Positions 1-64,000 of a DNA stretch of 64,000 bases are shown here, in pieces; within the stretch, counting starts at the first letter, position 1; each line of letters begins with the position of its first letter. The stretch spans positions 310,001 through 374,000 of the forward strand of contig NZ_JABETK010000003.1 of assembly GCF_013240295.1 (NCBI RefSeq). The letters are read 5' to 3'. The DNA comes from Neoaquamicrobium sediminum (GTDB lineage Bacteria; Pseudomonadota; Alphaproteobacteria; Rhizobiales; Rhizobiaceae). Position numbers and translations under genes: made by a program. The notes under the pieces are model-generated. The model saw nothing but the letters and a program-made list of their open reading frames with translations, had not been told where the DNA came from and ran no database searches.

Positions 1-1
1 C

Positions 2-1059
2 CAGAATGTTCCGCCCGGCATAGACTTCTCGGACGACCCGCTGCTACAGGGCCGGAATTTCTCCTATCTGGACACGCAACTGAAGCGCTTGGGCTCGACC
101 AACTTCACCCATCTGCCGATTAACGCACCCAAATGCCCGTTCCATCACTTTCAGCAGGACGGACACATGGCGATGCGCAATCCGAGCGGCCGCGCCAATT
201 ACCAACCGAACTCGTGGGGGAAGGTCCGCGCGAAAGCCCGCAGCGCGGGTTTCGATCATTCGTCGACGACGTCAATGGACCCAAGGTCCGACTGCGTGCC
301 GAAAGCTTTGCCGATCACTACAGTCAGGCACGTCAGTTCTTCATCAGCCAGACTGTTCACGAGCAAAAACACATCGTCATGGCGCTCACCTTTGAACTCT
401 CAAAGGTAGAGACCCCTGTTATCCGCGAGCGGATGGTCTCTCATCTCCTGAACATCGATGAAGGACTGGCTGAATCTGTCGCCGAGAAACTGGGTATGCG
501 CAAGCTACCTGAGCCCGCAGAGGCTGCGGTCTCGCCTCGCAATGACCTGCCCGCCTCGGACGCGTTGAGCATCATCAAGAACGGTCCGGCAAGCTTTGCC
601 GGTCGCAAGGTCGGCGTTCTAGTCAGCGATGGAGCCGATACAAAACTCATCAAGGGACTTTCGACAGCGCTCAAGAAAGAGGGCGCGACAATGGAAATCG
701 TCGCGCCGTATATCGGCGGCGTGGAGACTTCCGATGGGAGCATGATCGAGGCAGATCACATGATCGACGGCGGTCCTTCCGTGTTGTTCGATGCGGTCGC
801 GATCATCGTGTCGGAAGCCGGCGCCGAACGGTTGGCTGGGGAAGCCGCGGCTCGAGACTTTGTGGCCGACGCCTTCGCCCACCTGAAATACATTGGCTAT
901 ACGGATGCCGCCGCTGCGCTTCTCATCAAGGCGGCCGTCCCGGTGGACAGTGGGGATGAAGGCCTGATTCCGCTTTCCGCTGCCAAAGAAGCCGCCGCAT
1001 TCGTCTCGGCCTGCCGAAAACTTCGGGTTTGGGCGCGGGAAGAGGCAGTAAAGCTCTGA
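2..1059 (+). pseudogene. katE: Large-subunit catalase (KatE/HPII type), 5' end outside window, frameshifted
   Basis: Catalase decomposes hydrogen peroxide. The reading frame entering at base 2 carries typical catalase core sequence ([10 protein letters not shown], then [14 protein letters not shown]). It jumps to another frame, which continues as [13 protein letters not shown] and RQFFISQT and then into a C-terminal DJ-1/PfpI-like flavodoxin domain (GRKVGVLVSDGAD). That domain is the hallmark of large catalases such as HPII. The jump is at the five-G run 216-220; a sixth G would restore one frame. The haem-binding N-terminal part lies outside the window. Function is sound if the frame break is a base-calling error; as read, the protein would lose its C-terminal domain. 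Confidence 0.88.
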
Positions 1060-1074
1060 AGCCGTGAGAACGCG

Positions 1075-1686
1075 ATGAGCGCGCAGGGCCTCATCCATGG
1101 ACCACTCGGCAGGAACTGCATCCATCTTTGCGTGGATATGCAGGGCCTGTTCGAGCCGGGGGCACCATGGGCAGTGCCATGGATGGAACGTGTCGTGCCT
1201 GTCATCGAAGCGCTGACAGAAGCACACGCTGCATCGACAATCTTTACGCGTTTCATTCCGGTCGAACGAGCCGAGGAAGCGCCTGGCAGCTGGTCGCGCT
1301 ACTACCGCCGTTGGGCTGACGTGACGCTTGCGAAGATTGACCCGGCTTTGGTGGCAATCGTGCCGACGCTAGCCCGTTTCATTCCACCAGCGCGGGTGTT
1401 GGATAAACATGTATATTCCCCCTGGACGGAACGTACACTTGACCGTCTCTTGGGCGGTTCAGAAACGGACGCCATCGTGATCACGGGCGGCGAAACCGAT
1501 GTGTGTGTACTCGCCACCGTGCTTGGGGCCGTCGATCGCGGATACCGCGTTGTGCTCGTAGCCGACGCTATCTGCAGCTCCGCCGATGAAACCCATGACG
1601 CGCTCATGCGGGTCTATCGCAGCCGGTTCAGCGAACAAATCGAATTGGCGACGGTTGAGGAAATTCTCGACGGCTGGCGCGTTTGA
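1075..1686 (+). CDS. Isochorismatase-family cysteine hydrolase
   Basis: This 203-residue protein has the cysteine-hydrolase (isochorismatase-like) fold. The expected catalytic triad is visible: D21 in CVDMQG, K111 in VLDKHVYSPW and C144 in GGETDVCVLATV. The family hydrolyses amides or enol ethers such as nicotinamide, N-carbamoyl compounds or isochorismate; the substrate cannot be read from sequence. It starts 15 bases after the catalase stop on the same strand, so the two may be co-transcribed. Length is normal for the family. The family call is firm, the substrate unknown. Confidence 0.85.
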   Translation: MSAQGLIHGPLGRNCIHLCVDMQGLFEPGAPWAVPWMERVVPVIEALTEAHAASTIFTRFIPVERAEEAPGSWSRYYRRWADVTLAKIDPALVAIVPTLARFIPPARVLDKHVYSPWTERTLDRLLGGSETDAIVITGGETDVCVLATVLGAVDRGYRVVLVADAICSSADETHDALMRVYRSRFSEQIELATVEEILDGWRV

Positions 1687-1720
1687 AGAAGCCCTGTGCC
1701 TCAAATCTGGAGTTGAACCA

Positions 1721-2122
1721 ATGCAGCCAGAGTCATGGAACGGAGGCTGCCTGTGCGGCTCTTGCCGCTACACGGTGAGCGGCAAACCTTCGCATGTTGG
1801 CTACTGTCATTGCAGCATGTGCCGCCGCGCCACTGGCGGGCCTTTTGCCGTACTCGTCAGAGTCGAAGGCCAAATCGTGGAATGGAGCCGTGTGCCGGCT
1901 AGCTACAGGTCTTCGCCAATTGCCACGCGTGGGTTTTGTCCCACCTGTGGTACACCGCTCTATCTGCAATATGACGGCGACAGTCGCATTCGATTGCTCG
2001 TAGGTACCGTCGATCAACCGGACAGTTTCGTTCCTCAATCACACTATGGAGTTGAAGGTCGGCTCAAATGGATCGACTGCAACGCCGGACTGCCCGAGGA
2101 GGAAACGACTGAAACCTGGTAG
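1721..2122 (+). CDS. GFA/CENP-V domain zinc protein
   Basis: This 133-residue protein has the glutathione-dependent formaldehyde-activating (GFA) fold. Zinc-binding cysteines sit in the family pattern: C10, C12 and C15 (GGCLCGSC), C29, C31 and C34 (YCHCSMC), and C73 and C76 (GFCPTCGTPLY). Most GFA-fold proteins have no proven substrate and are not true formaldehyde enzymes. The ATG at 1721 is chosen because it directly precedes the first zinc motif; an upstream in-frame start would overlap the previous gene. It lies 34 bases after the hydrolase gene and may share its transcript. Confidence 0.8.
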   Translation: MQPESWNGGCLCGSCRYTVSGKPSHVGYCHCSMCRRATGGPFAVLVRVEGQIVEWSRVPASYRSSPIATRGFCPTCGTPLYLQYDGDSRIRLLVGTVDQPDSFVPQSHYGVEGRLKWIDCNAGLPEEETTETW

Positions 2123-2262
2123 CGTGGTGGGCGCGGATCTACGTTCGAGATGGCCGTGACATCATCTTAGCGTCAGGTTTGCCAATCGACAGCTGGGAGG
2201 CGCTGCCGACACCGGCTGCAGACCGTCTCACCGCAAACACGGCTACCGGGCCACCGTTCCAA

Positions 2263-4331
2263 TCAACGCCACATACCGCGCATCCGAGCACCAACGTCCA
2301 GACGTACTTTCCTCGGCCCGATACTGGAGTTTGAGCCGGATGGGACCGTGGGCCAAGCGCGTCGCTCGAATAGATCGACGAGATGGGCGGGTATGAACCT
2401 TGTACGGGAGGCATACACATGGCGGTCCCCTGCTGAGGACTGGCCATGCGTAAAAAAGCGTTGTGGAACAACCAGGTTGAGGCTGTCCTTTGCCCTTGTC
2501 ATTGCGACGTAGAGCAGCCGCCGCTCTTCCTCAATATCGTCGGACGTTCCCACACCCAGATCGGAAGGGATGCAGCCATCAACTGTATTGAGAACGAAAA
2601 CCGCACCCCATTCCTGGCCCTTGGCGGAGTGAATCGTCGACAGGATCAGATAATCCTCGTCGAGAAGCGGCACGCCGGCCTGCCCTGAAGTGGCATCCGG
2701 AGGATCGAGTGTAATTTCGGTGAGAAACCGTTCGCGGCCAGGATAGCCGGCAGCGATGTCCTCGAGCTGGAGCAGGTCGGCGCGGCGCATCTCGAAATCT
2801 TCATGGATCCGCTCAAGATGAGGTTCGTACCAGGCCCGAACTTGCGCGATCTCGGCGGGCCAACCGGAGGTGCCGGAACGCAAACCCGCGATGAGGTCCA
2901 CGAAGCCCGGCCACTCACTTTGCGCGCGGGCAGGGCAGGGGAGGCGGGCGAGCGTCTCTATCGGATCGGCGCTCTCCGCGATCGCATCCAGCGCGTTCTG
3001 CGCCGTCGCCGGTCCGACGCCGGGCAGAAGCTGCAACAGCCGGAAGCCAGCCACCCGATCGCGGATGTTCTGCGCAAAGCGCAGTGCCGCGAGCATGTCC
3101 TTCACGTGGGCGCTGTCGAGGAATTTGAGCCCGCCAAACTTGACGAAGGGGATGTTGCGCCGCGTGAGTTCCACCTCCAGCGGCCCGCTATGGTGGCTGG
3201 CTCGGAATAGCACCGCCTGGTCCTTCAGCCGCATGCCGCTCTCCCGGTTCGCCAGGATCTCTTCAGCCACGAACTTCGCCTGGTCGGCTTCGTCTCGCAC
3301 GGTGATCAGCCTCGGCCGCTCGTTTGACGGCCGATCGGTCCACAGGTTCTTGGTGAAACGCTCTTTTGCGAGACCAATCACGCCATTGGCGGCGGCAAGG
3401 ATTGGCTGGGTGGAGCGGTAGTTGCGGTCGAGGGTGATGACCTCAGCCGCTGGCGAGAACGCCTTTGGGAAATCGAGGATGTTCCGGACCGCGGCCGCGC
3501 GGAAGGAATAGATCGCCTGTGCGTCGTCGCCGACGACGGTAAGGCCGCGTCCTGCTGGCTTCAATCCCGTGAGGATCGTCGCCTGAAGGCGGTTGGTGTC
3601 CTGATATTCGTCGACCAGCACATGATCCCACCTGCCGCCGATCTCGCCAGCCAATGTGGCATCGCCCATGGTCTGGGCCCAGTAGAGCAGCAAATCATCA
3701 TAATCGAGCACGTTCTGGATCTGCTTTGCCTCGACATAGCCCGCAAAGAGCTCGCGCAGTTCCTTCCCCCAGGCCGCACACCATGGATAACTGGCGCGCA
3801 GTACGTCTTCGAGCGATGCCTCGGCATTGACGGCGCGCGAATAGATTGAGAGGCACGTTCCCTTGGTTGGAAACCGGTTCTGCGTCTTGGAGAATCCGAG
3901 ATCGTGACGAACCAGGTTCATCAGATCCGCCGAATCCTCCCGATCATGAATGGTGAATTGCGGATCCAGGCCGAGCTCGACCGCATATTCACGTAAGATC
4001 GAGCGCCGATGCCGTGGAATGTGCCGGACCAGGTGAGCGCGTCGGTCAGAACGCCGGCCTTGTCACCGAGCACCTTGGCACAAATTCGTGCCACTCGTTT
4101 AGCCATTTCGCTCGCGGCCCGACGCGAGAACGTCATCAGCAGGATGCGCCGCGGATCGGCGCCGGCGATGATGAGTTGGGCAACGCGATGTGCGAGCGTG
4201 TTGGTCTTACCCGATCCAGCACCGGCAATGATCAGCAACGGCCCTCCGACCCGGCCGTCAGGGAGACCGATACCGTGGACGACCGCGGCACGTTGACCGT
4301 CGTTCAGTTTTTCCAGATGCGCTGCATTCAT
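2263..4331 (-). pseudogene. UvrD/Rep-family superfamily 1 DNA helicase, frameshifted
   Basis: Repaired length is about 689 residues. All UvrD-type motifs are present in order: Q motif (LNDGQRAAV), Walker A (AGAGSGKTNT), motif II (VDEYQDTN), motif III (GDDAQAIYSFR), LDRNYRST, STIHSAKGQEW and LLYVAMTRAK. It is expected to be an ATP-dependent 3'-5' helicase for repair or plasmid DNA processing. The frame breaks between FHGIGAR and ILREYAVELG near 3996-4002, where one base seems missing. As read, the N-terminal piece ends at 3921, and the remainder lacks the Walker A motif. The gene is divergent from the mutasome operon, with 192 bases between them. Confidence 0.82.
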
Positions 4332-4458
4332 GCCGTCTCGCCCCCTATCACCCTCAGTTACAACGACAATCGCTGAGTGCTGCGCTGATGCTTGCCGTAG
4401 CTTCCCCACCCCGTCCCGAAAACTCCACCAAGAGCCGATTGACTCGTTTTGCGAAACG

Positions 4459-4473
4459 GAACAAATAATGAAC
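4459..4473 (+). promoter_or_regulatory. LexA (SOS) box
   Basis: The sequence GAAC-N7-GAAC matches the direct-repeat LexA operator of Alphaproteobacteria (GTTC-N7-GTTC read on the other strand). It lies 50 bases upstream of the imuA start, the normal place for SOS control of this cassette. It could also affect the divergent helicase. A motif with eight fixed bases is expected once or twice per 64 kb by chance, so the position is what makes it convincing. Confidence 0.82.
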
Positions 4474-4523
4474 ATAACAGCGCCTCCGTGCGTTGGAAAG
4501 CCCTCAGGAGACCTGGATTGACG

Positions 4524-5284
4524 ATGCCCGATCGCGCGGCAAACCCTGTCATCGCCCAGCTTCAGGAGCGTATCGCGCACCTGGAAGGGGGCGCAGGCCG
4601 CGTGCGCGAAGTCCTGCCATTCGGCCTCGCCGACATCGATCGCAGGCTTCCAGGGGGAGGGTTGGCATTGGGGGCACTGCATGAAATCGCCGGCGGCGGC
4701 AATGGAGCCGTCGACGGCGCGGCGGCGGCTTTGTTTGTCACCGGAATTGCTGCGCGAACCCGCGGCAAGGTGTTGTGGATCGTCACACGCGCGGACCTTT
4801 TCGCTCCCGCTATCGCGCAGGCGGGCCTGGCGCCGGACCGTGTGATCCATGTCGAGACAGGTGACGAGAAGGCGCTTCTCGCCTGTTTTGAGGAAGGCTT
4901 GCGACACGGCGGTCTTGGCGCTGTGATTGCCGAAACCGCGCATCTGTCGATGACTGCATCGCGGCGCCTGCAACTCGCCGCGAATCGTCGCGGACCATCG
5001 GCCTCGCCATGCGCCGCTGGCGCCGGCAGACGGAGGCTGGCGATTTCGGTCAGCCCACGGCCAGCGCCACGCGCTGGCGCGTATCCGTCCTACCCTCCGC
5101 CCCATTGCCGGTTCCGGGGCTCGGTCGCGCCCGCTGGCTGGTTGAGCTGATCCGGGCCAAGGCCGGGGAAAGTGCAGATTTCGAAGTGGAGGCCTGCGAT
5201 GCACAGGGTCGTATCGCTCTTCCTTCCAAGGTGGCCGACAGACCGCCTCAGAAGGAAGTCTGGCGACGCGTCGCCTCCGCCTGA
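4524..5284 (+). pseudogene. imuA: ImuA, SOS mutasome accessory protein, frameshifted
   Basis: ImuA is the RecA/SulA-like member of the ImuA-ImuB-DnaE2 damage-induced mutagenesis complex. The N-terminal part (LPFGLADIDRRLPGGGLALG, then ALHEIAG) and C-terminal part (GLAMRRWRRQTEAGDFG, then ATRWRVS) are both typical but sit in different frames. The frame changes near 4980-4983; an extra G would give AAESSRTIGLAMRR. Repaired length is about 253 residues, normal for the family. ATG 4524 is preferred over upstream starts because it lies downstream of the LexA box and a GGAG-type site. The 3' end overlaps imuB by 86 bases, as is usual in these cassettes. Confidence 0.85.
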
Positions 5285-6722
5285 CGCGCCGCTTGTCCTT
5301 GTCGGCCGCTCCGGCCGACGACGGCTGATCACCGCCATCGACGCCAATGCGCAGGCACGTGGCGTCCGTGTCGGCATGGCCGTCACAAAGGCCCAGGCCC
5401 TTGTGCCCGGCCTCATCGTCATCGACGCCGATCCGGTCGCCGATGCCGAAGGTCTCGACAAGCTGGCGCTTTGGGTTCTGCAACGTATATCGCCAGTGGT
5501 CATGGTCGATCCGCCAGACGGTTTGGTGATCGATACCACGGGCGCCGATCATCTGCATGGCGGCGAGGCGGCCATGCTCGCCTCCGTCGTTCGGCGCTTC
5601 GCGTCCTCTGGGGTCGAGGCGCGGGCGGCGATCGCCGACAGCTGGGGCGCCGCCCACGCCGCAGCGCGGTTCCTGAAAGGAGAGGTGCTGGTCATTCCAC
5701 AAGGGCAAAGTGAAGCGATGCTGCGGCCGCTGCCGCTAGCTGCCCTTCGTTTGGAAGGTGAGACAATTGCCGGTCTCAGAACGCTCGGCTTCGAGCGGAT
5801 CGGCGACATTCTGGATCAGCCCCGCGCCCCGATAACCTTGCGCTTCGGACCCGAGCTTGGACGGCGGCTCGATCAGGCGCTGGGTGTCCTGGCCGAGCCC
5901 GTCGACCCCGTTCGCTCGCCCGAATTGGTCGAGGTGCGCCGCGTCTTTGGCGAGCCGATCGGCGCTGCCGAGACGATCGCCCGCTATACTGGCCGGCTGG
6001 TCGAGGCGCTTTGCCTTGAGCTCGAGAAGCGCGGCCTTGGCGCACGGCGGCTCGATCTGCTGTTTTATCGCGTCGACAACGCGCTTCAGTTCATCCGCGT
6101 CGGCACCGCCCAACCGGTACGGGATCAGAAACGTCTCACCCGGCTGCTCTGCGACAAGATCGAGACCGTCGACCCCGGCTTCGGCATTGAAGGCATGGTG
6201 CTGGTCGCCATCGAGGCCGAGCCGCTCGGACAGAGACAGACGATCACATCGCTCGTGCAGGCGCCGGAGCCGGATGTTTCTGACCTTATCGACGTACTCG
6301 CCAACCGCATCGGCGAGAACCGGCTCTGCCGTTTCGTGCCGGTACAAAGCGACGTCCCTGAGCGCTCGGTGGCGCGTGTGCCGCCGCTCGCGCCAGAGAC
6401 CGGCGCGACTTGGGACGGAGACTGGCCACGGCCGCCGCGGCTTCTGTCGCGTCCCGAACCTATCGAGACTATGGCATTGCTTCCCGATCATCCGCCTGTG
6501 TGGTTCACCTGGCGCGGCGTGCGCCGGCGCGTGCAGCGGGCCGACGGGCCCGAACGTATCCGCGGCGAATGGTGGAAGCGCGACGCTGAAATGACCACGG
6601 TGCGCGATTACTTCCGCGTCGAGGATGAAACCGGCGAGCGCTACTGGCTATTCCGTTCCGGCGACGGCGAGCATGAAAACAGCGGTTCGCAGCGCTGGTT
6701 CCTGCATGGAATCTTCGGATGA
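5199..6722 (+). CDS. imuB: ImuB, catalytically inactive Y-family polymerase homologue
   Basis: This 507-residue protein is the hub of the SOS mutasome, bridging DnaE2 and the beta clamp. The N-terminus (MHRVVSLFLPRWPTDRLRR) and the long Y-family-like body with a C-terminal WFTWRGVRRRV and GEWWKRD region are typical of ImuB. The family lacks the acidic polymerase residues. ATG 5199 is chosen because the conserved N-terminus begins there. The stop overlaps the dnaE2 start by four bases (ATGA), so translation is coupled. No frame break is seen in this gene, unlike both of its partners. Confidence 0.92.
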   Translation: MHRVVSLFLPRWPTDRLRRKSGDASPPPDAPLVLVGRSGRRRLITAIDANAQARGVRVGMAVTKAQALVPGLIVIDADPVADAEGLDKLALWVLQRISPVVMVDPPDGLVIDTTGADHLHGGEAAMLASVVRRFASSGVEARAAIADSWGAAHAAARFLKGEVLVIPQGQSEAMLRPLPLAALRLEGETIAGLRTLGFERIGDILDQPRAPITLRFGPELGRRLDQALGVLAEPVDPVRSPELVEVRRVFGEPIGAAETIARYTGRLVEALCLELEKRGLGARRLDLLFYRVDNALQFIRVGTAQPVRDQKRLTRLLCDKIETVDPGFGIEGMVLVAIEAEPLGQRQTITSLVQAPEPDVSDLIDVLANRIGENRLCRFVPVQSDVPERSVARVPPLAPETGATWDGDWPRPPRLLSRPEPIETMALLPDHPPVWFTWRGVRRRVQRADGPERIRGEWWKRDAEMTTVRDYFRVEDETGERYWLFRSGDGEHENSGSQRWFLHGIFG

Positions 6723-9700
6723 CCGGATCGCGCTATGCCGAATTGCAGGTAACCTCGCATTTCTCGTTCCTGCGAGGAGCAAGCAGTTGCGACGAACTGT
6801 TCGCGCAAGCGGCCGTGATGGGGATCGAGGCGCTCGGCATTGTCGACCGCAATTCGCTTGCCGGGATCGTGCGGGCCTATGAAGCGGCCCGGACCACCGG
6901 CATTCGTCTCGTCGTCGGTTGCCGTCTCGATCTCGCTGACGGCATGTCGGTGCTGGTCTATCCGACCGACCGCCCCGCTTATGCGCGACTGTCTCGTCTT
7001 CTCTCGCTCGGCAAAAAGCGCGCCGGCAAGGGCCAGTGCCATCTCGAATGGCAGGACCTCGTAGCCTATGGCGACGGTCTTCTCGCCGTACTGGTGCCGG
7101 ATGCGGCCGACGAAACATGCGCTCAACAGCTTCGGCGCCTTCGCGAGGCGTTCAGCGACCGGGCCTACCTGGCGCTCACTTTGCGTCGCCGGCCGAACGA
7201 TCAGCTCCGTCTCTGGCACCTGTCGAACCTGGCGGCCGCCGCCCGCGTACCTCCGGTTGTCACCAACGACGTTCTGTTCCACGAGCCGGATCGTCAGATG
7301 ATGCAGGACGTCGTGACCGCCATCCGGCACAATGTCACGATCGACGAACTCGGGCACCGCCGCGAGCGCTTTGCCGATCGATACCTCAAACCCCTGAAGA
7401 AATGCACCGGCTGTTCGCGCGCTATCCGGAGGCGCTTGCCCGAACGGTCGAGATCATGGAGCGATGCGCATTCGCGCTCGACGAACTTGCCTATCAGTAT
7501 CCCGAGGAAAAGCTCTTCCCCGACCTGACGCCACAGCAGGCGCTCGAAAAACTGACCTGGGAGGGTGCGGCAGAGCGTTATCCTGAAGGCCTGCCCGACA
7601 AGGTGCGCGGCAATCTCCATCATGAGCTTCGGCTGATCGAAAAGCTGGAATATGCGCCCTATTTCCTGACCGTGAATGCCATTGTCCGCTTTGCGCGCTC
7701 GAAAGGGATTCTGTGCCAGGGCAGGGGGTCGGCCGCCAATTCGTCGGTATGCTTCGTGCTCGGTGTCACCTCGGTCGACCCGGACCGCAACGACCTTCTC
7801 TTCGAGCGCTTCGTATCGGAAGAACGCCGTGAGCCACCCGACATCGATGTCGATTTCGAGCACGAAAGGAGAGAGGAGGTCATCCAGTGGGTCTACGAGA
7901 CCTATGGCCGCGACCGCGCCGCGCTCTGTTCCACCGTGATCCGCTACCGGGCGAAGGGTGCGTTGCGCGATGTCGGCAAGGCGCTCGGTCTACCTGAAGA
8001 CCTAACCAAGACGCTTTCATCGCAGGTCTGGGGCTGGTCGGAAGGCGTGGAGCAGAAACACGCCGAAGGTCTCAACCTCAATATGGGTGACCGCCGCCTG
8101 CGCTTGGCGCTTGAGCTTTCGCACCAGCTCGTCGGCACGCCCCGTCATCTGTCCCAGCATCCAGGCGGTTTTGTCCTCACCCGCGACAGGCTCGACGAGT
8201 TGGTGCCGATCGAGCCGGCGGCCATGGAAGACCGCCAGGTGATCGAGTGGGATAAGGACGACATCGATGTTCTAAAGTTCATGAAGGTCGATGTTCTGGC
8301 CCTGGGCATGCTGTCGTGCATGCGCCGCGCTTTCGATCTCCTCGCCCAGCACAAGGATATCCGGCTCGACCTCGCCACCATTCCGGCCGAGGATCCCCGC
8401 ACCTACGCGATGATCCGCAAGGCCGACACGCTCGGCACATTCCAGATCGAATCCCGTGCGCAGATGGCGATGCTGCCCCGCATCAAGCCGCGCACATTCT
8501 ACGATCTCGTCATTGAGGTCGCGATCGTCCGCCCCGGGCCGATCCAGGGCGACATGGTGCATCCCTACCTTCGCCGGCGCGAAGGCAAGGAGGATGTGAC
8601 CTACCCCAAGCCGGAACTCGAGGCCGTGCTCGGAAAAACATTGGGGGTTCCACTTTTCCAGGAGCAGGCGATGCGGGTCGCGATCGAATGCGCCGGCTTT
8701 ACCGCCGGCGAAGCCGACCAGCTTCGACGCGCCATGGCGACTTTCAAGCACACAGGCGGCGTCTCGAAATTCGGTGAGAAACTCGTCTCCGGCATGGTTG
8801 CGAACGGCTACGACCGCGATTTCGCCGAGCGCACCTTCAAGCAGCTCGAAGGATTTGGCTCATATGGCTTTCCGGAAAGCCACGCGGCGAGCTTCGCCCT
8901 CATTGCCTATGCCAGCAGTTGGATGAAATGCTGGCATCCTGACGCGTTCTGCTGCGCATTGCTCAATGCACAGCCCATGGGGTTCTACGCGCCGGCCCAG
9001 ATCGTGCGCGACGCGCGGGAACATGGCGTCGAGGTCCGGCCCGTCTGCATCAATGCGTCCCACTGGGATTGCACGCTCGAGGCGACCGGCGACGATGGCC
9101 GCTTTGCCGTCCGACTTGGCCTGCGCATGGTCAAGGGCCTAGGCAATGCTGAAGCTGCGCGACTGATCTCCTGCCGGGAAGATCAACCCTATCGGTCGGT
9201 CGACGACCTCTGGCGCCGGGCCGGCATTCCTGTTGCCGCTCTGGTCGAGCTCGCCGAAGCCGATGCCTTCCGGGCAGGGCTCGGCCTCGCCCGGCGGGAG
9301 GCGCTCTGGGCTATCAAGGCTCTGCGAGATGAACCGTTGCCGCTCTTTGCCGCGGCAGCTATGCGCGAAGCCGGTATCGTTCCCGAACAATCCGAGCCCG
9401 CTGTCTCGCTGCGACCAATGACGTCGGGAAGGGAGGTGGTTGAGGACTACGGCCATCTCGGACTGACGTTGCGCGCACATCCGGTTTCATTTCTGCGCGC
9501 GGAACTGGCCGGCCGCGGCGTCATCACCTGTGCCAAGGCAGTTGCCAGTCCCGACCGCTGCTGGGTCCATGTGGCCGGTCTCGTTTTGGTGCGACAGCGT
9601 CCCGGATCGGCAAAGGGCGTCATGTTTATCACACTCGAAGACGAGACCGCCGTTGCCAACCTCGTGGTCTGGACAAAGGTCTTCGAGAAATTTCGTCGCG

Positions 9701-9975
9701 TCGTGCTGGGCTCTGGGATGATAGGTGTGAAGGGCAGGATCCAGCGTGAGGGGGAAGTCGTGCACATCGTAGCGCACGAACTGATCGATTTGTCGACGGA
9801 ACTCGCCAGCGTCGGATCAGGAGAAAACGCGTTCCCGCTTCCTCATGGACGCGGGGATGAATTTCACCGCGGATCGCCAGCACCAGATCCGCGAGGCATA
9901 CCGAAGCCGCGGGATATGTTCGATCCACACGGCCACATTGATGAGATCAAGGTGAAAACGCGTGATTTTCGGTAG
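6719..9975 (+). pseudogene. dnaE2: DnaE2 error-prone DNA polymerase III alpha subunit, frameshifted
   Basis: Repaired length is about 1085 residues, normal for DnaE2. An N-terminal PHP domain (ELQVTSHFSFLRGAS) is followed by the polymerase core, which includes [15 protein letters not shown] and [16 protein letters not shown] (acidic metal ligands), then the fingers and an OB domain near the C-terminus. It performs translesion synthesis with ImuA and ImuB during SOS. The frame breaks after DRYLKP at the four-C run 7391-7394; one more C gives [10 protein letters not shown] and restores the frame. As read, the PHP domain is separated from the polymerase. The start overlaps imuB, so the gene is under the LexA box at 4459. 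Confidence 0.9.
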
Positions 9976-10039
9976 GTAGTCTATCAACGCCCACACAGGC
10001 AAACTCTGGTCAGCCCGGAAACAATGTTGGGGTCGAACG

Positions 10040-10222
10040 GGGAGCGATCTCGGTCTGACGCCCGAGCCGCGTCTCGATCACGCCCAGTACATCAAGAACT
10101 GGTTGACCGTGCTGAAATCCGACAAGAAGGCGGTCTTCACTGCAGCGTCCAAAGCCTCTGAGGCCAGCAATTGGCTGATGTCTCTGGCTTCCAATCATCG
10201 TGATATCGAGGATGCGGCTTAG
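10040..10222 (+). pseudogene. 3' remnant of an ArdC-like antirestriction gene
   Basis: About 60 codons ending at TAG 10220 read DLGLTPEPRLDHAQYIKNWL and LKSDKKAVFTAASKASE. This matches the C-terminal part of ArdC-type proteins and resembles the end of the intact copy at 32403-33337 (DLGIVPELEPRPDHASYLHSWL). The ssDNA-binding domain and zinc HExxH motif are absent and no start precedes it. It is a leftover from rearrangement or recombination at the junction between the mutasome and the hip locus. Confidence 0.7.
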
Positions 10223-10246
10223 GCCGCATCCTTTCACTCTTTGCCG
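10210..10246 (+). terminator. Rho-independent terminator after the ardC remnant
   Basis: A perfect 9-bp stem, GGATGCGGC with GCCGCATCC, has a TTAG loop (10210-10231) and is followed by a T-rich tract TTTCACTCTTT. The stem overlaps the remnant's stop codon and sits between convergent ardC remnant and hipA. It probably stops rightward transcription from dnaE2; the opposite side lacks a T tract. Confidence 0.7.
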
Positions 10247-11469
10247 GTGACAACCGCCAAATTCGTAAGATGCTTGTCGATGGTCTCGACAACATCTTTA
10301 TGCATGGGCAAGTTGGCCTTTTCGGTCTCCCATCGCTCCATGAAGAGCGATATGGTTTCCTTGGCTGTGTCGAGGACAAGCTTCTTGGGCAGCTTGGCTT
10401 TTGCGGATAGATGCGCCAACTCGTCCGTTGTGAATCCGGTGAACTCCTTCGTCCGGCTGAAGGTCAGCGCGGACTTGTCATTCGCGATATACGGAATCGT
10501 GGACACGAAGTCATACGCCGGAGAGAGGCGTGCGTTGCGGCGATCAGGATAGATTAGCGACCAGTTTTTCAGGTGCATGTCGCCATTGCCGATCAGGACA
10601 TTGAATGTCAGGCGGCGAATAAATTCGGCCACATCATCCTGATCGGATTCGGAGGCGATCACCGATATCAGATTGCGGTAACTGGCCTTCTTGTACTTGT
10701 CCTCAGGATAGACGTTAAAGACCTGCGCAAAATCCTCGATATGTGTGACGCTGCCATCTTCATTGCGATCGAAGCGCTCGATGACGAAAGCCTGTTGCCC
10801 GATCTTCTCAATCCCGTCTGGCAGGTTTCCGATCGATCGCACATCGATCAGCCCGATCGCTGGCACGTTGATCCCAACCATCCTGGCAAGGCTCATCATC
10901 GAGAACTCGTTTTCCGGGACGTTGGCAAACTCGCGTGAGGGGAGTTTGACGATCCGATTGCCGCCGACGCCGCTTGTCGGAATCGTCAAGCCGCCGCTCG
11001 CACTTCGAACCGCCGAGAATTTGAGCTGCACGCCCGCCAATGAAAATCGCATGGCATCTTCGGCAGCCTCTTTCGCGGCTTCCCCTTCAAGGATGTTATG
11101 TGCTTCGTCGGGCCATTCTTCACCGTCCGCTGGGACGACGGTGATCGCGCCGGGCAAGTCCTGCCCGAGCACCCATAAGAGGAAGAACTCGCGGTCGATA
11201 TGGATGTCTGCCTTCTCAGCCAGGTATCGGCGCAGATGACCCTCCGGCAGGAGGTTCGAGAAGTAGGGCATCAGCTTGATCTTGTATGGCCGAAAATCAG
11301 TGATCAGGTCGCCGAGGCTATCCTTGAACTGCAGGCCGAGGGACGGTCTCTCACGGTTCTCAATATAGGCATCGTTGAACGCAAAAAGTGTCTTTTCGTT
11401 TCCGACATGGGTGATCGTGCCGATTTCTTTGCCATAGAGGCGCACACTCAAAACGGATACATCAGGCAT
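10234..11469 (-). CDS. hipA: HipA-family serine/threonine kinase toxin
   Basis: This 411-residue protein belongs to the HipA kinase family, toxins that phosphorylate translation factors such as glutamyl-tRNA synthetase and induce dormancy. The N-terminal HipA domain (RLYGKEIGTI) is followed by a nucleotide-binding segment (SLAGVQLKFSA), a catalytic loop GNGDMHLKNW and the metal-binding aspartate of YDFVST. ATG 11469 is preceded by a strong GGAGG inside the end of hipB, and the two genes overlap by 8 bases. Antitoxin-first order is standard. Autoregulation through the upstream palindromes is likely. Confidence 0.88.
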   Translation of the reverse strand: MPDVSVLSVRLYGKEIGTITHVGNEKTLFAFNDAYIENRERPSLGLQFKDSLGDLITDFRPYKIKLMPYFSNLLPEGHLRRYLAEKADIHIDREFFLLWVLGQDLPGAITVVPADGEEWPDEAHNILEGEAAKEAAEDAMRFSLAGVQLKFSAVRSASGGLTIPTSGVGGNRIVKLPSREFANVPENEFSMMSLARMVGINVPAIGLIDVRSIGNLPDGIEKIGQQAFVIERFDRNEDGSVTHIEDFAQVFNVYPEDKYKKASYRNLISVIASESDQDDVAEFIRRLTFNVLIGNGDMHLKNWSLIYPDRRNARLSPAYDFVSTIPYIANDKSALTFSRTKEFTGFTTDELAHLSAKAKLPKKLVLDTAKETISLFMERWETEKANLPMHKDVVETIDKHLTNLAVVTGKE

Positions 11470-12058
11470 TGTCGTCCTCCTCATCTAATGAGTAGGCTGG
11501 ACGGTTCGCATTCCTTTGTTCGCTCGTTGGCTCGAAATGGGCGATCTGGTTGCGGAGCGTTCTCATGCTGTTGATCGCATCCAATATGCTCTTCGAGTGC
11601 TCCGTCCGTTTGGCGTGGTCAATCGTTTGGCGCAGGGAGCGGAGGCTATCTAAAAACCGGGTATCAATCTGGAGGCGCTGGAGTGATGCCGTCGCTTTGC
11701 GCAGCTCATCCAGCTCCGGCAGGCTCGGCGCTTCAATCTGAAGGGCGCGAACCGCCTTTTGCAGTTGCTGCATTTCCTTGCCGATCGCGGGCGGTTGGAT
11801 CACGGTTCGATCCGTCGTCTGACGCGTGATCGATTTGATTGCAGGCACTGCCTTGCGTGGGACCAGGGCGATCTCCAAATCCAATGCGCTGGCGATCGCG
11901 ACGAGGCTCGATAGGCGTAGATCAACGCTGTTGGATTCAATCCGCGAAATCTGCGCTTGCGGGACGCCAGCTAACCGGCTCAATTCGCGTTGGCTGAGCT
12001 GTTTGGCTTCTCTGGCTTCGCGTAGGCGGTCGGCAATCTCTTGGGTTTCATATTTCAT
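11462..12058 (-). CDS. hipB: HipB-like XRE antitoxin with long C-terminal extension
   Basis: This 198-residue protein has an N-terminal HTH XRE domain (residues about 5-65, QLSQRELSRLAGVPQAQISR). Its role is to neutralise HipA and repress the operon. Classic HipB is about 88 residues. Here a further 130 residues form a predicted helical, coiled-coil-like tail with regularly spaced leucines (LQKAVRALQIEAPSLPEL) and an acidic end (DEEDD). The tail could carry the HipA contact or oligomerisation. It is the first gene of the operon. Confidence 0.82.
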   Translation of the reverse strand: MKYETQEIADRLREAREAKQLSQRELSRLAGVPQAQISRIESNSVDLRLSSLVAIASALDLEIALVPRKAVPAIKSITRQTTDRTVIQPPAIGKEMQQLQKAVRALQIEAPSLPELDELRKATASLQRLQIDTRFLDSLRSLRQTIDHAKRTEHSKSILDAINSMRTLRNQIAHFEPTSEQRNANRPAYSLDEEDDNA

Positions 12059-12087
12059 CGATGTTTATTTCTGCATCATTTATCTTG

Positions 12088-12111
12088 TTTGATGTCTTTT
12101 ACGATATCAAA
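12088..12111. promoter_or_regulatory. Candidate HipB operator 1
   Basis: Inverted repeat TTTGAT...ATCAAA with a 12-base spacer, in the AT-rich gap 30-53 bases upstream of hipB. Position and dyad symmetry fit an autoregulatory operator. A second repeat with a shared TGATG core follows at 12132. Confidence 0.45.
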
Positions 12112-12131
12112 TAGTCGGCGCCCTCTCAATG

Positions 12132-12151
12132 TGATGTTTTATGGCACATCA
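12132..12151. promoter_or_regulatory. Candidate HipB operator 2
   Basis: Inverted repeat TGATGT-N8-ACATCA, 74-93 bases upstream of hipB and on the upstream side of the divergent unknown gene. A related TGATGTTTTATTC half site follows at about 12162. Repeated TGATG cores in one AT-rich gap suggest several binding sites for a single repressor. Confidence 0.45.
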
Positions 12152-12249
12152 AAAGTGAATAATGATGTTTTATTCGATATCGATTTTTGATGCGCGATGC
12201 GCATCGCGCTTGGCTTGCCGATCTAACTGGCATCAGCTGTCTGGTGCGG

Positions 12250-12693
12250 ATGATGGATCAGCTCACCCTCTCCTATGTCTGGAAGCAGAAGCAAATACCT
12301 GTTGTGCTGCGCCGTACGGGGCGAGGCGAGCGCATTCGCGTGCGACTACCATTCGCCGACGACAATCGGCACTGGCTTCAGAACGGGCGGCGAACTGCGC
12401 CCGAATGGATCGGCGGCACAGAAGCTTACTGGGAGTTGCCGAAATCCTGGTTCAATGACCTCGTTGATCGAGCGCTGGTCAGATATGGCAAGATCTATAT
12501 CATTCAGCCCTACCGCGAGCAGGAGATCTGCGCGAGAGCATGCCAGGAAGCGCTCGGTCATGAGTGCCAATGTGCATGCATGGGCGCTAACCAAGGTGCC
12601 GGCAACGACGGAGGCTGGTTCGAAGTCTCCGATACCTTTTCGACGCGTTGGGGCGACCTGGAACTGGCCCGCCGTTTGTTGACGGCACGATAG
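12250..12693 (+). CDS. Unknown protein with a clustered cysteine/histidine motif
   Basis: This protein of about 147 residues is not recognised as a named family. It has hydrophilic, basic N-terminal sequence (RRTGRGERIRVRLPF), a middle segment EWIGGTEAYWELPKSWF, and a striking CARACQEALGHECQCACMGAN cluster. The cluster is arranged C-x3-C-x5-H-x-C-x-C-x3-C and is suited to a metal or Fe-S site. The start is uncertain: ATG 12250 or 12253 is preferred, with a possible start at 12187. It is divergent from hipBA across the putative operators, so HipB may also regulate it. Confidence 0.55.
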   Translation: MMDQLTLSYVWKQKQIPVVLRRTGRGERIRVRLPFADDNRHWLQNGRRTAPEWIGGTEAYWELPKSWFNDLVDRALVRYGKIYIIQPYREQEICARACQEALGHECQCACMGANQGAGNDGGWFEVSDTFSTRWGDLELARRLLTAR

Positions 12694-12700
12694 GCAGCCA

Positions 12701-12732
12701 CTGACTAAAGATTAAATACAATCTTTGGTCAG
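12701..12732. terminator. 12-bp stem-loop after the cysteine-cluster gene
   Basis: CTGACTAAAGAT and ATCTTTGGTCAG pair over 12 positions with one G-T pair and an 8-base AT loop, starting 8 bases after the stop codon. There is no T run, so it may act as an mRNA-stabilising hairpin, a weak terminator or a protein site. Confidence 0.45.
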
Positions 12733-13187
12733 TAGCCAGAACACACGGGCTATTAACAGGCCTGACGCGACAGAGCGCTGGCGATTGCTACGCGCTTTTG
12801 AGGCCTTGATAATTCTCAGTTATCGTAACCAAGCTTGTGTCCGTGCTTGTCCGCCACGTTGAATTGATGTTTGGCATCGCTCTAAGGGCCGGGCTGTTGG
12901 CAAAGCTGAAGCCCGCGAGCGGTCCTCCCCGTCCGGGCTGCCACCCTTGATGCGCGGCGCTACAAAGGGGATTGGAAAGAACTGCGAAAACACCTTAGTG
13001 CCGCTTGCGCGCGGCGGCCGGCAAGGAGGCTTCGCCGCCTCTGGCCGCGAAACATGCGATCCGGCACAAATGCCGGCTTGCCAGACGCGCCCTTGTCCTG
13101 CCTTGCTCTTCGCGGCCCCCGGGTTGCCGCCCCTAAGGAATAGGGAGCGAAAACCGGACAGAGGACCGCGCGAAACGCGGAGAGGGA
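12733..13187 (+). other. Long GC-rich leader upstream of the toprim gene
   Basis: 455 bases hold no credible gene. The last 230 are rich in hairpins: GCGGCC...GGCCGC enclosing GAGGC...GCCTC near 13015-13055, and CCGGCA-CAAA-TGCCGG near 13062-13077. Similar hairpin-dense leaders precede the ParB-like, 195-residue, ardC and DUF736 genes further right. It is probably a transcribed 5' leader of unknown function. Confidence 0.4.
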
Positions 13188-14162
13188 ATGGAAAAAGCAG
13201 ACCTGGAAGAGCTGAGAGAAAAGGTCGCCTGCGAGGCCGTCTTGGAAACCGCCGGCTTTGCGGTCGACGTAAAGGAAAGCACCCGCCGCGCGGTCAAATA
13301 CCGCCGCGGCGAAGAGATCATCATTGTCATTCATGACGGCAAGGGCTGGTTCGATCCGCTGTCGGATGCGAAGGGCGACGTGTTCCGCCTCGTCGAGCAT
13401 CTTGACGGCCTGCCCTTTGCGGCCGCGCTCTATGTCGTTGCCGACCTCGTCGACTTCGTCCCTTCGCAACCGCAGTGGCTACGGCAATCGCGTGAGCGCA
13501 TGCCCGACCTCTCGGTTCCCGAGCGCTGGTCGGCGCGGCGCAAGCCATGGCCCGGCTCCGCGACATGGCGCTACCTGCAGGACGAGCGGGCGCTACCTGA
13601 TCCCGTACTGCGCGCGGCCGTCGCCGAGGACCTTCTTCGCGAAGGCCCACAGGGCAGCATGTGGGCTGCCCACCGGGATCCATCAGGAATGGTCACCGGT
13701 TGGGAAGAGCGTGGTCCCGACTGGCGCGGTTTTGCCTCCGGCGGCACCAAACTGCTCTTTGCATTCGGTGCGGAAACGTCGCTGCGCCTGTGCGTCGTCG
13801 AGGCGGCAATCGATGCCATGAGCCTTGCCGCACTCGAGGAACAGCGTCCCGACACGCGCTATTTGAGCACCGGGGGCGGTTGGTCGCCGGCGAGTTCGGA
13901 GGCCTTGCTCGATCTCGCCATTCGAGCAGACGCCCTCCTCGTCGCCGCCACCGACAACAATGCGCAAGGGGAGATCTTTGCCGCGAGGCTCGAGGCGCTC
14001 GCGCGCGATGTCGGTTGTCAGTTCGTGCGGCTGCGACCTGAGCTGGAGGACTGGAACGAGGATCTGAAGGCCAAAAGAAGAAAGAAGGATGGAAGGGAGG
14101 AGGAGAGGGGCGGCTGCCGCATGCCCGCCGTCCGCCTCAAGGGTGAAGCTCCGCCCGGCTGA
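13188..14162 (+). CDS. Toprim/DUF3991-domain plasmid protein
   Basis: This 324-residue protein combines an N-terminal DUF3991-like region (residues about 60-130, GDVFRLVEHLDG) and a toprim fold near residues 195-300, with the conserved glutamate in CVVEAAIDAMSLAA and an acidic DNN in LLVAATDNNAQG. Such proteins are common on rhizobial plasmids and may act as DNA primase-like or nicking enzymes, but no activity is proven. The C-terminus is a low-complexity basic/acidic tail (KAKRRKKDGREEERGG). It is the first gene of a group with the next two. Confidence 0.72.
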   Translation: MEKADLEELREKVACEAVLETAGFAVDVKESTRRAVKYRRGEEIIIVIHDGKGWFDPLSDAKGDVFRLVEHLDGLPFAAALYVVADLVDFVPSQPQWLRQSRERMPDLSVPERWSARRKPWPGSATWRYLQDERALPDPVLRAAVAEDLLREGPQGSMWAAHRDPSGMVTGWEERGPDWRGFASGGTKLLFAFGAETSLRLCVVEAAIDAMSLAALEEQRPDTRYLSTGGGWSPASSEALLDLAIRADALLVAATDNNAQGEIFAARLEALARDVGCQFVRLRPELEDWNEDLKAKRRKKDGREEERGGCRMPAVRLKGEAPPG

Positions 14163-14289
14163 CGCCGGCCCTTGACCCGGCCGGACGGAGAGGCGGCCGC
14201 GGGAAGGGGTCCGGAAGGGCTGAAGAAAATGGTGATACCGACAGGGTGCACCGCGCTCCAGCCCGAGACAGGCCCCACAGGAGCCCGCC

Positions 14290-14892
14290 ATGACCCTTCT
14301 TGCACCAATCCGAAAAATCTACTTCGGCATCGCTGACCGCCACCAGACGTTCAGGCTCTTCGACCGCCATGCCGGGCGGCCCGACCGCTGGCAGGATGAC
14401 GACGGCGCGCTTTACGCCGGCGAATGGTTCGAAATCGCGCAGGCTCAACATGACTACATGCTCGAAATCCTGCCGCCGCTCTGGATGCGCGGCGAAATGT
14501 TCGCCATGCGCGAATTCCTGACCGGCAGCATTACCAGCGTATTCTACACACTCAGCATCAACGGCGTGAAACGGTACTTCCACGCCTATTGCAATTTGTT
14601 CGATCCGCGTTCCGTCCATGCCATGCGTGATGCGATCGTCGAGCGCGAACGCCGCCCGGTCAAGGCCATTACGCGCGACGAACGCATCGAGCACATCTGG
14701 AGCGCCACCCATGACGATTATCGCGGTTATGCCGGCGCGGACTTCCGGCCCGAACATCGGGGCAAGCGCACTGTCATCGTCTACGGCAAACCGGGCACAC
14801 GGTTCGAGCTGCTGGAGAGCCTGACGGATCAGCAGGTCTCCGAGAAGCTGCCGGTGCATCTGCGCCACCTGCCGCTGCCTGAAGCCGCGTGA
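14290..14892 (+). CDS. DUF1419-domain protein
   Basis: This 200-residue protein matches the DUF1419 family as I know it from rhizobial plasmids: FDRHAGRPDRW, LYAGEWFEIAQAQHDYM, LPPLWMRGEMFAMREFL and KRYFHAYC are its characteristic blocks. No biochemical function is known and no signal peptide or membrane segment is seen. The family normally occurs between toprim and DUF3085 genes, as here. Confidence 0.65.
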   Translation: MTLLAPIRKIYFGIADRHQTFRLFDRHAGRPDRWQDDDGALYAGEWFEIAQAQHDYMLEILPPLWMRGEMFAMREFLTGSITSVFYTLSINGVKRYFHAYCNLFDPRSVHAMRDAIVERERRPVKAITRDERIEHIWSATHDDYRGYAGADFRPEHRGKRTVIVYGKPGTRFELLESLTDQQVSEKLPVHLRHLPLPEAA

Positions 14893-14900
14893 GGTGGGCC

Positions 14901-15232
14901 ATGTGCACATTTCCGGTTCTTGCGGTGCGCAAGGTTATCGCGCGCGGCGAAGACGATGCCGCCACCAATGGCGGTTTCCGCAATCCCTATTATGGCACCC
15001 GGTCGGGAGAGGGCGAGAAGCCCGGCTTCTGGCTCGTTGGCGACGAGGGCGTCTACATCATCTCCAACGGCAAGGTTGCCGAGGGGCAGAAGCTACTCGT
15101 CGTCCATTCGACCGATTGTCATCCAAAAGTTGATACCCACTGGTTGGACGACAACCCCCGGCATTTCAGGGCGATGACGGCGTTGAATTCATCGATGCCG
15201 CAATCGTCAGTGCGCGAACGGTTGTTGATTGA
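14901..15232 (+). pseudogene. DUF3085-domain protein, frameshifted
   Basis: The N-terminal part (FPVLAVRKVI, FWLVGDEGVYIISNG) resembles DUF3085 proteins of rhizobial plasmids. The expected ending FQGDDGVEFIDAAIV is present but in another frame. Adding one C to the five-C run 15155-15159 joins the parts and gives a stop at 15230. ATG 14901 begins at the conserved segment, 8 bases after the DUF1419 stop, indicating co-transcription. Function is unknown. Confidence 0.55.
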
Positions 15233-15272
15233 CTCGCGGCCTTCTGCCTCCTACAAGAATCCCACATTCTGG

Positions 15273-15284
15273 ATTCTATAGAAT
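15273..15284. promoter_or_regulatory. Candidate operator upstream of the sugar ABC operon
   Basis: The perfect 12-bp palindrome ATTCTATAGAAT lies 77 bases before the solute-binding gene, with a related ACATTCT...AGAATGT repeat overlapping it. A GntR/FCD repressor encoded in the operon (18574) is the natural candidate ligand. Perfect 12-mers of this kind occur about 15 times per 64 kb by chance, so the support is positional. Confidence 0.4.
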
Positions 15285-15360
15285 GTAGGGTTGGAGATAA
15301 GGTGGCGGAAATGGCGGCGCGGTGCGTCGTTGGGAAACCGTTCACACCAGGGAGGATTGC

Positions 15361-16720
15361 ATGAATCGATTCCATGAAGCATCAGGTTCGGTCTCGCGGC
15401 GCGCGCTGATGGTCGCGGCTGCATCGGCCGTGACGTTCGCGGCGCTAGGTGGCACGGCTGCGGTTGCGCAGGATAATGGTCTCGGCACGGCGGAAAGCCC
15501 TGTCGAGGTGCGCATGATTGCCAACGAGGCGTTCGCCAACCAGTGGCAGACGCTCATGGTGCCCGAGTTCAACAAGCACTATCCGAACATCAAGGTCACG
15601 ATCGACGGCGTGCCCTATGTCGAGCTTCTGGCTAAGAGCATGCTCGACGCGACCGGGCCGAGCCCGACCTACGACATCATCATCGCCGACGACCCGTGGG
15701 TGCCGCAGCTTGCCGAGGTCGGTGCGCTGATGGACCTCAAGTCACCAGATGCGGCTGGCTGGACCTTGGAAGGCTACGACTGGGATGACTTCAACGCCGC
15801 GCCGCTGGCAGCTGGCGAGTGGAAAGGCGTGCAGTACGGCGTTCCGCTGCGCTCCAACATGCTGATGATGTTCACCAACAAGGCGCTCTACGAGAAGGCC
15901 GGGCTTGCTGCGCCGACCGCTGACCTGACCTGGGAACAGTTCATCGAGCAGGCGCCGAAGCTGGTCCAGGACACCAATGGCGACGGAACGGTCGACGCCT
16001 GGGCGATCGACACCTATTTCGTGCGCGAGCCGCTCACGCCGACCATCTGGCAGACGATCATGAACTCGAACGGGGGCAACTGCTCGACGCGGACGGCAAG
16101 CCGGCTTTCAACAGCGAGATCGGCATCGCCGCCCTCGAGACGCACAAGAAGCTGCTCGAATTCGCACCCACGGGCGCCGTCAGCCACGGCTTCTCTGAAG
16201 CGCTGCAGGCGTTCCGCCAGGGCCTCGTCGCCACGATGTTCAACTGGGGCAGTGTGTTCAAGGGGTCGGCGATCGACGAGAAGACGACCACGCTGAAGCC
16301 GGACCAGGTCGGCATCCAGGTTCTGCCTGTCGGCGCGAACGGCGCCGGCGCGCACCGCGGCATCTGGAGCGGAACCGTCTCTTCGAAGAGCCAGAACCAG
16401 CAGGCCGCCTGGACGGTGATCCAGTGGCTGAGCTCCAAGGAGGGCGAGAGCTGGCACGCGGCCAATCTCGGCGTCTTTCCGGCGCGCAAGTCGACACTCG
16501 CCTGACGCCTTCGGAGCCATGGCTCGTCCCGGTTTTCGAAGCCCTGCAGCAGGCATACGACGCTTCGGAGAAGGGCATGATGTGGCGTATCCGCCATCCG
16601 CGCTCCGACGCGGCGCAACAGATCCTCGCCGATGAGCACTCGCGGTTCATGGCCGGGCAGGTGACCGCGGCAGAGGCGTTGCAGGTCGCAGCCGAGAAGA
16701 TCGAGAAGGTTCTCGACTGA
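15361..16720 (+). pseudogene. CUT1-type sugar ABC transporter solute-binding protein, two frameshifts
   Basis: This is a periplasmic family-1 extracellular solute-binding protein, about 453 residues when repaired. It starts with a twin-arginine-like signal (SRRALMVAAASAVTFAALGG). The body has typical blocks such as VPYVELLAKSML, IIIADDPWVPQLAEVG and GVQYGVPLRSNMLMM. Two frame breaks occur: at the five-G run 16072-16076 (one more G gives NGGQLLDADGK) and at CC 16501-16502. Each is cured by one added base. A GGGAGG ribosome site precedes ATG 15361. It is the first gene of the catabolic operon. Confidence 0.88.
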
Positions 16721-16746
16721 CCTTGGCGGGTAGGGAGGACATTGAG

Positions 16747-17672
16747 ATGAGTACAGTGACGGCAGGGGGCGTTCCGCGTGCGCGCCCCCGCGGATGGACA
16801 AAACTGGCCGACGCGATCTCGCGCTGGGCGTTCATGGGCCCGCGGCCGTCATCCTCGGCGCGATGCTCGCCTACCCGATCTTCTACACGATCGAGATCAG
16901 CTTCTCCCGCTTCGACCTGATGACGTTCAGCGCCGTTGAGTGGGTAGGCTGGGACAACTATGCCCACGTGCTCGACGACTACCGTTTCTGGTCGTCGATG
17001 AAGGTGACGCTCATCTACCTCGTCTTTGCCCTGCCACTGCAGATCGTGCTCGGCTTCGGCATCGCCTTCCTGATCAATGCCGACTGGCGCGGGCGCGGCA
17101 CCGTGCGCGCCCTTTTCATCATTCCGATGGTCGTTGCGCCCGTCGTGGCCGGCGGCATCTGGCGCATGATCCTCGATCCGCTCTGGGGCATCATGAACTG
17201 GTTCATCGGCCTGTTCGGCTTCGCCCCGCTCGACTGGTTCGGCGACCCCAACCTCGCCATGGCCGCGATCGTTATCATCGACACCTGGCGCTGGACCCCC
17301 TTCGTGGTGCTGATCGCCACTGCCGCCCTGCTGTCGCTGCCGCGCGACATCTTCGAGGCGGCCGAGATCGACGGCGCCAACTGGTGGTCGATGCTGTGGT
17401 CGATCACGCTGCCGCTGCTAGTGCCGATCATCGCCGCCACCTTCGTCGTGCGATGGCTGGGCGCGGTCAAGATGTTCGACATCGCCCTCGCCGCGACCTA
17501 TGGCGGCCCGGGAGGCGCGACCAACGTCATCAACCTCTTCATCTACGAGGAGGCATTCCGCTCGCTACGCTTCGCCGAGTCCGCGGCGATGGCCGTGATC
17601 GTGCTGGCGCTCACTATGGTGCTGACCGGCATCTTCCTCATCGGCGCCCGCAAGCTGGAGGAACGCTATTGA
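16747..17672 (+). pseudogene. Sugar ABC transporter permease 1 (MalF/UgpA type), frameshifted
   Basis: Repaired length is about 308 residues. Multiple membrane segments (AVILGAMLAYPIFYTIEISF, LIYLVFALPLQIVLGFGIAF) and a cytoplasmic EAA loop (FEAAEIDGANWWSMLWSITL) identify an inner-membrane CUT1 permease. The first 31 codons from ATG 16747 are in another frame. One base is missing around 16838-16845 (MGP to AAVILG). The stop overlaps the next permease's start by four bases. Confidence 0.87.
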
Positions 17673-18529
17673 CCGCGACCGCTCTCCCCGCGCCGCTGCG
17701 GCGCAAGTCGCGGCTCGGACCGCGCATCCGCATCGCCGCCGGTGTCCTTGCCTGCATCGTTTTCCTGTTCCCGGTCTTCTGGATGGTGCTGTCGTCCTTC
17801 AAGGAGCAGCGCGACATCTTCACCACGCCGCCGACGCTGTTCTTCACGCCCACGCTGGAGACTTACATCAGCTACATGCAGCGGGCGGATATCAGCCGCC
17901 GGCTAATCAACACCATTATCGTCGCGGTCGGCTCCGGCCTCCTGTCGATCGTTGCCGGGGCGATGGCCGGATACGCGCTTGCCCGCATCAAGCTGCGCGG
18001 CGCCGGCACCATCGGCGTGCTGATCCTGCTGTCGCGCGGCGTACCGCCGATCGCACTCGCCGTGCCGATGTTTCTAGTCGCGCGCTCGCTCGGCGTCACC
18101 GACCAGCACATCACGCTGATCCTCGCCTATTGCACCTTCCTCATCCCCTACGTGATGTGGCTGATGCGCGGCTTCTTCCTTGCGCTGCCGAAGGAGCTCG
18201 AGGAATCGGCGATGATCGACGGCTGCAGCCGCTTCGGCGCCTTCTTCAAGATCATCGTGCCGATCTCGCTGCCGGGCCTTCTGTCGACGCTGATCTTCAG
18301 CATGATCCTCGCCTGGGAGGAGCTACTGTTCGCGCTGGTCCTGACCAACCGCTACGCCTCCACCATTCCCGTTGCCATCGCAGGCATCGCCGGCGACACG
18401 GTCAACGGCGCCAACTGGGGCGCGCTCACGGCGGTCGGCACGATAACGGTCATTCCTGTGGTGATCTTCGCACTGCTGGTCCAGAAATGGCTGATACAGG
18501 GTCTAGCGGACGGCGCGACGAAGGGGTGA
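17669..18529 (+). CDS. Sugar ABC transporter permease 2 (MalG/UgpE type)
   Basis: This 286-residue permease has six predicted membrane segments (VLACIVFLFPVFWMVLSSF at the N-terminus) and the EAA motif LEESAMIDGCSRFGAFFKII. The best start is TTG 17669 in a TTGA overlap with the previous stop, typical of coupled permease genes; no ATG fits. It pairs with permease 1 to form the translocation pore. Confidence 0.9.
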   Translation: MTATALPAPLRRKSRLGPRIRIAAGVLACIVFLFPVFWMVLSSFKEQRDIFTTPPTLFFTPTLETYISYMQRADISRRLINTIIVAVGSGLLSIVAGAMAGYALARIKLRGAGTIGVLILLSRGVPPIALAVPMFLVARSLGVTDQHITLILAYCTFLIPYVMWLMRGFFLALPKELEESAMIDGCSRFGAFFKIIVPISLPGLLSTLIFSMILAWEELLFALVLTNRYASTIPVAIAGIAGDTVNGANWGALTAVGTITVIPVVIFALLVQKWLIQGLADGATKG

Positions 18530-18573
18530 ACGATGAGCGGCGACAGGCACGAACAGACACGAAGGGGCGTGGC

Positions 18574-19256
18574 ATGACGCAGGCCTCGATATACCTCTCC
18601 AAGGCCGATCTCGCGCGGCGGCACATCGAGGACCTGATCATCTCCCGCGCCGTCAAGCCGGGCGACCGCATCACCACGCGGGAGATCTCCGAAGCGCTCG
18701 GCATCAGCGAAACGCCGATCCGCGAGGCGATCCGTAGCCTCGCTTCGGAAGGGTGGCTGGAAGTGCAGATGCATGTCGGTGCCGTTGTGGCGAGCGCCGG
18801 GCGCGAGCAGCTGCGCGAGATATACGCACTGCGCGCTATGATAGGCTCGCTCGCCATCGAGCTCGGCGCCTCGAGCTACGACGCCCGAAGGATGGCGCAA
18901 ATCGACGCGAACATCGACGCCGCGACGCTGGCCGTCGAGGCCCAGGACGCGGTGCGCTACATCCAGCTCAACCACGAGTTCCATACGTTGCTCAACGATA
19001 CGCCGCACACTCGCAGTGGTGCCTGCGCATGCTCATGAATCTCAGCGCGCTCTCCTCAGCCCACAGCGGCTTCAAGGTGATTGCCGGCCGTATGGCCGAC
19101 TCGCTCGCCGAGCACAAGTCGATCCGCGACGCGCTCAAGGCCGGCGAATTCGAGTCCGCCGCAGCGCTGGTAAGGTTGCACGAGAATGCGGCCTACGAGG
19201 CGATCACCCGCGAGCTGCAATCCGACAATCCGGCGCAGACGAAGAACGCCGGCTAG
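18574..19256 (+). pseudogene. GntR-family regulator with FCD domain, frameshifted
   Basis: Repaired length is about 227 residues. An N-terminal winged helix (ITTREISEALGISETPIREAIRSL) is followed by a helical FCD ligand domain (LREIYALRAMIGSLAIELGA; NHEFHTLLND). The frame breaks at 19006-19010; one added base joins DTPH to SQWCLRMLMNLS. It likely represses the operon it lies in and binds a substrate or intermediate. The palindrome at 15273 is the candidate site. If the break is real, the effector domain is lost and regulation altered. Confidence 0.85.
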
Positions 19257-19279
19257 GAAACCAGGGAGAAAGCGCCAGC

Positions 19280-20341
19280 ATGGGCACAGTCGAGATCAGG
19301 GATGTCCGCAAGGCCTACGGCCAGATCGAGGTCATCCACGGCGTATCGATAGACATCGCCGATGGCGAGTTCGTCGCGCTGGTCGGCCCGTCCGGCTGTG
19401 GGAAATCCACGCTTCTGCGAATGATCGCCGGGCTCGAAGAGATCAGCGGCGGCCAAATCGCCATCGGTGACCGCGTCGTCAACGATGTGGTGCCGAAGGA
19501 TCGCCACATCGCCATGGTGTTCCAGAACTACGCGCTCTATCCGCACATGAACGTGCGCGAGAACATGGGCTTCGCGCTGCGCCAGCGCCGCCTGCCGCGT
19601 GCCGAGATCGACGCCCGCGTGATGGAGGCGGCCCGCATCCTCGGGCTCGAGCAGTTGCTGGATCGAAAGCCGCGCCAACTTTCCGGCGGCCAACGCCAGC
19701 GCGTCGCCATGGGGCGGGCGATCGTGCGCCAGCCCAACGTCTTCCTGTTCGACGAGCCGCTGTCGAACCTCGACGCCAAGCTGCGCGTGCAGATGCGCTC
19801 GGAACTGAAGGAACTGCACCAGCGCCTCGGCGTGACTACGGTCTACGTGACCCACGACCAGATCGAGGCGATGACGCTCGCCGACCGCGTGGTCGTCATG
19901 AACGGCGGCATCGTGGAGCAGATGGGCCCACCGCTCGATCTCTACGACCGCCCGGAAAGCCTGTTCGTCGCCGCCTTCATCGGCTCCCCGCCGATGAATT
20001 TCCTCGAGGGCGTGGTCGAAGGAGCGGATACGCTGCTCCTCGACGACGCGCAGTCAATCGCGCTGCCGATGTCCGTTTCCGGCAAGGGCCGCACCACAGT
20101 CGGCATCCGCCCGGAGCATCTTTCGCTGGCCGCGACCGGCTGGCCGGCAACCGTCGCGGTGGTGGAGCCGACCGGCTCGGAGACCCAGATCACCGCGCGC
20201 ATGGGCGAGCACGTGGTCCGCGTGCTCGTCAGGGGCAGGACCGACGCCCAGCCCGGCGACGCGATCCATCTGACCGCGCGGGCCGAGGATATCCATCTCT
20301 TCGACAGCCGCAGCGGCCGCCGCCGCAGGCCCGGCGAATAG
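19280..20341 (+). CDS. Sugar ABC transporter ATP-binding protein (MalK/UgpC type)
   Basis: This 353-residue ATPase carries Walker A GPSGCGKST, signature LSGGQRQRVAMGRA, Walker B VFLFDEPLSNLDAKL and H-loop VTHDQIEAMTLADRV, followed by a C-terminal TOBE/OB regulatory domain of the CUT1 class. It energises import through the two permeases. ATG 19280 follows the GntR gene by 23 bases with a GGGAGA site. Confidence 0.93.
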   Translation: MGTVEIRDVRKAYGQIEVIHGVSIDIADGEFVALVGPSGCGKSTLLRMIAGLEEISGGQIAIGDRVVNDVVPKDRHIAMVFQNYALYPHMNVRENMGFALRQRRLPRAEIDARVMEAARILGLEQLLDRKPRQLSGGQRQRVAMGRAIVRQPNVFLFDEPLSNLDAKLRVQMRSELKELHQRLGVTTVYVTHDQIEAMTLADRVVVMNGGIVEQMGPPLDLYDRPESLFVAAFIGSPPMNFLEGVVEGADTLLLDDAQSIALPMSVSGKGRTTVGIRPEHLSLAATGWPATVAVVEPTGSETQITARMGEHVVRVLVRGRTDAQPGDAIHLTARAEDIHLFDSRSGRRRRPGE

Positions 20342-20382
20342 CGCTGGACGGTGACGGGAATGGGCATAGTGGAGAGTTTGCC

Positions 20383-21816
20383 ATGATGAAAATGCGCCGG
20401 TTCTACATCGATGGCCGCTGGGTGGCCTCGCGGGCGACCGCCGAACAGGTGCTAGTCGACGCGACGACCGAGGAGTCGTTCGGCGTCGTGGCGCTGGCTG
20501 GCGACGCAGATGTCGACGCCGCGGTGGCTGCGGCGAAGAAGGCGTTCCCGGCATGGGCGGCAACGGACCCGGCGGCAAGGCTCACCTTCGTCGAGAAGAT
20601 GCGCGAAGTGCACCTCATTCGCACCGAGGACATGGCGAAGGCGATCTCGCAGGAGATGGGCGCACCGATCGATCTCGCGCGCGCCGCCCAGGCCGGCGCC
20701 GGGCCGCGCCACATGGCGAACTTCGTCAATGCGATGAAGGGCTTCGACTTCGTCCGTCCGCTGGGCGACCACGCCCCCAATGATCGGATTGCGCTGGAGC
20801 CGGTCGGCGTCGCCGCCCTCATCACGCCGTGGAACTGGCCGATCAGCCAGATCACTCTGAAGGTGGCGGCCGCGCTTATCGCCGGCTGCACGGTGGTTTT
20901 GAAGCCGTCGGAGATCGCGCCGCTGTCGGCGATCGTTTTCGCTGAAATCGTGGAGGCGTCGGGGCTTCCGGCAGGCGTGTTCAATCTGGTCAATGGCGAC
21001 GGGGCGGGCGCCGGCAACCGGCTGGCGACGCATCCGGACGTCGACATGGTATCCTTTACCGGCTCGACGCGGGCCGGCATCGCCATCACCAGGGCGGCGG
21101 CCGACAGCCTCAAGCGCGTGGCGCTGGAGCTTGGCGGTAAGGGCGCCAACCTCGTCTTCGCCGACGCCGACGAGATGGCCGTGGAGCGCGGCGTGCGCCA
21201 GTGCTTCGTCAACAGCGGCCAGAACTGCAACGCGCCTGCGCGCATGCTGGTCGAGCGCCCGATCTACGAACGCTCCCTGGAGACGGCGGCACGCGTCGCG
21301 TCTTCGATCGTAGTCGGCCCTTCAAGCCAGCCCGGACCGCATATCGGCCCGGTCGTCTCCGGGCGCCAGTTCGAGCGCATCCAGGGTCTGATCGACACCG
21401 GCATCGAGGAAGGTGCGAGCCTGGTCGCCGGCGGGCCTGGGCGACCGGCCGGGTTCGACCGGGGCTATTTCGTCCAGCCGACCGTGTTCGCCGACGTCGC
21501 CAACGACATGACGATCGCGCGCGAGGAGATCTTCGGGCCGGTGCTGTCGATCATTCCATTCGACGGCGAGGAGGAGGCGATTGCGATCGCCAACGACACG
21601 CCCTACGGGCTGACCAACTACGTTCAGAGCCAGGACGGGGAACGCCGCAACCGGGTCGCCCGGCTGCTTCGCTCAGGCATGGTGGAGATGAACGGCCAGC
21701 CGCGCGGCGCGGGCTCGCCGTTCGGCGGCGTCAAGGCTTCGGGACGCGCCCGCGAGGGCGGCCGCTGGGGCATCGCGGAGTTCATGGACGTCAAATCCAT
21801 TTCGGGCTGGGGCTGA
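20383..21816 (+). CDS. NAD(P)-dependent aldehyde dehydrogenase
   Basis: This 477-residue protein has all hallmarks of the superfamily: ITPWNWPISQITLKVAAAL, the FTGSTRAG nucleotide-binding turn, general base E249 (LELGGKG), nucleophile C282 (NSGQNCNAPARML) and EEIFGPVLSIIPF. In the operon it would oxidise an aldehyde intermediate of sugar breakdown, for example a semialdehyde. The exact substrate is not evident. ATG 20383 or 20386 are both possible. Confidence 0.92.
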   Translation: MMKMRRFYIDGRWVASRATAEQVLVDATTEESFGVVALAGDADVDAAVAAAKKAFPAWAATDPAARLTFVEKMREVHLIRTEDMAKAISQEMGAPIDLARAAQAGAGPRHMANFVNAMKGFDFVRPLGDHAPNDRIALEPVGVAALITPWNWPISQITLKVAAALIAGCTVVLKPSEIAPLSAIVFAEIVEASGLPAGVFNLVNGDGAGAGNRLATHPDVDMVSFTGSTRAGIAITRAAADSLKRVALELGGKGANLVFADADEMAVERGVRQCFVNSGQNCNAPARMLVERPIYERSLETAARVASSIVVGPSSQPGPHIGPVVSGRQFERIQGLIDTGIEEGASLVAGGPGRPAGFDRGYFVQPTVFADVANDMTIAREEIFGPVLSIIPFDGEEEAIAIANDTPYGLTNYVQSQDGERRNRVARLLRSGMVEMNGQPRGAGSPFGGVKASGRAREGGRWGIAEFMDVKSISGWG

Positions 21817-21901
21817 CCGCAACCGCGCAGCAGCCAGCTCGAACGATGACAGCCGCGCCCTGCCGGGCAGCGGAACAACAGACCTGCAAGCTAGCCGGGG
21901 A

Positions 21902-23134
21902 ATGACCGTGAAGAACAAAGCAATCGTGGCCGAAGTGAAGACGCTGTCCTGCAGCAACTCGTTCCGCAACTACCACTTCCTGAAGATCACCACCGAGGAC
22001 GGCATCGTCGGCTGGAGCGAGTACGACGAGAATTTCGGCTCGCCGGGGGTGACCGCGATCATCGAGAAGCTGAGCCACCGCATCATCGGACAGAGCGCGA
22101 TGTTGCACGAGCACATCCGCGAGGACCTGCAGAACGTGACCCGGCCGGCGCTGGGCGGCGTCGTCGGCCAGGCGCTCGGCGCGATCGAGAACGCGCTGCT
22201 CGACGCTAAGGCGAAGACGCTGGACGTGCCCTGCCACGTGCTGCTCGGTGGCAAGGTGCGCGACAAGGTGCGCATCTACTGGTCGCACTGCGTGGCCTAC
22301 CGCATGCGCACTGAGCATTTTTCGCCGCCGATCGTCGATGCCGAGGGCGTGCGCCAAATCGCCCGCGACGTGCGCGACTGGGGCTATTCGGCACTTAAGA
22401 CCAACATATTCATCTATGACGAGCAGGACCGGATCGATGCCTGGGCGCCGGGCTTCGGCCGGCCGCACGAGCCGGGTCTCAACATCGAGCGCAAGGTGCT
22501 CAAGAACCTGCGCCGGCATATCGAGATGATGCGCGAGGAAGCCGGCCCCGACGTCGACATCCTGCTCGACCTCAACTTCAACGCCCGCACCGAGGGCTAC
22601 GTGAAGATGCTGCGCGAGACGGCGGACCTCGACCTGTTCTGGGTCGAGATCGACACCCGCGACCCGAAGGCGCTCGCCTACATCCGCTCCAACAGCCCGC
22701 ACCCGATCTCGTCCTGCGAGACGCTGATCGGCGTCCAGCAGTTCCTGCCCTATTTCGAGGCGCAGGCGATCGACGTGGCGATCGTCGATACGCCGTGGAA
22801 CGGCGTCTGGCAGTCGCTGAAGATCGCGGCCGCAGCGGCCGCCTACGAGGTCAACGTCGCGCCGCACAACTTCTACGGCCATCTCTGCACGATGATGAAC
22901 GCCCAGTTCAGCGCGGTCGTGCCCAACATGCGGATCATGGAGACCGACATCGACCGCATAGCCTGGGACAAGGAGGTCTTCACCCACGAGCCCGAGTACA
23001 AGGACGGCTACCTGATCATTCCGGACCGCCCGGGCTGGGGAACCGAGCCGAACGAGGCCGCGCTGGCGAAGTATCCGCCGCTGGAGAAGACCGGCATGAT
23101 CCACCGTACAGCCATACCCCGGCTCGTCGTCTGA
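21902..23134 (+). CDS. Enolase-superfamily (mandelate racemase type) sugar-acid dehydratase
   Basis: This 410-residue protein has an N-terminal capping domain and a C-terminal barrel. Likely Mg ligands are D223 (LDLNFN), E249 (WVEIDT) and E273 (SCETLIG), and a likely catalytic base is H322 (APHNFYG), a pattern seen in aldonate dehydratases. Converting a sugar acid to a 2-keto-3-deoxy acid would link the oxidoreductase and aldehyde dehydrogenase. It could instead be a racemase or cycloisomerase. Confidence 0.85.
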   Translation: MTVKNKAIVAEVKTLSCSNSFRNYHFLKITTEDGIVGWSEYDENFGSPGVTAIIEKLSHRIIGQSAMLHEHIREDLQNVTRPALGGVVGQALGAIENALLDAKAKTLDVPCHVLLGGKVRDKVRIYWSHCVAYRMRTEHFSPPIVDAEGVRQIARDVRDWGYSALKTNIFIYDEQDRIDAWAPGFGRPHEPGLNIERKVLKNLRRHIEMMREEAGPDVDILLDLNFNARTEGYVKMLRETADLDLFWVEIDTRDPKALAYIRSNSPHPISSCETLIGVQQFLPYFEAQAIDVAIVDTPWNGVWQSLKIAAAAAAYEVNVAPHNFYGHLCTMMNAQFSAVVPNMRIMETDIDRIAWDKEVFTHEPEYKDGYLIIPDRPGWGTEPNEAALAKYPPLEKTGMIHRTAIPRLVV

Positions 23135-23165
23135 CGCCAGGGAAGCAAGGAAAGGCATCGAGACC

Positions 23166-24773
23166 GTGCCCGTGACCAACGACCCCGTCGACGTGCTGAT
23201 CATCGGCGCCGGCGCCTCCGGTGCGGCGGTGGCCTGGAGCCTGGCCGAGACGCGCATGCGCATCGTCTGCCTGGAGCAGGGAGACTGGCAGCAGTCCTCC
23301 CGCTACCCCTCGACCGGTCGCGACTGGGAGGCTCGCCAGGCCGAGGACTACGCGATCCACCCGAACCGGCGCGCGATGCCCGCGGACTACCCGGTCAACG
23401 ACGACGACTCGCCGATCAAGATCGCCAACTTCAACGGCGTCGGCGGCGGCACCATCCTCTATGCCGGGCACTTTCCGCGCATGCACCCGTCCGATTTCCG
23501 GGTGCGCTCGCTCGACGGCGTCGCCGACGACTGGCCGATCGACTACGCCACGCTCGAACCCTACTATGCGCTCAACGACCGCATGATGGGCATCGCCGCG
23601 CTTGAGGGCGACCCCGCCTATCCACCCAAAGAAGCGGTGATGCCGCCGATGCCGCTCGGCAGCACCGGAGAGATGCTCGGCCGGGCGATGAACGAGCTCG
23701 GCTGGCACTGGTGGCCTTCCGACTCGGCGATCACCTCGCGCGACTACGAGGGCAGGGCGGCATGCATCAACCTCGGCCATTGCGGCCACGGCTGCGCGCA
23801 GGGCGCCAAGGCCTCGACCGACGTCACCTACTGGCAAGAGGCTATGCGTGCCCGCGTAGAGGTGCGCACAAAATGCCGGGTCAGCCGCATCGAGACCAAC
23901 GACGACGGCATGGCAACCGGCGCTTGGTATTTCGACGGCGACGGGCGGGAGGTGTTCCAGCCTGCCGAGATCGTCATCATGGCGTGCAATGGCATCGGCA
24001 CGCCGCGCATCCTGTTGAACTCGGCTTCGGAGCGCTTCCCGAACGGGCTCGGCAACTCGAGCGGGCAGGTGGGCAGGAACCTGATGTTCCATCCCTACGC
24101 GCTGGTGCGGGGCCGCTTCGACCGGCCCCTCGACGGCTATCGCGGCTCGCGCGTCTTCATGTGGTCGATGGAGTTCTACGAGACCGATCCGGCGCGCGAT
24201 TTCCTGCGCGGCTACTGTTACCAGTTCACGCGCGGCAATGCCCCGGCCACCACCGCCCTCAACGGTCTCGGCGACGGGCTGCTGCCGTGGGGTGAGGGGC
24301 ATCATGCTGCCTTCCGCCGGCTGTTCGACCACCAGGCCGGCATGATCGCGATCTGCGAGGACCTGCCGGAAGAGATCAACCGCGTTACGCTCGACCCTTC
24401 CCTGAAGGACGCCAACGGCATCCCGGCCCCGAAGATCACCTACCGGCTCAGCGAGAACTCGCAGAAGATGCTCGACCATTCGGTGGCGCGCGGCGTCGAC
24501 ATCCTGACCCGGGCCGGCGCGAAGGACATCATCACCCGTTCGCCGCTGCCCTATGCCGGCTGGCACCTGATGGGCACGGCGCGCATGGGAAACGACCCGC
24601 GCACCTCGGTCGTCAACGCATGGGGCCGCAGCCACGACGTGAAGAACCTCTTCATCGTCGACGGCAGCGTCTTCGTCACATCCGGCGGCGTCAACCCGAC
24701 CTCGACCATCCAGGCGATCGCGCTGCATGTCGCCGACCAGATCAAGACCCGGATCCATGACCTCTTCGACTGA
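23166..24773 (+). CDS. GMC-family FAD oxidoreductase
   Basis: This 535-residue flavoprotein carries an N-terminal FAD dinucleotide fold (VLIIGAGASGAAVA), FNGVGGGTILYAGHF, and a C-terminal catalytic His/Asn region (GWHLMGTARMG and SGGVNPTSTIQ). It resembles the large subunit of gluconate 2-dehydrogenase-type sugar or polyol dehydrogenases. No signal peptide is seen, so it appears cytoplasmic. GTG 23166 is the likely start. The gene overlaps the next by 17 bases. Confidence 0.9.
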   Translation: MPVTNDPVDVLIIGAGASGAAVAWSLAETRMRIVCLEQGDWQQSSRYPSTGRDWEARQAEDYAIHPNRRAMPADYPVNDDDSPIKIANFNGVGGGTILYAGHFPRMHPSDFRVRSLDGVADDWPIDYATLEPYYALNDRMMGIAALEGDPAYPPKEAVMPPMPLGSTGEMLGRAMNELGWHWWPSDSAITSRDYEGRAACINLGHCGHGCAQGAKASTDVTYWQEAMRARVEVRTKCRVSRIETNDDGMATGAWYFDGDGREVFQPAEIVIMACNGIGTPRILLNSASERFPNGLGNSSGQVGRNLMFHPYALVRGRFDRPLDGYRGSRVFMWSMEFYETDPARDFLRGYCYQFTRGNAPATTALNGLGDGLLPWGEGHHAAFRRLFDHQAGMIAICEDLPEEINRVTLDPSLKDANGIPAPKITYRLSENSQKMLDHSVARGVDILTRAGAKDIITRSPLPYAGWHLMGTARMGNDPRTSVVNAWGRSHDVKNLFIVDGSVFVTSGGVNPTSTIQAIALHVADQIKTRIHDLFD

Positions 24774-25233
24774 GACCATCAACGACGGCTGGGGCCCGGC
24801 GCTGAGCGACGGCGAGCGGCTTTGCCTGCGCTGCGTCGCGGGAGCGATGATCCCGGCGAGCGCCGTGCTCGGCATGCCGGGCGCCGACGATCCGGCGATC
24901 ATGGCCGATATGGCATCGTCGGTGAAACGCGACCGGCCGGCGCTCGCCCGGCTGCTGCGCGGCATCGACGAAGCGGCCGGCGGCCGGCTGGCCGATCTCG
25001 ATGCGGTCGCGGCGTCGGCCCTGCTCGACAGGCTGCGAGCGGCCGATCCTGCCGGTTTCGCTGTGGCCGAAGCAGTGATCGCGCGCGCCTACTATCGCGA
25101 CGACCGGGTGCTCATGGCGATCGGCATGGAGCCGCGGCCGCCGTTCCCGAAAGGCTTTCGGGTCGACGAGGGCGACTGGTCGCTGCTCGATCCGGTGCGC
25201 GATCGCGGTCCGATCTGGCGGGCATCGGAATAG
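24757..25233 (+). CDS. Gluconate 2-dehydrogenase subunit 3-like protein
   Basis: This 158-residue helical protein begins MTSSTETINDGWGP and contains LSDGERLCLRCVAGAMIPAS and DEAAGGRLADLDAVAASALL. Position immediately behind a GMC oxidoreductase, and size, match the small subunit 3 family that assembles with such flavoproteins. Family members often carry a Tat signal, but none is visible here, agreeing with the partner's apparent cytoplasmic location. Confidence 0.68.
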   Translation: MTSSTETINDGWGPALSDGERLCLRCVAGAMIPASAVLGMPGADDPAIMADMASSVKRDRPALARLLRGIDEAAGGRLADLDAVAASALLDRLRAADPAGFAVAEAVIARAYYRDDRVLMAIGMEPRPPFPKGFRVDEGDWSLLDPVRDRGPIWRASE

Positions 25234-25334
25234 CCGAAACGCGGCCAGGAAAGACCCCGAATTGCACGCGGGGGGCGGACAGGGTCAGACGATCTCTTCG
25301 CAGATTCACCCGTCCTTCCCGGAACGCGCGCGCC

Positions 25335-26304
25335 ATGCACCGACTGAAGATACGCCAGTTCGAGTGCTTCCTCGTCTATATGAAAACGGGCTCGGTCACG
25401 GGCGCTGCGCAGGAGCTTCACACGACCCAGCCGAACGCGTCGAAGACGCTGACGCAGATGGAGTAAACGCTGGGCGTCTCGCTGTACAGCAGGTCCGGCG
25501 GCAAACTGCGGCCGACGCCCGAGGCGGAACTGCTCTACTACCACGTGCAGCGCCTCTTCCAGCAGCTCGTGCTGATCGAGAGCTTCGGCCTCAAAACGTC
25601 GCCGGTGCGTTGGCCATCGCTGCGCATCGCCACGCTCGCGACCTTCGACGGCGGCCTTGGTACCGCTGGCGGTGGACGTCTACCGGAAGACGCAGCCGGA
25701 CCTCTAGGTGCAGGTCGACGTCGTCGACGGACAGGAGATCCACACGCTCGTCGCCCAGAGCCTCTACGATTTCGGACTGGTGCATTCGCCGCTTGAGGCC
25801 GGGGACGTGACGTCGACGACGCTGGCCACCAGCATCCTTGTCTGCCTTCTGCCGAAGGATCACCGGCTCACCGCGCAGGAGCGCGTGACGGCGCGCGACC
25901 TCATCGGCGAGAACGTCATGACGCTCTTGCATCTGCGGCAGGAGGACGAGAAACCCATTGCCGCGATCGGCGGCTTCGATCTCGTCTTTTCGGGCAAGCG
26001 CTTCGGAAGCGAAGAATTCCAATATGGCGGCGCACTCGCACGTACCGGGGCGGAGACTGACATCGATCTGGCGCTGACCGTCACGGCGCTCGGCGCGATC
26101 TCGCGCATCGAACATGTGCTGGCCGGCTTCGAGGACGAGCGGTCTCACTACCGGTTCCGGCTTGCCTCCTATCAGTCCCGGCGGTGCGGCGAGTTCGGTT
26201 TCGAGGAGGAGCTCTCGGAGAAGCGCCGGCAGCTTGAAACGATCGAAGCCGATCTGGCGAACGAAGTCCTGGAAGAGGGGAAGAAGGCCTTGGCGGCGGC
26301 ATAA
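25335..26304 (+). pseudogene. LysR-family regulator, multiply disrupted
   Basis: The N-terminal HTH (IRQFECFLVYMKTGSVTGAAQEL) is intact, but TAA at 25464 interrupts it in frame before TLGVSLYSRSGGKLRPT. The frame then changes near 25655-25665, and a TAG just before the GTG at 25708 interrupts DL-VQVDVVDGQ. The rest reads as an effector domain (EIHTLVAQSLYDFGLVHSPL) with an unusual charged tail. Two substitutions to stop plus a frame change mark real decay, unlike the single-base defects of its neighbours. Confidence 0.82.
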
Positions 26305-26317
26305 AGCGCTACGCGCA

Positions 26318-26818
26318 TTACGACAACCGGTCCTCGTCGTCGATCAGTTCGAGCCGCGACGGAGCCGTCGTGCCCCAGCGCCAGAGCACCAGGTTCATGT
26401 CATCCGGCCCGCTTCCCTTAGCGAAGCTGCGCACCCGAAGCCCGCTAAAGCCCTTTGCGATCAGCTCGCGAGCGAAGCGCTGCGTGCGCGCCTCTCCCGT
26501 TGTTCGCATCTGGTCGCGCCAGGCCGGATCGGCCAGAGCGGTCTCTTCGAAACCTGCAGTCTCAAGGGCCGCGATGTCGGATGCGTCGAAGACCGTCTCG
26601 ATTTTGGCACGGTAGCAAACGAGGGTGGTGGGCTGCAAATCTCCGACCTGATTGGCCTCCCTCAGGGCGGTCAGCACCGATGTCGACAGATAGAGCGCCG
26701 GCACGCCCTTTGGATTGAAGCGGCCGCCATAAAGCTCCGCCCCGCGTCCGGACATCGGCTCGCGCGCAAAGACCGGATTGAGCGCCCGGTAGAGTTTGCC
26801 CGAATAGGTCGAGGCCAC
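26318..26818 (-). CDS. RES-domain toxin (NAD+-degrading family)
   Basis: This 166-residue protein starts at GTG 26818, two bases after the antitoxin stop. It has RES features: YRALNPVFAREP, GGRFNPKGVPALYLSTSVLTALRE and a central conserved arginine/tyrosine set. Characterised members degrade NAD+ by phosphorolysis or hydrolysis and cause growth arrest. It is paired with a cognate DUF2384-type antitoxin upstream. The gene is convergent with the decayed LysR gene. Confidence 0.83.
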   Translation of the reverse strand: MASTYSGKLYRALNPVFAREPMSGRGAELYGGRFNPKGVPALYLSTSVLTALREANQVGDLQPTTLVCYRAKIETVFDASDIAALETAGFEETALADPAWRDQMRTTGEARTQRFARELIAKGFSGLRVRSFAKGSGPDDMNLVLWRWGTTAPSRLELIDDEDRLS

Positions 26819-26820
26819 GA

Positions 26821-27171
26821 TCAGGCGTAAACGCCGGCATCGACCGCGTCGATGAAATCGATCACCTCTCCGGCCCGCCCGTCACGCACCAGTTGCATGG
26901 CCGTCTGCCCGGAAAATCCCGGCAAGGGTTCTGAGCGATACCAGGCATAGGCCATCAGCGCAGAACCGAAGCGCGGCTCGACTTTGTTGATGATCTCCAC
27001 CATCTCGCGCAGGCGGCGCTGCGTCTTGTCGGAACGCACCCGGTCCTTTCGCTGAACGGCATCCTTGCCCAGTCCCACGGTCCGGGCGATTTCGTCGCTC
27101 GTCGTGCGAAAAGCCTTGGCGATCTTGCTCGGCTGGAACAGGCCCTGATCCGAATATGCCGCGAGGCCCAT
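26821..27171 (-). CDS. Xre/MbcA/ParS-type antitoxin of the RES pair
   Basis: This 116-residue protein has an N-terminal HTH-like part (QPSKIAKAFRTTSDEIARTVGL) and a C-terminal toxin-binding domain (AYAWYRSEPLPGFSGQTAMQLV, then GRAGEVIDFID) typical of RES antitoxins. The MbcA/ParS domain blocks the toxin active site. It is the first gene of the pair, and an operator-like repeat lies 31-48 bases upstream of its ATG (27171). Confidence 0.84.
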   Translation of the reverse strand: MGLAAYSDQGLFQPSKIAKAFRTTSDEIARTVGLGKDAVQRKDRVRSDKTQRRLREMVEIINKVEPRFGSALMAYAWYRSEPLPGFSGQTAMQLVRDGRAGEVIDFIDAVDAGVYA

Positions 27172-27201
27172 GATGCTACTTCCATTTATTGCCGGATATT
27201 A

Positions 27202-27219
27202 TGACGCAATATAGCGTCA
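27202..27219. promoter_or_regulatory. Candidate operator of the RES-Xre operon
   Basis: The inverted repeat TGACGC-N6-GCGTCA sits in an AT-rich stretch upstream of the antitoxin start. Its size and position fit autorepression by the Xre antitoxin dimer. A TTGACG on the minus strand within the repeat could be part of the -35 element. Confidence 0.5.
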
Positions 27220-27229
27220 ATACTAGCGG

Positions 27230-27574
27230 CATTCAAGGGACATCCGATGCACCCAGCGAGACAAGGCTGACGTCCGGGCGTGACCGTCACGAGGCGGCGT
27301 GACTACTCCAGAGGAAAATTTGAGAAGGTGATGGAAGGCAAGACCGCTCGCAGAGCGGCCTAACCGGTGGCGCATTCGCTCAACCGCCGCCTGCGCCATC
27401 ACGGCCCGTCGTTCTTCGCAGGGCTTTGCAGCCCCGCTTGTCCGGCCGGGCAGGGATGCTCGGCCGCAGTTGCACCGGCTCGCCCTCTCCGCGGTGCAAG
27501 GGATGTCTTCGAGAAGAAGACGAGAAAGGGAGCCGGGGGCATGCCGGGCCCACAATCGTGAACAGGAGCTTCCC
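27230..27574 (+). other. Hairpin-rich leader upstream of the ParB-like gene
   Basis: 345 bases without a convincing gene. Visible stems are CCGCTC-GCA-GAGCGG (27344-27358), TGGCGCA...TGCGCCA soon after, and TGCACCG...CGGTGCA near 27465-27500. A ribosome site AGGAG lies just before ATG 27575. It resembles the leaders of the toprim, 195-residue, ardC and DUF736 genes in composition and stem density. Confidence 0.4.
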
Positions 27575-29239
27575 ATGCATATCATCAAGATCGATCCGCG
27601 CGCGCTGAAGGACAACCCTGACGATGCCCGCAAGTCCAAATCCACACCGCAGAGCGATGCGCTGCTGGCCGCGACAATCAAGGCCGTCGGCATCATCCAG
27701 CCACCCGTCGTGTCCCCCGAAGGCGATGGCGGCAACGGCTTCATCATCCAGGCCGGTCATCGCCGGACCAGGGGTGCGATCGCTGCAGAGCTCGAGGAAA
27801 TTGAGGTCATCGTGACAGACGCGGCCGACGATGGCGGCGCGATGCGCTCCATGGTCGAGAACATCGCCCGCGAACCACTCAACCCGGTCGATCAGTGGCG
27901 GGCCATCGAGCGGCTGGTAGCGCTCGGCTGGACCGAGGAAGGTATCGCCGCAGCGCTGTCCCTGTCGGTCCGCCAGATCAAAAAGCTCCGGCTTCTCGCC
28001 AATGTGCTTGCCGCCATGCTGGACCAGATGGCCAAGGGCGACATGCCGGACGAGCGACAGCTCAGGACCATCGCCGCCGCCTCGATCGCCGAACAGAAGG
28101 AGGTCTGGAAAGCCCACAAGCCAAAGAAGAACGAAACCACCTCGTGGTGGTCGGTCGCCAATGGCCTCTCAAAAACCCGCATGTATGCTCGCGACGCCAG
28201 CTTCGACGACGAGCTGGCGCAAGCCTACGGGATCGCCTGGGTCGAAGATCTCTTTGCGCCAGCGGATGAGGACAGCCGCTATACGACCGATGTCGAGGCT
28301 TTCCTTGGCGCCCAGCAGGAGTGGATGACCAACAATCTTCCGAAGAACGGCCTGATCACCGAGTCCAACAACTGGGGGCAGCCGGAATTGCCGAAAAAGG
28401 CCGAGCGCGTCTACGGCAAGCCGAAGAAGTCCGACCATACGGCGATGTATCTCGACCGTGAGGGCAAGGTGCAGTCGGTCGTCTACCGGATGCCCGAACC
28501 GAAGCCGGCGAGAGGCAAGGGTGGCGAGGGTGGTGTCGTCGCGCCGGCGCAGCGCCCAGACGTCACCCAGAAGGGCCAGGACATGATCGGCGATTTCCGC
28601 ACCGACGCGCTGCATGACGCGCTTTCCCACGCGCCGATCGAGGACGACACGTTGATGGCGCTGCTCGTCATCGCCTTCGCCGGTCAGAACGTCCGCGTCG
28701 ACACCGGATCAGGCAATTCGGGTTCGTTTCGGAGCCAGATCGCACCCCATGCCGCCACCCTGGTCGATGAGACCGGCAATCTCGCATTCGACACGGAAAC
28801 ACTCAGGGCCGCCGTGCGCTCGGTCCTGATCGAGGTGCTGTCGTGCCGCCGCAACATGTCGAACAGCGGCATCGTCTCACGGATCGCCGGCGCCGTCGTC
28901 GGGGCCGACAGCTTTCTGCCCAATATGGGAACGGAGGACTTCCTTCTGTGCCTGTCCCGGCAGGCGCTCGAGGCGGCATGCGCAGAAACCTCGGTTCTGC
29001 CGCGCAACAAGGTTCGCGACACCCGCGCAGCACTTGTCGAGCATTTCCAGGAGAAACGCTTCGTGCACGGGTCGGCGCTGTTCGCGCCGGACGCCAACGA
29101 ACTGGCCGACTGGAAGGCCCACAACGAGTTCACCGAGGACGAATGTGCCGGGGATTGCGCCGGCTCCGTCGAGGAGCCGGAGGAGGGCGACATCGACCAC
29201 GATGCCGTCTCCGAAGGTTTCCGTGACGCCGCCGAATAG
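27575..29239 (+). CDS. ParB/Srx-like nuclease-domain protein of plasmid type
   Basis: This 554-residue protein has an N-terminal ParB-like domain (IKIDPRALKDNPDDARKS; QAGHRRTRGA, the GxRR-type motif; MVENIAREPLNPVDQW) and a helix-turn-helix (IAAALSLSVRQIKKLRLLANV). A long C-terminal region of unknown role includes DALSHAPIEDDTLMALLVIA and an acidic end. Rhizobial plasmids carry such solitary ParB-like proteins without an adjacent parA; they may be CTPase/DNA-binding regulators. ATG 27575 is preferred because the ParB domain starts there after AGGAG. Confidence 0.8.
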   Translation: MHIIKIDPRALKDNPDDARKSKSTPQSDALLAATIKAVGIIQPPVVSPEGDGGNGFIIQAGHRRTRGAIAAELEEIEVIVTDAADDGGAMRSMVENIAREPLNPVDQWRAIERLVALGWTEEGIAAALSLSVRQIKKLRLLANVLAAMLDQMAKGDMPDERQLRTIAAASIAEQKEVWKAHKPKKNETTSWWSVANGLSKTRMYARDASFDDELAQAYGIAWVEDLFAPADEDSRYTTDVEAFLGAQQEWMTNNLPKNGLITESNNWGQPELPKKAERVYGKPKKSDHTAMYLDREGKVQSVVYRMPEPKPARGKGGEGGVVAPAQRPDVTQKGQDMIGDFRTDALHDALSHAPIEDDTLMALLVIAFAGQNVRVDTGSGNSGSFRSQIAPHAATLVDETGNLAFDTETLRAAVRSVLIEVLSCRRNMSNSGIVSRIAGAVVGADSFLPNMGTEDFLLCLSRQALEAACAETSVLPRNKVRDTRAALVEHFQEKRFVHGSALFAPDANELADWKAHNEFTEDECAGDCAGSVEEPEEGDIDHDAVSEGFRDAAE

Positions 29240-29267
29240 CGGTCTTTTACCTTCCGAATGCACATCA

Positions 29268-29302
29268 CGCCGCCGGCATCGTCCGGCGGCGTTTTCGTTT
29301 TC
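29268..29302 (+). terminator. Rho-independent terminator after the ParB-like gene
   Basis: A perfect 9-bp GC stem, CGCCGCCGG with CCGGCGGCG (29268-29291), is followed by TTTTCGTTTTC. It lies 29 bases after the ParB-like stop and just before the ribosome site of the next small gene, so it may also attenuate read-through into that gene. Confidence 0.85.
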
Positions 29303-29325
29303 ACTCAATAAAGGAGGAGGACACC

Positions 29326-29535
29326 ATGTCCGCCAAGCTCATCTTCGACCATGCGCCGATCGGCGCGATCATCGCCTATTCCGACGGCACGCCGCGGCCG
29401 CCGGAGCGCCATCGCAGAAAGCTCGCCGACTGGAAAAACCGCAACGGGGCCGGCCGGCTGATTTGCAAGCGTGCCGCCGTCGAACGTGGTGCCCACACGA
29501 TTCCGGCATCCTTCACCCTGCATGAGGGCGATTAG
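29326..29535 (+). CDS. Small unknown protein, 69 residues
   Basis: A strong ribosome site (AAGGAGGAGG, 29311-29320) precedes ATG 29326. The protein (SAKLIFDHAPIGAIIAYSDG, then PPERHRRKLADWKNRNG) is basic and has no membrane segment. It is not recognised. The good ribosome site and coding-like composition support a real gene placed behind the terminator. Confidence 0.6.
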   Translation: MSAKLIFDHAPIGAIIAYSDGTPRPPERHRRKLADWKNRNGAGRLICKRAAVERGAHTIPASFTLHEGD

Positions 29536-29602
29536 GGGTCCAACGGCACAATCGTCATGCGGGTCCACAAGACTTTCGATGTGAACTCACCGGGACTTTA
29601 CC

Positions 29603-29785
29603 GTGCGCGAGCAGCCGGTACCCGGGTCGGTCGTCGTCATGAGCCGGCCGGGTGACCTTGGGGAACTGGTCCACCTCGCCGCAAACCGCATCGCTGCCGA
29701 AGACTGGCTCACCCGGCACGGCTATCCCGAAGCCGAGCTCCAGGAAGTCACGGCGCTGGGCACCGATGCGGTGAGGGGAGCGTGA
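29603..29785 (+). CDS. Possible small protein, 60 residues
   Basis: A GTG-started frame encodes VHLAANRIAAEDWLTRHG and AELQEVTALGTDAV, which has protein-like amphipathic helices. No clear ribosome site is seen and the family is unknown. It may be the end of a longer degraded gene. Confidence 0.33.
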   Translation: MREQPVPGSVVVMSRPGDLGELVHLAANRIAAEDWLTRHGYPEAELQEVTALGTDAVRGA

Positions 29786-30485
29786 GGGTCCCAAGGGAAA
29801 CAGACCTGGTCTCTTGGATGAACGCAGCGCACCGCCAGCCGAGCGCGCATCTTGATCGGATCGAACGCCCAATATCGGCGAGGGCGGGACGCATGACAAC
29901 GACAGACAAGGCGATGGCCCGAAGACATCCCCGCGGGTGATAGCGATGGACACGGTCGGATGAAGCCATGTTCAGGGCCTGCGTCGACCAGTTGAGATTC
30001 CAGCGGGCGGGGAGAAATCGAGGCCCTCAACCGAAAGCTCTCACGACAGGAGCAGTCAATTCTCGTCGTCAGGGCAAAGGCCATTTCCAACGGGACGACC
30101 GCCAAAGCGGATGTGCATGCCGCAGTGTGACGGCAGGAGCGTGTGCGAGAGGCCCCGATCGTTTCCTTCACATTGGCCGCCGATGAAATGCCACCCCTGA
30201 CGGCCTCCCTTCGGTTTTGGTCGCGGTCGTAAACCGGCGGCCGGAGCCTTCAAGGCCGCTGACGCGCCGCGCGCGGCCGCACGCACCATCCTCACCAAAC
30301 CGGCCCCGCGGGGGCTGCGCGAGGGCTTGATAAGCCCTGCTGGCTCGCAGAACAGCTTCGCTCGTCCCGGTCCGTACGGACCCTGAAGCCCCCGTCTTTC
30401 CGTCGGTTCTTTTGCCCGCGCCCGAAGGGAGGGCCGGCAGGGGCCGGCTTAAGCCTTCGGTCAAATCGAGAGGAAAGGACCTAAC
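29786..30485 (+). other. 700-base gap with a structured leader
   Basis: No supported gene. The last 300 bases, upstream of the 195-residue gene, are dense in stems: AGGGCTT-GAT-AAGCCCT (30322-30338) nested inside CTGCG...CGCAG, the perfect palindrome GGTCCGTACGGACC (30369-30382) and GCCGGC...GCCGGC near 30432-30450. The first 400 bases show nothing clear. Confidence 0.4.
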
Positions 30486-31073
30486 ATGACCAGTAACGCT
30501 CGTACCTCCCGTCTATCCGGCAAGATCGTCCAGCTCCGGAAGGGCGCTTCCCTCGAGATGGTCCGGCTCGCCTGCCCCGACAGCGCCCAGGCCTCGCTCA
30601 TCTCCGAAAGTTTCGGTCTGCCGGTCATCGATAGCCAAGGTATCCGCGATCTCCACCACAAGATCATCGTCGACACGGCCGAATCTCTGAACGAAGGCCT
30701 CGGCGACCGGGCCATGCAAATCCATCTTCAGCGCATCGTCGGCTCCTATGTTGGTTCCGCCCACGGCGCCGGCCAATTCTATTCCCGGGCAGTCACTGAA
30801 GCTCGAGACGCGACCGCGAAATCGGCCAACGATAGGCGCGACGAGGACCTCGACGGTCCTGCCGGGTTCGACAGCAATGCCCAACGCAAGCGAGAGTTCG
30901 CCGCCGATATGGGCATTCAGGCCCATGCGCTCCGCTGCGCAGCCGAGGGTGTGGTAACCGCTTACGAAGAGACCGTCGGGGAGGCCTGGAAGCCTTTTGA
31001 ACGCCAGGTCGAAACCTCCGGCAAGTCCGTCGACCGTAAGGCGGCCGAACTGCAGATGGCGGCGCTTGGCTGA
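30486..31073 (+). CDS. Unknown helical protein, 195 residues
   Basis: Preceded by AGAGGAAAGG and starting MTSNARTSRLSGKIVQL. The sequence is hydrophilic and mostly helical (LRKGASLEMVRLACPDSAQA; RRDEDLDGPAGFDSNAQRKR), without signal peptide, membrane segment or catalytic motif. It is not recognised. Its long structured leader and position among plasmid-backbone genes suggest a conserved accessory protein of the element. Confidence 0.6.
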   Translation: MTSNARTSRLSGKIVQLRKGASLEMVRLACPDSAQASLISESFGLPVIDSQGIRDLHHKIIVDTAESLNEGLGDRAMQIHLQRIVGSYVGSAHGAGQFYSRAVTEARDATAKSANDRRDEDLDGPAGFDSNAQRKREFAADMGIQAHALRCAAEGVVTAYEETVGEAWKPFERQVETSGKSVDRKAAELQMAALG

Positions 31074-31178
31074 GCCGCTCGGCGGAGCTTCGGCTCCGCC
31101 TCCGTTCGTCGCGGCAAAGCCCCGAATTGGGAACACAACGTAAATTACCTAATCTACGTAAAATGATGAAGGCTTGCG

Positions 31179-31433
31179 ATGAAACAGTACACGTTCTCCG
31201 ACATGAACCGCTCCTCAGGCGAAATCCTCGAGGCTGCGCTGCTCGAACCGGTCGTGCTCACCAAGCATGGCAAGGATAAGCTCGTTATTGTCTCCGCCCG
31301 CGACTATCACCGCATGCGCGGCGAGCCGAGCCCGACGAAGTCATATTCCCTGCATGAAGCCCCTAACGATGTCCGAATGGAGCTGATGTCCGGCATCAAT
31401 GCCATTCTCAGTCCTGACAAGAACGATGTTTGA
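31179..31433 (+). CDS. Phd/YefM-type antitoxin, no toxin adjacent
   Basis: This 84-residue protein has the Phd/YefM N-terminal fold (YTFSDMNRSSGEILEAALLEPVVLTKHGKDKLVIVSARDYHRM). These bind DNA as dimers and mask a partner toxin with their C-terminal tail. No toxin frame follows: the next 500 bases are non-coding. ACGTAAA occurs twice upstream (about 31138-31171) in an AT-rich promoter region, a possible operator. It may be an orphan, or the toxin may be elsewhere. Confidence 0.75.
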   Translation: MKQYTFSDMNRSSGEILEAALLEPVVLTKHGKDKLVIVSARDYHRMRGEPSPTKSYSLHEAPNDVRMELMSGINAILSPDKNDV

Positions 31434-31946
31434 ACAGGGCGACGACGCCGGATTCCACAATCTCTGACATCGCGGAGCGGAGAAGGGTGAGGAATCCGGC
31501 CGGAAACCCCCCGCCCGGTCTGCATCGTCATTAAGACGCACGGCAATCCCGATGTCGTATTGTTTTTTGCACTTACCTCTTCAAGCCTCTTGAAGGCCAA
31601 CTCGCGCTGAATACACCTGAAATCAAGTGCCGGCACATTGGCCTAGCGTCTCCCGCACCGTCATTTGCCTGTGAGCACCGGTCCGGAGCGACGCCCTGAA
31701 CGTCCAGCCTCGACCCAGCCGCTTAGACGGACATGGCCGGTACTTCATCTCGGACGCAACCCATTCCCGCTCTTGGAGATATGGCATTCCTGGTGCGGCG
31801 CGGACTTCCACGATCAACCCGTAAAGGGTCCGCTCGCAAGCGGCGGCCGCTTGGCTGTGGCCTGCGCGGTGATCGCGTCCGCTAAGCCGCACACTGACGG
31901 AGCCATCAAGAGCGGGATTGGCCCGCTCCAACGATGGAGCACTTTC
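31434..31946. other. 513-base gap without a supported gene
   Basis: No family similarity or ribosome site is seen. Frames in the second half read as low-quality Arg/Pro/Ser-rich sequence. The last 30 bases hold the ribosome site (GGAG, 31936) of the next small gene. It may be leader sequence or debris of a lost toxin gene. Confidence 0.35.
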
Positions 31947-32132
31947 ATGCACCACGATCTTTCCCTGGCCCAGAAACACGCCTGGAACCTCGCCCGCATC
32001 CTCATGACCCCGATCGTCCTCTTCAAGTCCGACGACGAATACGGCGTCCTTCCCGCCGACGAAGTCCACGACGCTGAGATCGTCGTCCTCTTCGAATACG
32101 ACCCCTACACCGGCGGTCACTCGGTCCACTGA
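31947..32132 (+). CDS. Small unknown protein, 61 residues
   Basis: GGAG lies 7 bases before ATG 31947. The product (HHDLSLAQKHAWNLARILMT, PIVLFKSDDEYGVLPADEV, EIVVLFEYDPYTGG) has a helix followed by a strand-rich half, and coding-like composition. The family is not recognised. Upstream in-frame codons are poor coding sequence, so the short form is preferred. Confidence 0.5.
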   Translation: MHHDLSLAQKHAWNLARILMTPIVLFKSDDEYGVLPADEVHDAEIVVLFEYDPYTGGHSVH

Positions 32133-32402
32133 CCGACTACTTCTCTCATCCCCTGGCGGCGGCGCCCTGCGCCGCCTTCCACTGCGCGTCTGCCCCGGTC
32201 GTGATCCGTCCCGAGAAAGGTCCGGGCGGAGCCGGCCGCCGCTGCAACGGCTTCGCCGTCCTCCTCGGCGTTTCGGCCCTTCGCCACCCCGCTGCGTTGC
32301 GCGGGGCCCTGGCTCGGGTGCAGCGGCTGCCCTCAGCCCCGCCATCGTCGGACCTCGTGACGGACCGCGATCGGCGCGGTCCTGAAATCAGGAGGCCTGA
32401 AA
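32133..32402 (+). other. GC-rich structured leader upstream of ardC
   Basis: 270 bases without a gene, ending in AGGAGG ahead of ATG 32403. They contain GGCGGCG...CGCCGCC near 32155-32180 and CCCGCTGCG...CGCGGGG near 32288-32310. Composition matches the other backbone-gene leaders. Confidence 0.38.
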
Positions 32403-33337
32403 ATGAAAAGGAAACGGAAAGAGAAGAGCCCGCGCGTCGACATCTACGAGCGGATCACCGAGACGATCGTCGCGGATCTGGAAAAGGGCGTCCGCCCCTG
32501 GATGAAACCCTGGAGGGCAGGTGGGCTCGAAGGCCGGATCACGCGACCGCTCCGGCATACCGGGGAAGCCTATACCGGCATCAACGTGCTGCTACTCTGG
32601 TCGGAAAGCCTGCGCCGTGGTTTCGAGGCGCCCCTTTGATGACCTATCGGCAGGCCGGTCAAATCGGCGCCCAGGTCCGGGAGGGCGAAACCGGCACAAC
32701 CGTAGTCTATGCCAGTCGATTCACCAAGACCGAGACTGACCCACGCGGCGACGAGGTCGCGCGGGATATCCCGTATTTCAAGACCTACACCGTTTTCAAT
32801 TGCGATCAGATCGACGGTCTTCCCGAACAATATTACCATCGTCCCGACAAGATTATCGACCCGGTGTCGCGGATCGAGCATGCCGACCGTTTCTTCAAAC
32901 ACACCCGCGCGGTGATCCGTCATGGAGGCTCAAAGGCTTTCTTCGCTCCCGCAAGCGACCACATCCAGATGCCACCTTTCGAGAGCTTCCGGGACGCGGA
33001 ATCCTACGTGGCTGTCCTTTGCCACGAGGCAACCCACTGGACGGCGCCAGAACACCGCGTAGGACGCGATCTTTCGCGCTACCATAAGGATCGCACCGAA
33101 CGCGCCCGCGAAGAACTCATTGCTGAGCTCGGGAGCTGCTTCCTGTGCGCCGATCTCGGCATCGTGCCGGAGCTCGAGCCGAGGCCGGATCACGCGAGCT
33201 ACCTTCATTCTTGGTTGCGGGTGCTCAAGGATGACAAGCGAGCGATCTTTCAGGCAGCCGCTCATGCCCAACGAGCGGTGGCATATCTTCACAGCCTGCA
33301 GCCGGTGCAAGCCCTCGAAGAGGGGAAGGGGGCATGA
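32403..33337 (+). pseudogene. ardC: ArdC-type antirestriction protein, frameshifted
   Basis: Repaired length is about 311 residues. The N-terminal ssDNA-binding domain (VDIYERITETIVADLEKGVRPWMKPW; TGINVLLLW) and C-terminal zincin domain with HExxH (CHEATHWTAPEHRVG) are the ArdC pattern. ArdC protects incoming ssDNA from host nucleases or restriction during conjugation. The frame breaks at 32638: TTTGATGACC would read APLWMTYRQAG with one more G. As read, only 78 residues are made. A second, truncated copy lies at 10040. Confidence 0.83.
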
Positions 33338-34085
33338 CGCTCCCTTTCCTGAATGCAAGAGCAGGGGGCGAATCGCCCTCTGCCACGCGCTATCGCTTGT
33401 CGCTGTAGTTCAGTGTGACGCTTGATCCACGTCCCTGAATCTGGCGAATGCCCGTCACCATTGATCGAGACGAGGGCCCGGAGCAACAGGGCATCTGCGG
33501 CACCTGCCTGCCCACCTGACGCGGTGCCAACGCAGAACCGCCGCGACAGCCGCTCCGTTGTCAGTGAAACGCCGCATTCCGGCCGATGCGTGCCAAGTTC
33601 GCTCCAGTCTCGCGTCTTCAGGCTGGAAATAGTCAGATGGCCGCCCATGAGTCTGGGAGTTCCCGGTCCAGCTGTTAAGCTGCCTTGGACGCTGCCGAGA
33701 ACGGTCTACCGATTGTCTGCCGGTCACGGGTGGCAGTGGGCATGCTTGCCACGTTCTGGCCTATTCCTTTTTCTGTCGTCTCTCACGGTGCGCGCCCAAC
33801 GCGTCCTCGATTTGGCATGTCTGACCGGCAACCGGCTTCGCCTCGCTCGGCTTGCCGCAACGGCGGACCGGGCCTTTCTTCCCCCTGCCGGCTGCGCCGC
33901 CACTCCTCGCGAAACAAGAAAGCCCCGTTCCGCCGTCCTCCATTTCATTGCGGTCCCTGCGAGCCCACCCCGTTGCGCAATCGCAACGTGGACCCCGGGG
34001 GATGCGCGCCGTTCGTTCCCGGCCTCTTCGACAACCATCGAGGCCGCGATGGGCGCGGCCCGAAACATCGGAAAGGAATAGGACA
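33338..34085. other. 748-base gap between ardC and the DUF736 gene
   Basis: Immediately after ardC is a hairpin, GCAGGGGGCG with CGCCCTCTGC (33362-33384). The last 280 bases form a GC-rich leader with complementary stretches (GTTGCG...CGCAAC near 33973-33990; CGAGGCCGCG...CGCGGCC near 34041-34060). A minus-strand frame at 33289-33648 is open but unrecognised and not called. Confidence 0.38.
33362..33384. terminator. Stem-loop after ardC
   Basis: A 10-bp stem (GCAGGGGGCG/CGCCCTCTGC, one G-T pair) with an AAT loop begins 25 bases after the ardC stop. There is no T run, so termination is uncertain; it could stabilise the message end. Confidence 0.4.
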
Positions 34086-34397
34086 ATGGCCAATATCGGC
34101 ACTTTCACTTCCACCAAGAACGGCTTCACCGGTCAGATCAAGACCCTCGCTCTTAACGTCAAGGCGCGCTTTGAGCGTATCGAGAACCCTTCCGAGAACG
34201 GCCCGCACTTCCGAATCTTCTCGGGCAATGTGGAGCTCGGGGCGGCTTGGCAGAAACATTCAGAACAAAGTGGTCGTGACTACCTCTCGGTGAAGTTGGA
34301 TGACCCGAGTTTCCCCGGTCCGATCTACGCGACCCTGGTTGAGGTGGAGGGAGCTGAAGGACCCTCCTTAATCTGGTCCCGACCCAACCGGGACTGA
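34086..34397 (+). CDS. DUF736-domain protein
   Basis: This 103-residue protein matches DUF736 ([40 protein letters not shown]), a small beta-rich family almost confined to plasmids and integrative elements of Proteobacteria. Function is unknown. It is preceded by GGAAAGGAATAGG and followed by a strong hairpin. It is often found near conjugation genes, as here. Confidence 0.88.
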
Positions 34398-34408
34398 TCC
34401 GACCCAAA

Positions 34409-34434
34409 GCGGCCTCGCCCCCGGGCGAGGCCGC
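34409..34434. terminator. Strong bidirectional hairpin between DUF736 and WGR genes
   Basis: A perfect 12-bp stem, GCGGCCTCGCCC with GGGCGAGGCCGC, around a CC turn lies 12 bases after the DUF736 stop and directly at the convergent WGR stop. The minus-strand side is followed by TTTGGG; neither side has a long T run. Confidence 0.7.
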
Positions 34435-34435
34435 A

Positions 34436-34696
34436 TCAGCGTGCCGTAAGGCGGACGGTGGTCGATAGCCACGCGACCTTTTTGAGCGAAGGAGAGAAAG
34501 GAACAGATACGGCGGCCTCGTCTTCACGCTCGAAGCTTTGCTGGATCATGCGGCCGGACGTTCCAATGCGGCCCCAACGGCGCACAAGACAGGGCTGTCC
34601 GAAAAGTGTCTGTTCGATCGAAAGCGCGTAGAAGCGAGCCATATTCCGGCCCGCTTCTCGGCGTTCTACATAGACACGATAGGGCTGCGCGATCAT
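34436..34696 (-). CDS. WGR-domain protein, C-terminus uncertain
   Basis: The frame encodes YRVYVERREAGRNMARFYAL and LVRRWGRIGTSGRM, a clear WGR domain, a nucleic-acid-binding module found in small plasmid proteins and PARP-like proteins. The final 20 residues look out of frame: the expected basic ending LLRSKRSRGYRPP is encoded in another frame, entered near 34500-34505, which would need one base fewer or two more. The true stop is therefore unclear. Confidence 0.68.
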   Translation of the reverse strand: MIAQPYRVYVERREAGRNMARFYALSIEQTLFGQPCLVRRWGRIGTSGRMIQQSFEREDEAAVSVPFSPSLKKVAWLSTTVRLTAR

Positions 34697-34932
34697 CCAC
34701 GAAAGAATCGCCCGACGTCGAGTCCGTGTCCAATGACAGGTTTGAATCGAACGGTGTGTTTCGATTCATCAGATTGATGGATCGCGAGGTGGCTATGGGG
34801 GAAGCCAGCCGCAAATGAGGGGGATGATCGAGGCGATGCAAGCCGCCTTGATCCTTCATTTCCGACGGAGACTTAGGTGACGATTCGCCTCGCACCTCAC
34901 GTCGGTTCCTCCGGCAAGGCTCCTGCGTCCGA

Positions 34933-35436
34933 TCAATCTGGACGCTTTGCGTCCGCCGGTCGGTTCGAGTCTTCCGACCGGTTGTCAGACGACAGTTGCT
35001 CAATGATCATCAGGAGATGTTGCGCGGTCGACGATGGGAGATCGAGCATTCGCCTGATCAGCTTCATCTTGACCTCGGCCTCTTCAGCGCTCTCGCCGAA
35101 CATATGGGGTGCCGCCGCATACACCGCTTCCACCGGAGAGAAGTTGAGCAGTTCGGCGAGGTGAAGTAGCCGCGTCACCCTAAGCTTGGCGCCAGCCCGC
35201 TCATGTCGGGCGTAGATCTCATGATGCAGACCGACCATCATGCCGACCTGCTCACGATTGAGATTCAGCCCATCGCGACGCTCCCGCAGGAAGCGACTGA
35301 GCTCCTCCTCCATTTCCAACAGGCTGCGAATCCCGTTGAAGCCCGGTCTGCGCCAGATCGGCTTGTCGACCTCGGAATCGCTTGTTTCGACGAGGCCGCG
35401 CTTGTCGATGTATGTCTTTATGTCCTTGATCGCCAT
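34933..35436 (-). CDS. XRE-type HTH transcriptional regulator
   Basis: This 167-residue protein has a central HTH (FLRERRDGLNLNREQVGMMVGLHHEIYARHE) and a helical C-terminus. ATG 35436 is preferred because the upstream in-frame sequence is atypical. It is encoded downstream of the RHH/VirC1-like pair on the same strand and may regulate transfer or backbone genes. The tail is hydrophilic and repetitive in Asp/Ser/Arg. Confidence 0.68.
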   Translation of the reverse strand: MAIKDIKTYIDKRGLVETSDSEVDKPIWRRPGFNGIRSLLEMEEELSRFLRERRDGLNLNREQVGMMVGLHHEIYARHERAGAKLRVTRLLHLAELLNFSPVEAVYAAAPHMFGESAEEAEVKMKLIRRMLDLPSSTAQHLLMIIEQLSSDNRSEDSNRPADAKRPD

Positions 35437-35613
35437 AGACTGGCTCGCCCGAACCCGCTCACTGCCGAATCCCGCCAAAAAGAGCCGCGAGATTCCCCGA
35501 AATTGCCCCAGACCCGGAAAAATCAGATGCAAAACCATAGTGATCCTAGCAGGAATCCAGATGCGACTTCAACTTGACACGTGCTGGAAGCCCCCGCGCG
35601 ACACACCTTTCTC

Positions 35614-35967
35614 TCAAAATCCATTCGCGTCCAGATACTGCTGAATAGCCCTCTCCATGAGGGCCTGCATCGACGTCTCCAGGTTGAAGGATGCCAGCTT
35701 CAGCCGGCGCTTCGTATCCCGATCCAGGTTGACGTTCACGAAGTGGCTTGCACCCTTCATGCGAGCCCGTTTCATTTGTCGTAACGCCTTGCTCGCCCGA
35801 CTCGACGTCTCCGACTGCACGTCGTCTGCTTCCGTCGCCCGTTCCGACATCACTTCCATAGCAACCGGGCGTTCGACCTGGTCCGGTGCCGACAGCGTCG
35901 GGGTTGAGCGTGGCTTTCGAGGGGCGATGGCAAATTCCTCGAGCGACAGATTTTCCTTACCGCTCAC
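35614..35967 (-). CDS. Ribbon-helix-helix protein paired with the VirC1-like ATPase (VirC2-like)
   Basis: This 117-residue protein has a disordered N-terminal half and a C-terminal RHH fold (HFVNVNLDRDTKRRLKLASF, then METSMQALMERAI-type helix). GTG start overlaps the ATPase stop by four bases. In Agrobacterium, virC1-virC2 have the same arrangement: VirC2 has an RHH-like fold and binds overdrive next to the T-DNA border. It could instead be a ParG-type partition protein. Confidence 0.65.
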   Translation of the reverse strand: MSGKENLSLEEFAIAPRKPRSTPTLSAPDQVERPVAMEVMSERATEADDVQSETSSRASKALRQMKRARMKGASHFVNVNLDRDTKRRLKLASFNLETSMQALMERAIQQYLDANGF

Positions 35968-36665
35968 GCCGCACGCTCCGACTTCGACGCGCCTTCGAGA
36001 TGTGCGTCAACTTCTTCGACCAGCGCGCGGATCTCCCGCCGTGCCTTGGCGATCGCCTCTGTCACCTCCAGCATCTGCAATGTGCCGATGCCGTTATGAA
36101 TATCCTTGTAGACGTTGCGCTCAAACACTTCAGTCCGAAACAAATAGGTTCCGACCTTGTCCTCGATGATCGGCCGGATCTTGCGGTAGAGTTCGGTATG
36201 GCGAACGGTTACGGTGATCCGCGTGCGCAACACGCCATGCCGGCATTCGCTGCCGAGAACGTCGTTGATACGCCGAACGCTTTCAAAACTATCGATGGCG
36301 CCTAGCACTTCACGCTTCGACGGCTGGATTGGCGAGATCACCAGATCCGACGAAGCAATCACCGGGTCGACGATCGATGTGTCCTCGCCAGGCGTGTCGA
36401 TCAGCACGTGATCGAACTTTGGGCCGTGTTCGTCCATCCAGCGCTCGAACCCTCGTGCCGTCTTGTGACTGTAGACGTGAATGCCCTCGGGCTGCGCATC
36501 CTTCTCCTGACAGTCGGTCCACCACCGCATCAGGTTGTTGCGGGCGTCCATGTCGATCATGGCAACGTGGCCTCCGCGCAGCGCGTACTCACCGGCGATG
36601 TTCATCAACGCAGTCGTTTTGCCAGCACCTCCCTTCCCGTTGATGGCGGCGATTACGACGGTCAT
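35964..36665 (-). CDS. VirC1-like ParA-family ATPase
   Basis: This 233-residue protein carries a deviant Walker A (INGKGGAGKTTALMNIAGEY), then IDMDARNNLMRWW and the Walker B region FDHVLIDTPGEDT. The GGAGKTTALM block and the ID-D-----L-RW pattern resemble VirC1, which recruits the relaxosome to the coupling protein at the pole. It sits next to the relaxase and T4SS, and its partner is an RHH protein rather than ParB, so a transfer role is favoured over partition. ATG 36665 starts the conserved fold. Confidence 0.72.
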   Translation of the reverse strand: MTVVIAAINGKGGAGKTTALMNIAGEYALRGGHVAMIDMDARNNLMRWWTDCQEKDAQPEGIHVYSHKTARGFERWMDEHGPKFDHVLIDTPGEDTSIVDPVIASSDLVISPIQPSKREVLGAIDSFESVRRINDVLGSECRHGVLRTRITVTVRHTELYRKIRPIIEDKVGTYLFRTEVFERNVYKDIHNGIGTLQMLEVTEAIAKARREIRALVEEVDAHLEGASKSERAA

Positions 36666-36689
36666 CGGTAGCTCCATGGAATGTGTTTC

Positions 36690-36930
36690 TACTCGCACAG
36701 GAATCCATGTCGGTGTGCTCGTGGATTCACATCGCACTAGAAATACGCGAAGGATGCAAAAACACAATCATATTTGCATTGAAAAATGGACTAATGATCC
36801 AGAATGCGAAAAATCAATGCTATATATGAGTTGGCAGGATACGGAAAAATGTGATACATTTTCCTGACGATCGAGGACAAGCCCTCGATCCGCGGCCTGC
36901 GGCCGCGATCACCACGATCAAAGGCCAAGC
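36690..36930. other. Candidate origin of transfer (oriT) with multiple inverted repeats
   Basis: The gap between the VirC1-like gene and mobC is far more AT-rich than its surroundings. It holds at least five inverted repeats: GAATCCA...TGGATTC (36701-36728), ATGCAAA...TTTGCAT (36754-36779), GGAAAAATGT...ACATTTTCC (36843-36864), GATCGAGG...CCTCGATC (36869-36890) and CGCGGCC-TGC-GGCCGCG (36891-36907). Divergent promoters and oriT commonly share such a site beside the relaxase. The nic site cannot be assigned. Confidence 0.5.
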
Positions 36931-36936
36931 GTAGCG

Positions 36937-37332
36937 ATGGCTCGCGTCCTCTCCGCAAAGTCGAACAGAAAGGAGCGGGTGGTTCACATCCGTTTCTCGC
37001 GGGCCGAGTTCGACGCCCTCGAGATGGCCGCGAGGTCTGCAGACATGACTGTCTCGGCTTTCGTCCGGTCTCTTGCCATGGAGGGCGCCGGTGTGCTGCC
37101 CTTCCTCGCAGAAGGAGATCGGGCCGTGTTCGGCCTACTCGCCGACGGCATCCGTGCGATCGGCGGGAACCTCAATCAAATCAGCCGCGCCATCAACACT
37201 GGCAAAGTGCCTGACGAAGGAGACCTGACAGGCAGTATCAAGGATGCCCATGGGGTGACGACAGCGCTCGCTTCCGAGCTCGCGGAATTGACCCGGCGAG
37301 CGGCAGCGCGTCGGCGTGGGGAAGGTGCGTGA
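36937..37332 (+). CDS. mobC: MobC-like relaxosome accessory protein (RHH)
   Basis: This 131-residue basic protein has an N-terminal RHH fold (RVVHIRFSRAEFDALEMAAR; MTVSAFVRSLAME) and the GGNLNQISRAINTG signature of MobC family proteins. These bind oriT and help melt DNA for the relaxase. Its stop overlaps the relaxase start (TGATG), so both are translated together. Its promoter must lie in the candidate oriT gap. Confidence 0.83.
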   Translation: MARVLSAKSNRKERVVHIRFSRAEFDALEMAARSADMTVSAFVRSLAMEGAGVLPFLAEGDRAVFGLLADGIRAIGGNLNQISRAINTGKVPDEGDLTGSIKDAHGVTTALASELAELTRRAAARRRGEGA

Positions 37333-39752
37333 TGGAGTTCTTTCCAGGCGCTTTCGAGACGGAGTGGGAGCGCCGCCGCGCCATGCTTGTGCATGAGATG
37401 CAGCTTGGTCGGTTCGATAGCGGCGACTGGGATGAGCCGAAAAGGGGAGGGGTAGCGCGGCCGCTGGCCGAGGGCGCACGTGGCTTGGGGAAGGCACGGC
37501 GGCGTGGCGGCGGCCAGCCGCGCCCATCGGGCGAGGGCGTAGGCTCGACTGAACGCTCGATGCGGACGCGGTTTGCGGCCCTGGCGCGCGGCAGTCAGCC
37601 GGCCGTGGTCAAGCTTGCCTCCTATGGCGGCGGAGCCCGCGCCGGCGCGATGATGAGCTACACGTCGCGGGGCGGGGCGCTTGCCGTCGAGAACGAGCGC
37701 GGCGAACGTGTGGTGGGCAAAGGTGCGCTCGCCGAGCAGCGGGCCGAATGGGAACATCTGTTCGACAATCGGGCGGCAAGCCGGGATCTTGCCATGTTCC
37801 AGGTGGCAATCGATGCGGCATCGTTGCGGCAGGATTTCGACCAGAATGATCAGTTGCGCGAGATCCTGCTGTCGGGGTTTGGCGACCGACGATTCGTCTA
37901 TTCGGCGCGCGAACGAAATCCGGGTGAGATCCATGTGAACGGTGTCGTCGTCTTGCGCAGCGGGAAAGGCGAGCGCTTGACCGGGGACCGAAAAGCTGCC
38001 GAGATTGTGCAGCAGCGCCATCACGACAGCAACGCCGGCCGGGTCGTCGACGCACGGTTTCGCTTCCATGGTTACGGCAACGGTGTCGAATGGGGTACCG
38101 CGCGCGTTCGGGAACTGGTCGTGTCAGTCGGCGGGAAGGTTCGCGACGAGAGCGGCCGGCTGATCGACGATGCAACGCAGGCTGGCGATCTCGTCCAGAA
38201 GGAGTGGCGCAAGGAACTGCACAGTCGAAAGGGCAGGGACGTTATGCACCTGATCGTCTCGACCCGCGCCGGCACGGATGCGGCTCCCTTCGAAAGCGCC
38301 GTGCGCGAGTTTCTCGGCAAGCAGTTCGCGGGGCATCGATATGTGTTCGCCGTTCACGATCCGGCACTCGACCCGAAGGAGTTTGCCGAAGGTGGCAAGC
38401 GCCCTCACGTCCATGCCCATGCCATCATCACGATGCGATCGGAGACCGGAGATCGCATTGTCACCAGCCCCAAGCTGTTCCGGGAATGGCGCTCCCTAAT
38501 GGCGGAGAAGGCGCGGGAACAAGGCCTCGACATGGAGCTGACCGATCGGCGGGAACTCGCCAGCGCTTCGGCCTATAGTCGCAATCAGGTCCGTCCGGTC
38601 AGCTACCGCGACCGAACCGAATATGTGGGTACGAGCGAGGCCGCTCACGCCCGCTATCAGGCAAAGCGCTCCAACGAGATCAACCTCGCCACCACCGATC
38701 GCAGCCGTCAATACGCGGCTCGGGCAGCGGAGGCATGGAACGATCTCACCAATGCCGAGACGGGCATGTCCGAGGGGACGTTTGCAAAACTGCACGCGAC
38801 ACGCCTGGAAGGTATGGCTGAGATCAATCAAACCGGTCATGTTTTCGAAAGAGAAGCGGTGCAATCTGTCAAAAACAAAGCCGATATGATAGAAATTTAT
38901 CAGCTCTTAAACGGTGAGGGTCGACAGATGCGCGAGATGACACGTCCGGAGTTCGAAGCCTACGAAAAGCGGGTGGCAGCGGTCCTTGCGTCGGTCGAGC
39001 GGTCGCTCGAGCCTTCTGAGCAGGCGGACTTCAATGAGGTTGCGGCCGCAGCGCGTGAGGTGGTCGATATCCGGCGCGAATATCTCGAGGTCAGCGAACG
39101 GCAATCTGATCGACATCGGGATGAGCAGCCTCAGGATCACAGGCACGAACCACCGGATAGATCCGACACCGACTGGGAAGCGGCGGTGGCTCGACATGGC
39201 CGCTACGCGGTTGAGAGGGCGAATGAGGTCCTGGTCGAGGTCGAGCGCTATCGGGAAGGACTGTCCAGGATCTATGTCGGAGACCTGCCGCGGTCCTATG
39301 GCGCCAGCTACCAGGATGGTCTCGCACGTGAAATCAACCGCGCGGCGGAAATGGCCGTCGATGGCGACAACCAATATATGCGTGAGGTCGCCAAGTCGGA
39401 CCAGGAGCTGCAACGAGCCATCGAGGCGATTGAACTTGCGCGGCGTGAAGCCAATCGAAATGTCGACCGCGAACACCATTTCGCCGGTCAGACGTCCGTG
39501 GCGAGCGACGGCAAGGATTTAAATGGATCGCCCTCGAGAGCTACCGAGGCAGATCATGTCCGTGAGGCGGATTTAGACGTTCTTTGCGCGTCTGAAGAGC
39601 GCGACGGACACGGACAGCAAGAGGCCTCCACCAGGTCCGCGGCCGAACCCGTCCGATCCGATCCGCCTCAGCAGCACGTGCCGCGACTGCGCCAGATCGA
39701 ACACGAGATTGAACAGCGTCACGAGCGCGATCGCGACGATCGCGAACGGTAG
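37332..39752 (+). CDS. Relaxase (MOB-P-like, VirD2-related)
   Basis: This 806-residue protein nicks oriT and carries the T-strand. The N-terminal catalytic domain begins after a basic 90-residue extension: SYTSRGG holds a candidate catalytic tyrosine, and KRPHVHAHAIITM is the three-histidine metal motif. The C-terminal half is long, charged and helical (coiled-coil-like RANEVLVEVERYREGL) and ends in Arg/Glu/Asp-rich repeats, probably the T4SS interaction region. ATG 37332 or GTG 37329 are both possible. No frame break is seen. Confidence 0.86.
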   Translation: MEFFPGAFETEWERRRAMLVHEMQLGRFDSGDWDEPKRGGVARPLAEGARGLGKARRRGGGQPRPSGEGVGSTERSMRTRFAALARGSQPAVVKLASYGGGARAGAMMSYTSRGGALAVENERGERVVGKGALAEQRAEWEHLFDNRAASRDLAMFQVAIDAASLRQDFDQNDQLREILLSGFGDRRFVYSARERNPGEIHVNGVVVLRSGKGERLTGDRKAAEIVQQRHHDSNAGRVVDARFRFHGYGNGVEWGTARVRELVVSVGGKVRDESGRLIDDATQAGDLVQKEWRKELHSRKGRDVMHLIVSTRAGTDAAPFESAVREFLGKQFAGHRYVFAVHDPALDPKEFAEGGKRPHVHAHAIITMRSETGDRIVTSPKLFREWRSLMAEKAREQGLDMELTDRRELASASAYSRNQVRPVSYRDRTEYVGTSEAAHARYQAKRSNEINLATTDRSRQYAARAAEAWNDLTNAETGMSEGTFAKLHATRLEGMAEINQTGHVFEREAVQSVKNKADMIEIYQLLNGEGRQMREMTRPEFEAYEKRVAAVLASVERSLEPSEQADFNEVAAAAREVVDIRREYLEVSERQSDRHRDEQPQDHRHEPPDRSDTDWEAAVARHGRYAVERANEVLVEVERYREGLSRIYVGDLPRSYGASYQDGLAREINRAAEMAVDGDNQYMREVAKSDQELQRAIEAIELARREANRNVDREHHFAGQTSVASDGKDLNGSPSRATEADHVREADLDVLCASEERDGHGQQEASTRSAAEPVRSDPPQQHVPRLRQIEHEIEQRHERDRDDRER

Positions 39753-40105
39753 GAGGCGGGCATGAAGGATGAACGGCCTCACGCGGAATTTCCCAGCCGT
39801 ACGGCTCGGAAGATCGCCTTCAAGAGCTGGTCTGGGTGAAGCCGATGATCCAGTCTAACTGGCTCACGTGGCGCATCATTAAACGGACGCTACTCGCAAA
39901 AGTCGCATAAGCTGAATTATGGAACTGACGCAGATATGTAACTGATGCCGAGTTGTCGCTGGCCAAGAAGGCGACCAGAGCGCGCCGCATAACTCACAAC
40001 TGGAGATTCTATGAGGCATAGAGGAGTAATCTATAGCTCATGCTCGGGAAGTGGCACCAACGCGTCTGGCTTCAATTCCGAGTACGCTCTCGTTCACGAC
40101 GTGGG
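39753..40105. other. 353-base gap between relaxase and virD4
   Basis: No supported gene. A direct repeat AACTGACGC/AACTGATGC occurs at 39923-39931 and 39940-39948 in a locally AT-rich part, and a palindrome AGCCGTACGGCT at 39795-39806. It is possibly remnant sequence or a binding region. The virD4 stop closes it on the right, so it is a convergent intergenic region. Confidence 0.35.
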
Positions 40106-42091
40106 TCAGCTGGTCCCTATCCCGTCAGCCACCTCATCCGGAATGGTCTCGTCAAAGATCTTCGACCATCCACAATCGCTGGATGGTTTTGAGTGTGCCG
40201 TCACCAGCGTTCTCAACCTGCGTGCTGCCGGGACGAAGCGCCTCTCGATGGCTTTGAGGTGCTCTCTGTGTTCGCCGGCTTGATGGGTGCCGACGTGTAG
40301 CGGAAGCTCTGATGAGCCGTCTTTCAGGACCTCACCGCTGCGCATTTGCGGGCTGGACGCCGTCCGGCGGGCTTTTCCGTCAATGGGATGCACTTCCTCC
40401 CCACCGTATCCGGTCGTGGTCGCGGGCATCGGCAGCGTCGGCATGAACTCTGTCGCTGGCACAACCGGCACGTTGGCACGGGAAAACTGTTCCAAGGCCC
40501 TGAAGGGCGCGGTCCGAAAGAACCGCAATTTGTCCGCAAAGAGCGGCCCCTGTCCTTCTGCCAGAATGATCATCTTGTCTCCCGGCATCTGCCTGATCTC
40601 TTGCGCCATCATGAGATCGCGCTCGCGTAGTTGCTCGACTTTGGTGCGGCGGTGCAGACCCATCAGTTCGATCGTGCGGGATTCGGTTCTGTAGCGCACG
40701 GTTCGCTTGCCCAGGCTTTTCGAGACCGCTTCCGCAGTCACCTGGTCATTTGCGCCGAGAACGAGCTGGTAACCGCAATTGCCTATCAGAGAGTGTCGTG
40801 AGGTTTCGCCGTAGATCTCATCGAGATTTTTTATGTCCTGGATTACGAAGGCCATCTTGATGTTGTAGCCGGCGACATAGGGAAGCTTGGTCGTAATCTC
40901 CAACATCTTCTTGAGCTGACGAAACTCGTCGAGCAGGAAAAAGACCGGCACCGATGGCTGACGATGCTCTAGCAAGAGCACGTCGAGGGTTTGCTGTACG
41001 AAGAGAGCGAGCAGAGGCCGCAAAAGCGTGATATCGGTGACGTTTGGCGCGAGGTAAATAGAGATCGGTCGATGCTTCAGCGCGCGCAGATCCATATCCG
41101 TAACGCAAGTTGCGGCGACCACGCGCTCATTGCGAAATGGTCTCAGCGCCTTTTGGATATCGAGGAGCGCCGACGCAGCAGCGCGCTCTGAAAGGGCGAT
41201 GTAGGCATTGAAGCTTTCTACGGTAAAGCGGGACAGGTTTGGCTCGCGCTTCTTGATGAGCGTCATCAGCGCCTGCAGATCGACGCCGCTGTTGAAGAAG
41301 GCTGTTACTTCGCCAAGATTGCGCCGGCCGTCGTACCAGACACTCTCGCTGATGTAGCTGATGACACCGGCGATGACCTGCTGGGCTGTCGCCTGCCAGA
41401 TCGAATTCTCTGACTCGGTCACTTCCGGGACGAGAATGGCTGCCATGTTCTGGATGTCGGTGGTGCGGTCGCCGCGATCAGGACGGATGAAATCGAGCGG
41501 ATTGTAGCGGTGGGTCCGCCTAGATCCGGGTGCGAACAGGAATACCTGGTTACCCCTCGACTTGCGGTAGCCTGCCGTGCTCGCGAAAATCTCGCCCTTG
41601 AGGTCGGTGACGATCAACGAGCCTTCGTGGCAGAGCGCGTTAGGAATGACATAACAAGCCCCCTTCCCCGACCGGGTTGGCCCGATGATCAAGTGGTGGC
41701 GATCATCATCGACGCGAAGGATTCTGCGACCGAAGCGGCCAAGGATCTTGCCTTTTCGGCGGAACCACCTGCCCTGCCGCAGGGACATTGCCGTCTGGAA
41801 GCGTGCATCCCCGAGCGGGTTCGACGTCGGGCGCAGACCGGTAACGGCGACGATGCTTGCAACGAGAACAGCAGGAACAATCGCGCCGAGGGCAACTATG
41901 CGCAGACTGCCGCTGTCGCTATACGCGATGAGCTGATGGAAAGGCACGAGCGGATTGGTGGTGATGATTGTCTGCAAGACACGGCCGTCGCCGTAGAGCA
42001 ACAGCAATCCGAGACCGTAGGCCAACACCCAGACTGCGATTGCGACAGCCATGCAGAAGCCGAGATAGATGAAGCGCAGCGGGCCGGTCAC
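40106..42091 (-). CDS. virD4: VirD4/TraG type IV coupling protein
   Basis: This 661-residue ATPase couples the relaxosome to the secretion channel. Two N-terminal membrane segments (FIYLGFCMAVAIAVWVLAYG; LGAIVPAVLVASIVAV) precede the TraD/TraG domain with Walker A IIGPTRSGKGACY and Walker B FFLLDEFRQLKKM, plus an all-alpha insertion. The C-terminus is long and hydrophilic. It is the last gene of the T4SS operon and overlaps virB11 by four bases. Confidence 0.95.
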   Translation of the reverse strand: MTGPLRFIYLGFCMAVAIAVWVLAYGLGLLLLYGDGRVLQTIITTNPLVPFHQLIAYSDSGSLRIVALGAIVPAVLVASIVAVTGLRPTSNPLGDARFQTAMSLRQGRWFRRKGKILGRFGRRILRVDDDRHHLIIGPTRSGKGACYVIPNALCHEGSLIVTDLKGEIFASTAGYRKSRGNQVFLFAPGSRRTHRYNPLDFIRPDRGDRTTDIQNMAAILVPEVTESENSIWQATAQQVIAGVISYISESVWYDGRRNLGEVTAFFNSGVDLQALMTLIKKREPNLSRFTVESFNAYIALSERAAASALLDIQKALRPFRNERVVAATCVTDMDLRALKHRPISIYLAPNVTDITLLRPLLALFVQQTLDVLLLEHRQPSVPVFFLLDEFRQLKKMLEITTKLPYVAGYNIKMAFVIQDIKNLDEIYGETSRHSLIGNCGYQLVLGANDQVTAEAVSKSLGKRTVRYRTESRTIELMGLHRRTKVEQLRERDLMMAQEIRQMPGDKMIILAEGQGPLFADKLRFFRTAPFRALEQFSRANVPVVPATEFMPTLPMPATTTGYGGEEVHPIDGKARRTASSPQMRSGEVLKDGSSELPLHVGTHQAGEHREHLKAIERRFVPAARRLRTLVTAHSKPSSDCGWSKIFDETIPDEVADGIGTS

Positions 42092-43119
42092 GGCGCTTCC
42101 GCTCTTGCGCGTGCGAAAAAGATCCCCGAGACGCCCCGTCGGCCCCCTTCCCTGCGCAACTGAACGACGATCGGGATGACACTTTGAATGTATGAGATCA
42201 GATCGGCCTTCGGATAGGCGGCTGACAGGCCGGACTGCATCACCATCATGGCGAGCTGCTCATAGGCGCCGAGCGGCGTGTCGGCATGAACCGTCGACAT
42301 CGAGCCCGGATGGCCAGTGTTGATCGCTCGCAGAAATGCAAAGGCTTCAGAGCCTCTGACTTCGCCGACGAATAGCCGATCGGGCCGCATACGCAACGAG
42401 GCCTCGAGCAAGGACTGGATCGTCACGCTGGCTGTCCCCTGGTCGCCGCGCGACGCAAGCAGATGGACGGCGTTCTTCTGCGGCGGGAAGAGCTCACGCG
42501 TGTCCTCCAGCGTGATGATGCGTTCATGCTTATTCACGGATTTGAGGCAGGCATTCAAGAAGGTCGTCTTTCCGCTGGACGTGCCGCCGCTGATCAGGAT
42601 CGAGACGCGATTGACGATTGCGGTGCGAATGAAACCATAGATGTTCCTGACCGAGAGATGGTCGATCAAGGCCTGCTCGATCTCGCTTAGGCCACCCAGC
42701 GCGACCGCCACCTCATCCAACGACCCCTGATCGCGGTAGTCCTCCAGAGTGAAGTCGCCAACGACCTGCTTGCGGATCGACAGCGTGCCACCATCGGGCG
42801 CTGCGGGAGGCAGAACGACCTGGATACGCTCACCGGTCGGGAGGGCCGCACTCAGCATCGGGCTTGCGGGACTGATGAACTGGTTGGTGCTGGCCGCGAC
42901 ACGCTCTCCGATATTCATGATCTCAGCTGTCGTGAGCTCGGGAACCGCATGAAATTCCATGTGGGCCGAGCCGAGCCGCTCGACATAGACCTGACCCGGC
43001 CGATTGACCGAAACTTCGACGACGGCGCGATCGTCGAGAAATCGCTTCAGCGGAGCCAGCGCTCGATGCAGAAAATAGTGTCGGTTGTTCGCGGTAAGCT
43101 CAGGGAAGGCCACGTTCAC
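42088..43119 (-). CDS. virB11: VirB11 traffic ATPase
   Basis: This 343-residue hexameric secretion ATPase has an N-terminal domain (LKRFLDDRAVVEVSVNRPGQ), Walker A ILISGGTSSGKTTFL, an Asp box with ITLEDTRELF and the His box GHPGSMSTVHAD. It drives substrate transfer and pilus biogenesis. The start lies inside the end of virB10 (20-base overlap). Confidence 0.95.
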   Translation of the reverse strand: MNVAFPELTANNRHYFLHRALAPLKRFLDDRAVVEVSVNRPGQVYVERLGSAHMEFHAVPELTTAEIMNIGERVAASTNQFISPASPMLSAALPTGERIQVVLPPAAPDGGTLSIRKQVVGDFTLEDYRDQGSLDEVAVALGGLSEIEQALIDHLSVRNIYGFIRTAIVNRVSILISGGTSSGKTTFLNACLKSVNKHERIITLEDTRELFPPQKNAVHLLASRGDQGTASVTIQSLLEASLRMRPDRLFVGEVRGSEAFAFLRAINTGHPGSMSTVHADTPLGAYEQLAMMVMQSGLSAAYPKADLISYIQSVIPIVVQLRREGGRRGVSGIFFARARAEAP

Positions 43120-44323
43120 GACGGATATCTCTCAATGCCTCGGTGACGGGGTCTTCGTATTGCGCGGAGAAATCGAGATCCTGCCGGACGAAGACGAAGA
43201 TACGTTCTCCCTGGTTCACGCTGATGGTCGGTGGGATACGCAGTGAATCGGTCAAAGCCTCATTGGCCATATCGGTGAATGTCTGAGCCAGTGTCTCCCG
43301 GGCGCGTTCTTCCGCATTCCGCGCGTCGTCGCCGGCTCCACCTGCAGCTTCGCTGCCGTAGCCCGTCAGGTAGCTGGCGCCGGCGCCAACGATGGACAAC
43401 AAGATGGCGGCGCCAAATCGCTCGCGAAATTTCTTGTCGACGCGTCCGGGCAAACCGGCCCGCCCCAGGCTGTCGGCGCCGATTGAGTTCAGGCGGACCG
43501 AGACGCCGTCATTGCGAAGCATGCGCGTCCAAACGACGAATATTCGTGTTTGACCGCGCATGATCTCGGATTGGTATTCCCCGATCAGCCGCGTGCCGGT
43601 CGGGATCAGCACCCTGCGGCCATCAAAGGAATAGACATCCTGCGAAACGATCGCTCTTACCTGCCCTGGCAGGTCGCTGATAATCGCTGTCTCCAAGATG
43701 CCGGGGATCAGTGTCCCCTCAGGAACCAGCGCGTCGATCCGCTCGATCTTCCTCGCCTTGGCGCCGCGGTCGCCAAGTCCGACGGCGGCAGAAAGGAACT
43801 TGCTGCTGCGATCCTCGCCTGCGACAGTGAGCCCCTCCCCTTCTCCAGCTGTGAAAGTCCCGCCGCCACTAGAGGCGGAACGATCAATCACCACCAGGTC
43901 CGACTGAAAGCGTGAAGGAAGCTCTTCCGCAGCCACTTCTGCCGTTTCAGGGGGCGTAGGCAACGCATCGGGCGCAGGCGGCGGAGGAACTTCAAACCGC
44001 GTCGTGTCGACGTCTTCCGTCGAAGGCGACGGCGGAGGTGGTGGAATCCGGACAATCTCCGGCGCCGCAAGTTCCGGGTCAGGCGCGTCATCGCCCTCGC
44101 GGACGAAGGACGGGGGCCGGAATGTCGTCGTCTTGAACTCCTCGTCCCCTTCCAGCATATCGCGCACCGGTGTCCGCTCACTGGCGAGAACAAGATAGGC
44201 CGCCGCCAGTCCGATGAGGATCACGATTGCACCGCCCGCCAGGTGCTTGCCGCGCACGGAACTGTCCGCGACGACGGGATCATCATTGCCGGCCAACGCT
44301 TCGAGTTCGGGTGAGCGCTTCAT
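43100..44323 (-). CDS. virB10: VirB10 T4SS core-complex protein
   Basis: This 407-residue protein has a single N-terminal membrane span (LAGGAIVILIGLAAAYLVLA) and a long proline-rich periplasmic linker (RIPPPPPSPSTED, VPPPPAPDALPTPPETAEV). The C-terminal TrbI/VirB10 domain (EGTLIPGILETAIISDLPGQ; GTRLIGEYQS; GYGSEAAGGA) forms the outer-membrane cap. It spans both membranes in the core complex. Confidence 0.94.
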   Translation of the reverse strand: MKRSPELEALAGNDDPVVADSSVRGKHLAGGAIVILIGLAAAYLVLASERTPVRDMLEGDEEFKTTTFRPPSFVREGDDAPDPELAAPEIVRIPPPPPSPSTEDVDTTRFEVPPPPAPDALPTPPETAEVAAEELPSRFQSDLVVIDRSASSGGGTFTAGEGEGLTVAGEDRSSKFLSAAVGLGDRGAKARKIERIDALVPEGTLIPGILETAIISDLPGQVRAIVSQDVYSFDGRRVLIPTGTRLIGEYQSEIMRGQTRIFVVWTRMLRNDGVSVRLNSIGADSLGRAGLPGRVDKKFRERFGAAILLSIVGAGASYLTGYGSEAAGGAGDDARNAEERARETLAQTFTDMANEALTDSLRIPPTISVNQGERIFVFVRQDLDFSAQYEDPVTEALRDIRRERGLP

Positions 44324-45132
44324 CGGTTGCCGCTCCTGAGCCGTCGTGTCGCCGTGTTATCCTCGACCGGTCCCAGGATGGCAGGGTCGGGCGCACCAAA
44401 ATCCGCCACCCTGAGGTTGAAGATGCAGATCCACTGGTCGCCGTCGCGCAGGGTGAATTGCGTGGCCGTGCCATCGATGACGATGTAGTCCCCTTCCCGT
44501 CGAAAATTCCGCAGGGTTTCGGAAAAATCGGAGGTCACCGCAAAGATCGCAGGCACTCTTGCGCCGAACTTGAAGAAGGTCTTTTTGCCGTCGTCGAAGA
44601 CCATCAGCGGCTTCAGCCGCGCGTCGCCGGAAAACGAGTAGTCGATGTTGACCTTGGCCTTGTCGATGCCGGAGATGTTGGGCCATGCGGCGCGCTGCTC
44701 GGCCTCCCGCCGCAGCGCGGTGTTCAGTTCCTTCTCAGGATAGTGAAAGCGGATTCCGAAAACCTTACGGTCGGCGTCCGGCGCGAAGTCATGCAGCTCA
44801 AGGTAATAAATACGCTTGTCGGTCACGACATTCATGTTGGTAGCAACATCCTTGGCAATCGGCTTGACGAAGAGAATGTTGCCCGCCTCTGCAGGCACAA
44901 CCTGCCAGCTTTCCGTGTCGCCGAGCGATATCGTTTCGAATTCTTCGTCCTCGTCGAAGATGATCATGGTCGAGATGCCGTAGGTGGCGTGCACCTGAAC
45001 GACGTTGTTTTCCTGATAGGTGACGCTGGTCACGCGGGCGTCGAGCTTGCCACCCTTGGGCATCTGTGCGCCCGATGCGGGAAGGCACAGGCTCATCAGC
45101 GCGAGCGCGGTTGCGAACAAACGGCGCCTCAT
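44320..45132 (-). CDS. virB9: VirB9 T4SS core-complex protein
   Basis: This 270-residue secreted protein has a signal peptide (MRRRLFATALALMSLCLPASGAQ), an N-terminal beta domain (ITYQENNVV-like VTSVTYQENNVVQVHATYG) and a C-terminal domain (YSFSGDARLKPLMVFDDGKKT, split by a Thr/Phe turn). It is the VirB7/VirB10-binding ring component. ATG 45132 is chosen for its signal peptide and its 4-base overlap with virB8; longer frames upstream are antisense-like. Confidence 0.93.
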   Translation of the reverse strand: MRRRLFATALALMSLCLPASGAQMPKGGKLDARVTSVTYQENNVVQVHATYGISTMIIFDEDEEFETISLGDTESWQVVPAEAGNILFVKPIAKDVATNMNVVTDKRIYYLELHDFAPDADRKVFGIRFHYPEKELNTALRREAEQRAAWPNISGIDKAKVNIDYSFSGDARLKPLMVFDDGKKTFFKFGARVPAIFAVTSDFSETLRNFRREGDYIVIDGTATQFTLRDGDQWICIFNLRVADFGAPDPAILGPVEDNTATRRLRSGNR

Positions 45133-45824
45133 CGGGCATCCTCTGAGGTCACTGTCTCCTGCTCGCGGCGGTAGGCGTAGACCTGGAAGCCGAGCGGATT
45201 TTCGAAGCGCCACTCGTTGCGCATTGGCGTATCGGTGTAGCGGAAGCGGACGACCGCAATCCAATGGCGGACGATCGATTCCGTGTCGCTGCGTTCGTTG
45301 GTCGAGAATCTGACGATCGCCGTGCTGGCGTTCGGGAAGGTCACCGACTTTATATCGACCAGCACCCGCTTCAGCCGTCCATAGACCTTGGCAGGGTTTT
45401 TGGCGTTTGCTGCGCTGTAGAGCGCCTGCAACTCACGTGCCGCCTCGTCTGTGGAGAGCAGCGCCGCGATCCCGAAATTCTCCTTGATGGCGTACGGGTC
45501 GTAGCCTTCCCGCGCTCGGATGTACCGCACGACATTGGCCTGTGTAACAGCCTGCTGTTCGGTCAAATTGGCGGGCCGCGTCAGTCCTGACTTGACCTCG
45601 ATATAGCCCGTAGCTTGGTCGACCGTGACGATGTAGGGCTCGAAGTCCTTCAAGGGCAGCATCAGCACGACCGCAACAAGGCTGAGCAAGGCAATTACGG
45701 CAAAGACGATCGAGAAGAACCACGCAACGCGCGCCGAACGTTTTGCGCGCTTGAAGATCTCCTGCTCCCAGACGTCTCCCTGTTGGAAATAGGAGCGCAG
45801 CGCGGTCTCGGACTTTTCAGCCAT
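45129..45824 (-). CDS. virB8: VirB8 inner-membrane T4SS protein
   Basis: This 231-residue protein has a short cytoplasmic N-terminus (FQQGDVWEQEIFKRAKRSAR), one membrane span (VAWFFSIVFAVIALLSLVAV) and a periplasmic NTF2-like domain (YIVTVDQATGYIEV; AREGYDPYAIKENF; YTDTPMRNEWRFENPLGFQV). The length is usual for the family. It nucleates assembly of the inner-membrane complex. Confidence 0.94.
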   Translation of the reverse strand: MAEKSETALRSYFQQGDVWEQEIFKRAKRSARVAWFFSIVFAVIALLSLVAVVLMLPLKDFEPYIVTVDQATGYIEVKSGLTRPANLTEQQAVTQANVVRYIRAREGYDPYAIKENFGIAALLSTDEAARELQALYSAANAKNPAKVYGRLKRVLVDIKSVTFPNASTAIVRFSTNERSDTESIVRHWIAVVRFRYTDTPMRNEWRFENPLGFQVYAYRREQETVTSEDAR

Positions 45825-45868
45825 ACCTGTTCAATCCCTGCCGTTCACGGTCAAGCCTCGACTGGCCT

Positions 45869-46876
45869 TCATGTTTGTGGTGGGGTGCCGTTGGATGCGA
45901 TCGCGCGCTGCATGGAGGCGCCCGCGCCGTTCGGCGGCGCATGCAGTCGGGCCTGGACGCGATGCAACGCGGTCTGCGTCTGGCGGGCGGATTGCCCGAT
46001 GGCCTCGCGGCTCAGATAGACGCCGCGGTAGGCGTGCCGGCGAGACTCATGACCAATCGCAGTGGCAAACGCTCCGACAATTCCCTGCGCAAGCGTCTGG
46101 ACCTGGAACAGAACAAATGCGCCGGCGACGCACAACAATATGAAGGCTGCGAAGTCGCTGAGCTTCAGTTCCCGATCGCCTGAGATGGCGTCGATCGCCG
46201 TAAGTTCCGGCTCCATCGCGGCGATCAGAAAGGCGGCGATGACATAAACGAACAGCGGGATGATCGCGTAGAGCAGCGATTGGTTCAGCCAACCAATGGC
46301 GTAGTTGCGTGTTGCATCGAAAAAGAAGCAGGAAATGAATATCGGCGCAGTGCCCAACAGCACCCAAAGGATCACTTTCGCCAGCACGAGAATGCCGAGG
46401 GCAATTGCAACGAAGACGCCGGCAAACACCATGATGATCATGCCGACCAGAGCCGGGAGTACCGACAGATAGCCGGCCTGCTCGGCGAAGGCCGCCGCCG
46501 CGACATTGGCCGTCTTCCAGATCTGGGAAAGCCCATGGGTGGGCTCGGCGACGCCGGTGCCGGAGGCAGACAGAATAGCTCGACCCGCCGCCTCAGGGAC
46601 CTCAGTCAACCACTGATAAACGAGGGCGTTGAAATTCGACCAGGTGCCGACCAGCACCAGGATGACGAAGCCGCGTACCAGCCTGCCGATGATTTCGGCA
46701 ACGCTGAGACGCGCCGTTCCAAGAAAGAGCTTAACGCCATAGAACAGGACGACGAGAATGAACAAAAGGCGAAGGAGCGGCTCCAGGTCCTGGCTCAGTG
46801 CCTCATAGGCGCGCTGTGCAAAGTTCTGTCCCGACGCGTCGATCCGATTCAGCAATTGGCCAATGAAGTCTTCCAC
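45869..46876 (-). CDS. virB6: VirB6 polytopic T4SS channel protein
   Basis: This 335-residue protein has at least five hydrophobic segments (LLRLLFILVVLFYGVKLFLG; FVILVLVGTWSNFNALVYQW; MIIMVFAGVFVAIALGILVL; LLYAIIPLFVYVIAAFLIAA) and a short polar C-terminus. VirB6/TrbL proteins form the inner-membrane channel for DNA. It is coded between virB7 and virB8 in the operon. Confidence 0.92.
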   Translation of the reverse strand: MEDFIGQLLNRIDASGQNFAQRAYEALSQDLEPLLRLLFILVVLFYGVKLFLGTARLSVAEIIGRLVRGFVILVLVGTWSNFNALVYQWLTEVPEAAGRAILSASGTGVAEPTHGLSQIWKTANVAAAAFAEQAGYLSVLPALVGMIIMVFAGVFVAIALGILVLAKVILWVLLGTAPIFISCFFFDATRNYAIGWLNQSLLYAIIPLFVYVIAAFLIAAMEPELTAIDAISGDRELKLSDFAAFILLCVAGAFVLFQVQTLAQGIVGAFATAIGHESRRHAYRGVYLSREAIGQSARQTQTALHRVQARLHAPPNGAGASMQRAIASNGTPPQT

Positions 46877-46885
46877 CGCCCTGCC

Positions 46886-47107
46886 CTATTCGTCGTTCGT
46901 CGGCGCCAGTTCCCGGATCGCCGCCAACGCGGCGGCCCGGTCGGTGTTGAGCGCGTGCATGGCCCCGCATTCACCTAGCGGCGCGTAGCTCGCAATGTGA
47001 GCAGGCCTCTTGCACGGAGCGGTCTTTTCGCGCGGCGTGCCGCATCCGCTGGCGACGATGGCTACAAAGAGCAATGCAGCGGTCAAGATCCATCCACGGC
47101 CCATCAT
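46886..47107 (-). CDS. virB7: VirB7-like small lipoprotein
   Basis: This 73-residue protein has a signal and lipobox (ILTAALLFVAIVASGC) placing an acylated cysteine at the outer membrane. Size and position between virB5 and virB6 fit the VirB7 role of anchoring the core complex. The start overlaps the virB5 stop. Sequence identity to VirB7 is too weak to be certain; entry-exclusion lipoproteins look similar. Confidence 0.66.
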   Translation of the reverse strand: MMGRGWILTAALLFVAIVASGCGTPREKTAPCKRPAHIASYAPLGECGAMHALNTDRAAALAAIRELAPTNDE

Positions 47108-47802
47108 TCGTAGCGCAATGCCTTGCGGGTGTTCGACATGTCGGTGAGCTTGCGCTGGTTCTCGGCATGCAGGGACTGCACCCCCGCATTGAGGACGCCG
47201 ATCATCTCGTTGAGAGTGAGCCCGGTTTGCACCTGAAGCTGGGTGTTCTGGTCGATTGAGCCTTTGATGTCCCCAGCCTTGCCGATCTCGCCGCCCGCGG
47301 TTTCGAGCGCGGAGCGACGCGCCTCGACCGCCTGCTGGGATCCGTTGATCAGCGCCGACACGCCCATCACCGTTTTCATGAGTTCTTCGTAGGACTTGTC
47401 GCTGGAAAGCGAACCGTCCTCCTTGCCGGACAGCGAACGGACAAGCTGGAGCCCGTTGATGAAGAGCGTCACGGCTTCCACGATCTTGGGATCGAGCGAC
47501 CCGAAATCGGCAGTCCCGCCTTTGAGGAGGTCGTTGAAGGAAGGCATCGACGACACGCTGAAACCGTTGCCGATGGCGATGTCCTTTAGCGGACCGGCAT
47601 CACCGCCGCGCTCTCCGGTCACTGCCTTGAGCGTGTCCTCGACTGTTGTGAGGATCTCCTTGTTGGTGTCGAGGATGTTTGCCGTCTTTTCGGCGGTGTC
47701 ACGCGCGACGGCATAGTTGCTCTTGTCGATGACCGGAATGTCGGCTGCAGCCGGCGAACAGGCCGTGCCGATCAGCGTCAGAATAGCCAGTGCTCGGTTC
47801 AC
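47104..47802 (-). CDS. virB5: VirB5-like minor pilus protein
   Basis: This 232-residue secreted helical protein has signal RALAILTLIGTACSPAAA and long amphipathic helices (KTANILDTNKEILTTVEDTL; IDQNTQLQVQTGLTLNEMIG). VirB5 sits at the pilus tip and contacts recipient cells. The C-terminal QTGLTLNEMIGVLNAG-type segment is characteristic of the family. It lies between a lytic transglycosylase gene and virB7. Confidence 0.82.
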   Translation of the reverse strand: MNRALAILTLIGTACSPAAADIPVIDKSNYAVARDTAEKTANILDTNKEILTTVEDTLKAVTGERGGDAGPLKDIAIGNGFSVSSMPSFNDLLKGGTADFGSLDPKIVEAVTLFINGLQLVRSLSGKEDGSLSSDKSYEELMKTVMGVSALINGSQQAVEARRSALETAGGEIGKAGDIKGSIDQNTQLQVQTGLTLNEMIGVLNAGVQSLHAENQRKLTDMSNTRKALRYE

Positions 47803-47816
47803 GTTGATCTCCTCAA

Positions 47817-48893
47817 TCAGTGCGTTTCAAGAAGCAGTTCGGCCTGCGCGTCGATACGCAGTACACAAGCCGTGGCAGCGTCATCCCAGTCGAAGCCTTG
47901 CCGCGCTTCGCATTGGCCGGCGACCTGTCGTCCATCGTCCTCTTCCTGGCCGCGGTAGTCGGTCGAGCGGTTCGCCCCCGACATGTCGCCGAGCGTCATC
48001 GCGTTGTTGGAATTGATGAGATCCGCGAATGTGGTACCCAATTGGATCAGCCGGTTCATCAGTTCGACATTGGCACCGCGCGCTCCGGAGTTGTGGTCCC
48101 AGCTGTCCTGAATCGTGCCGGTTCCCATCGCTCCCAACTGGTGCAGCCAGGACAAAACGTCGTTGGATCCATCCGCGACCGCTGCAGTCAGGCCCATTGC
48201 GTTGATCGTGCTGGCGCGGGCGCTTTCATAAGCGCTGCCGCCGCCGTAATTCAGGGGAATGCCCGATTTGTCGGAGCCGCCGAAGGCCGGTAGCCACTTT
48301 TGGGTGATGCTCGCCACATAACCTCGCGTTTCCTTGAACGGAGGAATGCCGCCATATTTGCTCACATTGCCGTGGCCGGCATTGTAGGCTGCGAGCGCCA
48401 GCAGGACATTGCCGTCGTAGCGGCGCAGCTGTTGCTTGAAGTAGCGCGCGCCACCGCGAAGGTTCTGTTCGATATTGTGCGGATCGACGCCAAGATCCCC
48501 GGCCGTGCCCGGCATCAGCTGGGCCAGTCCGATCGCGCCCGCGGATGAGTGAGCGCACGGATTGAATCGGCTTTCCTGATAGACGAGCGCCAGGAACTGG
48601 TTCTCGTTTATTCCCTCCTCGCGTGCGATCCTCCGAACCATTCCAGCAATCGCCGGATTGGCATTCGCCGCGCCGATCGGATCGCCCTTGTGGCCATGCC
48701 GGTACATTGAGCACGTTACGCTCTGGTTGTTGATGTAACGGGCCTCGTCGACCTTTTCGATCTCGCCTGTCTTGCGGTCGCGATCGGCGCGTTCGTGGAG
48801 CACCGTGCCGTCGAGGGTCGGAATATCTGCGAAGGCGGGCGACACGGCGATGGCCGGCAGGAGAGCCAAAGGAACGATGTCCAGCATGATCAT
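47817..48893 (-). CDS. Lytic transglycosylase of the T4SS (VirB1 type, copy 2)
   Basis: This 358-residue secreted protein has a signal-like N-terminus (IVPLALLPAIAVSPAFA) and an SLT domain: catalytic glutamate in LVYQESRFNP, then GAIGLAQLMPGTA and ALAAYNAGHGNVSKYGG. It opens peptidoglycan for the channel. An additional C-terminal 130-residue region is Asn/Asp/Gly-rich and unusual. ATG 48893 overlaps the virB4 stop (ATGA). A second transglycosylase gene starts the operon. Confidence 0.88.
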   Translation of the reverse strand: MIMLDIVPLALLPAIAVSPAFADIPTLDGTVLHERADRDRKTGEIEKVDEARYINNQSVTCSMYRHGHKGDPIGAANANPAIAGMVRRIAREEGINENQFLALVYQESRFNPCAHSSAGAIGLAQLMPGTAGDLGVDPHNIEQNLRGGARYFKQQLRRYDGNVLLALAAYNAGHGNVSKYGGIPPFKETRGYVASITQKWLPAFGGSDKSGIPLNYGGGSAYESARASTINAMGLTAAVADGSNDVLSWLHQLGAMGTGTIQDSWDHNSGARGANVELMNRLIQLGTTFADLINSNNAMTLGDMSGANRSTDYRGQEEDDGRQVAGQCEARQGFDWDDAATACVLRIDAQAELLLETH

Positions 48894-51304
48894 GCCGCAC
48901 GCCCCCATCCGCAGAATTCGGACAACCACTTCGCCGGATCGTCGCCCAGGCGTTCGCGCAGTGCCGCGCACTGCTCGATCGTCTCCTTACGACCCGACAT
49001 CACGCGTACCAGGTCCGGCATTGAGGATAGGTCGAGGCGAGCAATGACGGAGTCGTTGCCATGCTTGATCAGAAAGGTGCGCCGCTCTGGCGGCGTATTG
49101 CGGATGAACGAAAATTCCTTTGCAGTCAGTCCGAAGCGGCGGACGTAGCTTTCTTCATCGGCGCGCGGATTGGGAAAATGCAGGGTCGTCGCGGACTGCT
49201 CGATCAGTGTATGGGACTGCGGCGCACGGGCGATGTCGGCCGCGGACTGGGTGCCGAAACCGACGATCCCGTTGAGCTTGCGGATCGTCTTCATCTTGTC
49301 GACGATGTAATTGGAAAAGAGCGGGTCCTGTAGAAGCTTCCAGCCCTCGTCCATGAAGATCATGACCGGCTCGCCGGTGAGCAACTCATCCAGCCGGTGG
49401 TAGAGATACATCAGCGCCGGCGTACGCACTTCGCTGTTATCGAGAATGTGGGTCATATCGAAGCCGAAGATTCTCCGACCGGAAAACGACAGAACATCGC
49501 GCGGTGCGTTGAAGAGCCAGGCCTTCTCGCCCTCGCACCAAGGGCGTAAGCGTGACTGGAGATCGTTCGCGTCGGATCGCGCCCGACCCATCAGGAGACC
49601 GGACAGGTTGGCGAGCGTGCGCTGCTCGACCGGTTCCTGGCATATGCGGCCGATTGCTCTCTCGAGCGTGTCATCTTCTTCCTGGGAGAAGCCGCTGTCG
49701 TCAGACGGATCGAGCATGGCCTTGAGCAGGCGATGCAGGAATTCGCGGTTGGCGGCATTGTTTTCGAGTTGCAGCGGATTGAAGCCGGTTGCGACGCCTG
49801 GCTGCAGCACTTCGTAGGCGCCTCCGACGGCGCGCACGAAGATTTCGGCGCCACGATCCTTGTCGAAAAAGACGGCCTTTGGTTCCGGCGAAATACGGAA
49901 CGCCTGGGCGAGCAGGAATGTCAGCACGACTGTCTTGCCGGACCCGGTCGGACCGGTCACCAGAAAATGGCCGATGTCACGCTGGTGGAAGTTGAACCAG
50001 TAGGGCGTCTGCGACGTCGTCTCCAGGATCGAGATCGGCAAGCCCCAGTGGACCCCGCTCCCCTGCCCCGTCGCGAAATTGTGCAGCGACGAGAACCCGG
50101 AGAAGTTTGCGCTCGACAACATGCAGGAACGCGCGATGTAGGCATGATTGCCTGGCAGCTGCGCCCAGAAGGACGCCTCCAGATTGAGGTCTTCTCGAAG
50201 CCAGTTGATGTTCATGTCGGTCAGGCAGGAGCCGAGCTCGGCTACAGCCTTGTCGAGCTCGGAGAGCTCGCGCGACAGGCAAAGCAGGCTGAAATGGTGA
50301 TAGCCGAACACCGCCTCTTGGTTGAGCAGGCTGTTCAGCGCCAAGTCGATGTCGGTCTCGACGGTGCTGCCTGATTCATCCGAGGCATGGATCTGACGCT
50401 GCAGACGAGAGATGCGCTCCTGGGCGATCGGCTTGTCGGCGAGCGTAAACGATTGTGTGCAGATGAACTCGTGGTTCCTCTGCAGAAGACCGTCGAGCAT
50501 GCCGGGCCCGGAGAACGGCGGATACTCCTTGATCGAGAGCATCGCACCGAAACGGTTGTCGGCGTCCGTCGGCCCCTGGGCCTGCATCGTGCGCTTGGAA
50601 AAGTGCAGGCGCGATGTGCCGACATAATTGCGGATGCCCATGCGCGGCAGACGCATGTCGCGCGCGAGGCCGCAGGTCAGCAAGGTGTTGAAAAAGGCGC
50701 AAGGTTCAGAATAGGGATCGCCGTTGCGATAGACGATGCCGAGCGGCCGGGCACCATATTTCTGTAGCTCACGCGTGACGTTGCCGACGACCTCTTCGAG
50801 CTCGTTGATTTGCTCGTGCATACGCTGCTGTCGCACGTCGGCACCGGCAGACCGATCAAGAAGGCGGGAAAACATCTCGGCAACCCCAAGCGCGCCGCGC
50901 ATGCCGGAGCGAACGATCGTCAAATAGAGCTCGTTGGTGAACATGCGCTTGGCGTCCAGCGACGCCATGTAGCGCTCGTCAAGAAGCGCGCAGAACGGGT
51001 CGGAGAAGCTGCCGCCGATCGTCGGCTTCACTTCCTTGCGCACGACCGTCGACCAAAGCGCATAGCGGCTGGAGCCGAGCGCACGGATCATCGTGTTCTG
51101 CACGACGGCGCGCATATTGAGCTCGGCTTGATCCTCCGTCTGGAAAAACAGTCCGTCCAGCTTGATCACGGATGCGATGGAGCCGCTTTCGAGCCCTATC
51201 ACCGTATCGGCGACATGGCGGAGATACGGAATGTGCGACGACATCGGCCGATCGCGCCGGCTTTCTCGCCCGAACCCCAATTCCGCGGCAACGACGCTCA
51301 GCAT
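48890..51304 (-). CDS. virB4: VirB4 T4SS ATPase
   Basis: This 804-residue ATPase has Walker A FLVTGPTGSGKTVVLTFLL and Walker B MIFMDEGWKLLQDPL plus the CagE/VirB4 N-terminal domain (LHFSKRTMQAQGPTD; SIKEYPPFSGPGMLDGLL). It energises pilus and channel assembly. ATG 51304 starts two bases after the virB3 stop; longer open frames upstream run antisense-like through virB3 and are rejected. Confidence 0.95.
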   Translation of the reverse strand: MLSVVAAELGFGRESRRDRPMSSHIPYLRHVADTVIGLESGSIASVIKLDGLFFQTEDQAELNMRAVVQNTMIRALGSSRYALWSTVVRKEVKPTIGGSFSDPFCALLDERYMASLDAKRMFTNELYLTIVRSGMRGALGVAEMFSRLLDRSAGADVRQQRMHEQINELEEVVGNVTRELQKYGARPLGIVYRNGDPYSEPCAFFNTLLTCGLARDMRLPRMGIRNYVGTSRLHFSKRTMQAQGPTDADNRFGAMLSIKEYPPFSGPGMLDGLLQRNHEFICTQSFTLADKPIAQERISRLQRQIHASDESGSTVETDIDLALNSLLNQEAVFGYHHFSLLCLSRELSELDKAVAELGSCLTDMNINWLREDLNLEASFWAQLPGNHAYIARSCMLSSANFSGFSSLHNFATGQGSGVHWGLPISILETTSQTPYWFNFHQRDIGHFLVTGPTGSGKTVVLTFLLAQAFRISPEPKAVFFDKDRGAEIFVRAVGGAYEVLQPGVATGFNPLQLENNAANREFLHRLLKAMLDPSDDSGFSQEEDDTLERAIGRICQEPVEQRTLANLSGLLMGRARSDANDLQSRLRPWCEGEKAWLFNAPRDVLSFSGRRIFGFDMTHILDNSEVRTPALMYLYHRLDELLTGEPVMIFMDEGWKLLQDPLFSNYIVDKMKTIRKLNGIVGFGTQSAADIARAPQSHTLIEQSATTLHFPNPRADEESYVRRFGLTAKEFSFIRNTPPERRTFLIKHGNDSVIARLDLSSMPDLVRVMSGRKETIEQCAALRERLGDDPAKWLSEFCGWGRAA

Positions 51305-51306
51305 GA

Positions 51307-51606
51307 TCAAGGTCCGAAGGAGTTCGTGCGCCAGAACAGCCGGTTCCGCGTTCGCGGCGTTCGACGCCCAACCACCTGGGCAATGTCGAGGACGCGCATG
51401 TCGCTCGTGCAAAGCGCAAACAGCGCGAGGTAGATCAGCGGTGCGATCAGTACCGACCAGAAGCTCGAACTCACAAGGAAGGCGATCAGCGTGAAGCCGA
51501 CGATGATGTAGAAGGCGTTCAGCGGGATGCCCCACATCATGGGTGGCCGGGTCAGGCCGATGATCAGCGGCGTCAGTTGAGGTTTCTCGTCGGCGAACCT
51601 GGTCAT
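51307..51606 (-). CDS. virB3: VirB3 inner-membrane T4SS protein
   Basis: This 99-residue protein begins TRFADEKPQLTPLIIGLTRP and has two membrane spans (LNAFYIIVGFTLIAFLVSSS; VLIAPLIYLALFALCTSD). The size and the PPMMWGIP motif are typical of VirB3. It works with VirB4 in pilus formation. The start lies 2 bases after the virB2 stop. Confidence 0.93.
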   Translation of the reverse strand: MTRFADEKPQLTPLIIGLTRPPMMWGIPLNAFYIIVGFTLIAFLVSSSFWSVLIAPLIYLALFALCTSDMRVLDIAQVVGRRTPRTRNRLFWRTNSFGP

Positions 51607-51608
51607 GG

Positions 51609-51944
51609 TCAGCTTCCGACGGCCGCGATCATCTCGTCGACAATCGCAGGTGCTCCAAAGACCAGACCGATGCCGAGCACGACCGCTCCGGCTGTGAACC
51701 AGGAGAGCCGCCCCGCGAAGGCGAGGAAGCCGAGCGCGATGACCGCGATGATCGCCAGCAGGCGTCCGAATGGTCCTGTGATGAAATCGACGATCATCTG
51801 CACGGCGGTCTCGAGCGGTGCGAAGGCGCTGGAGCTCTGCGCAAAGGCGGGTTCCGCGATGGCGAGGCTGGTGAGCAGGATTGCGCTGACCGCTAGCGGG
51901 CGCATCACGACCTGGGTCTTCATCAAATTGGGAATTTCGTTCAT
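51609..51944 (-). CDS. virB2: VirB2 major pilin
   Basis: This 111-residue prepilin has a long signal peptide (PLAVSAILLTSLAIAEPAFAQ, cleavage after AFA) and two hydrophobic helices (LLAIIAVIALGFLAFAGRLS; WFTAGAVVLGIGLVFGAPAI). Length and pattern match VirB2. It makes up the conjugative pilus. It follows the first transglycosylase gene by 12 bases. Confidence 0.93.
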   Translation of the reverse strand: MNEIPNLMKTQVVMRPLAVSAILLTSLAIAEPAFAQSSSAFAPLETAVQMIVDFITGPFGRLLAIIAVIALGFLAFAGRLSWFTAGAVVLGIGLVFGAPAIVDEMIAAVGS

Positions 51945-51956
51945 TGTGACCTCCGG

Positions 51957-52835
51957 CTAGAAATGCATGACCCCGCCGACCCACTGTCGGCGTTCGCGCA
52001 ACGTGATGACCCCGCTGGCATCCCCAGAACCGTGGCCCTCATTCGGTGAGGGCGGCAGCGCGTATGCGGTTGGGCTGCTGCCCGCAAGGCTCAATTTGGC
52101 ATTGAGGACTTGGGCGACGAATTCGACGGTATCCGGCATTGGGGGAATGCCGCGATGCTCCCGCACGCGGCTCTCGCCAGCGTGGTAGGCGGCAGCGACC
52201 AGCAGCGGACTGTGAAACTCGTCGGTCAGTTGGCGCAGGTAGCGCACCCCGACATCGATGCTTTGCGCGGCGTCGCAGATGTCGGTGACGGCGAACCGCT
52301 CGGCGGTATCAGGTGGTAGCCGCATCGGCCAGATCGCATCGGTTGTCGAGCTGTGCTGTCGCTCGAGCCGGCTCTCGGCCGTTGCGACAGCGATGGCAAA
52401 TCGGGGATCGACCTGATGTCGCTGTGCCGCCTCGATGACGAGACGGGCGATTTGTTCGGGTGATACGGGTGAATGATCGCATCGTAAATCGCTGTCAGTT
52501 TCACTACCAATATGGTTGTGAACCGTCTCCGGGCCGGTCGCGCCGGTCGAAGTCGCTCCCCTGGCACCCGTAGGCTCGCCTCTACGAATGACCTGACCGG
52601 ATTCGCTCGGCACGTAGTCGTCCTGCTGCCTCGCCCAGCGCGCTTCGTCAACCGTGTCAGGGGACGGCAGCCCACGACCTTGCAATGCAACTGCGCCTGG
52701 CGGGACGTGGCCTGTCGAGGGTTCAACCAGAGCCTCGGCCGGCATTGCGTGAACCGAAGCAAGCGAAAGGCCACCTGTGATGATGGTCACCGCTATCAGC
52801 GGCGCGGCGGAGAGTGATGATGGCTGCTTCGCCAT
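51957..52835 (-). CDS. virB1: Lytic transglycosylase of the T4SS (VirB1, copy 1)
   Basis: This 292-residue secreted protein has a signal peptide (LIAVTIITGGLSLASVHAMP), a Pro/Thr/Gly-rich linker (RRGEPTGARGATSTGATGPE) and a C-terminal SLT domain with catalytic glutamate in VATAESRLERQ and AAYHAGESRVREHRGIP. It is the first gene of the T4SS operon, facing the divergent secreted-protein genes. The domain is C-terminal, unlike that of copy 2. Confidence 0.85.
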   Translation of the reverse strand: MAKQPSSLSAAPLIAVTIITGGLSLASVHAMPAEALVEPSTGHVPPGAVALQGRGLPSPDTVDEARWARQQDDYVPSESGQVIRRGEPTGARGATSTGATGPETVHNHIGSETDSDLRCDHSPVSPEQIARLVIEAAQRHQVDPRFAIAVATAESRLERQHSSTTDAIWPMRLPPDTAERFAVTDICDAAQSIDVGVRYLRQLTDEFHSPLLVAAAYHAGESRVREHRGIPPMPDTVEFVAQVLNAKLSLAGSSPTAYALPPSPNEGHGSGDASGVITLRERRQWVGGVMHF

Positions 52836-52869
52836 GTTGCATCCCGGAACTGGACGTCGAATGTGGGAA

Positions 52870-52897
52870 TCGATAGGCGAGAGAAAAACAATGTCAA
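52870..52897 (-). promoter_or_regulatory. Candidate sigma-70 promoter of the T4SS operon
   Basis: On the minus strand TTGACA (52897-52892) and TATCGA (52875-52870) are separated by 16 bases and lie 35 bases upstream of the virB1 ATG (52835). The surrounding 80 bases are AT-rich with partial GATTG/CAATC dyads. No other candidate is seen upstream of the operon. Confidence 0.4.
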
Positions 52898-52976
52898 TTT
52901 GATTGTGATTTTTTCTTGCAATCGCAAAAGAGGCGTACCAGTGTCGGGTACGATCAGACGTTGGAGCCGACTCTCA

Positions 52977-53579
52977 ATGAGACGAACAGCCTGTTGCCTG
53001 TTGGCGATTAGCGCGCTTCTGCCAGCTTATGCGGCCGAGCCTGTGGACGAAGCGTACATTCGTTCATTGGCGGCGCCCGGAAGGACGGTGCTGGTCATGG
53101 AATGTTATGACGGTCATGGACAGGTGTCAGAGCGCAAAGGCTATGCCTCCGCGTCGGGCTTCAAGGCCATCTCGGCAACCGCTTTTCGCGTCGCCGCAAA
53201 TTTGACCGTGCGCCTGTTCGGGATCGAGCCGTGTGAGGGCGACATGGTCAACCGGAAGGAGGAATTTGCGGGCACCTGCGACGACTACGCTCGACACGGG
53301 CTGGAAACCCTTCTGCAGTCACCGCGGGTCATCTTCTGCAGGGCTTTTGTCAGCGAGAGCGGCGGGTCCGTACAGAATGCCACCTGTTATGGCTACTATC
53401 ACTATCCAGGCAGCCTCGACACGATCGACATGTTCGAGGAAGAACTGGTCTCGCTCGGCAGCCACCGTATCGCCAAGCGCCCTGACGGGTCGCTGGCGCG
53501 CCCCGACCTCAAGGAGGCCGAGGCTATCGGTCGCCGCGGCTACGGCATGTGGGCGGACCCGAGGGTCGCTGCGCAATGA
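52977..53579 (+). CDS. Secreted degenerate SNase-like protein
   Basis: This protein of about 200 residues has a signal peptide (ACCLLAISALLPAYA). The body resembles a staphylococcal-nuclease fold (ATAFRVAANLTVRLFGIEP, CEGDM; LKEAEAIGRRGYGMWADPR), but conserved nuclease residues appear replaced: the usual D-T-P-E is IEPCE and no DGDT motif is seen. It may be a non-catalytic relative. ATG 52977 is chosen because the signal peptide begins there. The gene is divergent from the T4SS operon and adjacent to a second such protein. Confidence 0.6.
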   Translation: MRRTACCLLAISALLPAYAAEPVDEAYIRSLAAPGRTVLVMECYDGHGQVSERKGYASASGFKAISATAFRVAANLTVRLFGIEPCEGDMVNRKEEFAGTCDDYARHGLETLLQSPRVIFCRAFVSESGGSVQNATCYGYYHYPGSLDTIDMFEEELVSLGSHRIAKRPDGSLARPDLKEAEAIGRRGYGMWADPRVAAQ

Positions 53580-53625
53580 ACGTCCCTCCCCCTCTCCAGA
53601 GCATGGCAGGGCGGGAGTCCATGCC

Positions 53626-54324
53626 ATGACGCGAGCCGTCGGCGTCAGGTCGGGCATGGTCGCGCTGCTGGTGATCGCCTTTACCGGTGCTTCCCATGCG
53701 GCTGATCTGTTGCAGGGCGGTCGAGAACCTTCGGTCGGGATCGGTTCAGTTCCCTACCGCGGCCATGTGACCGAAATCTCTGGCCGCGCAACAATCGTCG
53801 ATGGGCATACTCTGTGGTTTCCGCAGAACGGCCTGGCGGTGCGCTTGGCCTCGATCGACACGTGTGAACTTCCCCAATGGTCCTACGATGCGCGCCGGCA
53901 CGGCGAGAATGCGATCCTTAAGCCGGTGCCTTGCGGTCCGTTGGCGAAGGCGTGGTTGAAGCGGTCGGTGGGTCCTGCTCGCGTGAACTGCGTCGTGCAA
54001 GGCAACGATGGCGATGGCGTTCCTCGCGGCCGCTGCACCGTGAACGGCCGCGACCTCGCATTGGAGATGGTGCGGGTCGGCTGGGCCCGGGCGACTGGGC
54101 AGGCACCCGCGCACTATCTGGCATGGCAGAAGCACGCCATGTCGGCCCGGTACGGCATGTGGGCAACCTACGTGCTCGACATGGACGAGTGGCGCGCAAA
54201 AGCCGCCGACCGGACGCTGTCTCGCCAACCGATCGCCGATTTCAATCTGCTTGCCGAGCGCGGTCTCGAAATCTCCCCGCCGTTTCAGGATGCGCGAAGG
54301 CATCCCCGACGAACTGACCGTTAG
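53626..54324 (+). CDS. Secreted thermonuclease-family (SNase-like) protein
   Basis: This 232-residue protein has a signal peptide (MVALLVIAFTGASHA). SNase motifs are visible: VDGHTLWF in place of DGDT, LAVRLASIDTCELP (Arg35, Asp40, Glu43 equivalents) and VPRGRCTVNGRDLALEMVRV. The metal ligand Asp21 equivalent is His, so activity may be altered. The C-terminal 80 residues are unlike other nucleases. It probably acts in the periplasm or outside, next to the conjugation genes. Confidence 0.72.
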   Translation: MTRAVGVRSGMVALLVIAFTGASHAADLLQGGREPSVGIGSVPYRGHVTEISGRATIVDGHTLWFPQNGLAVRLASIDTCELPQWSYDARRHGENAILKPVPCGPLAKAWLKRSVGPARVNCVVQGNDGDGVPRGRCTVNGRDLALEMVRVGWARATGQAPAHYLAWQKHAMSARYGMWATYVLDMDEWRAKAADRTLSRQPIADFNLLAERGLEISPPFQDARRHPRRTDR

Positions 54325-54352
54325 CTGCTTAGTCGATCAAAGGAGACGGCAC

Positions 54353-54838
54353 ATGCACCGTGTCTGGCAGTTTTCGATTGCCGCCATCATCTCCACGGCC
54401 ACGCTGAGTTCATTCACCGACCGTGCAGCAGCGAGCGAGTGGGGATGCGAGGTGCTTCTTTGTGCATCGTCTTCAGAGCCGTCATGGCGCAGCATTCCTG
54501 CCTGTCATCCACCAATGCACCGACTTATCTCGGCGATGAACAGTTGGGGGTTCTCCTGGCCCACTTGCCCCGAAGCCGGCACGGGTAAACCTGGCTATGA
54601 GGCGTATGACGACTGTCCGGCCGGTTGGAGCGCCGCATCCGGCTTCGAGAACCACGGCGGACGCCAGCAGAATATCTGCGTCCAGGTCCGAAACATCTGC
54701 GACTCACGATCCGGCGGGCGAACAGGCTGTGAGCAAACCGTCACGATGCCACGCCCTTTGCGGCAGGATCCCTATTATTTCGACATCAGACAGCATGACG
54801 GCAATGTCACGCGGCACTGGTTTAGCCTGACCCGGTAG
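54353..54838 (+). CDS. TrbM-like secreted cysteine-rich protein
   Basis: This 161-residue protein has a signal peptide (IAAIISTATLSSFTDRAAA) followed by SEWGCEVLLCASSSEPSWRS and CHPPMHRLI, then CPEAGTGKPGYEAYDDCPAG. The cysteine spacing and the CEVLLC-type start are like TrbM domains of conjugative systems. TrbM's function is unsettled. It ends the group of three secreted-protein genes read away from the T4SS. Confidence 0.58.
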   Translation: MHRVWQFSIAAIISTATLSSFTDRAAASEWGCEVLLCASSSEPSWRSIPACHPPMHRLISAMNSWGFSWPTCPEAGTGKPGYEAYDDCPAGWSAASGFENHGGRQQNICVQVRNICDSRSGGRTGCEQTVTMPRPLRQDPYYFDIRQHDGNVTRHWFSLTR

Positions 54839-54897
54839 CAAGCAGCACGAATGCCGGTTGCCGGCCCCGCATGCGGCCGTGCCGACGCGCTGTTTGG

Positions 54898-55257
54898 TTA
54901 CAGGGAACGGCGCGATCTCGAACCGAGAGCTTCGGCCAAATGCGACCCGAAGGGGCGCAAGGTCGTGACCGCCTGTTGCACGTCATTGAGGCGTAAGGGT
55001 GCCGCCTTGGAAGTCATGAGCGCCATCACGTAGATCAGCTTTTCGTACGCATCTTCAGCAGTTGCCGGCTTGGATGAAAGCAGATGCGAATAAGCGCGCT
55101 TCTCACGCCAGCGATAGTAGATCAGCATTGGATAGCGCAGACGCAACTTCGTCTGCTCATGACGCCTATCCAGTGCGATCCGTTCAGCCCGAGATCGCTT
55201 GTGACTTGCGATCTTCGACGACATCGTCTTGTCGGATCGCGTGAATAGTCCAAGCAT
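54898..55257 (-). CDS. Unknown basic protein, about 119 residues
   Basis: ATG 55257 begins MLGLFTRSDKTMSSKIASHK and continues basic and helical (LRLRYPMLIYYRWREKRAYS; AEDAYEKLIYVMALMTSK). There is no recognised domain. It is convergent with the TrbM-like gene and divergent from the PduX-like kinase, sharing the gap with a palindrome at 55330. Coding-like codon choice and conserved-looking helices support it. Confidence 0.5.
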   Translation of the reverse strand: MLGLFTRSDKTMSSKIASHKRSRAERIALDRRHEQTKLRLRYPMLIYYRWREKRAYSHLLSSKPATAEDAYEKLIYVMALMTSKAAPLRLNDVQQAVTTLRPFGSHLAEALGSRSRRSL

Positions 55258-55329
55258 GCTTTGCTTACCGTGCTGAGTCCAAAGTCCACGTCCGCAATGC
55301 GCGAGGGGATACTGGCGGTCGCTGAGGAC

Positions 55330-55343
55330 CTCCCGTACGGGAG
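55330..55343. promoter_or_regulatory. Candidate lux-box-like palindrome
   Basis: The perfect palindrome CTCCCGTACGGGAG lies within ACCTCCCGTACGGGAGAG, resembling the ACCT...AGGT outline of lux boxes. It lies between the unknown minus-strand gene and the PduX-like gene, 145 bases from the latter's start. About four perfect 14-mers are expected per 64 kb by chance, so only the context, a nearby luxR/luxI, supports it. Confidence 0.35.
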
Positions 55344-55487
55344 AGAATGGTGCCATTCCGGCTGCGCTGCATCCGTCGGGCCAGTGAACCGCGCGATCAA
55401 AACCTGGTCTATGCCGGAATTCCGTGACGGCACCCAGTTACCGTCGACGCCACGATCATCTCCGACGCGCAACACCGGGAGTGTATC

Positions 55488-56425
55488 GTGCTTGCAGTCT
55501 CCAGATTGTCGCGGATCAATGAACCGTTATCTCTAGAGGGCGTCGGCACTGCGATGGCTCATCACGGAGAGCTTCTGCAAGGCGTGTTCGAAGTCGGGAA
55601 CGGACGGCTTCATCGCGGACTGGTTACCCTGCCTCTCCCGGCGATGATGTCGCGAGCGACATTTATTGCCACCCGGTCAACTGACATCGCGGTGCGCCCG
55701 TATGGCAGGGCAAAGGCCGGCGTGGCGGCGCGGCGCACGCTCGATCATCTGGCTATCGCCGAAGGCGGTGCGGTCGAGATCGTAAGCGACATCCCTATCG
55801 GTCACGGCTATGGTTCCTCCACTGCCGATGTCGTTGCCGTTATTCGAGCGGTTGCGGATGCCTACTGTGCACACCTTCAGCCTTCGCGAATCAGCCAGTT
55901 GGCGGTCGCCGCGGAAAAAGCCAGCGATGCCATCGCCTTCGGCGAACAGGCGTTGCTCTTCGCGCAGCGACAGGGCGTCGTTCTGGAGCACTTTGGCGGT
56001 GCGTTGCCGCCCCTGCTCTTGGTCGGGTTCAAGACCCGTGACGGACTGCCGATAGACACACTCAATCTGCCTCCTGCACGCTACGAGCAAGCGGAAATCC
56101 AGCAATTCCGTGTCCTGCGGGGGTGGTCGCCCATGCCGTACGCTATCAGGATCCCAACTGCCTTGGCCGTGCGGCAACCGCCAGCGCACGGATCAGTCAG
56201 CGGCATCTGCCCAAGGAGCATTTCGACCAGGTCATGGCCATTGCCGAAGACGCCGGCGCCTGCGGCGTTCAGGTCGCCCATAGCGGCTCGTTGATCGGCA
56301 TTATTTTCGACCGCACCGCAAAGAACCTGCGGCAGCGCGCTGGTCGGGTCGCGGGATTGGCAAAGCGGCTGGGTTTTGGAGATGTCGCGTTTCACCCGAT
56401 AAATGACGACGGCGCGAGATGGTAG
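55488..56425 (+). pseudogene. PduX-like GHMP kinase (L-threonine kinase family), frameshifted
   Basis: Repaired length is about 312 residues. HHGELLQGVFEVGNG (GELIQG-type substrate motif), the phosphate loop IPIGHGYGSSTADVVAVIRA and the C-terminal VQVAHSGSLIGIIFDR match PduX, which phosphorylates L-threonine to O-phospho-L-threonine in cobalamin side-chain synthesis. No cobalamin genes are nearby. The frame breaks at the five-G run 56119-56123; one more G gives LRGVVAHAVRYQDPN. The end overlaps the PLP-enzyme start by 7 bases. The GTG start at 55488 is tentative. Confidence 0.82.
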
Positions 56426-57456
56426 CTTTGGACGCCGACTACTTCCGTGAGCTCGAGACCCCGCGCATTGCGGTGTTGTCTGACAATCTGGTCGCAGCGG
56501 TGTTCCCTCTGATGAAGCTCATGCCGGCCAGATACATCCTGGACCGTGCCGCGGCGGACGGCTCACTTCGGCCCGGCCACCGCATCGTCGAGTCAACATC
56601 CGGAACATTCGGCATGGCTCTCGCGCTGCTGGCGGCGGCGCGCGGATACCGGCTCACGCTCGTCACCGCTTCGAGCCTCATCGACGCAAAGTATCGAGCG
56701 CGCCTGGAAGGGAGCGGTGCCAGGATGATCGTAACCGAAGATCCCGACGGCAATGGCGATCAGATGCGGCGTCTGCAGGAACTGCAGCGCATTCGCAGCG
56801 AGGAACCGCATTGCTTCTGGCCAAGGCAATATGACAATCCCCAAAACGCGCTGTCCTATGCAGGTCTGGCCGAAACGCTCGTGCGATCGATGGGCAGGAT
56901 TGACTGCCTTGTAGGCTGCGTGGGAAGCGGCGGCTCGCTATGCGGGACAGGAGCATTTTTGCGTATGATCTTTCCGCAGATGTCCATCATCGCGGTCGAC
57001 ACGCACCGCAGCATCCTGTTCGGGCAACCTGTCGGCCGCCGGTTGTTGCGTGGTCTCGGCAACAGTGTATTGCCCGCCAATCTAGACCACGAACTTGTCG
57101 ACGAAGTGCACTGGGTTGGCGCATACCCGGCATTCAGGGGCGCTCGCGACTTGTTACGCGAACATGGCATATTCCAGGGTCCGACCAGTGCTGCTGCCGC
57201 ACTCGTCGCCAGGTGGACCGCCGACAATCGTCCCGGGGCCCGCGTCGCAGTCATCATGCCGGACGAGGGCCACCGCTACGCCGATACCGTTTTTGACGAC
57301 GCCTGGCTTGCCTCGCTTCCTGGATGGCCAAGTGCATCGCCTTCCAAACCCCGAATGCTGACCACCCTCGAGCCCGCGTCGGAGACAGAGTGGACGCGAT
57401 TTGCCTGGGCAAGACGCAGCCTCGATCAGGTGCGCCAAGCGCAATCTATGCACTAA
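56419..57456 (+). CDS. Cysteine-synthase-like PLP enzyme (fold type II)
   Basis: This 345-residue protein starts with VALDADYFRELETPRIAVLS. The PLP lysine is probably K33 in FPLMKLMPARYILDR, aligning with the Lys of SVKDR, followed by VESTSGTFGMALAL and the phosphate-binding VGSGGSLCGTG. The classical substrate loop is shortened. Such enzymes do beta-replacement or elimination on O-activated amino acids. Overlap with the threonine-kinase gene suggests it acts on O-phosphothreonine. Confidence 0.78.
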   Translation: MVALDADYFRELETPRIAVLSDNLVAAVFPLMKLMPARYILDRAAADGSLRPGHRIVESTSGTFGMALALLAAARGYRLTLVTASSLIDAKYRARLEGSGARMIVTEDPDGNGDQMRRLQELQRIRSEEPHCFWPRQYDNPQNALSYAGLAETLVRSMGRIDCLVGCVGSGGSLCGTGAFLRMIFPQMSIIAVDTHRSILFGQPVGRRLLRGLGNSVLPANLDHELVDEVHWVGAYPAFRGARDLLREHGIFQGPTSAAAALVARWTADNRPGARVAVIMPDEGHRYADTVFDDAWLASLPGWPSASPSKPRMLTTLEPASETEWTRFAWARRSLDQVRQAQSMH

Positions 57457-58854
57457 AGGTTTCTGCGCGACTGGCGGCAGGCATTGCCGGCGTCTCAAGC
57501 AGTCCGGTATCCTTGTCGCGGAGCCATTCCCAAGCCTCGCCGGTAGATTGAAAAATCGTCTTGTGCGTGGGGCTCGTGACCGATTGATCGAGGTCCTTCA
57601 GGCCGCTGGCGGTGACGATTGCCACAACGCGGTCGTCATCGGCGATAACGCGCTGCCTGCGCAATTCTGCGATCGCCAGCAGGGGCGTGACCGACGCCAG
57701 TTCAGCGAATATGCCCTCCATGCGTGCCAGGCGCTCCTGCATCTCGACCAGCCCGTCATTCTTCACCGGAACCGCGCTTCCGGAGGAGTCGCGCAGCGCC
57801 TTCAGAGCCTGGTAGGTGCTGCGCGGGGCGCCGATCGAAATGGCGCGGCTTTCGAATTCCATCCTACGCTCTTCGAGCCTGTCACTGCCTGTGGCAAGCG
57901 CCTGCGCCAGAGAGCCATGCACCTCGGCAGCCACCATTCGCGGCAGCCGCGGGATCGCGCCCTGCGCAAACAATTCCTCGAATCCCGACCAAACACCCGA
58001 CAGTGCGTCTCCGTAACAGACGGGGAGCACGCACCAGTCGGGGGCAATGCCGCCCGACTGCTCGACGATTTCATAAGCGATGGTCTTGTAGCCCTCGATG
58101 CCCAGGGCGTGGCTGCCAACGACAGGCGCTTGATAGGGCGAAGCCACGAACCAGCCATGGCGTTCCGCTGCTTGGGCAAGCAAGGCCCATCGATCCATCT
58201 TGTTGGCGAGCGGCAGAACCGTTGCGCCGTACTTCCTGATCTGCGCCAGCATCGCTTCAGCGGAGCCGCCAAAGGTGGCGACAACACAACGCAGACCCGC
58301 GCGCGCAGCGTAAGCAGCCAGTGAGGCGCCGGCGTTACCGGAAGAAGCCGTCGCCACGACCTTTGCTCCCTGCGCCCTGGCCACCGACACTGCAACCGTT
58401 GAAAACCGGTCCTTGTGCGACCAGGTCGGGTTACGGCCCTCGTCCTTGATGAAGAGGTTCGCAACTCCCAATAGTCGGCCGATCCGGCTCGTTTCAACCA
58501 AGGGCGTCTGCCCTTCCCCGAGCGAAACGGCGTCTTCCGCCGAGCAAGGCAGAGCATGGGCATAGCGCCACAACGATCGCGGTGGATTCGCCGCGATCGA
58601 TAGCGGATCAGCGGTTGAGGCATAGACGGGTCTGAGATTGGCCGGCGCGGTTTCGTGACAGGCCGGACAGCCCCTTGAATCGATCTCGACCGTGGCCGGA
58701 TAGGACCTGCCGCAGCGAATGCAGGTGAGCCCGACGACGGTGCCTCCCCCGGCACCACGGCCATATCGGTTCCAGTGATTTTTGCCTTCCGAGGGTGTGC
58801 GGAATTTGGTTCCGAGAGGCCTGCGCGAAGCGTGCTAAGGGGTTGACTGGCCAT
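57446..58854 (-). pseudogene. Threonine-synthase-like PLP enzyme, frameshifted near the N-terminus
   Basis: The body (about 469 residues repaired) has a zinc-ribbon N-terminus (LTCIRCGRSYPATVEID; GCPACHETAP), GEGQTPLVETSRIG, PLP lysine in NPTWSHKDRFSTVAVS and the phosphate loop ATASSGNAGASLAAYA. It resembles class II threonine synthase (O-phosphohomoserine to threonine). The first residues from ATG 58854 (MASQPLSTLRAG) are out of frame with the rest; the break lies between 58818 and 58837. It is convergent with the previous gene, overlapping by 11 bases. Confidence 0.76.
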
Positions 58855-58980
58855 GGCAATTCCTCCGTGCAGGATCGTTCATCCACGCCTCGGTTCAAAC
58901 AGGCGGTGATGCCGCTGTCAATGCGGAATGTTCACTAGAGTGTGTCGCACCATAGTGTGCATCGGCGCACTGCTTGCAGG

Positions 58981-59246
58981 ATGAATCTTCGCGCTGTGTT
59001 GGGTCTGAACGTGCAACGGCTCCGCCGGGGAAAAGGGCTGTCTCAGGAGCAGCTTTCTTTCGCCGCGGGCGCACGCGGGCGTATATCAGCAGCGTGGAAG
59101 CCGGCCGGCAAAACGCTACGCTGGATACGCTGGCAGCCCTGGCGAAGGCGCTGGACGTTGAGCCGAAGGACCTCATCACTGCAACAGCACCGAAGCGTCA
59201 CACTGGACGCTCAACCAAGCAGCCAGCGCGTGGCTCACGGAACTGA
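58981..59246 (+). pseudogene. Small XRE-type regulator, frameshifted
   Basis: Repaired length is about 88 residues. ATG 58981 reads LRAVLGLNVQRLRRGKGLSQ and ELSFAAG-type HTH start; after one missing base at 59066-59073 the frame continues RTRAYISSVEAGRQNATLDT and ALAKALDVEPKDLI. This is a complete minimal HTH XRE domain. It lies divergent from the threonine-synthase-like gene and upstream of luxR, so it may regulate either. Confidence 0.68.
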
Positions 59247-59412
59247 AGCTCCGCGTTTACAACCTGCGGCATGCCGACCAAAAAATAGTGCCTTCCTTGA
59301 CTCCTACAGTAGACAATCGACGTCCGCGGCGTTGAAGCCGGTTGCGGAACACGCTTAGGTTGAAGAAGTGGGGTGTTCAGGTTGAAGCTGCGGGGCATGT
59401 CGAGGTTTATCG

Positions 59413-60140
59413 ATGAACAACGCTGCCGTTGGAGAGCTTTTCGCTGCGATATCGGCGATCGACGATTCAACTTCGTCTGATCGCGCACTCGAAGTATTTC
59501 AGGGCGTTCTCATCGGTACGGCCTGCAGCGTTTTCTGATCACGGGATTGCCGGTCCCTCAGGACAGCGAATGGCATCGTGAGATCCTTCATGACGGGTGG
59601 GCGAGCGAATGGTTCGCCCGCTACGAATCCGAGGGGCACTTCCTTTACGATCCTTGCGCCGCACGCAGCCGTCTCGCGGCCGAGCCGTTCCTCTGGCATG
59701 AACTGCGCGCTGGTCGTCTGACAACACGTGCCAGTCTGGTGATGGACGAGGCCGCCGAATTTGGCATGAAGGACGGCTTATGTGTGCCAATCCATATGCC
59801 GCTGTCTGGACCGGCTGTGGTGACGGCAGCAAGCGATCGGATGGAGATACCACCCGGCACGATGCCTCTGTTCGAAGCGCTGTGTGTTCACCTCTTTCGT
59901 AAAATAAGCTGCTTGGAAAGCAGACCGGGTACCGAGGAGTGTAAGCCCCTGACGCCGAGGGAGCGCGAACTCCTGCAATGGAGCGCAGACGGTAAATCGG
60001 CCGACGATATTTCCTGCATCCTCGGCGTAACGACGAATACGGTGGAGAGCCATCATCGCAACATCCGCGAGAAGCTGAACGCCATCAATGTGGCCCATGC
60101 CATCGTGAAAGCACTGCGAAGGCATGAAATTCAGATTTAG
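59413..60140 (+). pseudogene. LuxR-family quorum-sensing regulator, frameshifted
   Basis: Repaired length is about 242 residues. The N-terminal autoinducer-binding domain (MNNAAVGELFAAISAIDD; LQRFLITGLPVPQDSEWHRE; WFARYESEGHFLYDP) and C-terminal HTH (LTPRERELLQWSADGKSADD; VTTNTVESHHRNIREKLNA) are typical LuxR. One base is missing at 59516-59520 (IG-YGLQRF). As read, translation would stop at codon 41. It lies directly upstream of luxI and is expected to respond to its AHL product. Confidence 0.86.
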
Positions 60141-60187
60141 CTATACCGAAATTCCGGGATGCTTTTTCCGAACGCATTCGCCTACCA

Positions 60188-60209
60188 CGCCTCCATTTGG
60201 CTGGAGGCG
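60188..60209 (+). promoter_or_regulatory. Hairpin covering the luxI ribosome-binding site
   Basis: A perfect 8-bp stem CGCCTCCA/TGGAGGCG with a 6-base loop places the Shine-Dalgarno GGAGG (60203-60207) inside the stem, ending two bases before ATG 60212. If the luxR-luxI transcript includes it, folding would hide the site and limit AHL-synthase translation. Confidence 0.55.
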
Positions 60210-60211
60210 TC

Positions 60212-60835
60212 ATGGTTCGTATTCACGTGGTCACTTGGGCCAACAGGAAACAGTACAGGGTCTTGCTGGAGCGCTATTTTCGCATCCGCTACGACATATA
60301 TGTGAAGCGACGACAATGGCGTTCCGTGGCACGACCCATCAACATCGAAATGGATGCGTTCGACACCGAACATGCCATCTACCTGATGGCGCTCGATAGC
60401 GCCGGCAAGATCGTCGGCGGCTCGCGTCTCGTCCCGACCTTACAGCCTCACCTCCTGGGCGATGTGTTTCCGCAACTCGCAGTCGCGGGGCCACCGCGGG
60501 CGTCGGATATCTATGAATGGACGCGCTTCTTCATCGATCCCGCCCTGCGCAGCCGCGGCTCCCCGTCGCCGGTCGCCGGCGTTGTTCTCTGCGGCCTACT
60601 CGAGGTCGCCCTGAAACTCGGCATTCGCCAGATCAGTGTCGTCTGTGAATCGTTCTGGCCAAAGCGTCTGCGTGCCCTTGGATGGAGCATTGCTGAGCTG
60701 GGAGATGTCGTGCAGCACGAGGACGGCGACATCATCGCGCTGTTGATCGATGTCACGCCGGATGCAATCGGGAGCACTCGCCGCGCCTACCGCATCGACC
60801 GGCCGGTCGTGATCGATTTACCATCGCCGGCATGA
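60212..60835 (+). CDS. Acyl-homoserine-lactone synthase (LuxI family)
   Basis: This 207-residue protein carries the LuxI invariant features: Arg in FRIRYDIYVKRRQW (with the Phe and Trp), Asp in NIEMDAFDTEHAIYLM, Arg in VGGSRLVPT and the acidic YEWTRFFID followed by RSRG. It makes an AHL signal from SAM and an acyl-ACP; the chain length is not predictable. ATG 60212 is chosen because it follows GGAGG by four bases. It is paired with the upstream luxR. Confidence 0.9.
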   Translation: MVRIHVVTWANRKQYRVLLERYFRIRYDIYVKRRQWRSVARPINIEMDAFDTEHAIYLMALDSAGKIVGGSRLVPTLQPHLLGDVFPQLAVAGPPRASDIYEWTRFFIDPALRSRGSPSPVAGVVLCGLLEVALKLGIRQISVVCESFWPKRLRALGWSIAELGDVVQHEDGDIIALLIDVTPDAIGSTRRAYRIDRPVVIDLPSPA

Positions 60836-61031
60836 CGGTTCCCGACGGTGCCGCCCGAAGGTCGTTCATTAGAATCGCTACCTGAGGCCGCCGGCCGCGA
60901 TCTCATCCGCGCCGTCAGGATGCCCTTCGCACCCGTGACGCCATAGTCGGTCAATCCCCGGATTCCGTGAGACTGGTCTGCATGACTGGATGCCAGGATG
61001 ATGATCAGTCTGACCGTTCGGAGTGGGAGAG

Positions 61032-61556
61032 ATGACAGTCACATTGCGTGTGCTTGGGCTCGACGATGAGGCTGTTGTTGCCGACATCGCCGTCGACCCC
61101 GACAAGGCGGCTTACGCCGGTGGGCCAATTGGCGACATCTTCGATCAGCTACGAGCCTCCCCGCCGCGCCAGACCCCCTTTGCACTCGCCGATGGCGACC
61201 GGGTGGTGGGGTTCATCGTTGCACGGGAAAAAGCAGCCCTGCCCGTCTGGGCGGAGGCAGGCTGCATGACGCTGAACAATCTGCGGATCGACACACGCCT
61301 GCAAGGGCGCGGCTACGGCAAGGCTGCGATCCGCCTCGCCGCGCAATGGATCTCACGGGAACGGCCGGATGTCACACATGTGATGTCGAGCGTGAACGTC
61401 GCCAATCTCGCTGCTTTCCATTTGAACCTTGCCTGCGGCCTGACGCCCACGGGGCGGATTTTCGACGGACGCATCGGTCCACAAAGGCTCATGATCGCCC
61501 CCGTCGAGCGCGTTTGTGGCGATCAGCCCGGATCGACGTCGACCAGAAGCTTGTAG
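61032..61556 (+). CDS. GNAT-family N-acetyltransferase
   Basis: This 174-residue protein has the GNAT acetyl-CoA-binding motif (LRIDTRLQGRGYGKAAIRLA: Q/R-x-x-G-x-G/A) and a following helix with HVMSSVNVANLAAFHLN. The substrate is unknown. The gene converges on the deacylase gene with a 34-base overlap, so its last residues (DQPGSTSTRSL) lie antisense to the deacylase end. A purine-rich GGGAGAG site precedes ATG 61032. Confidence 0.84.
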   Translation: MTVTLRVLGLDDEAVVADIAVDPDKAAYAGGPIGDIFDQLRASPPRQTPFALADGDRVVGFIVAREKAALPVWAEAGCMTLNNLRIDTRLQGRGYGKAAIRLAAQWISRERPDVTHVMSSVNVANLAAFHLNLACGLTPTGRIFDGRIGPQRLMIAPVERVCGDQPGSTSTRSL

Positions 61557-62536
61557 AGGCAATCACCTGGCTCGGTCAGCATCGGCGCGCGCCGGCAGGC
61601 AACCATGCCTCCTTCGGTGAATGCGACCGGTTCCGGCGCTTCCCACGGCCGATGGATGGTGTGAATGACCCCGGCGAGCTGGCCAGCTTGCACGACCTCG
61701 CCCATACGCGCCGCCGGTTCGAACAGGCCCTTGCGCATCGCGTAGACGAAGGCGCCCCTGCCCCGCACGCGCATGAAGCGGGTGGGCGATGCGGGGCCGG
61801 AATCCTCGCCTTGCAGAATTCCATAACGCTGCAGGACACGCCGCAACCCTTGCTCTGCAATGGCAAGGCCCGCCCGCGAGAGGGTGGCCCCACCGCCGAG
61901 TTCGGCGGTGAGCACCGGCACACCAAGGCCCTGGCCTGCTGCCGAAAACGTTGTCATGCCGCCTCCACCTGAGCCATCGCTGATGGAGGTAATCGGGGCA
62001 GCGAACGCGGTCGCAAGGTCGGTAAGCTCACGATTTTCGTCTGGCCCGCCACCACTTCTGATCAAGGCGCACGGGAGGTAGTGGCACGAGCGACCACCGG
62101 CATGAAGGTCGATGGCGACATCGGCCATGGCGAGAAGCACCGTGGTGACATAATGCGCGATCATCGCCGTCGGCTCGCCAACCGGATCGCCCGGAAACGA
62201 TCTGTTGAGATTGCCGTCGTCCAGAGGTGACACGCGCCGGCCCGCCTCGACGGCGGGCGTGTTCAGTGAAGGCAGAATGATGATCCGGCCGCGAACATCC
62301 GCTGCTTCGATCTCGCGGCACAGGCGCGCAAGCGCAACCTGCCCCTCATATTCGTCGCCATGGTTGCCACCGACAAGAAGAGCCGTGGGCCCTGCACCGT
62401 TTCGGATGCACACAATCGGGATTGGCACCACGCCGTAACCCGATAAATCCGTTGAATGGGGCACGCGCAGCCAGTCGCACTGCCTCCCATCCGCCTCGAA
62501 ATCGAGCGGCGTCCAAACCTGCGTCGAACCTGTCAT
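61523..62536 (-). CDS. Succinylglutamate desuccinylase/aspartoacylase-family deacylase (DoeB-like)
   Basis: This 337-residue zinc carboxypeptidase-like deacylase has ligands in GGNHGDEYEGQ (His, Glu) and DVAIDLHAGGRS (second His), plus GNLNRSFPGDP. It resembles DoeB, which deacetylates N-acetyl-2,4-diaminobutyrate in ectoine breakdown. The other ectoine genes are not in the window, so only N-acyl-amino acid deacylation is inferred. It follows the ABC ATPase gene by 10 bases. Confidence 0.78.
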   Translation of the reverse strand: MTGSTQVWTPLDFEADGRQCDWLRVPHSTDLSGYGVVPIPIVCIRNGAGPTALLVGGNHGDEYEGQVALARLCREIEAADVRGRIIILPSLNTPAVEAGRRVSPLDDGNLNRSFPGDPVGEPTAMIAHYVTTVLLAMADVAIDLHAGGRSCHYLPCALIRSGGGPDENRELTDLATAFAAPITSISDGSGGGGMTTFSAAGQGLGVPVLTAELGGGATLSRAGLAIAEQGLRRVLQRYGILQGEDSGPASPTRFMRVRGRGAFVYAMRKGLFEPAARMGEVVQAGQLAGVIHTIHRPWEAPEPVAFTEGGMVACRRAPMLTEPGDCLYKLLVDVDPG

Positions 62537-62546
62537 TGACGTCCTC

Positions 62547-63295
62547 TCAGTGCTTCAGGATCTTTTCGAGAAAAAGCCGCGAGCGGGGATGTCCCGCCGA
62601 GCCGAAGAAGTCGCGGGAGGATGCGCTGTCGAGGATGCATCCCCGTCCATAAAGACGACCTGGTCAGCGACTTCCCGCGCAAAGCCCATCTCATGGGTGA
62701 CGCAGACCATCGTCATGCCGTCGCGGGCCAGCGTGACCATGACGTCGAGGACCTCCTTGATCATTTCCGGATCGAGCGCCGATGTCGGTTCGTCAAAGAG
62801 CATGATGCGAGGGTTGAGGCACAGTGCCCGTGCAATCGCCACGCGCTGCTGTTGTCCGCCGGAGAGCTGGCCGGGATAGGACTTCGCCTTCTCAGGTATT
62901 CTGACCTTTTCCAGATGGGCCATGGCGATGTCTTCCGCTTCCGCGCGGCTCCGGCCGGCGACGCGCCGCAGCGCCAGCGTGCAATTGGAGAGCACCGTCA
63001 GATGCGGAAACAGGTTGAAGCTCTGAAACACCATCCCGGTCTGGCGCCGCGCGCGCGCCGTCTCCCTGGCATTGAGACCGAGCATCGTCCCCGCAAGACG
63101 CAACGTGCCCTGCTGATAGGTTTCCAGCCCATTGATGCAGCGGATAAGGGTCGATTTGCCTGAACCCGACGGCCCGCACACCACGACGCGCGTACCGCTT
63201 CCAACTGTCAGGTCGACGTTTTTCAGCACGTGCAGGGCGCCGAACCATTTGTTGAGACCCTGGATGTCGACGATGGTATCCGATTGTGTGCTCAT
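62547..63295 (-). pseudogene. Polar amino acid ABC transporter ATP-binding protein, frameshifted at the 3' end
   Basis: Repaired length is about 249 residues. Walker [20 protein letters not shown], signature [15 protein letters not shown], Walker [15 protein letters not shown] and [20 protein letters not shown] identify the HisP/GlnQ class. The normal C-terminus ([20 protein letters not shown], then FLEKILKH) is in another frame; the break is at the four-C run 62641-62644, where one more base restores it. ATG 63295 begins [14 protein letters not shown]. Confidence 0.87.
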
Positions 63296-63354
63296 GCCCT
63301 CTCCTGATTTCTCGTGGATCTTCGTCGACCAGCATTCCATCGGCGGCGTCATGG

Positions 63355-64000
63355 TCATCGTGCGCCCACCGCGAGGAGCCGCCGTTCCAGACGTTTGACG
63401 CCGTGGGAAATGGCGAGCGCCAGCACCAGGAAGATGATGCCGGCGACGACCAGCGGCTCGGTATACCGATACGTCTCCGAGGCGATATCGAAGGCCTGGC
63501 CCAGCATTTCCGGAACCGCGAGCACTGCCAGGTAAGGCGTCGCCTTGAGGATCGAGACGAAGTAGTTGCCGAGCGGAGCCGCGATGTTTCGCAACATCTG
63601 CGGCGCGATGACATGGATGACCGCATCGCGCCGGCTAAGCGACAGCGCACGCGCTGCTTCCGACTGACCCCTCGGGATGGCATCGATCCCCGCCTTGAAC
63701 ACCTCGGCCAGATAGCCGCTGTAATAGAGACTGAGACCCATGACGCCGACTGTCATGGAGCCGAGGCGAATGCCGTAGAACGGGAGGACGAAGTAAAGAA
63801 AATAGAGCCACGCCAATACCGGCGTCGACCTGATGAAATCGATCACGAAACCAATCGTGAGGCCGGCGATGCCACCGACCCGGTGTACCATCTCGAAGAG
63901 AAAGCCGGTTGCAGCTGCACCAATGCAACTGACGAGCGCAACGAACAGGGTCGTGCCCACCGCGCCTAGGATTATCGGTACGCTGGACAATGCGAAGGCC
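63355..64000 (-). CDS. Polar amino acid ABC transporter permease (HisM family), 5' end near the window edge
   Basis: The frame covers at least 211 residues with several membrane spans ([60 protein letters not shown]) and the EAA loop ([20 protein letters not shown]). TTG 63990 is the first possible start, but in-frame codons continue to base 64000, so the true start may be outside. It forms the pore for the neighbouring ATPase; no binding protein is visible. Confidence 0.87.

Follow-up and report, generated by a model that had tools for sequence, protein, structure and literature searches.

What does a PduX-like kinase do beside a quorum-sensing circuit? In the window, by which we mean the whole 64-kb stretch of the Neoaquamicrobium sediminum genome that was analyzed, a kinase gene and a PLP enzyme gene face a convergent threonine-synthase-like (ThrC-like) gene, and xre, luxR, and luxI follow. 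The first-pass annotation had described these genes, their order, and their strands correctly, and from this arrangement it had proposed a density-controlled route from threonine to an unusual amino acid or signal, by analogy with the dab genes for 2,3-diaminobutyrate. The features of the locus are as follows.

55411–55428, unstranded: lux-box-like palindrome before the kinase–PLP operon; second PWM site of the 64-kb window, centre 68.5 nt 5' of the kinase start, shuffle p 0.0033
55488–56425, + strand: PduX-like GHMP kinase, frame broken relative to L040; Pfam GHMP_N and GHMP_C
56419–57456, + strand: SbnA/cysteine-synthase-like fold-II PLP enzyme; TIGR03945 214.9 bits, best PDB match SbnA (5d87/5d84)
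57446–58792, − strand: threonine-synthase-like PLP enzyme, under every NCBIfam threonine synthase cut-off; homology reaches 58792
58929–58941, unstranded: operator-like site ACTNTAGTG in the gap from which thrC-like and xre diverge, recurrent across loci
58974–59246, + strand: Xre-family regulator, broken frame; 65–69% to Aminobacter Xre in two frames (tblastn), weak ClgR match
59412–60140, + strand: LuxR-family regulator, N-terminal frame broken; Autoind_bind and GerE, 79% to the L034 LuxR over residues 35–241
60143–60160, unstranded: lux-box-like palindrome before luxI, ranked first in the window; its centre is 60.5 nt 5' of the luxI ATG
60212–60835, + strand: LuxI acyl-HSL synthase; Autoind_synth, PDB matches 6wns (336 bits), RpaI (145), and BjaI (115)
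60954–60971, unstranded: lux-box-like palindrome before the GNAT gene, third site of the window, p 0.007
61032–61556, + strand: GNAT N-acetyltransferase (Pfam); homologous domain fused to the PLP enzyme on two Burkholderiales plasmids
61523–62536, − strand: DoeB-like deacylase of the aspartoacylase family; TIGR02994 259 bits, PDB 3cdx and 6twl
62555–63358, − strand: ABC ATPase of the amino-acid/ectoine type with a frame break close to its end; GlnQ 269.5 and EhuA 245.1 bits, both under cut-offs
63355–63990, − strand: predicted ABC transporter permease (ORF) after the ATPase; L034 and L036 have permeases at this position

The lux boxes and the Xre operator-like site had been missed in the first-pass annotation, as had the GNAT, DoeB-like, and ABC genes downstream and a type IV secretion operon that adjoins the locus.

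Relative to L040, a 95%-identical relative without the gaps, one-base gaps break five frames in the window assembly: those of the kinase, xre, luxR, the ABC ATPase gene, and the N-terminal lead of the ThrC-like protein. In four cases the gap sits inside a run of identical bases, and the kinase gap lies just past such a run; intact copies of the broken genes are present in relatives. The five breaks are probably assembly errors. As assembled, the GHMP-N and GHMP-C domains of the kinase fall in different frames (55488–56294 and 56123–56425, Pfam). The thrC-like ORF spans 57446–58573; its conserved frame has no start codon, continues open as far as about 58792, and leaves the N-terminal lead in another frame. 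The LuxR ORF spans 59547–60140, the start at 59412 being extrapolated from relatives.

Conservation and Distribution

The co-occurrence that the first-pass annotation suggested looking for is found. The luxI gene is kept in 29 of 31 close loci, the contigs of the other two stopping before its position, and of the 24 close PLP places in a 394-genome sample of the family, 19 have this LuxI no more than about 8 kb away. All six genes are near full length in 30 of the 35 loci examined, their divergence is correlated (r 0.80–0.95), and gene order is fixed across genera. The carriers are soil and root-nodule bacteria, which often have the cassette on plasmids; the model symbiont Mesorhizobium japonicum MAFF 303099 carries one copy on pMLb. 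Searching literature titles and abstracts, we found no description of a PduX-like kinase, a fold-II PLP enzyme, and luxI in combination.

Lux-Box-Like Sites and the Predicted Regulon

The new result is regulatory: a palindrome of the luxI type recurs before the kinase–PLP operon and before the GNAT gene, and in the window these two sites rank directly after the luxI box. Of 34 loci, 29 pass p < 0.05 and 16 pass p ≤ 0.01 at the site before the kinase–PLP operon; before the GNAT gene it passes at both thresholds in 7 of the 12 loci that have the gene, at an identical distance in L034, L036, L040, L061, and L064. Control upstream regions pass in 8 of 170 cases at p < 0.05 and in none of 170 at p ≤ 0.01. 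By gene, the control counts at the looser threshold are 0/35 for thrC, 3/35 for xre, 1/35 for luxR, 0/7 for doeB, 1/18 for ehuA, 0/17 each for the transketolase-like and lrp genes, and 3/6 for IclR, and the IclR and xre passes mostly go back to a single stretch common to both, in which the Xre operator lies. The luxI box itself reaches p ≤ 0.01 in 32 of 34 loci, but the luxI boxes of the relatives are part of the model. The model was built without L062, and the final count omits upstream regions cut by a contig end. The kinase box has p > 0.05 in L037, L039, L058, L060, and L063; those of L062 and L066 pass, but their best site is too near the start codon. Thus, the density control that had been proposed is well supported by predicted sites conserved at the luxI, kinase–PLP, and GNAT promoters.

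No site at p ≤ 0.01 precedes the ThrC-like, DoeB-like, ABC, Lrp, transketolase-like, or IclR genes, and the idea that the lux system controls them was rejected. The type IV secretion operon has none of the best 12 sites of the window, and direct control by lux was likewise rejected for it.

The quorum and metabolic genes might simply have been selected together as passengers of conjugative elements, without any regulatory tie between them, given that 14 of 40 loci have conjugation genes no more than about 10 kb away (one of them a weak match and three the sources of the queries). We regard this as extremely unlikely, since lux boxes at the kinase and GNAT promoters are far above control genes and gene order is fixed across genera.

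The LuxI Circuit

By sequence, LuxI is nearest to acyl-CoA-type enzymes: its best PDB matches are 6wns, RpaI, and BjaI, and LasI scores 31.5 bits. Its nearest relatives belong to circuits such as those of RpaI, BjaI, and M. japonicum I1. An inverted repeat precedes the luxI gene of the I1 circuit (PMC10470506), and one lies about 61 nt before luxI here likewise. What distinguishes the present circuit is its predicted tie to an amino-acid pathway.

The LuxI affinity could also mean that the enzymes are themselves part of the signal, supplying an unusual acyl-CoA or modifying the AHL within a multi-component quorum circuit. A crotonase-family gene beside I1 of M. japonicum offers a precedent for such a circuit (PMC10470506), and an AceE-like gene is present in 17 of 37 loci. 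However, kinase–PLP pairs occur without luxI within 7–9 kb in several lineages, and it is not obvious how phospho-amino-acid chemistry would lead to an acyl-CoA; we consider this explanation very unlikely.

The Kinase and the Cobalamin Question

The PduX-like assignment holds. A profile (A1) built from 17 related kinases gives Klebsiella PduX 117.8 bits versus 28.1 for Escherichia coli ThrB, and the only other GHMP-kinase locus of the genome scores 12.7 bits. Over a sample of the class (n = 190) the profile finds the genome of the window and one weak match, and a fold search returned generic GHMP folds with no PduX among the best 50 matches listed. Like the PduX L-threonine kinase of cobalamin synthesis, the window kinase belongs to this family and has the GEL.QG and AHSG motifs; unlike it, it has no cobalamin gene on its transcript and is partnered by a beta-replacement-type enzyme. 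The first-pass annotation had seen no cobalamin genes, and there are indeed none, nor any propanediol genes, on the kinase–PLP transcript, whose downstream limit is the convergent thrC-like gene. A cobalamin role is disfavored on this ground and because the best CobD-like match of the genome, itself below cut-off, lies on another contig. Recycling of AHL by a homoserine kinase (homoserine to phosphohomoserine to threonine) is also disfavored, because the kinase is nearer to PduX than to ThrB and the ThrC-like protein is without the phosphate-site residues.

The PLP Enzyme and Its Possible Products

The best NCBIfam model of the PLP enzyme is SbnA (TIGR03945), under the cut-off of 349.95. Residues K33, R118, and Y138, the equivalents of SbnA Lys47, Arg132, and Tyr152, for which functional roles are given (PMC12414870), are invariant in 14 of 14 PLP sequences. 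The cassette shares its PLP family and these residues with the SbnA/SbnB synthesis of diaminopropionate for staphyloferrin B; it differs in scoring below the family cut-off, in having glycine at the Ser185 position (14 of 14), in having a PduX-like kinase, and in having no SbnB nearby, the nearest OCD-family gene lying about 283 kb off on contig C3.

Cassettes for 2,3-diaminobutyrate belong to actinomycete peptide antibiotics (pacidamycin Pac17–19, friulimicin dab), and argininosuccinate-lyase and ATP-grasp genes together with the kinase–PLP pair make up the gene set. The analogy drawn in the first-pass annotation gains support from Azospirillum, Sulfuriferula, and Streptomyces, where ATP-grasp and argininosuccinate-lyase-like genes accompany homologous kinase–PLP pairs; in three Streptomyces loci the pair adjoins NRPS-type adenylation genes. 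The PduX-like kinase and the cysteine-synthase-like PLP enzyme are common to both systems, and the Streptomyces pairs also have the lyase/ATP-grasp genes or domains. By contrast, no lyase, ATP-grasp, or NRPS gene was found in the Hyphomicrobiales loci, which have luxRI and, in part, GNAT instead: the roughly 7–10 kb fetched around these loci yielded no lyase/ATP-grasp partner, and neither the fetched flanks nor contig C3 yielded an argininosuccinate-lyase-like gene to accompany the kinase and PLP genes. The literature on 2,3-diaminobutyrate genes lends only general support.

As no SbnB or lyase was found near the cassette, the PLP product may be an adduct. The enzyme would then link an amino acid, for instance glutamate or aspartate, to phosphothreonine or phosphoserine, and an opine-like secondary amine would be the end product, serving as a private nutrient, a metallophore, or a signal. 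An adduct of this kind is formed by SbnA (PMC12414870), no SbnB- or ArgH-type partner was found near the cassette, and importers and hydrolases adjoin some copies. We nevertheless judge this unlikely: two Burkholderiales plasmids (Cupriavidus, Paraburkholderia) encode the PLP enzyme and the acetyltransferase as one fused protein, and this fusion, together with the lux boxes of GNAT, suggests that a free amine is acetylated. In Cupriavidus, M24 and DoeB-like genes lie less than 9 kb from the fusion.

The ThrC-Like Enzyme and Xre

Against NF006050 the ThrC-like proteins score from 208.7 bits (window) to 218.5 (Bosea vestrisii), with a cut-off of 303, and against TIGR00260 from 132.3 to 151, with a cut-off of 167.1. 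The Arg/Asn positions that we take to form the phosphate site of threonine synthase are absent from the Aminobacter protein when aligned to 2zsj and 6cgq. The idea of a true threonine synthase is thus disfavored, as the protein misses the model cut-offs and lacks residues common to the two aligned threonine synthases. Since the gene furthermore lies within a transporter/peptidase/IclR block in eight other loci, the enzyme is probably not biosynthetic. The adjacent ACTNTAGTG pattern, picked after the sites were seen, lies within 160 nt of xre in 30 of 35 loci and 4 times elsewhere in 654 kb.

That a threonine-synthase-like gene adjoins a phospho-amino-acid enzyme pair, whose homologs occur in peptide-type clusters, could point to an antimetabolite of threonine or phosphohomoserine metabolism, with the ThrC-like enzyme as a resistant stand-in and GNAT as self-protection. 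The missing threonine-synthase residues, the failure to reach the cut-off of every listed model, and the transporter–peptidase–IclR setting in the eight other loci argue against this, and we hold it to be distinctly unlikely.

A Proposed Quorum-Controlled Diamino Acid Pathway

We tentatively favor, at somewhat less than an even chance, a quorum-controlled pathway to a 2,3-diamino acid, often on mobile elements, most likely of the 2,3-diaminobutyrate type and N-acetylated where GNAT is present, as in the window. The chemistry is predicted from homology, fusion, and gene neighborhood. LuxI would make an acyl-HSL, probably from acyl-CoA as its nearest relatives suggest, and LuxR with this signal would switch on luxI, the kinase–PLP operon, and the GNAT gene through the predicted lux boxes. 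The PduX-like kinase would place a phosphate on the hydroxyl of threonine (or serine), and the SbnA-like enzyme would exchange it for an amine at C3, giving a 2,3-diamino acid or an N-substituted form, one amine of which GNAT would acetylate. Together with the ThrC-like enzyme as a lyase, the M24 hydrolase, the DoeB-like deacylase, and the ABC or tripartite transporters beside some copies may serve re-uptake and degradation of the product, and the Xre protein would act separately on the divergent ThrC block through its own operator. The first-pass interpretation is supported in part: density control and the dab analogy have support and the neighborhood is conserved; threonine rather than serine as substrate, the amine donor, and the product stay predicted.

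The predicted GNAT model (pLDDT 90.5) resembles generic amine acetyltransferases in a fold search. The DoeB-like protein falls below the TIGR02994 cut-off of 402.7; its best PDB match is 3cdx (E 5e-68), annotated as a succinylglutamate desuccinylase/aspartoacylase, and its second best 6twl (E 7e-63), an N-acetyl-L-2,4-diaminobutyrate deacetylase. Ectoine degradation (DoeA/DoeB, Ehu ABC) shares the DoeB-like deacylase, the Ehu-like ABC genes, and, in related loci, the M24 hydrolase, but here the proteins are under the equivalog cut-offs and no ectoine synthesis gene is among the genes scanned. Our confidence in the diamino acid pathway fell from an even chance to slightly below it because, among 36 loci, only 12 were found to have GNAT and 8 to have the DoeB-like gene. 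Other observations weigh against it as well: the glycine at the Ser185 position in all 14 sequences, the lack of an SbnB or lyase partner near the cassette, the ThrC-like and uptake genes without a box at p ≤ 0.01, the kinase box that fails in 5 of 34 loci, and the three of four luxI circuits of MAFF 303099 described as silent in the laboratory (PMC10470506), of which the pMLb gene may be one.

Implications

Given that the cassette is carried on pMLb of M. japonicum MAFF 303099, these predictions are directly testable. A little-characterized group of acyl-CoA-type LuxI circuits gains a predicted regulon in concrete form, the genes of a diamino acid route, and the kinase–PLP pair of peptide-antibiotic clusters now extends to rhizobial plasmids. 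Opine and rhizopine systems belong to Ti and Sym plasmids, and the cassette shares with them putative synthesis and catabolism genes placed together on mobile elements; it differs in being bacterium-made, in its predicted quorum control, and in its chemistry, and its feeding role is putative. More speculatively, and rather improbably, the product could be a self-made, opine-like currency: at high density the host of the element would make and acetylate the diamino acid, which only carriers could import, deacylate, and degrade, favoring carriers and possibly transfer. Should carriers also consume the product, it would amount to an analogue of opines that bacteria themselves make under quorum control.

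Organization of the locus

The features of the window that bear on the quorum-sensing cassette are as follows.

40106-52835, - strand: VirB-like genes for type IV secretion, reaching almost to the upstream edge of the cassette
+ strand: PduX-like GHMP kinase, then an SbnA/cysteine-synthase-like fold-II PLP enzyme
minus strand: threonine-synthase-like (ThrC-like) PLP enzyme, convergent to the kinase-PLP pair
+ strand: xre, luxR and luxI, past the ThrC-like gene
+ strand: GNAT acetyltransferase gene, downstream of luxI
minus strand: DoeB-like deacylase, amino-acid-type ABC ATPase and predicted permease, downstream

VirB4 of the window shares 90% identity with its Aminobacter sp. MSH1 homolog, and the counterpart region of a close relative (L040, an Aquamicrobium MAG with 95% identical DNA) holds counterparts of the neighboring virB genes of the MSH1 plasmid in unchanged order. 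Plasmids of Aminobacter MSH1 and of Bosea vestrisii have annotated virB4, virB3, virB2 and transglycosylase genes, then a hypothetical gene and two thermonuclease genes.

The kinase gene is divided between two frames, and homology searches reveal frame changes in xre, luxR and the ATPase gene too; in the ThrC-like gene the conserved frame is intact, including a zinc-ribbon-like part, and the N-terminal lead and start codon lie in another frame. Each of these five disturbed frames coincides with a one-base gap relative to L040, four of them inside a run of identical bases and that of the kinase just past one. Alignment of 46914-64000 with L040 shows 22 small gaps, several being paired shifts. 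A similar split is found in the genome's best CobD-like gene, and relatives carry unbroken copies of the disturbed genes. The small gaps, including those behind the five broken frames, are probably long-read assembly error, but the broken frames may instead reflect gene decay.

Conservation of the cassette

A search of genome contigs using the PLP enzyme as query recovered 55 loci, of which 31 (L040-L070) are close. Among these 31, luxI is present in 29 (the contig of L058 stops after luxR and that of L069 inside the PLP gene), as is the kinase (the contigs of L061 and L064 begin inside the PLP gene). All six cassette genes are near full length in 30/35 loci, the misses being L046, L058, L061, L064 and L069, and their distance matrices correlate with r of 0.80-0.95.

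On plasmids, luxI lies about 3-4 kb from the PLP gene in 14 of the 16 records listed (PLP identity at least 63%, nearly full length), H10 and H16 being without it. Conversely, kinase and PLP genes are adjacent in 14 of 17 records with LuxI identity of at least 43%; another has GNAT, DoeB-like and ABC genes alone, another has the kinase at the opposite record end (about 39 kb away if circular), and that of Paracoccus saliphilus has a kinase without an annotated PLP gene alongside. The latter plasmid (L108:3950-18600) carries Lrp, an AceE-like gene, kinase, LuxR, LuxI and LysR adjoining a trb conjugation operon; no PLP gene is annotated on it, and its top lux-box-like site is upstream of luxI.

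A sample of 394 family genomes yielded 27 PLP places (E ≤ 1e-60), 24 with identity of at least 56%. At 19 of the PLP places LuxI lies within about 8 kb on the same contig; the misses are G348, G466, G004, the second G560 copy, G469 (LuxI on a different contig of a 1070-contig assembly) and three more distant places. In the reverse view, the PLP enzyme is near in 19/23 LuxI rows (identity at least 44%; exceptions G350, G327, G469 and G603). None of these samples is an independent draw, as they share members with the named loci and are mutually related. With LuxI near 19 of the 24 close PLP places, the neighborhood of kinase, PLP enzyme and luxI described in the first-pass annotation is conserved in related genomes. 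Conjugation genes occur within about 10 kb in 14/40 loci (one a weak match, three the sources of the queries); thus the link to mobile elements is common, but not universal.

Proposed quorum-sensing control

The closest solved relatives of LuxI are 6wns (336 bits), which we take to be the Mesorhizobium synthase described by Dong et al. 2020, then RpaI and BjaI. An excerpt of PMC10470506 cites Dong et al. 2020 for the Mesorhizobium luxI names and describes all circuits of MAFF 303099 except R1-I1 as apparently silent, the pMLb gene of this strain being one of I2-I4; known acyl-CoA users form one clade, according to an excerpt of PMC4234381.

Alignment of 34 luxR-luxI intergenic regions revealed, immediately past the end of luxR, an 18-bp palindrome that is degenerate at some loci and unrecognizable in L062. 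Its center lies 60.5 nt upstream of the luxI ATG in the window, and PMC10470506 places an inverted repeat 61.5 bp upstream of the start codon of M. japonicum I1. We built a position weight matrix from the luxI boxes, always leaving out the box under test; the p-values below refer to single loci, which are related to one another.

Table. Loci with a lux-box-like site
Genes; p < 0.05; p ≤ 0.01
luxI (partly circular, since the model includes relatives' luxI boxes); 33/34; 31/34
kinase, 36 loci; 31/36; -
kinase, repeat run; 29/34; 16/34
GNAT; 7/12; 7/12
controls, eight gene types; 8/170; 0/170

The luxI, GNAT and control counts belong to the repeat run; the run that it repeats gave 15, 7 and 0 at p ≤ 0.01 for kinase, GNAT and controls. 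The kinase search spanned 200 nt upstream to 40 nt past the start, with starts extrapolated from the Aminobacter kinase, and the site is centered 64-73 nt upstream in 20/36 loci. In the five GNAT loci without a box (L039, L055, L056, L057 and L062), GNAT lies close behind luxI. The three best sites in the 64 kb of the window precede luxI (24.4), the kinase (18.1) and GNAT (14.9); across 20 shuffled windows the best score averaged 14.2 and reached 19.1 at most, so the case for the kinase and GNAT sites draws on position and conservation in addition to score.

A second motif, ACTNTAGTG, a pattern picked after the sites were seen, occurs within 160 nt of xre in 30/35 loci and 4 times elsewhere in 654 kb; it is a putative operator through which Xre would act on the divergent ThrC-like block. 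A perfect 20-bp palindrome in the xre-luxR gap at L054:12874-12893 holds its core.

Kinase and PLP enzyme

In tblastn searches the kinase groups with proteins annotated as L-threonine kinase (Klebsiella, 30% over 91%, whose gene adjoins cobD; Salmonella PduX, 31.7% over 62%), and a profile control places the family nearer PduX than ThrB. No PduX structure is among its six PDB sequence matches, all mevalonate kinases, or its best 50 fold matches. On Rhizobium leguminosarum plasmids a member of this kinase family adjoins nucleotidyltransferase and CDP-alcohol phosphatidyltransferase genes (as at L109:7220-9696), in a different pathway; thus the family alone does not give the substrate.

SbnA structures are the closest solved relatives of the PLP enzyme. 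Across 14/14 aligned sequences, from quorum-linked and other copies, the equivalents of SbnA Lys47, Arg132 and Tyr152 are invariant and the Ser185 position is glycine. Selective O-phosphoserine binding is attributed to Arg132, Tyr152 and Ser185 in an excerpt of PMC12414870. The smaller glycine could let the site accommodate the phosphothreonine methyl group. The enzyme might also join phosphothreonine or phosphoserine to an amino acid, giving an opine-like adduct, which we consider unlikely.

Some distant relatives, in Azospirillum, Sulfuriferula and Streptomyces NBC_01351 and NBC_01707, have ATP-grasp and argininosuccinate-lyase-like genes alongside, and in S. globosus there is a lyase, and an ATP-grasp domain is fused to the PLP enzyme; all three Streptomyces loci contain NRPS-type adenylation genes. 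The kinase-PLP, ATP-grasp and lyase genes correspond to the set proposed for 2,3-diaminobutyrate. A 2,3-diaminobutyrate synthase that uses L-Thr is cited for the mureidomycin pathway in an excerpt of PMC3179956. Other distant relatives, in Agrobacterium pusense, Bradyrhizobium, Cupriavidus, Paraburkholderia and Mesorhizobium INR15, have no such lyase in the stretches covered. The roughly 7-10 kb covered around the Hyphomicrobiales loci contained no lyase or ATP-grasp gene, and no Lyase_1 gene was found on the window's contig. On the Sulfuriferula nivalis plasmid (L099:1-18981), PhzF, a second ATP-grasp and an aspartoacylase-family gene accompany the kinase-PLP-ATP-grasp-lyase operon; about 8 kb away lies an acyl-HSL synthase, possibly an independent quorum link.

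Predicted acetylation, catabolism and product

GNAT is found in 12/36 loci and the DoeB-like gene in 8/36, and acetylation may be a lineage feature. In plasmids of Cupriavidus taiwanensis and Paraburkholderia phymatum, a GNAT domain with 35-41% identity to the cassette GNATs forms the C-terminal part of the PLP enzyme; in the Cupriavidus plasmid, genes for a DoeB-like protein (57% to that of the window) and an M24 peptidase are within 9 kb. The window's DoeB-like protein best matches a chain annotated succinylglutamate desuccinylase/aspartoacylase, and second an N-acetyl-L-2,4-diaminobutyrate deacetylase. Aminobacter SR38 pSR3 (L110:8191-16344) carries related LuxR-LuxI, GNAT, semialdehyde dehydrogenase, aspartoacylase-family and Ehu-like ABC genes, with no kinase or PLP enzyme annotated; the matrix found no strong lux-box-like site at this locus.

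The ThrC-like gene is accompanied by M24, IclR and transporter genes, the latter of ABC or tripartite type, in six close loci (L059, L063, L065, L066, L068 and L070), and likewise in Agrobacterium pusense and Bosea vestrisii. An AceE-like gene and an Lrp regulator occur in 17/37 loci by clustering, mostly Mesorhizobium. The ThrC-like protein lacks Arg and Asn residues common to both aligned threonine synthases, presumably their phosphate site, and is a predicted degradative lyase. It could otherwise be a resistant stand-in, with GNAT as self-protection, were the product an antimetabolite of threonine or phosphohomoserine metabolism, which strikes us as very unlikely. We tentatively favor, from sequence, a quorum-controlled 2,3-diamino acid pathway, of predicted chemistry and regulation, whose product would be N-acetylated in the lineages that carry GNAT.
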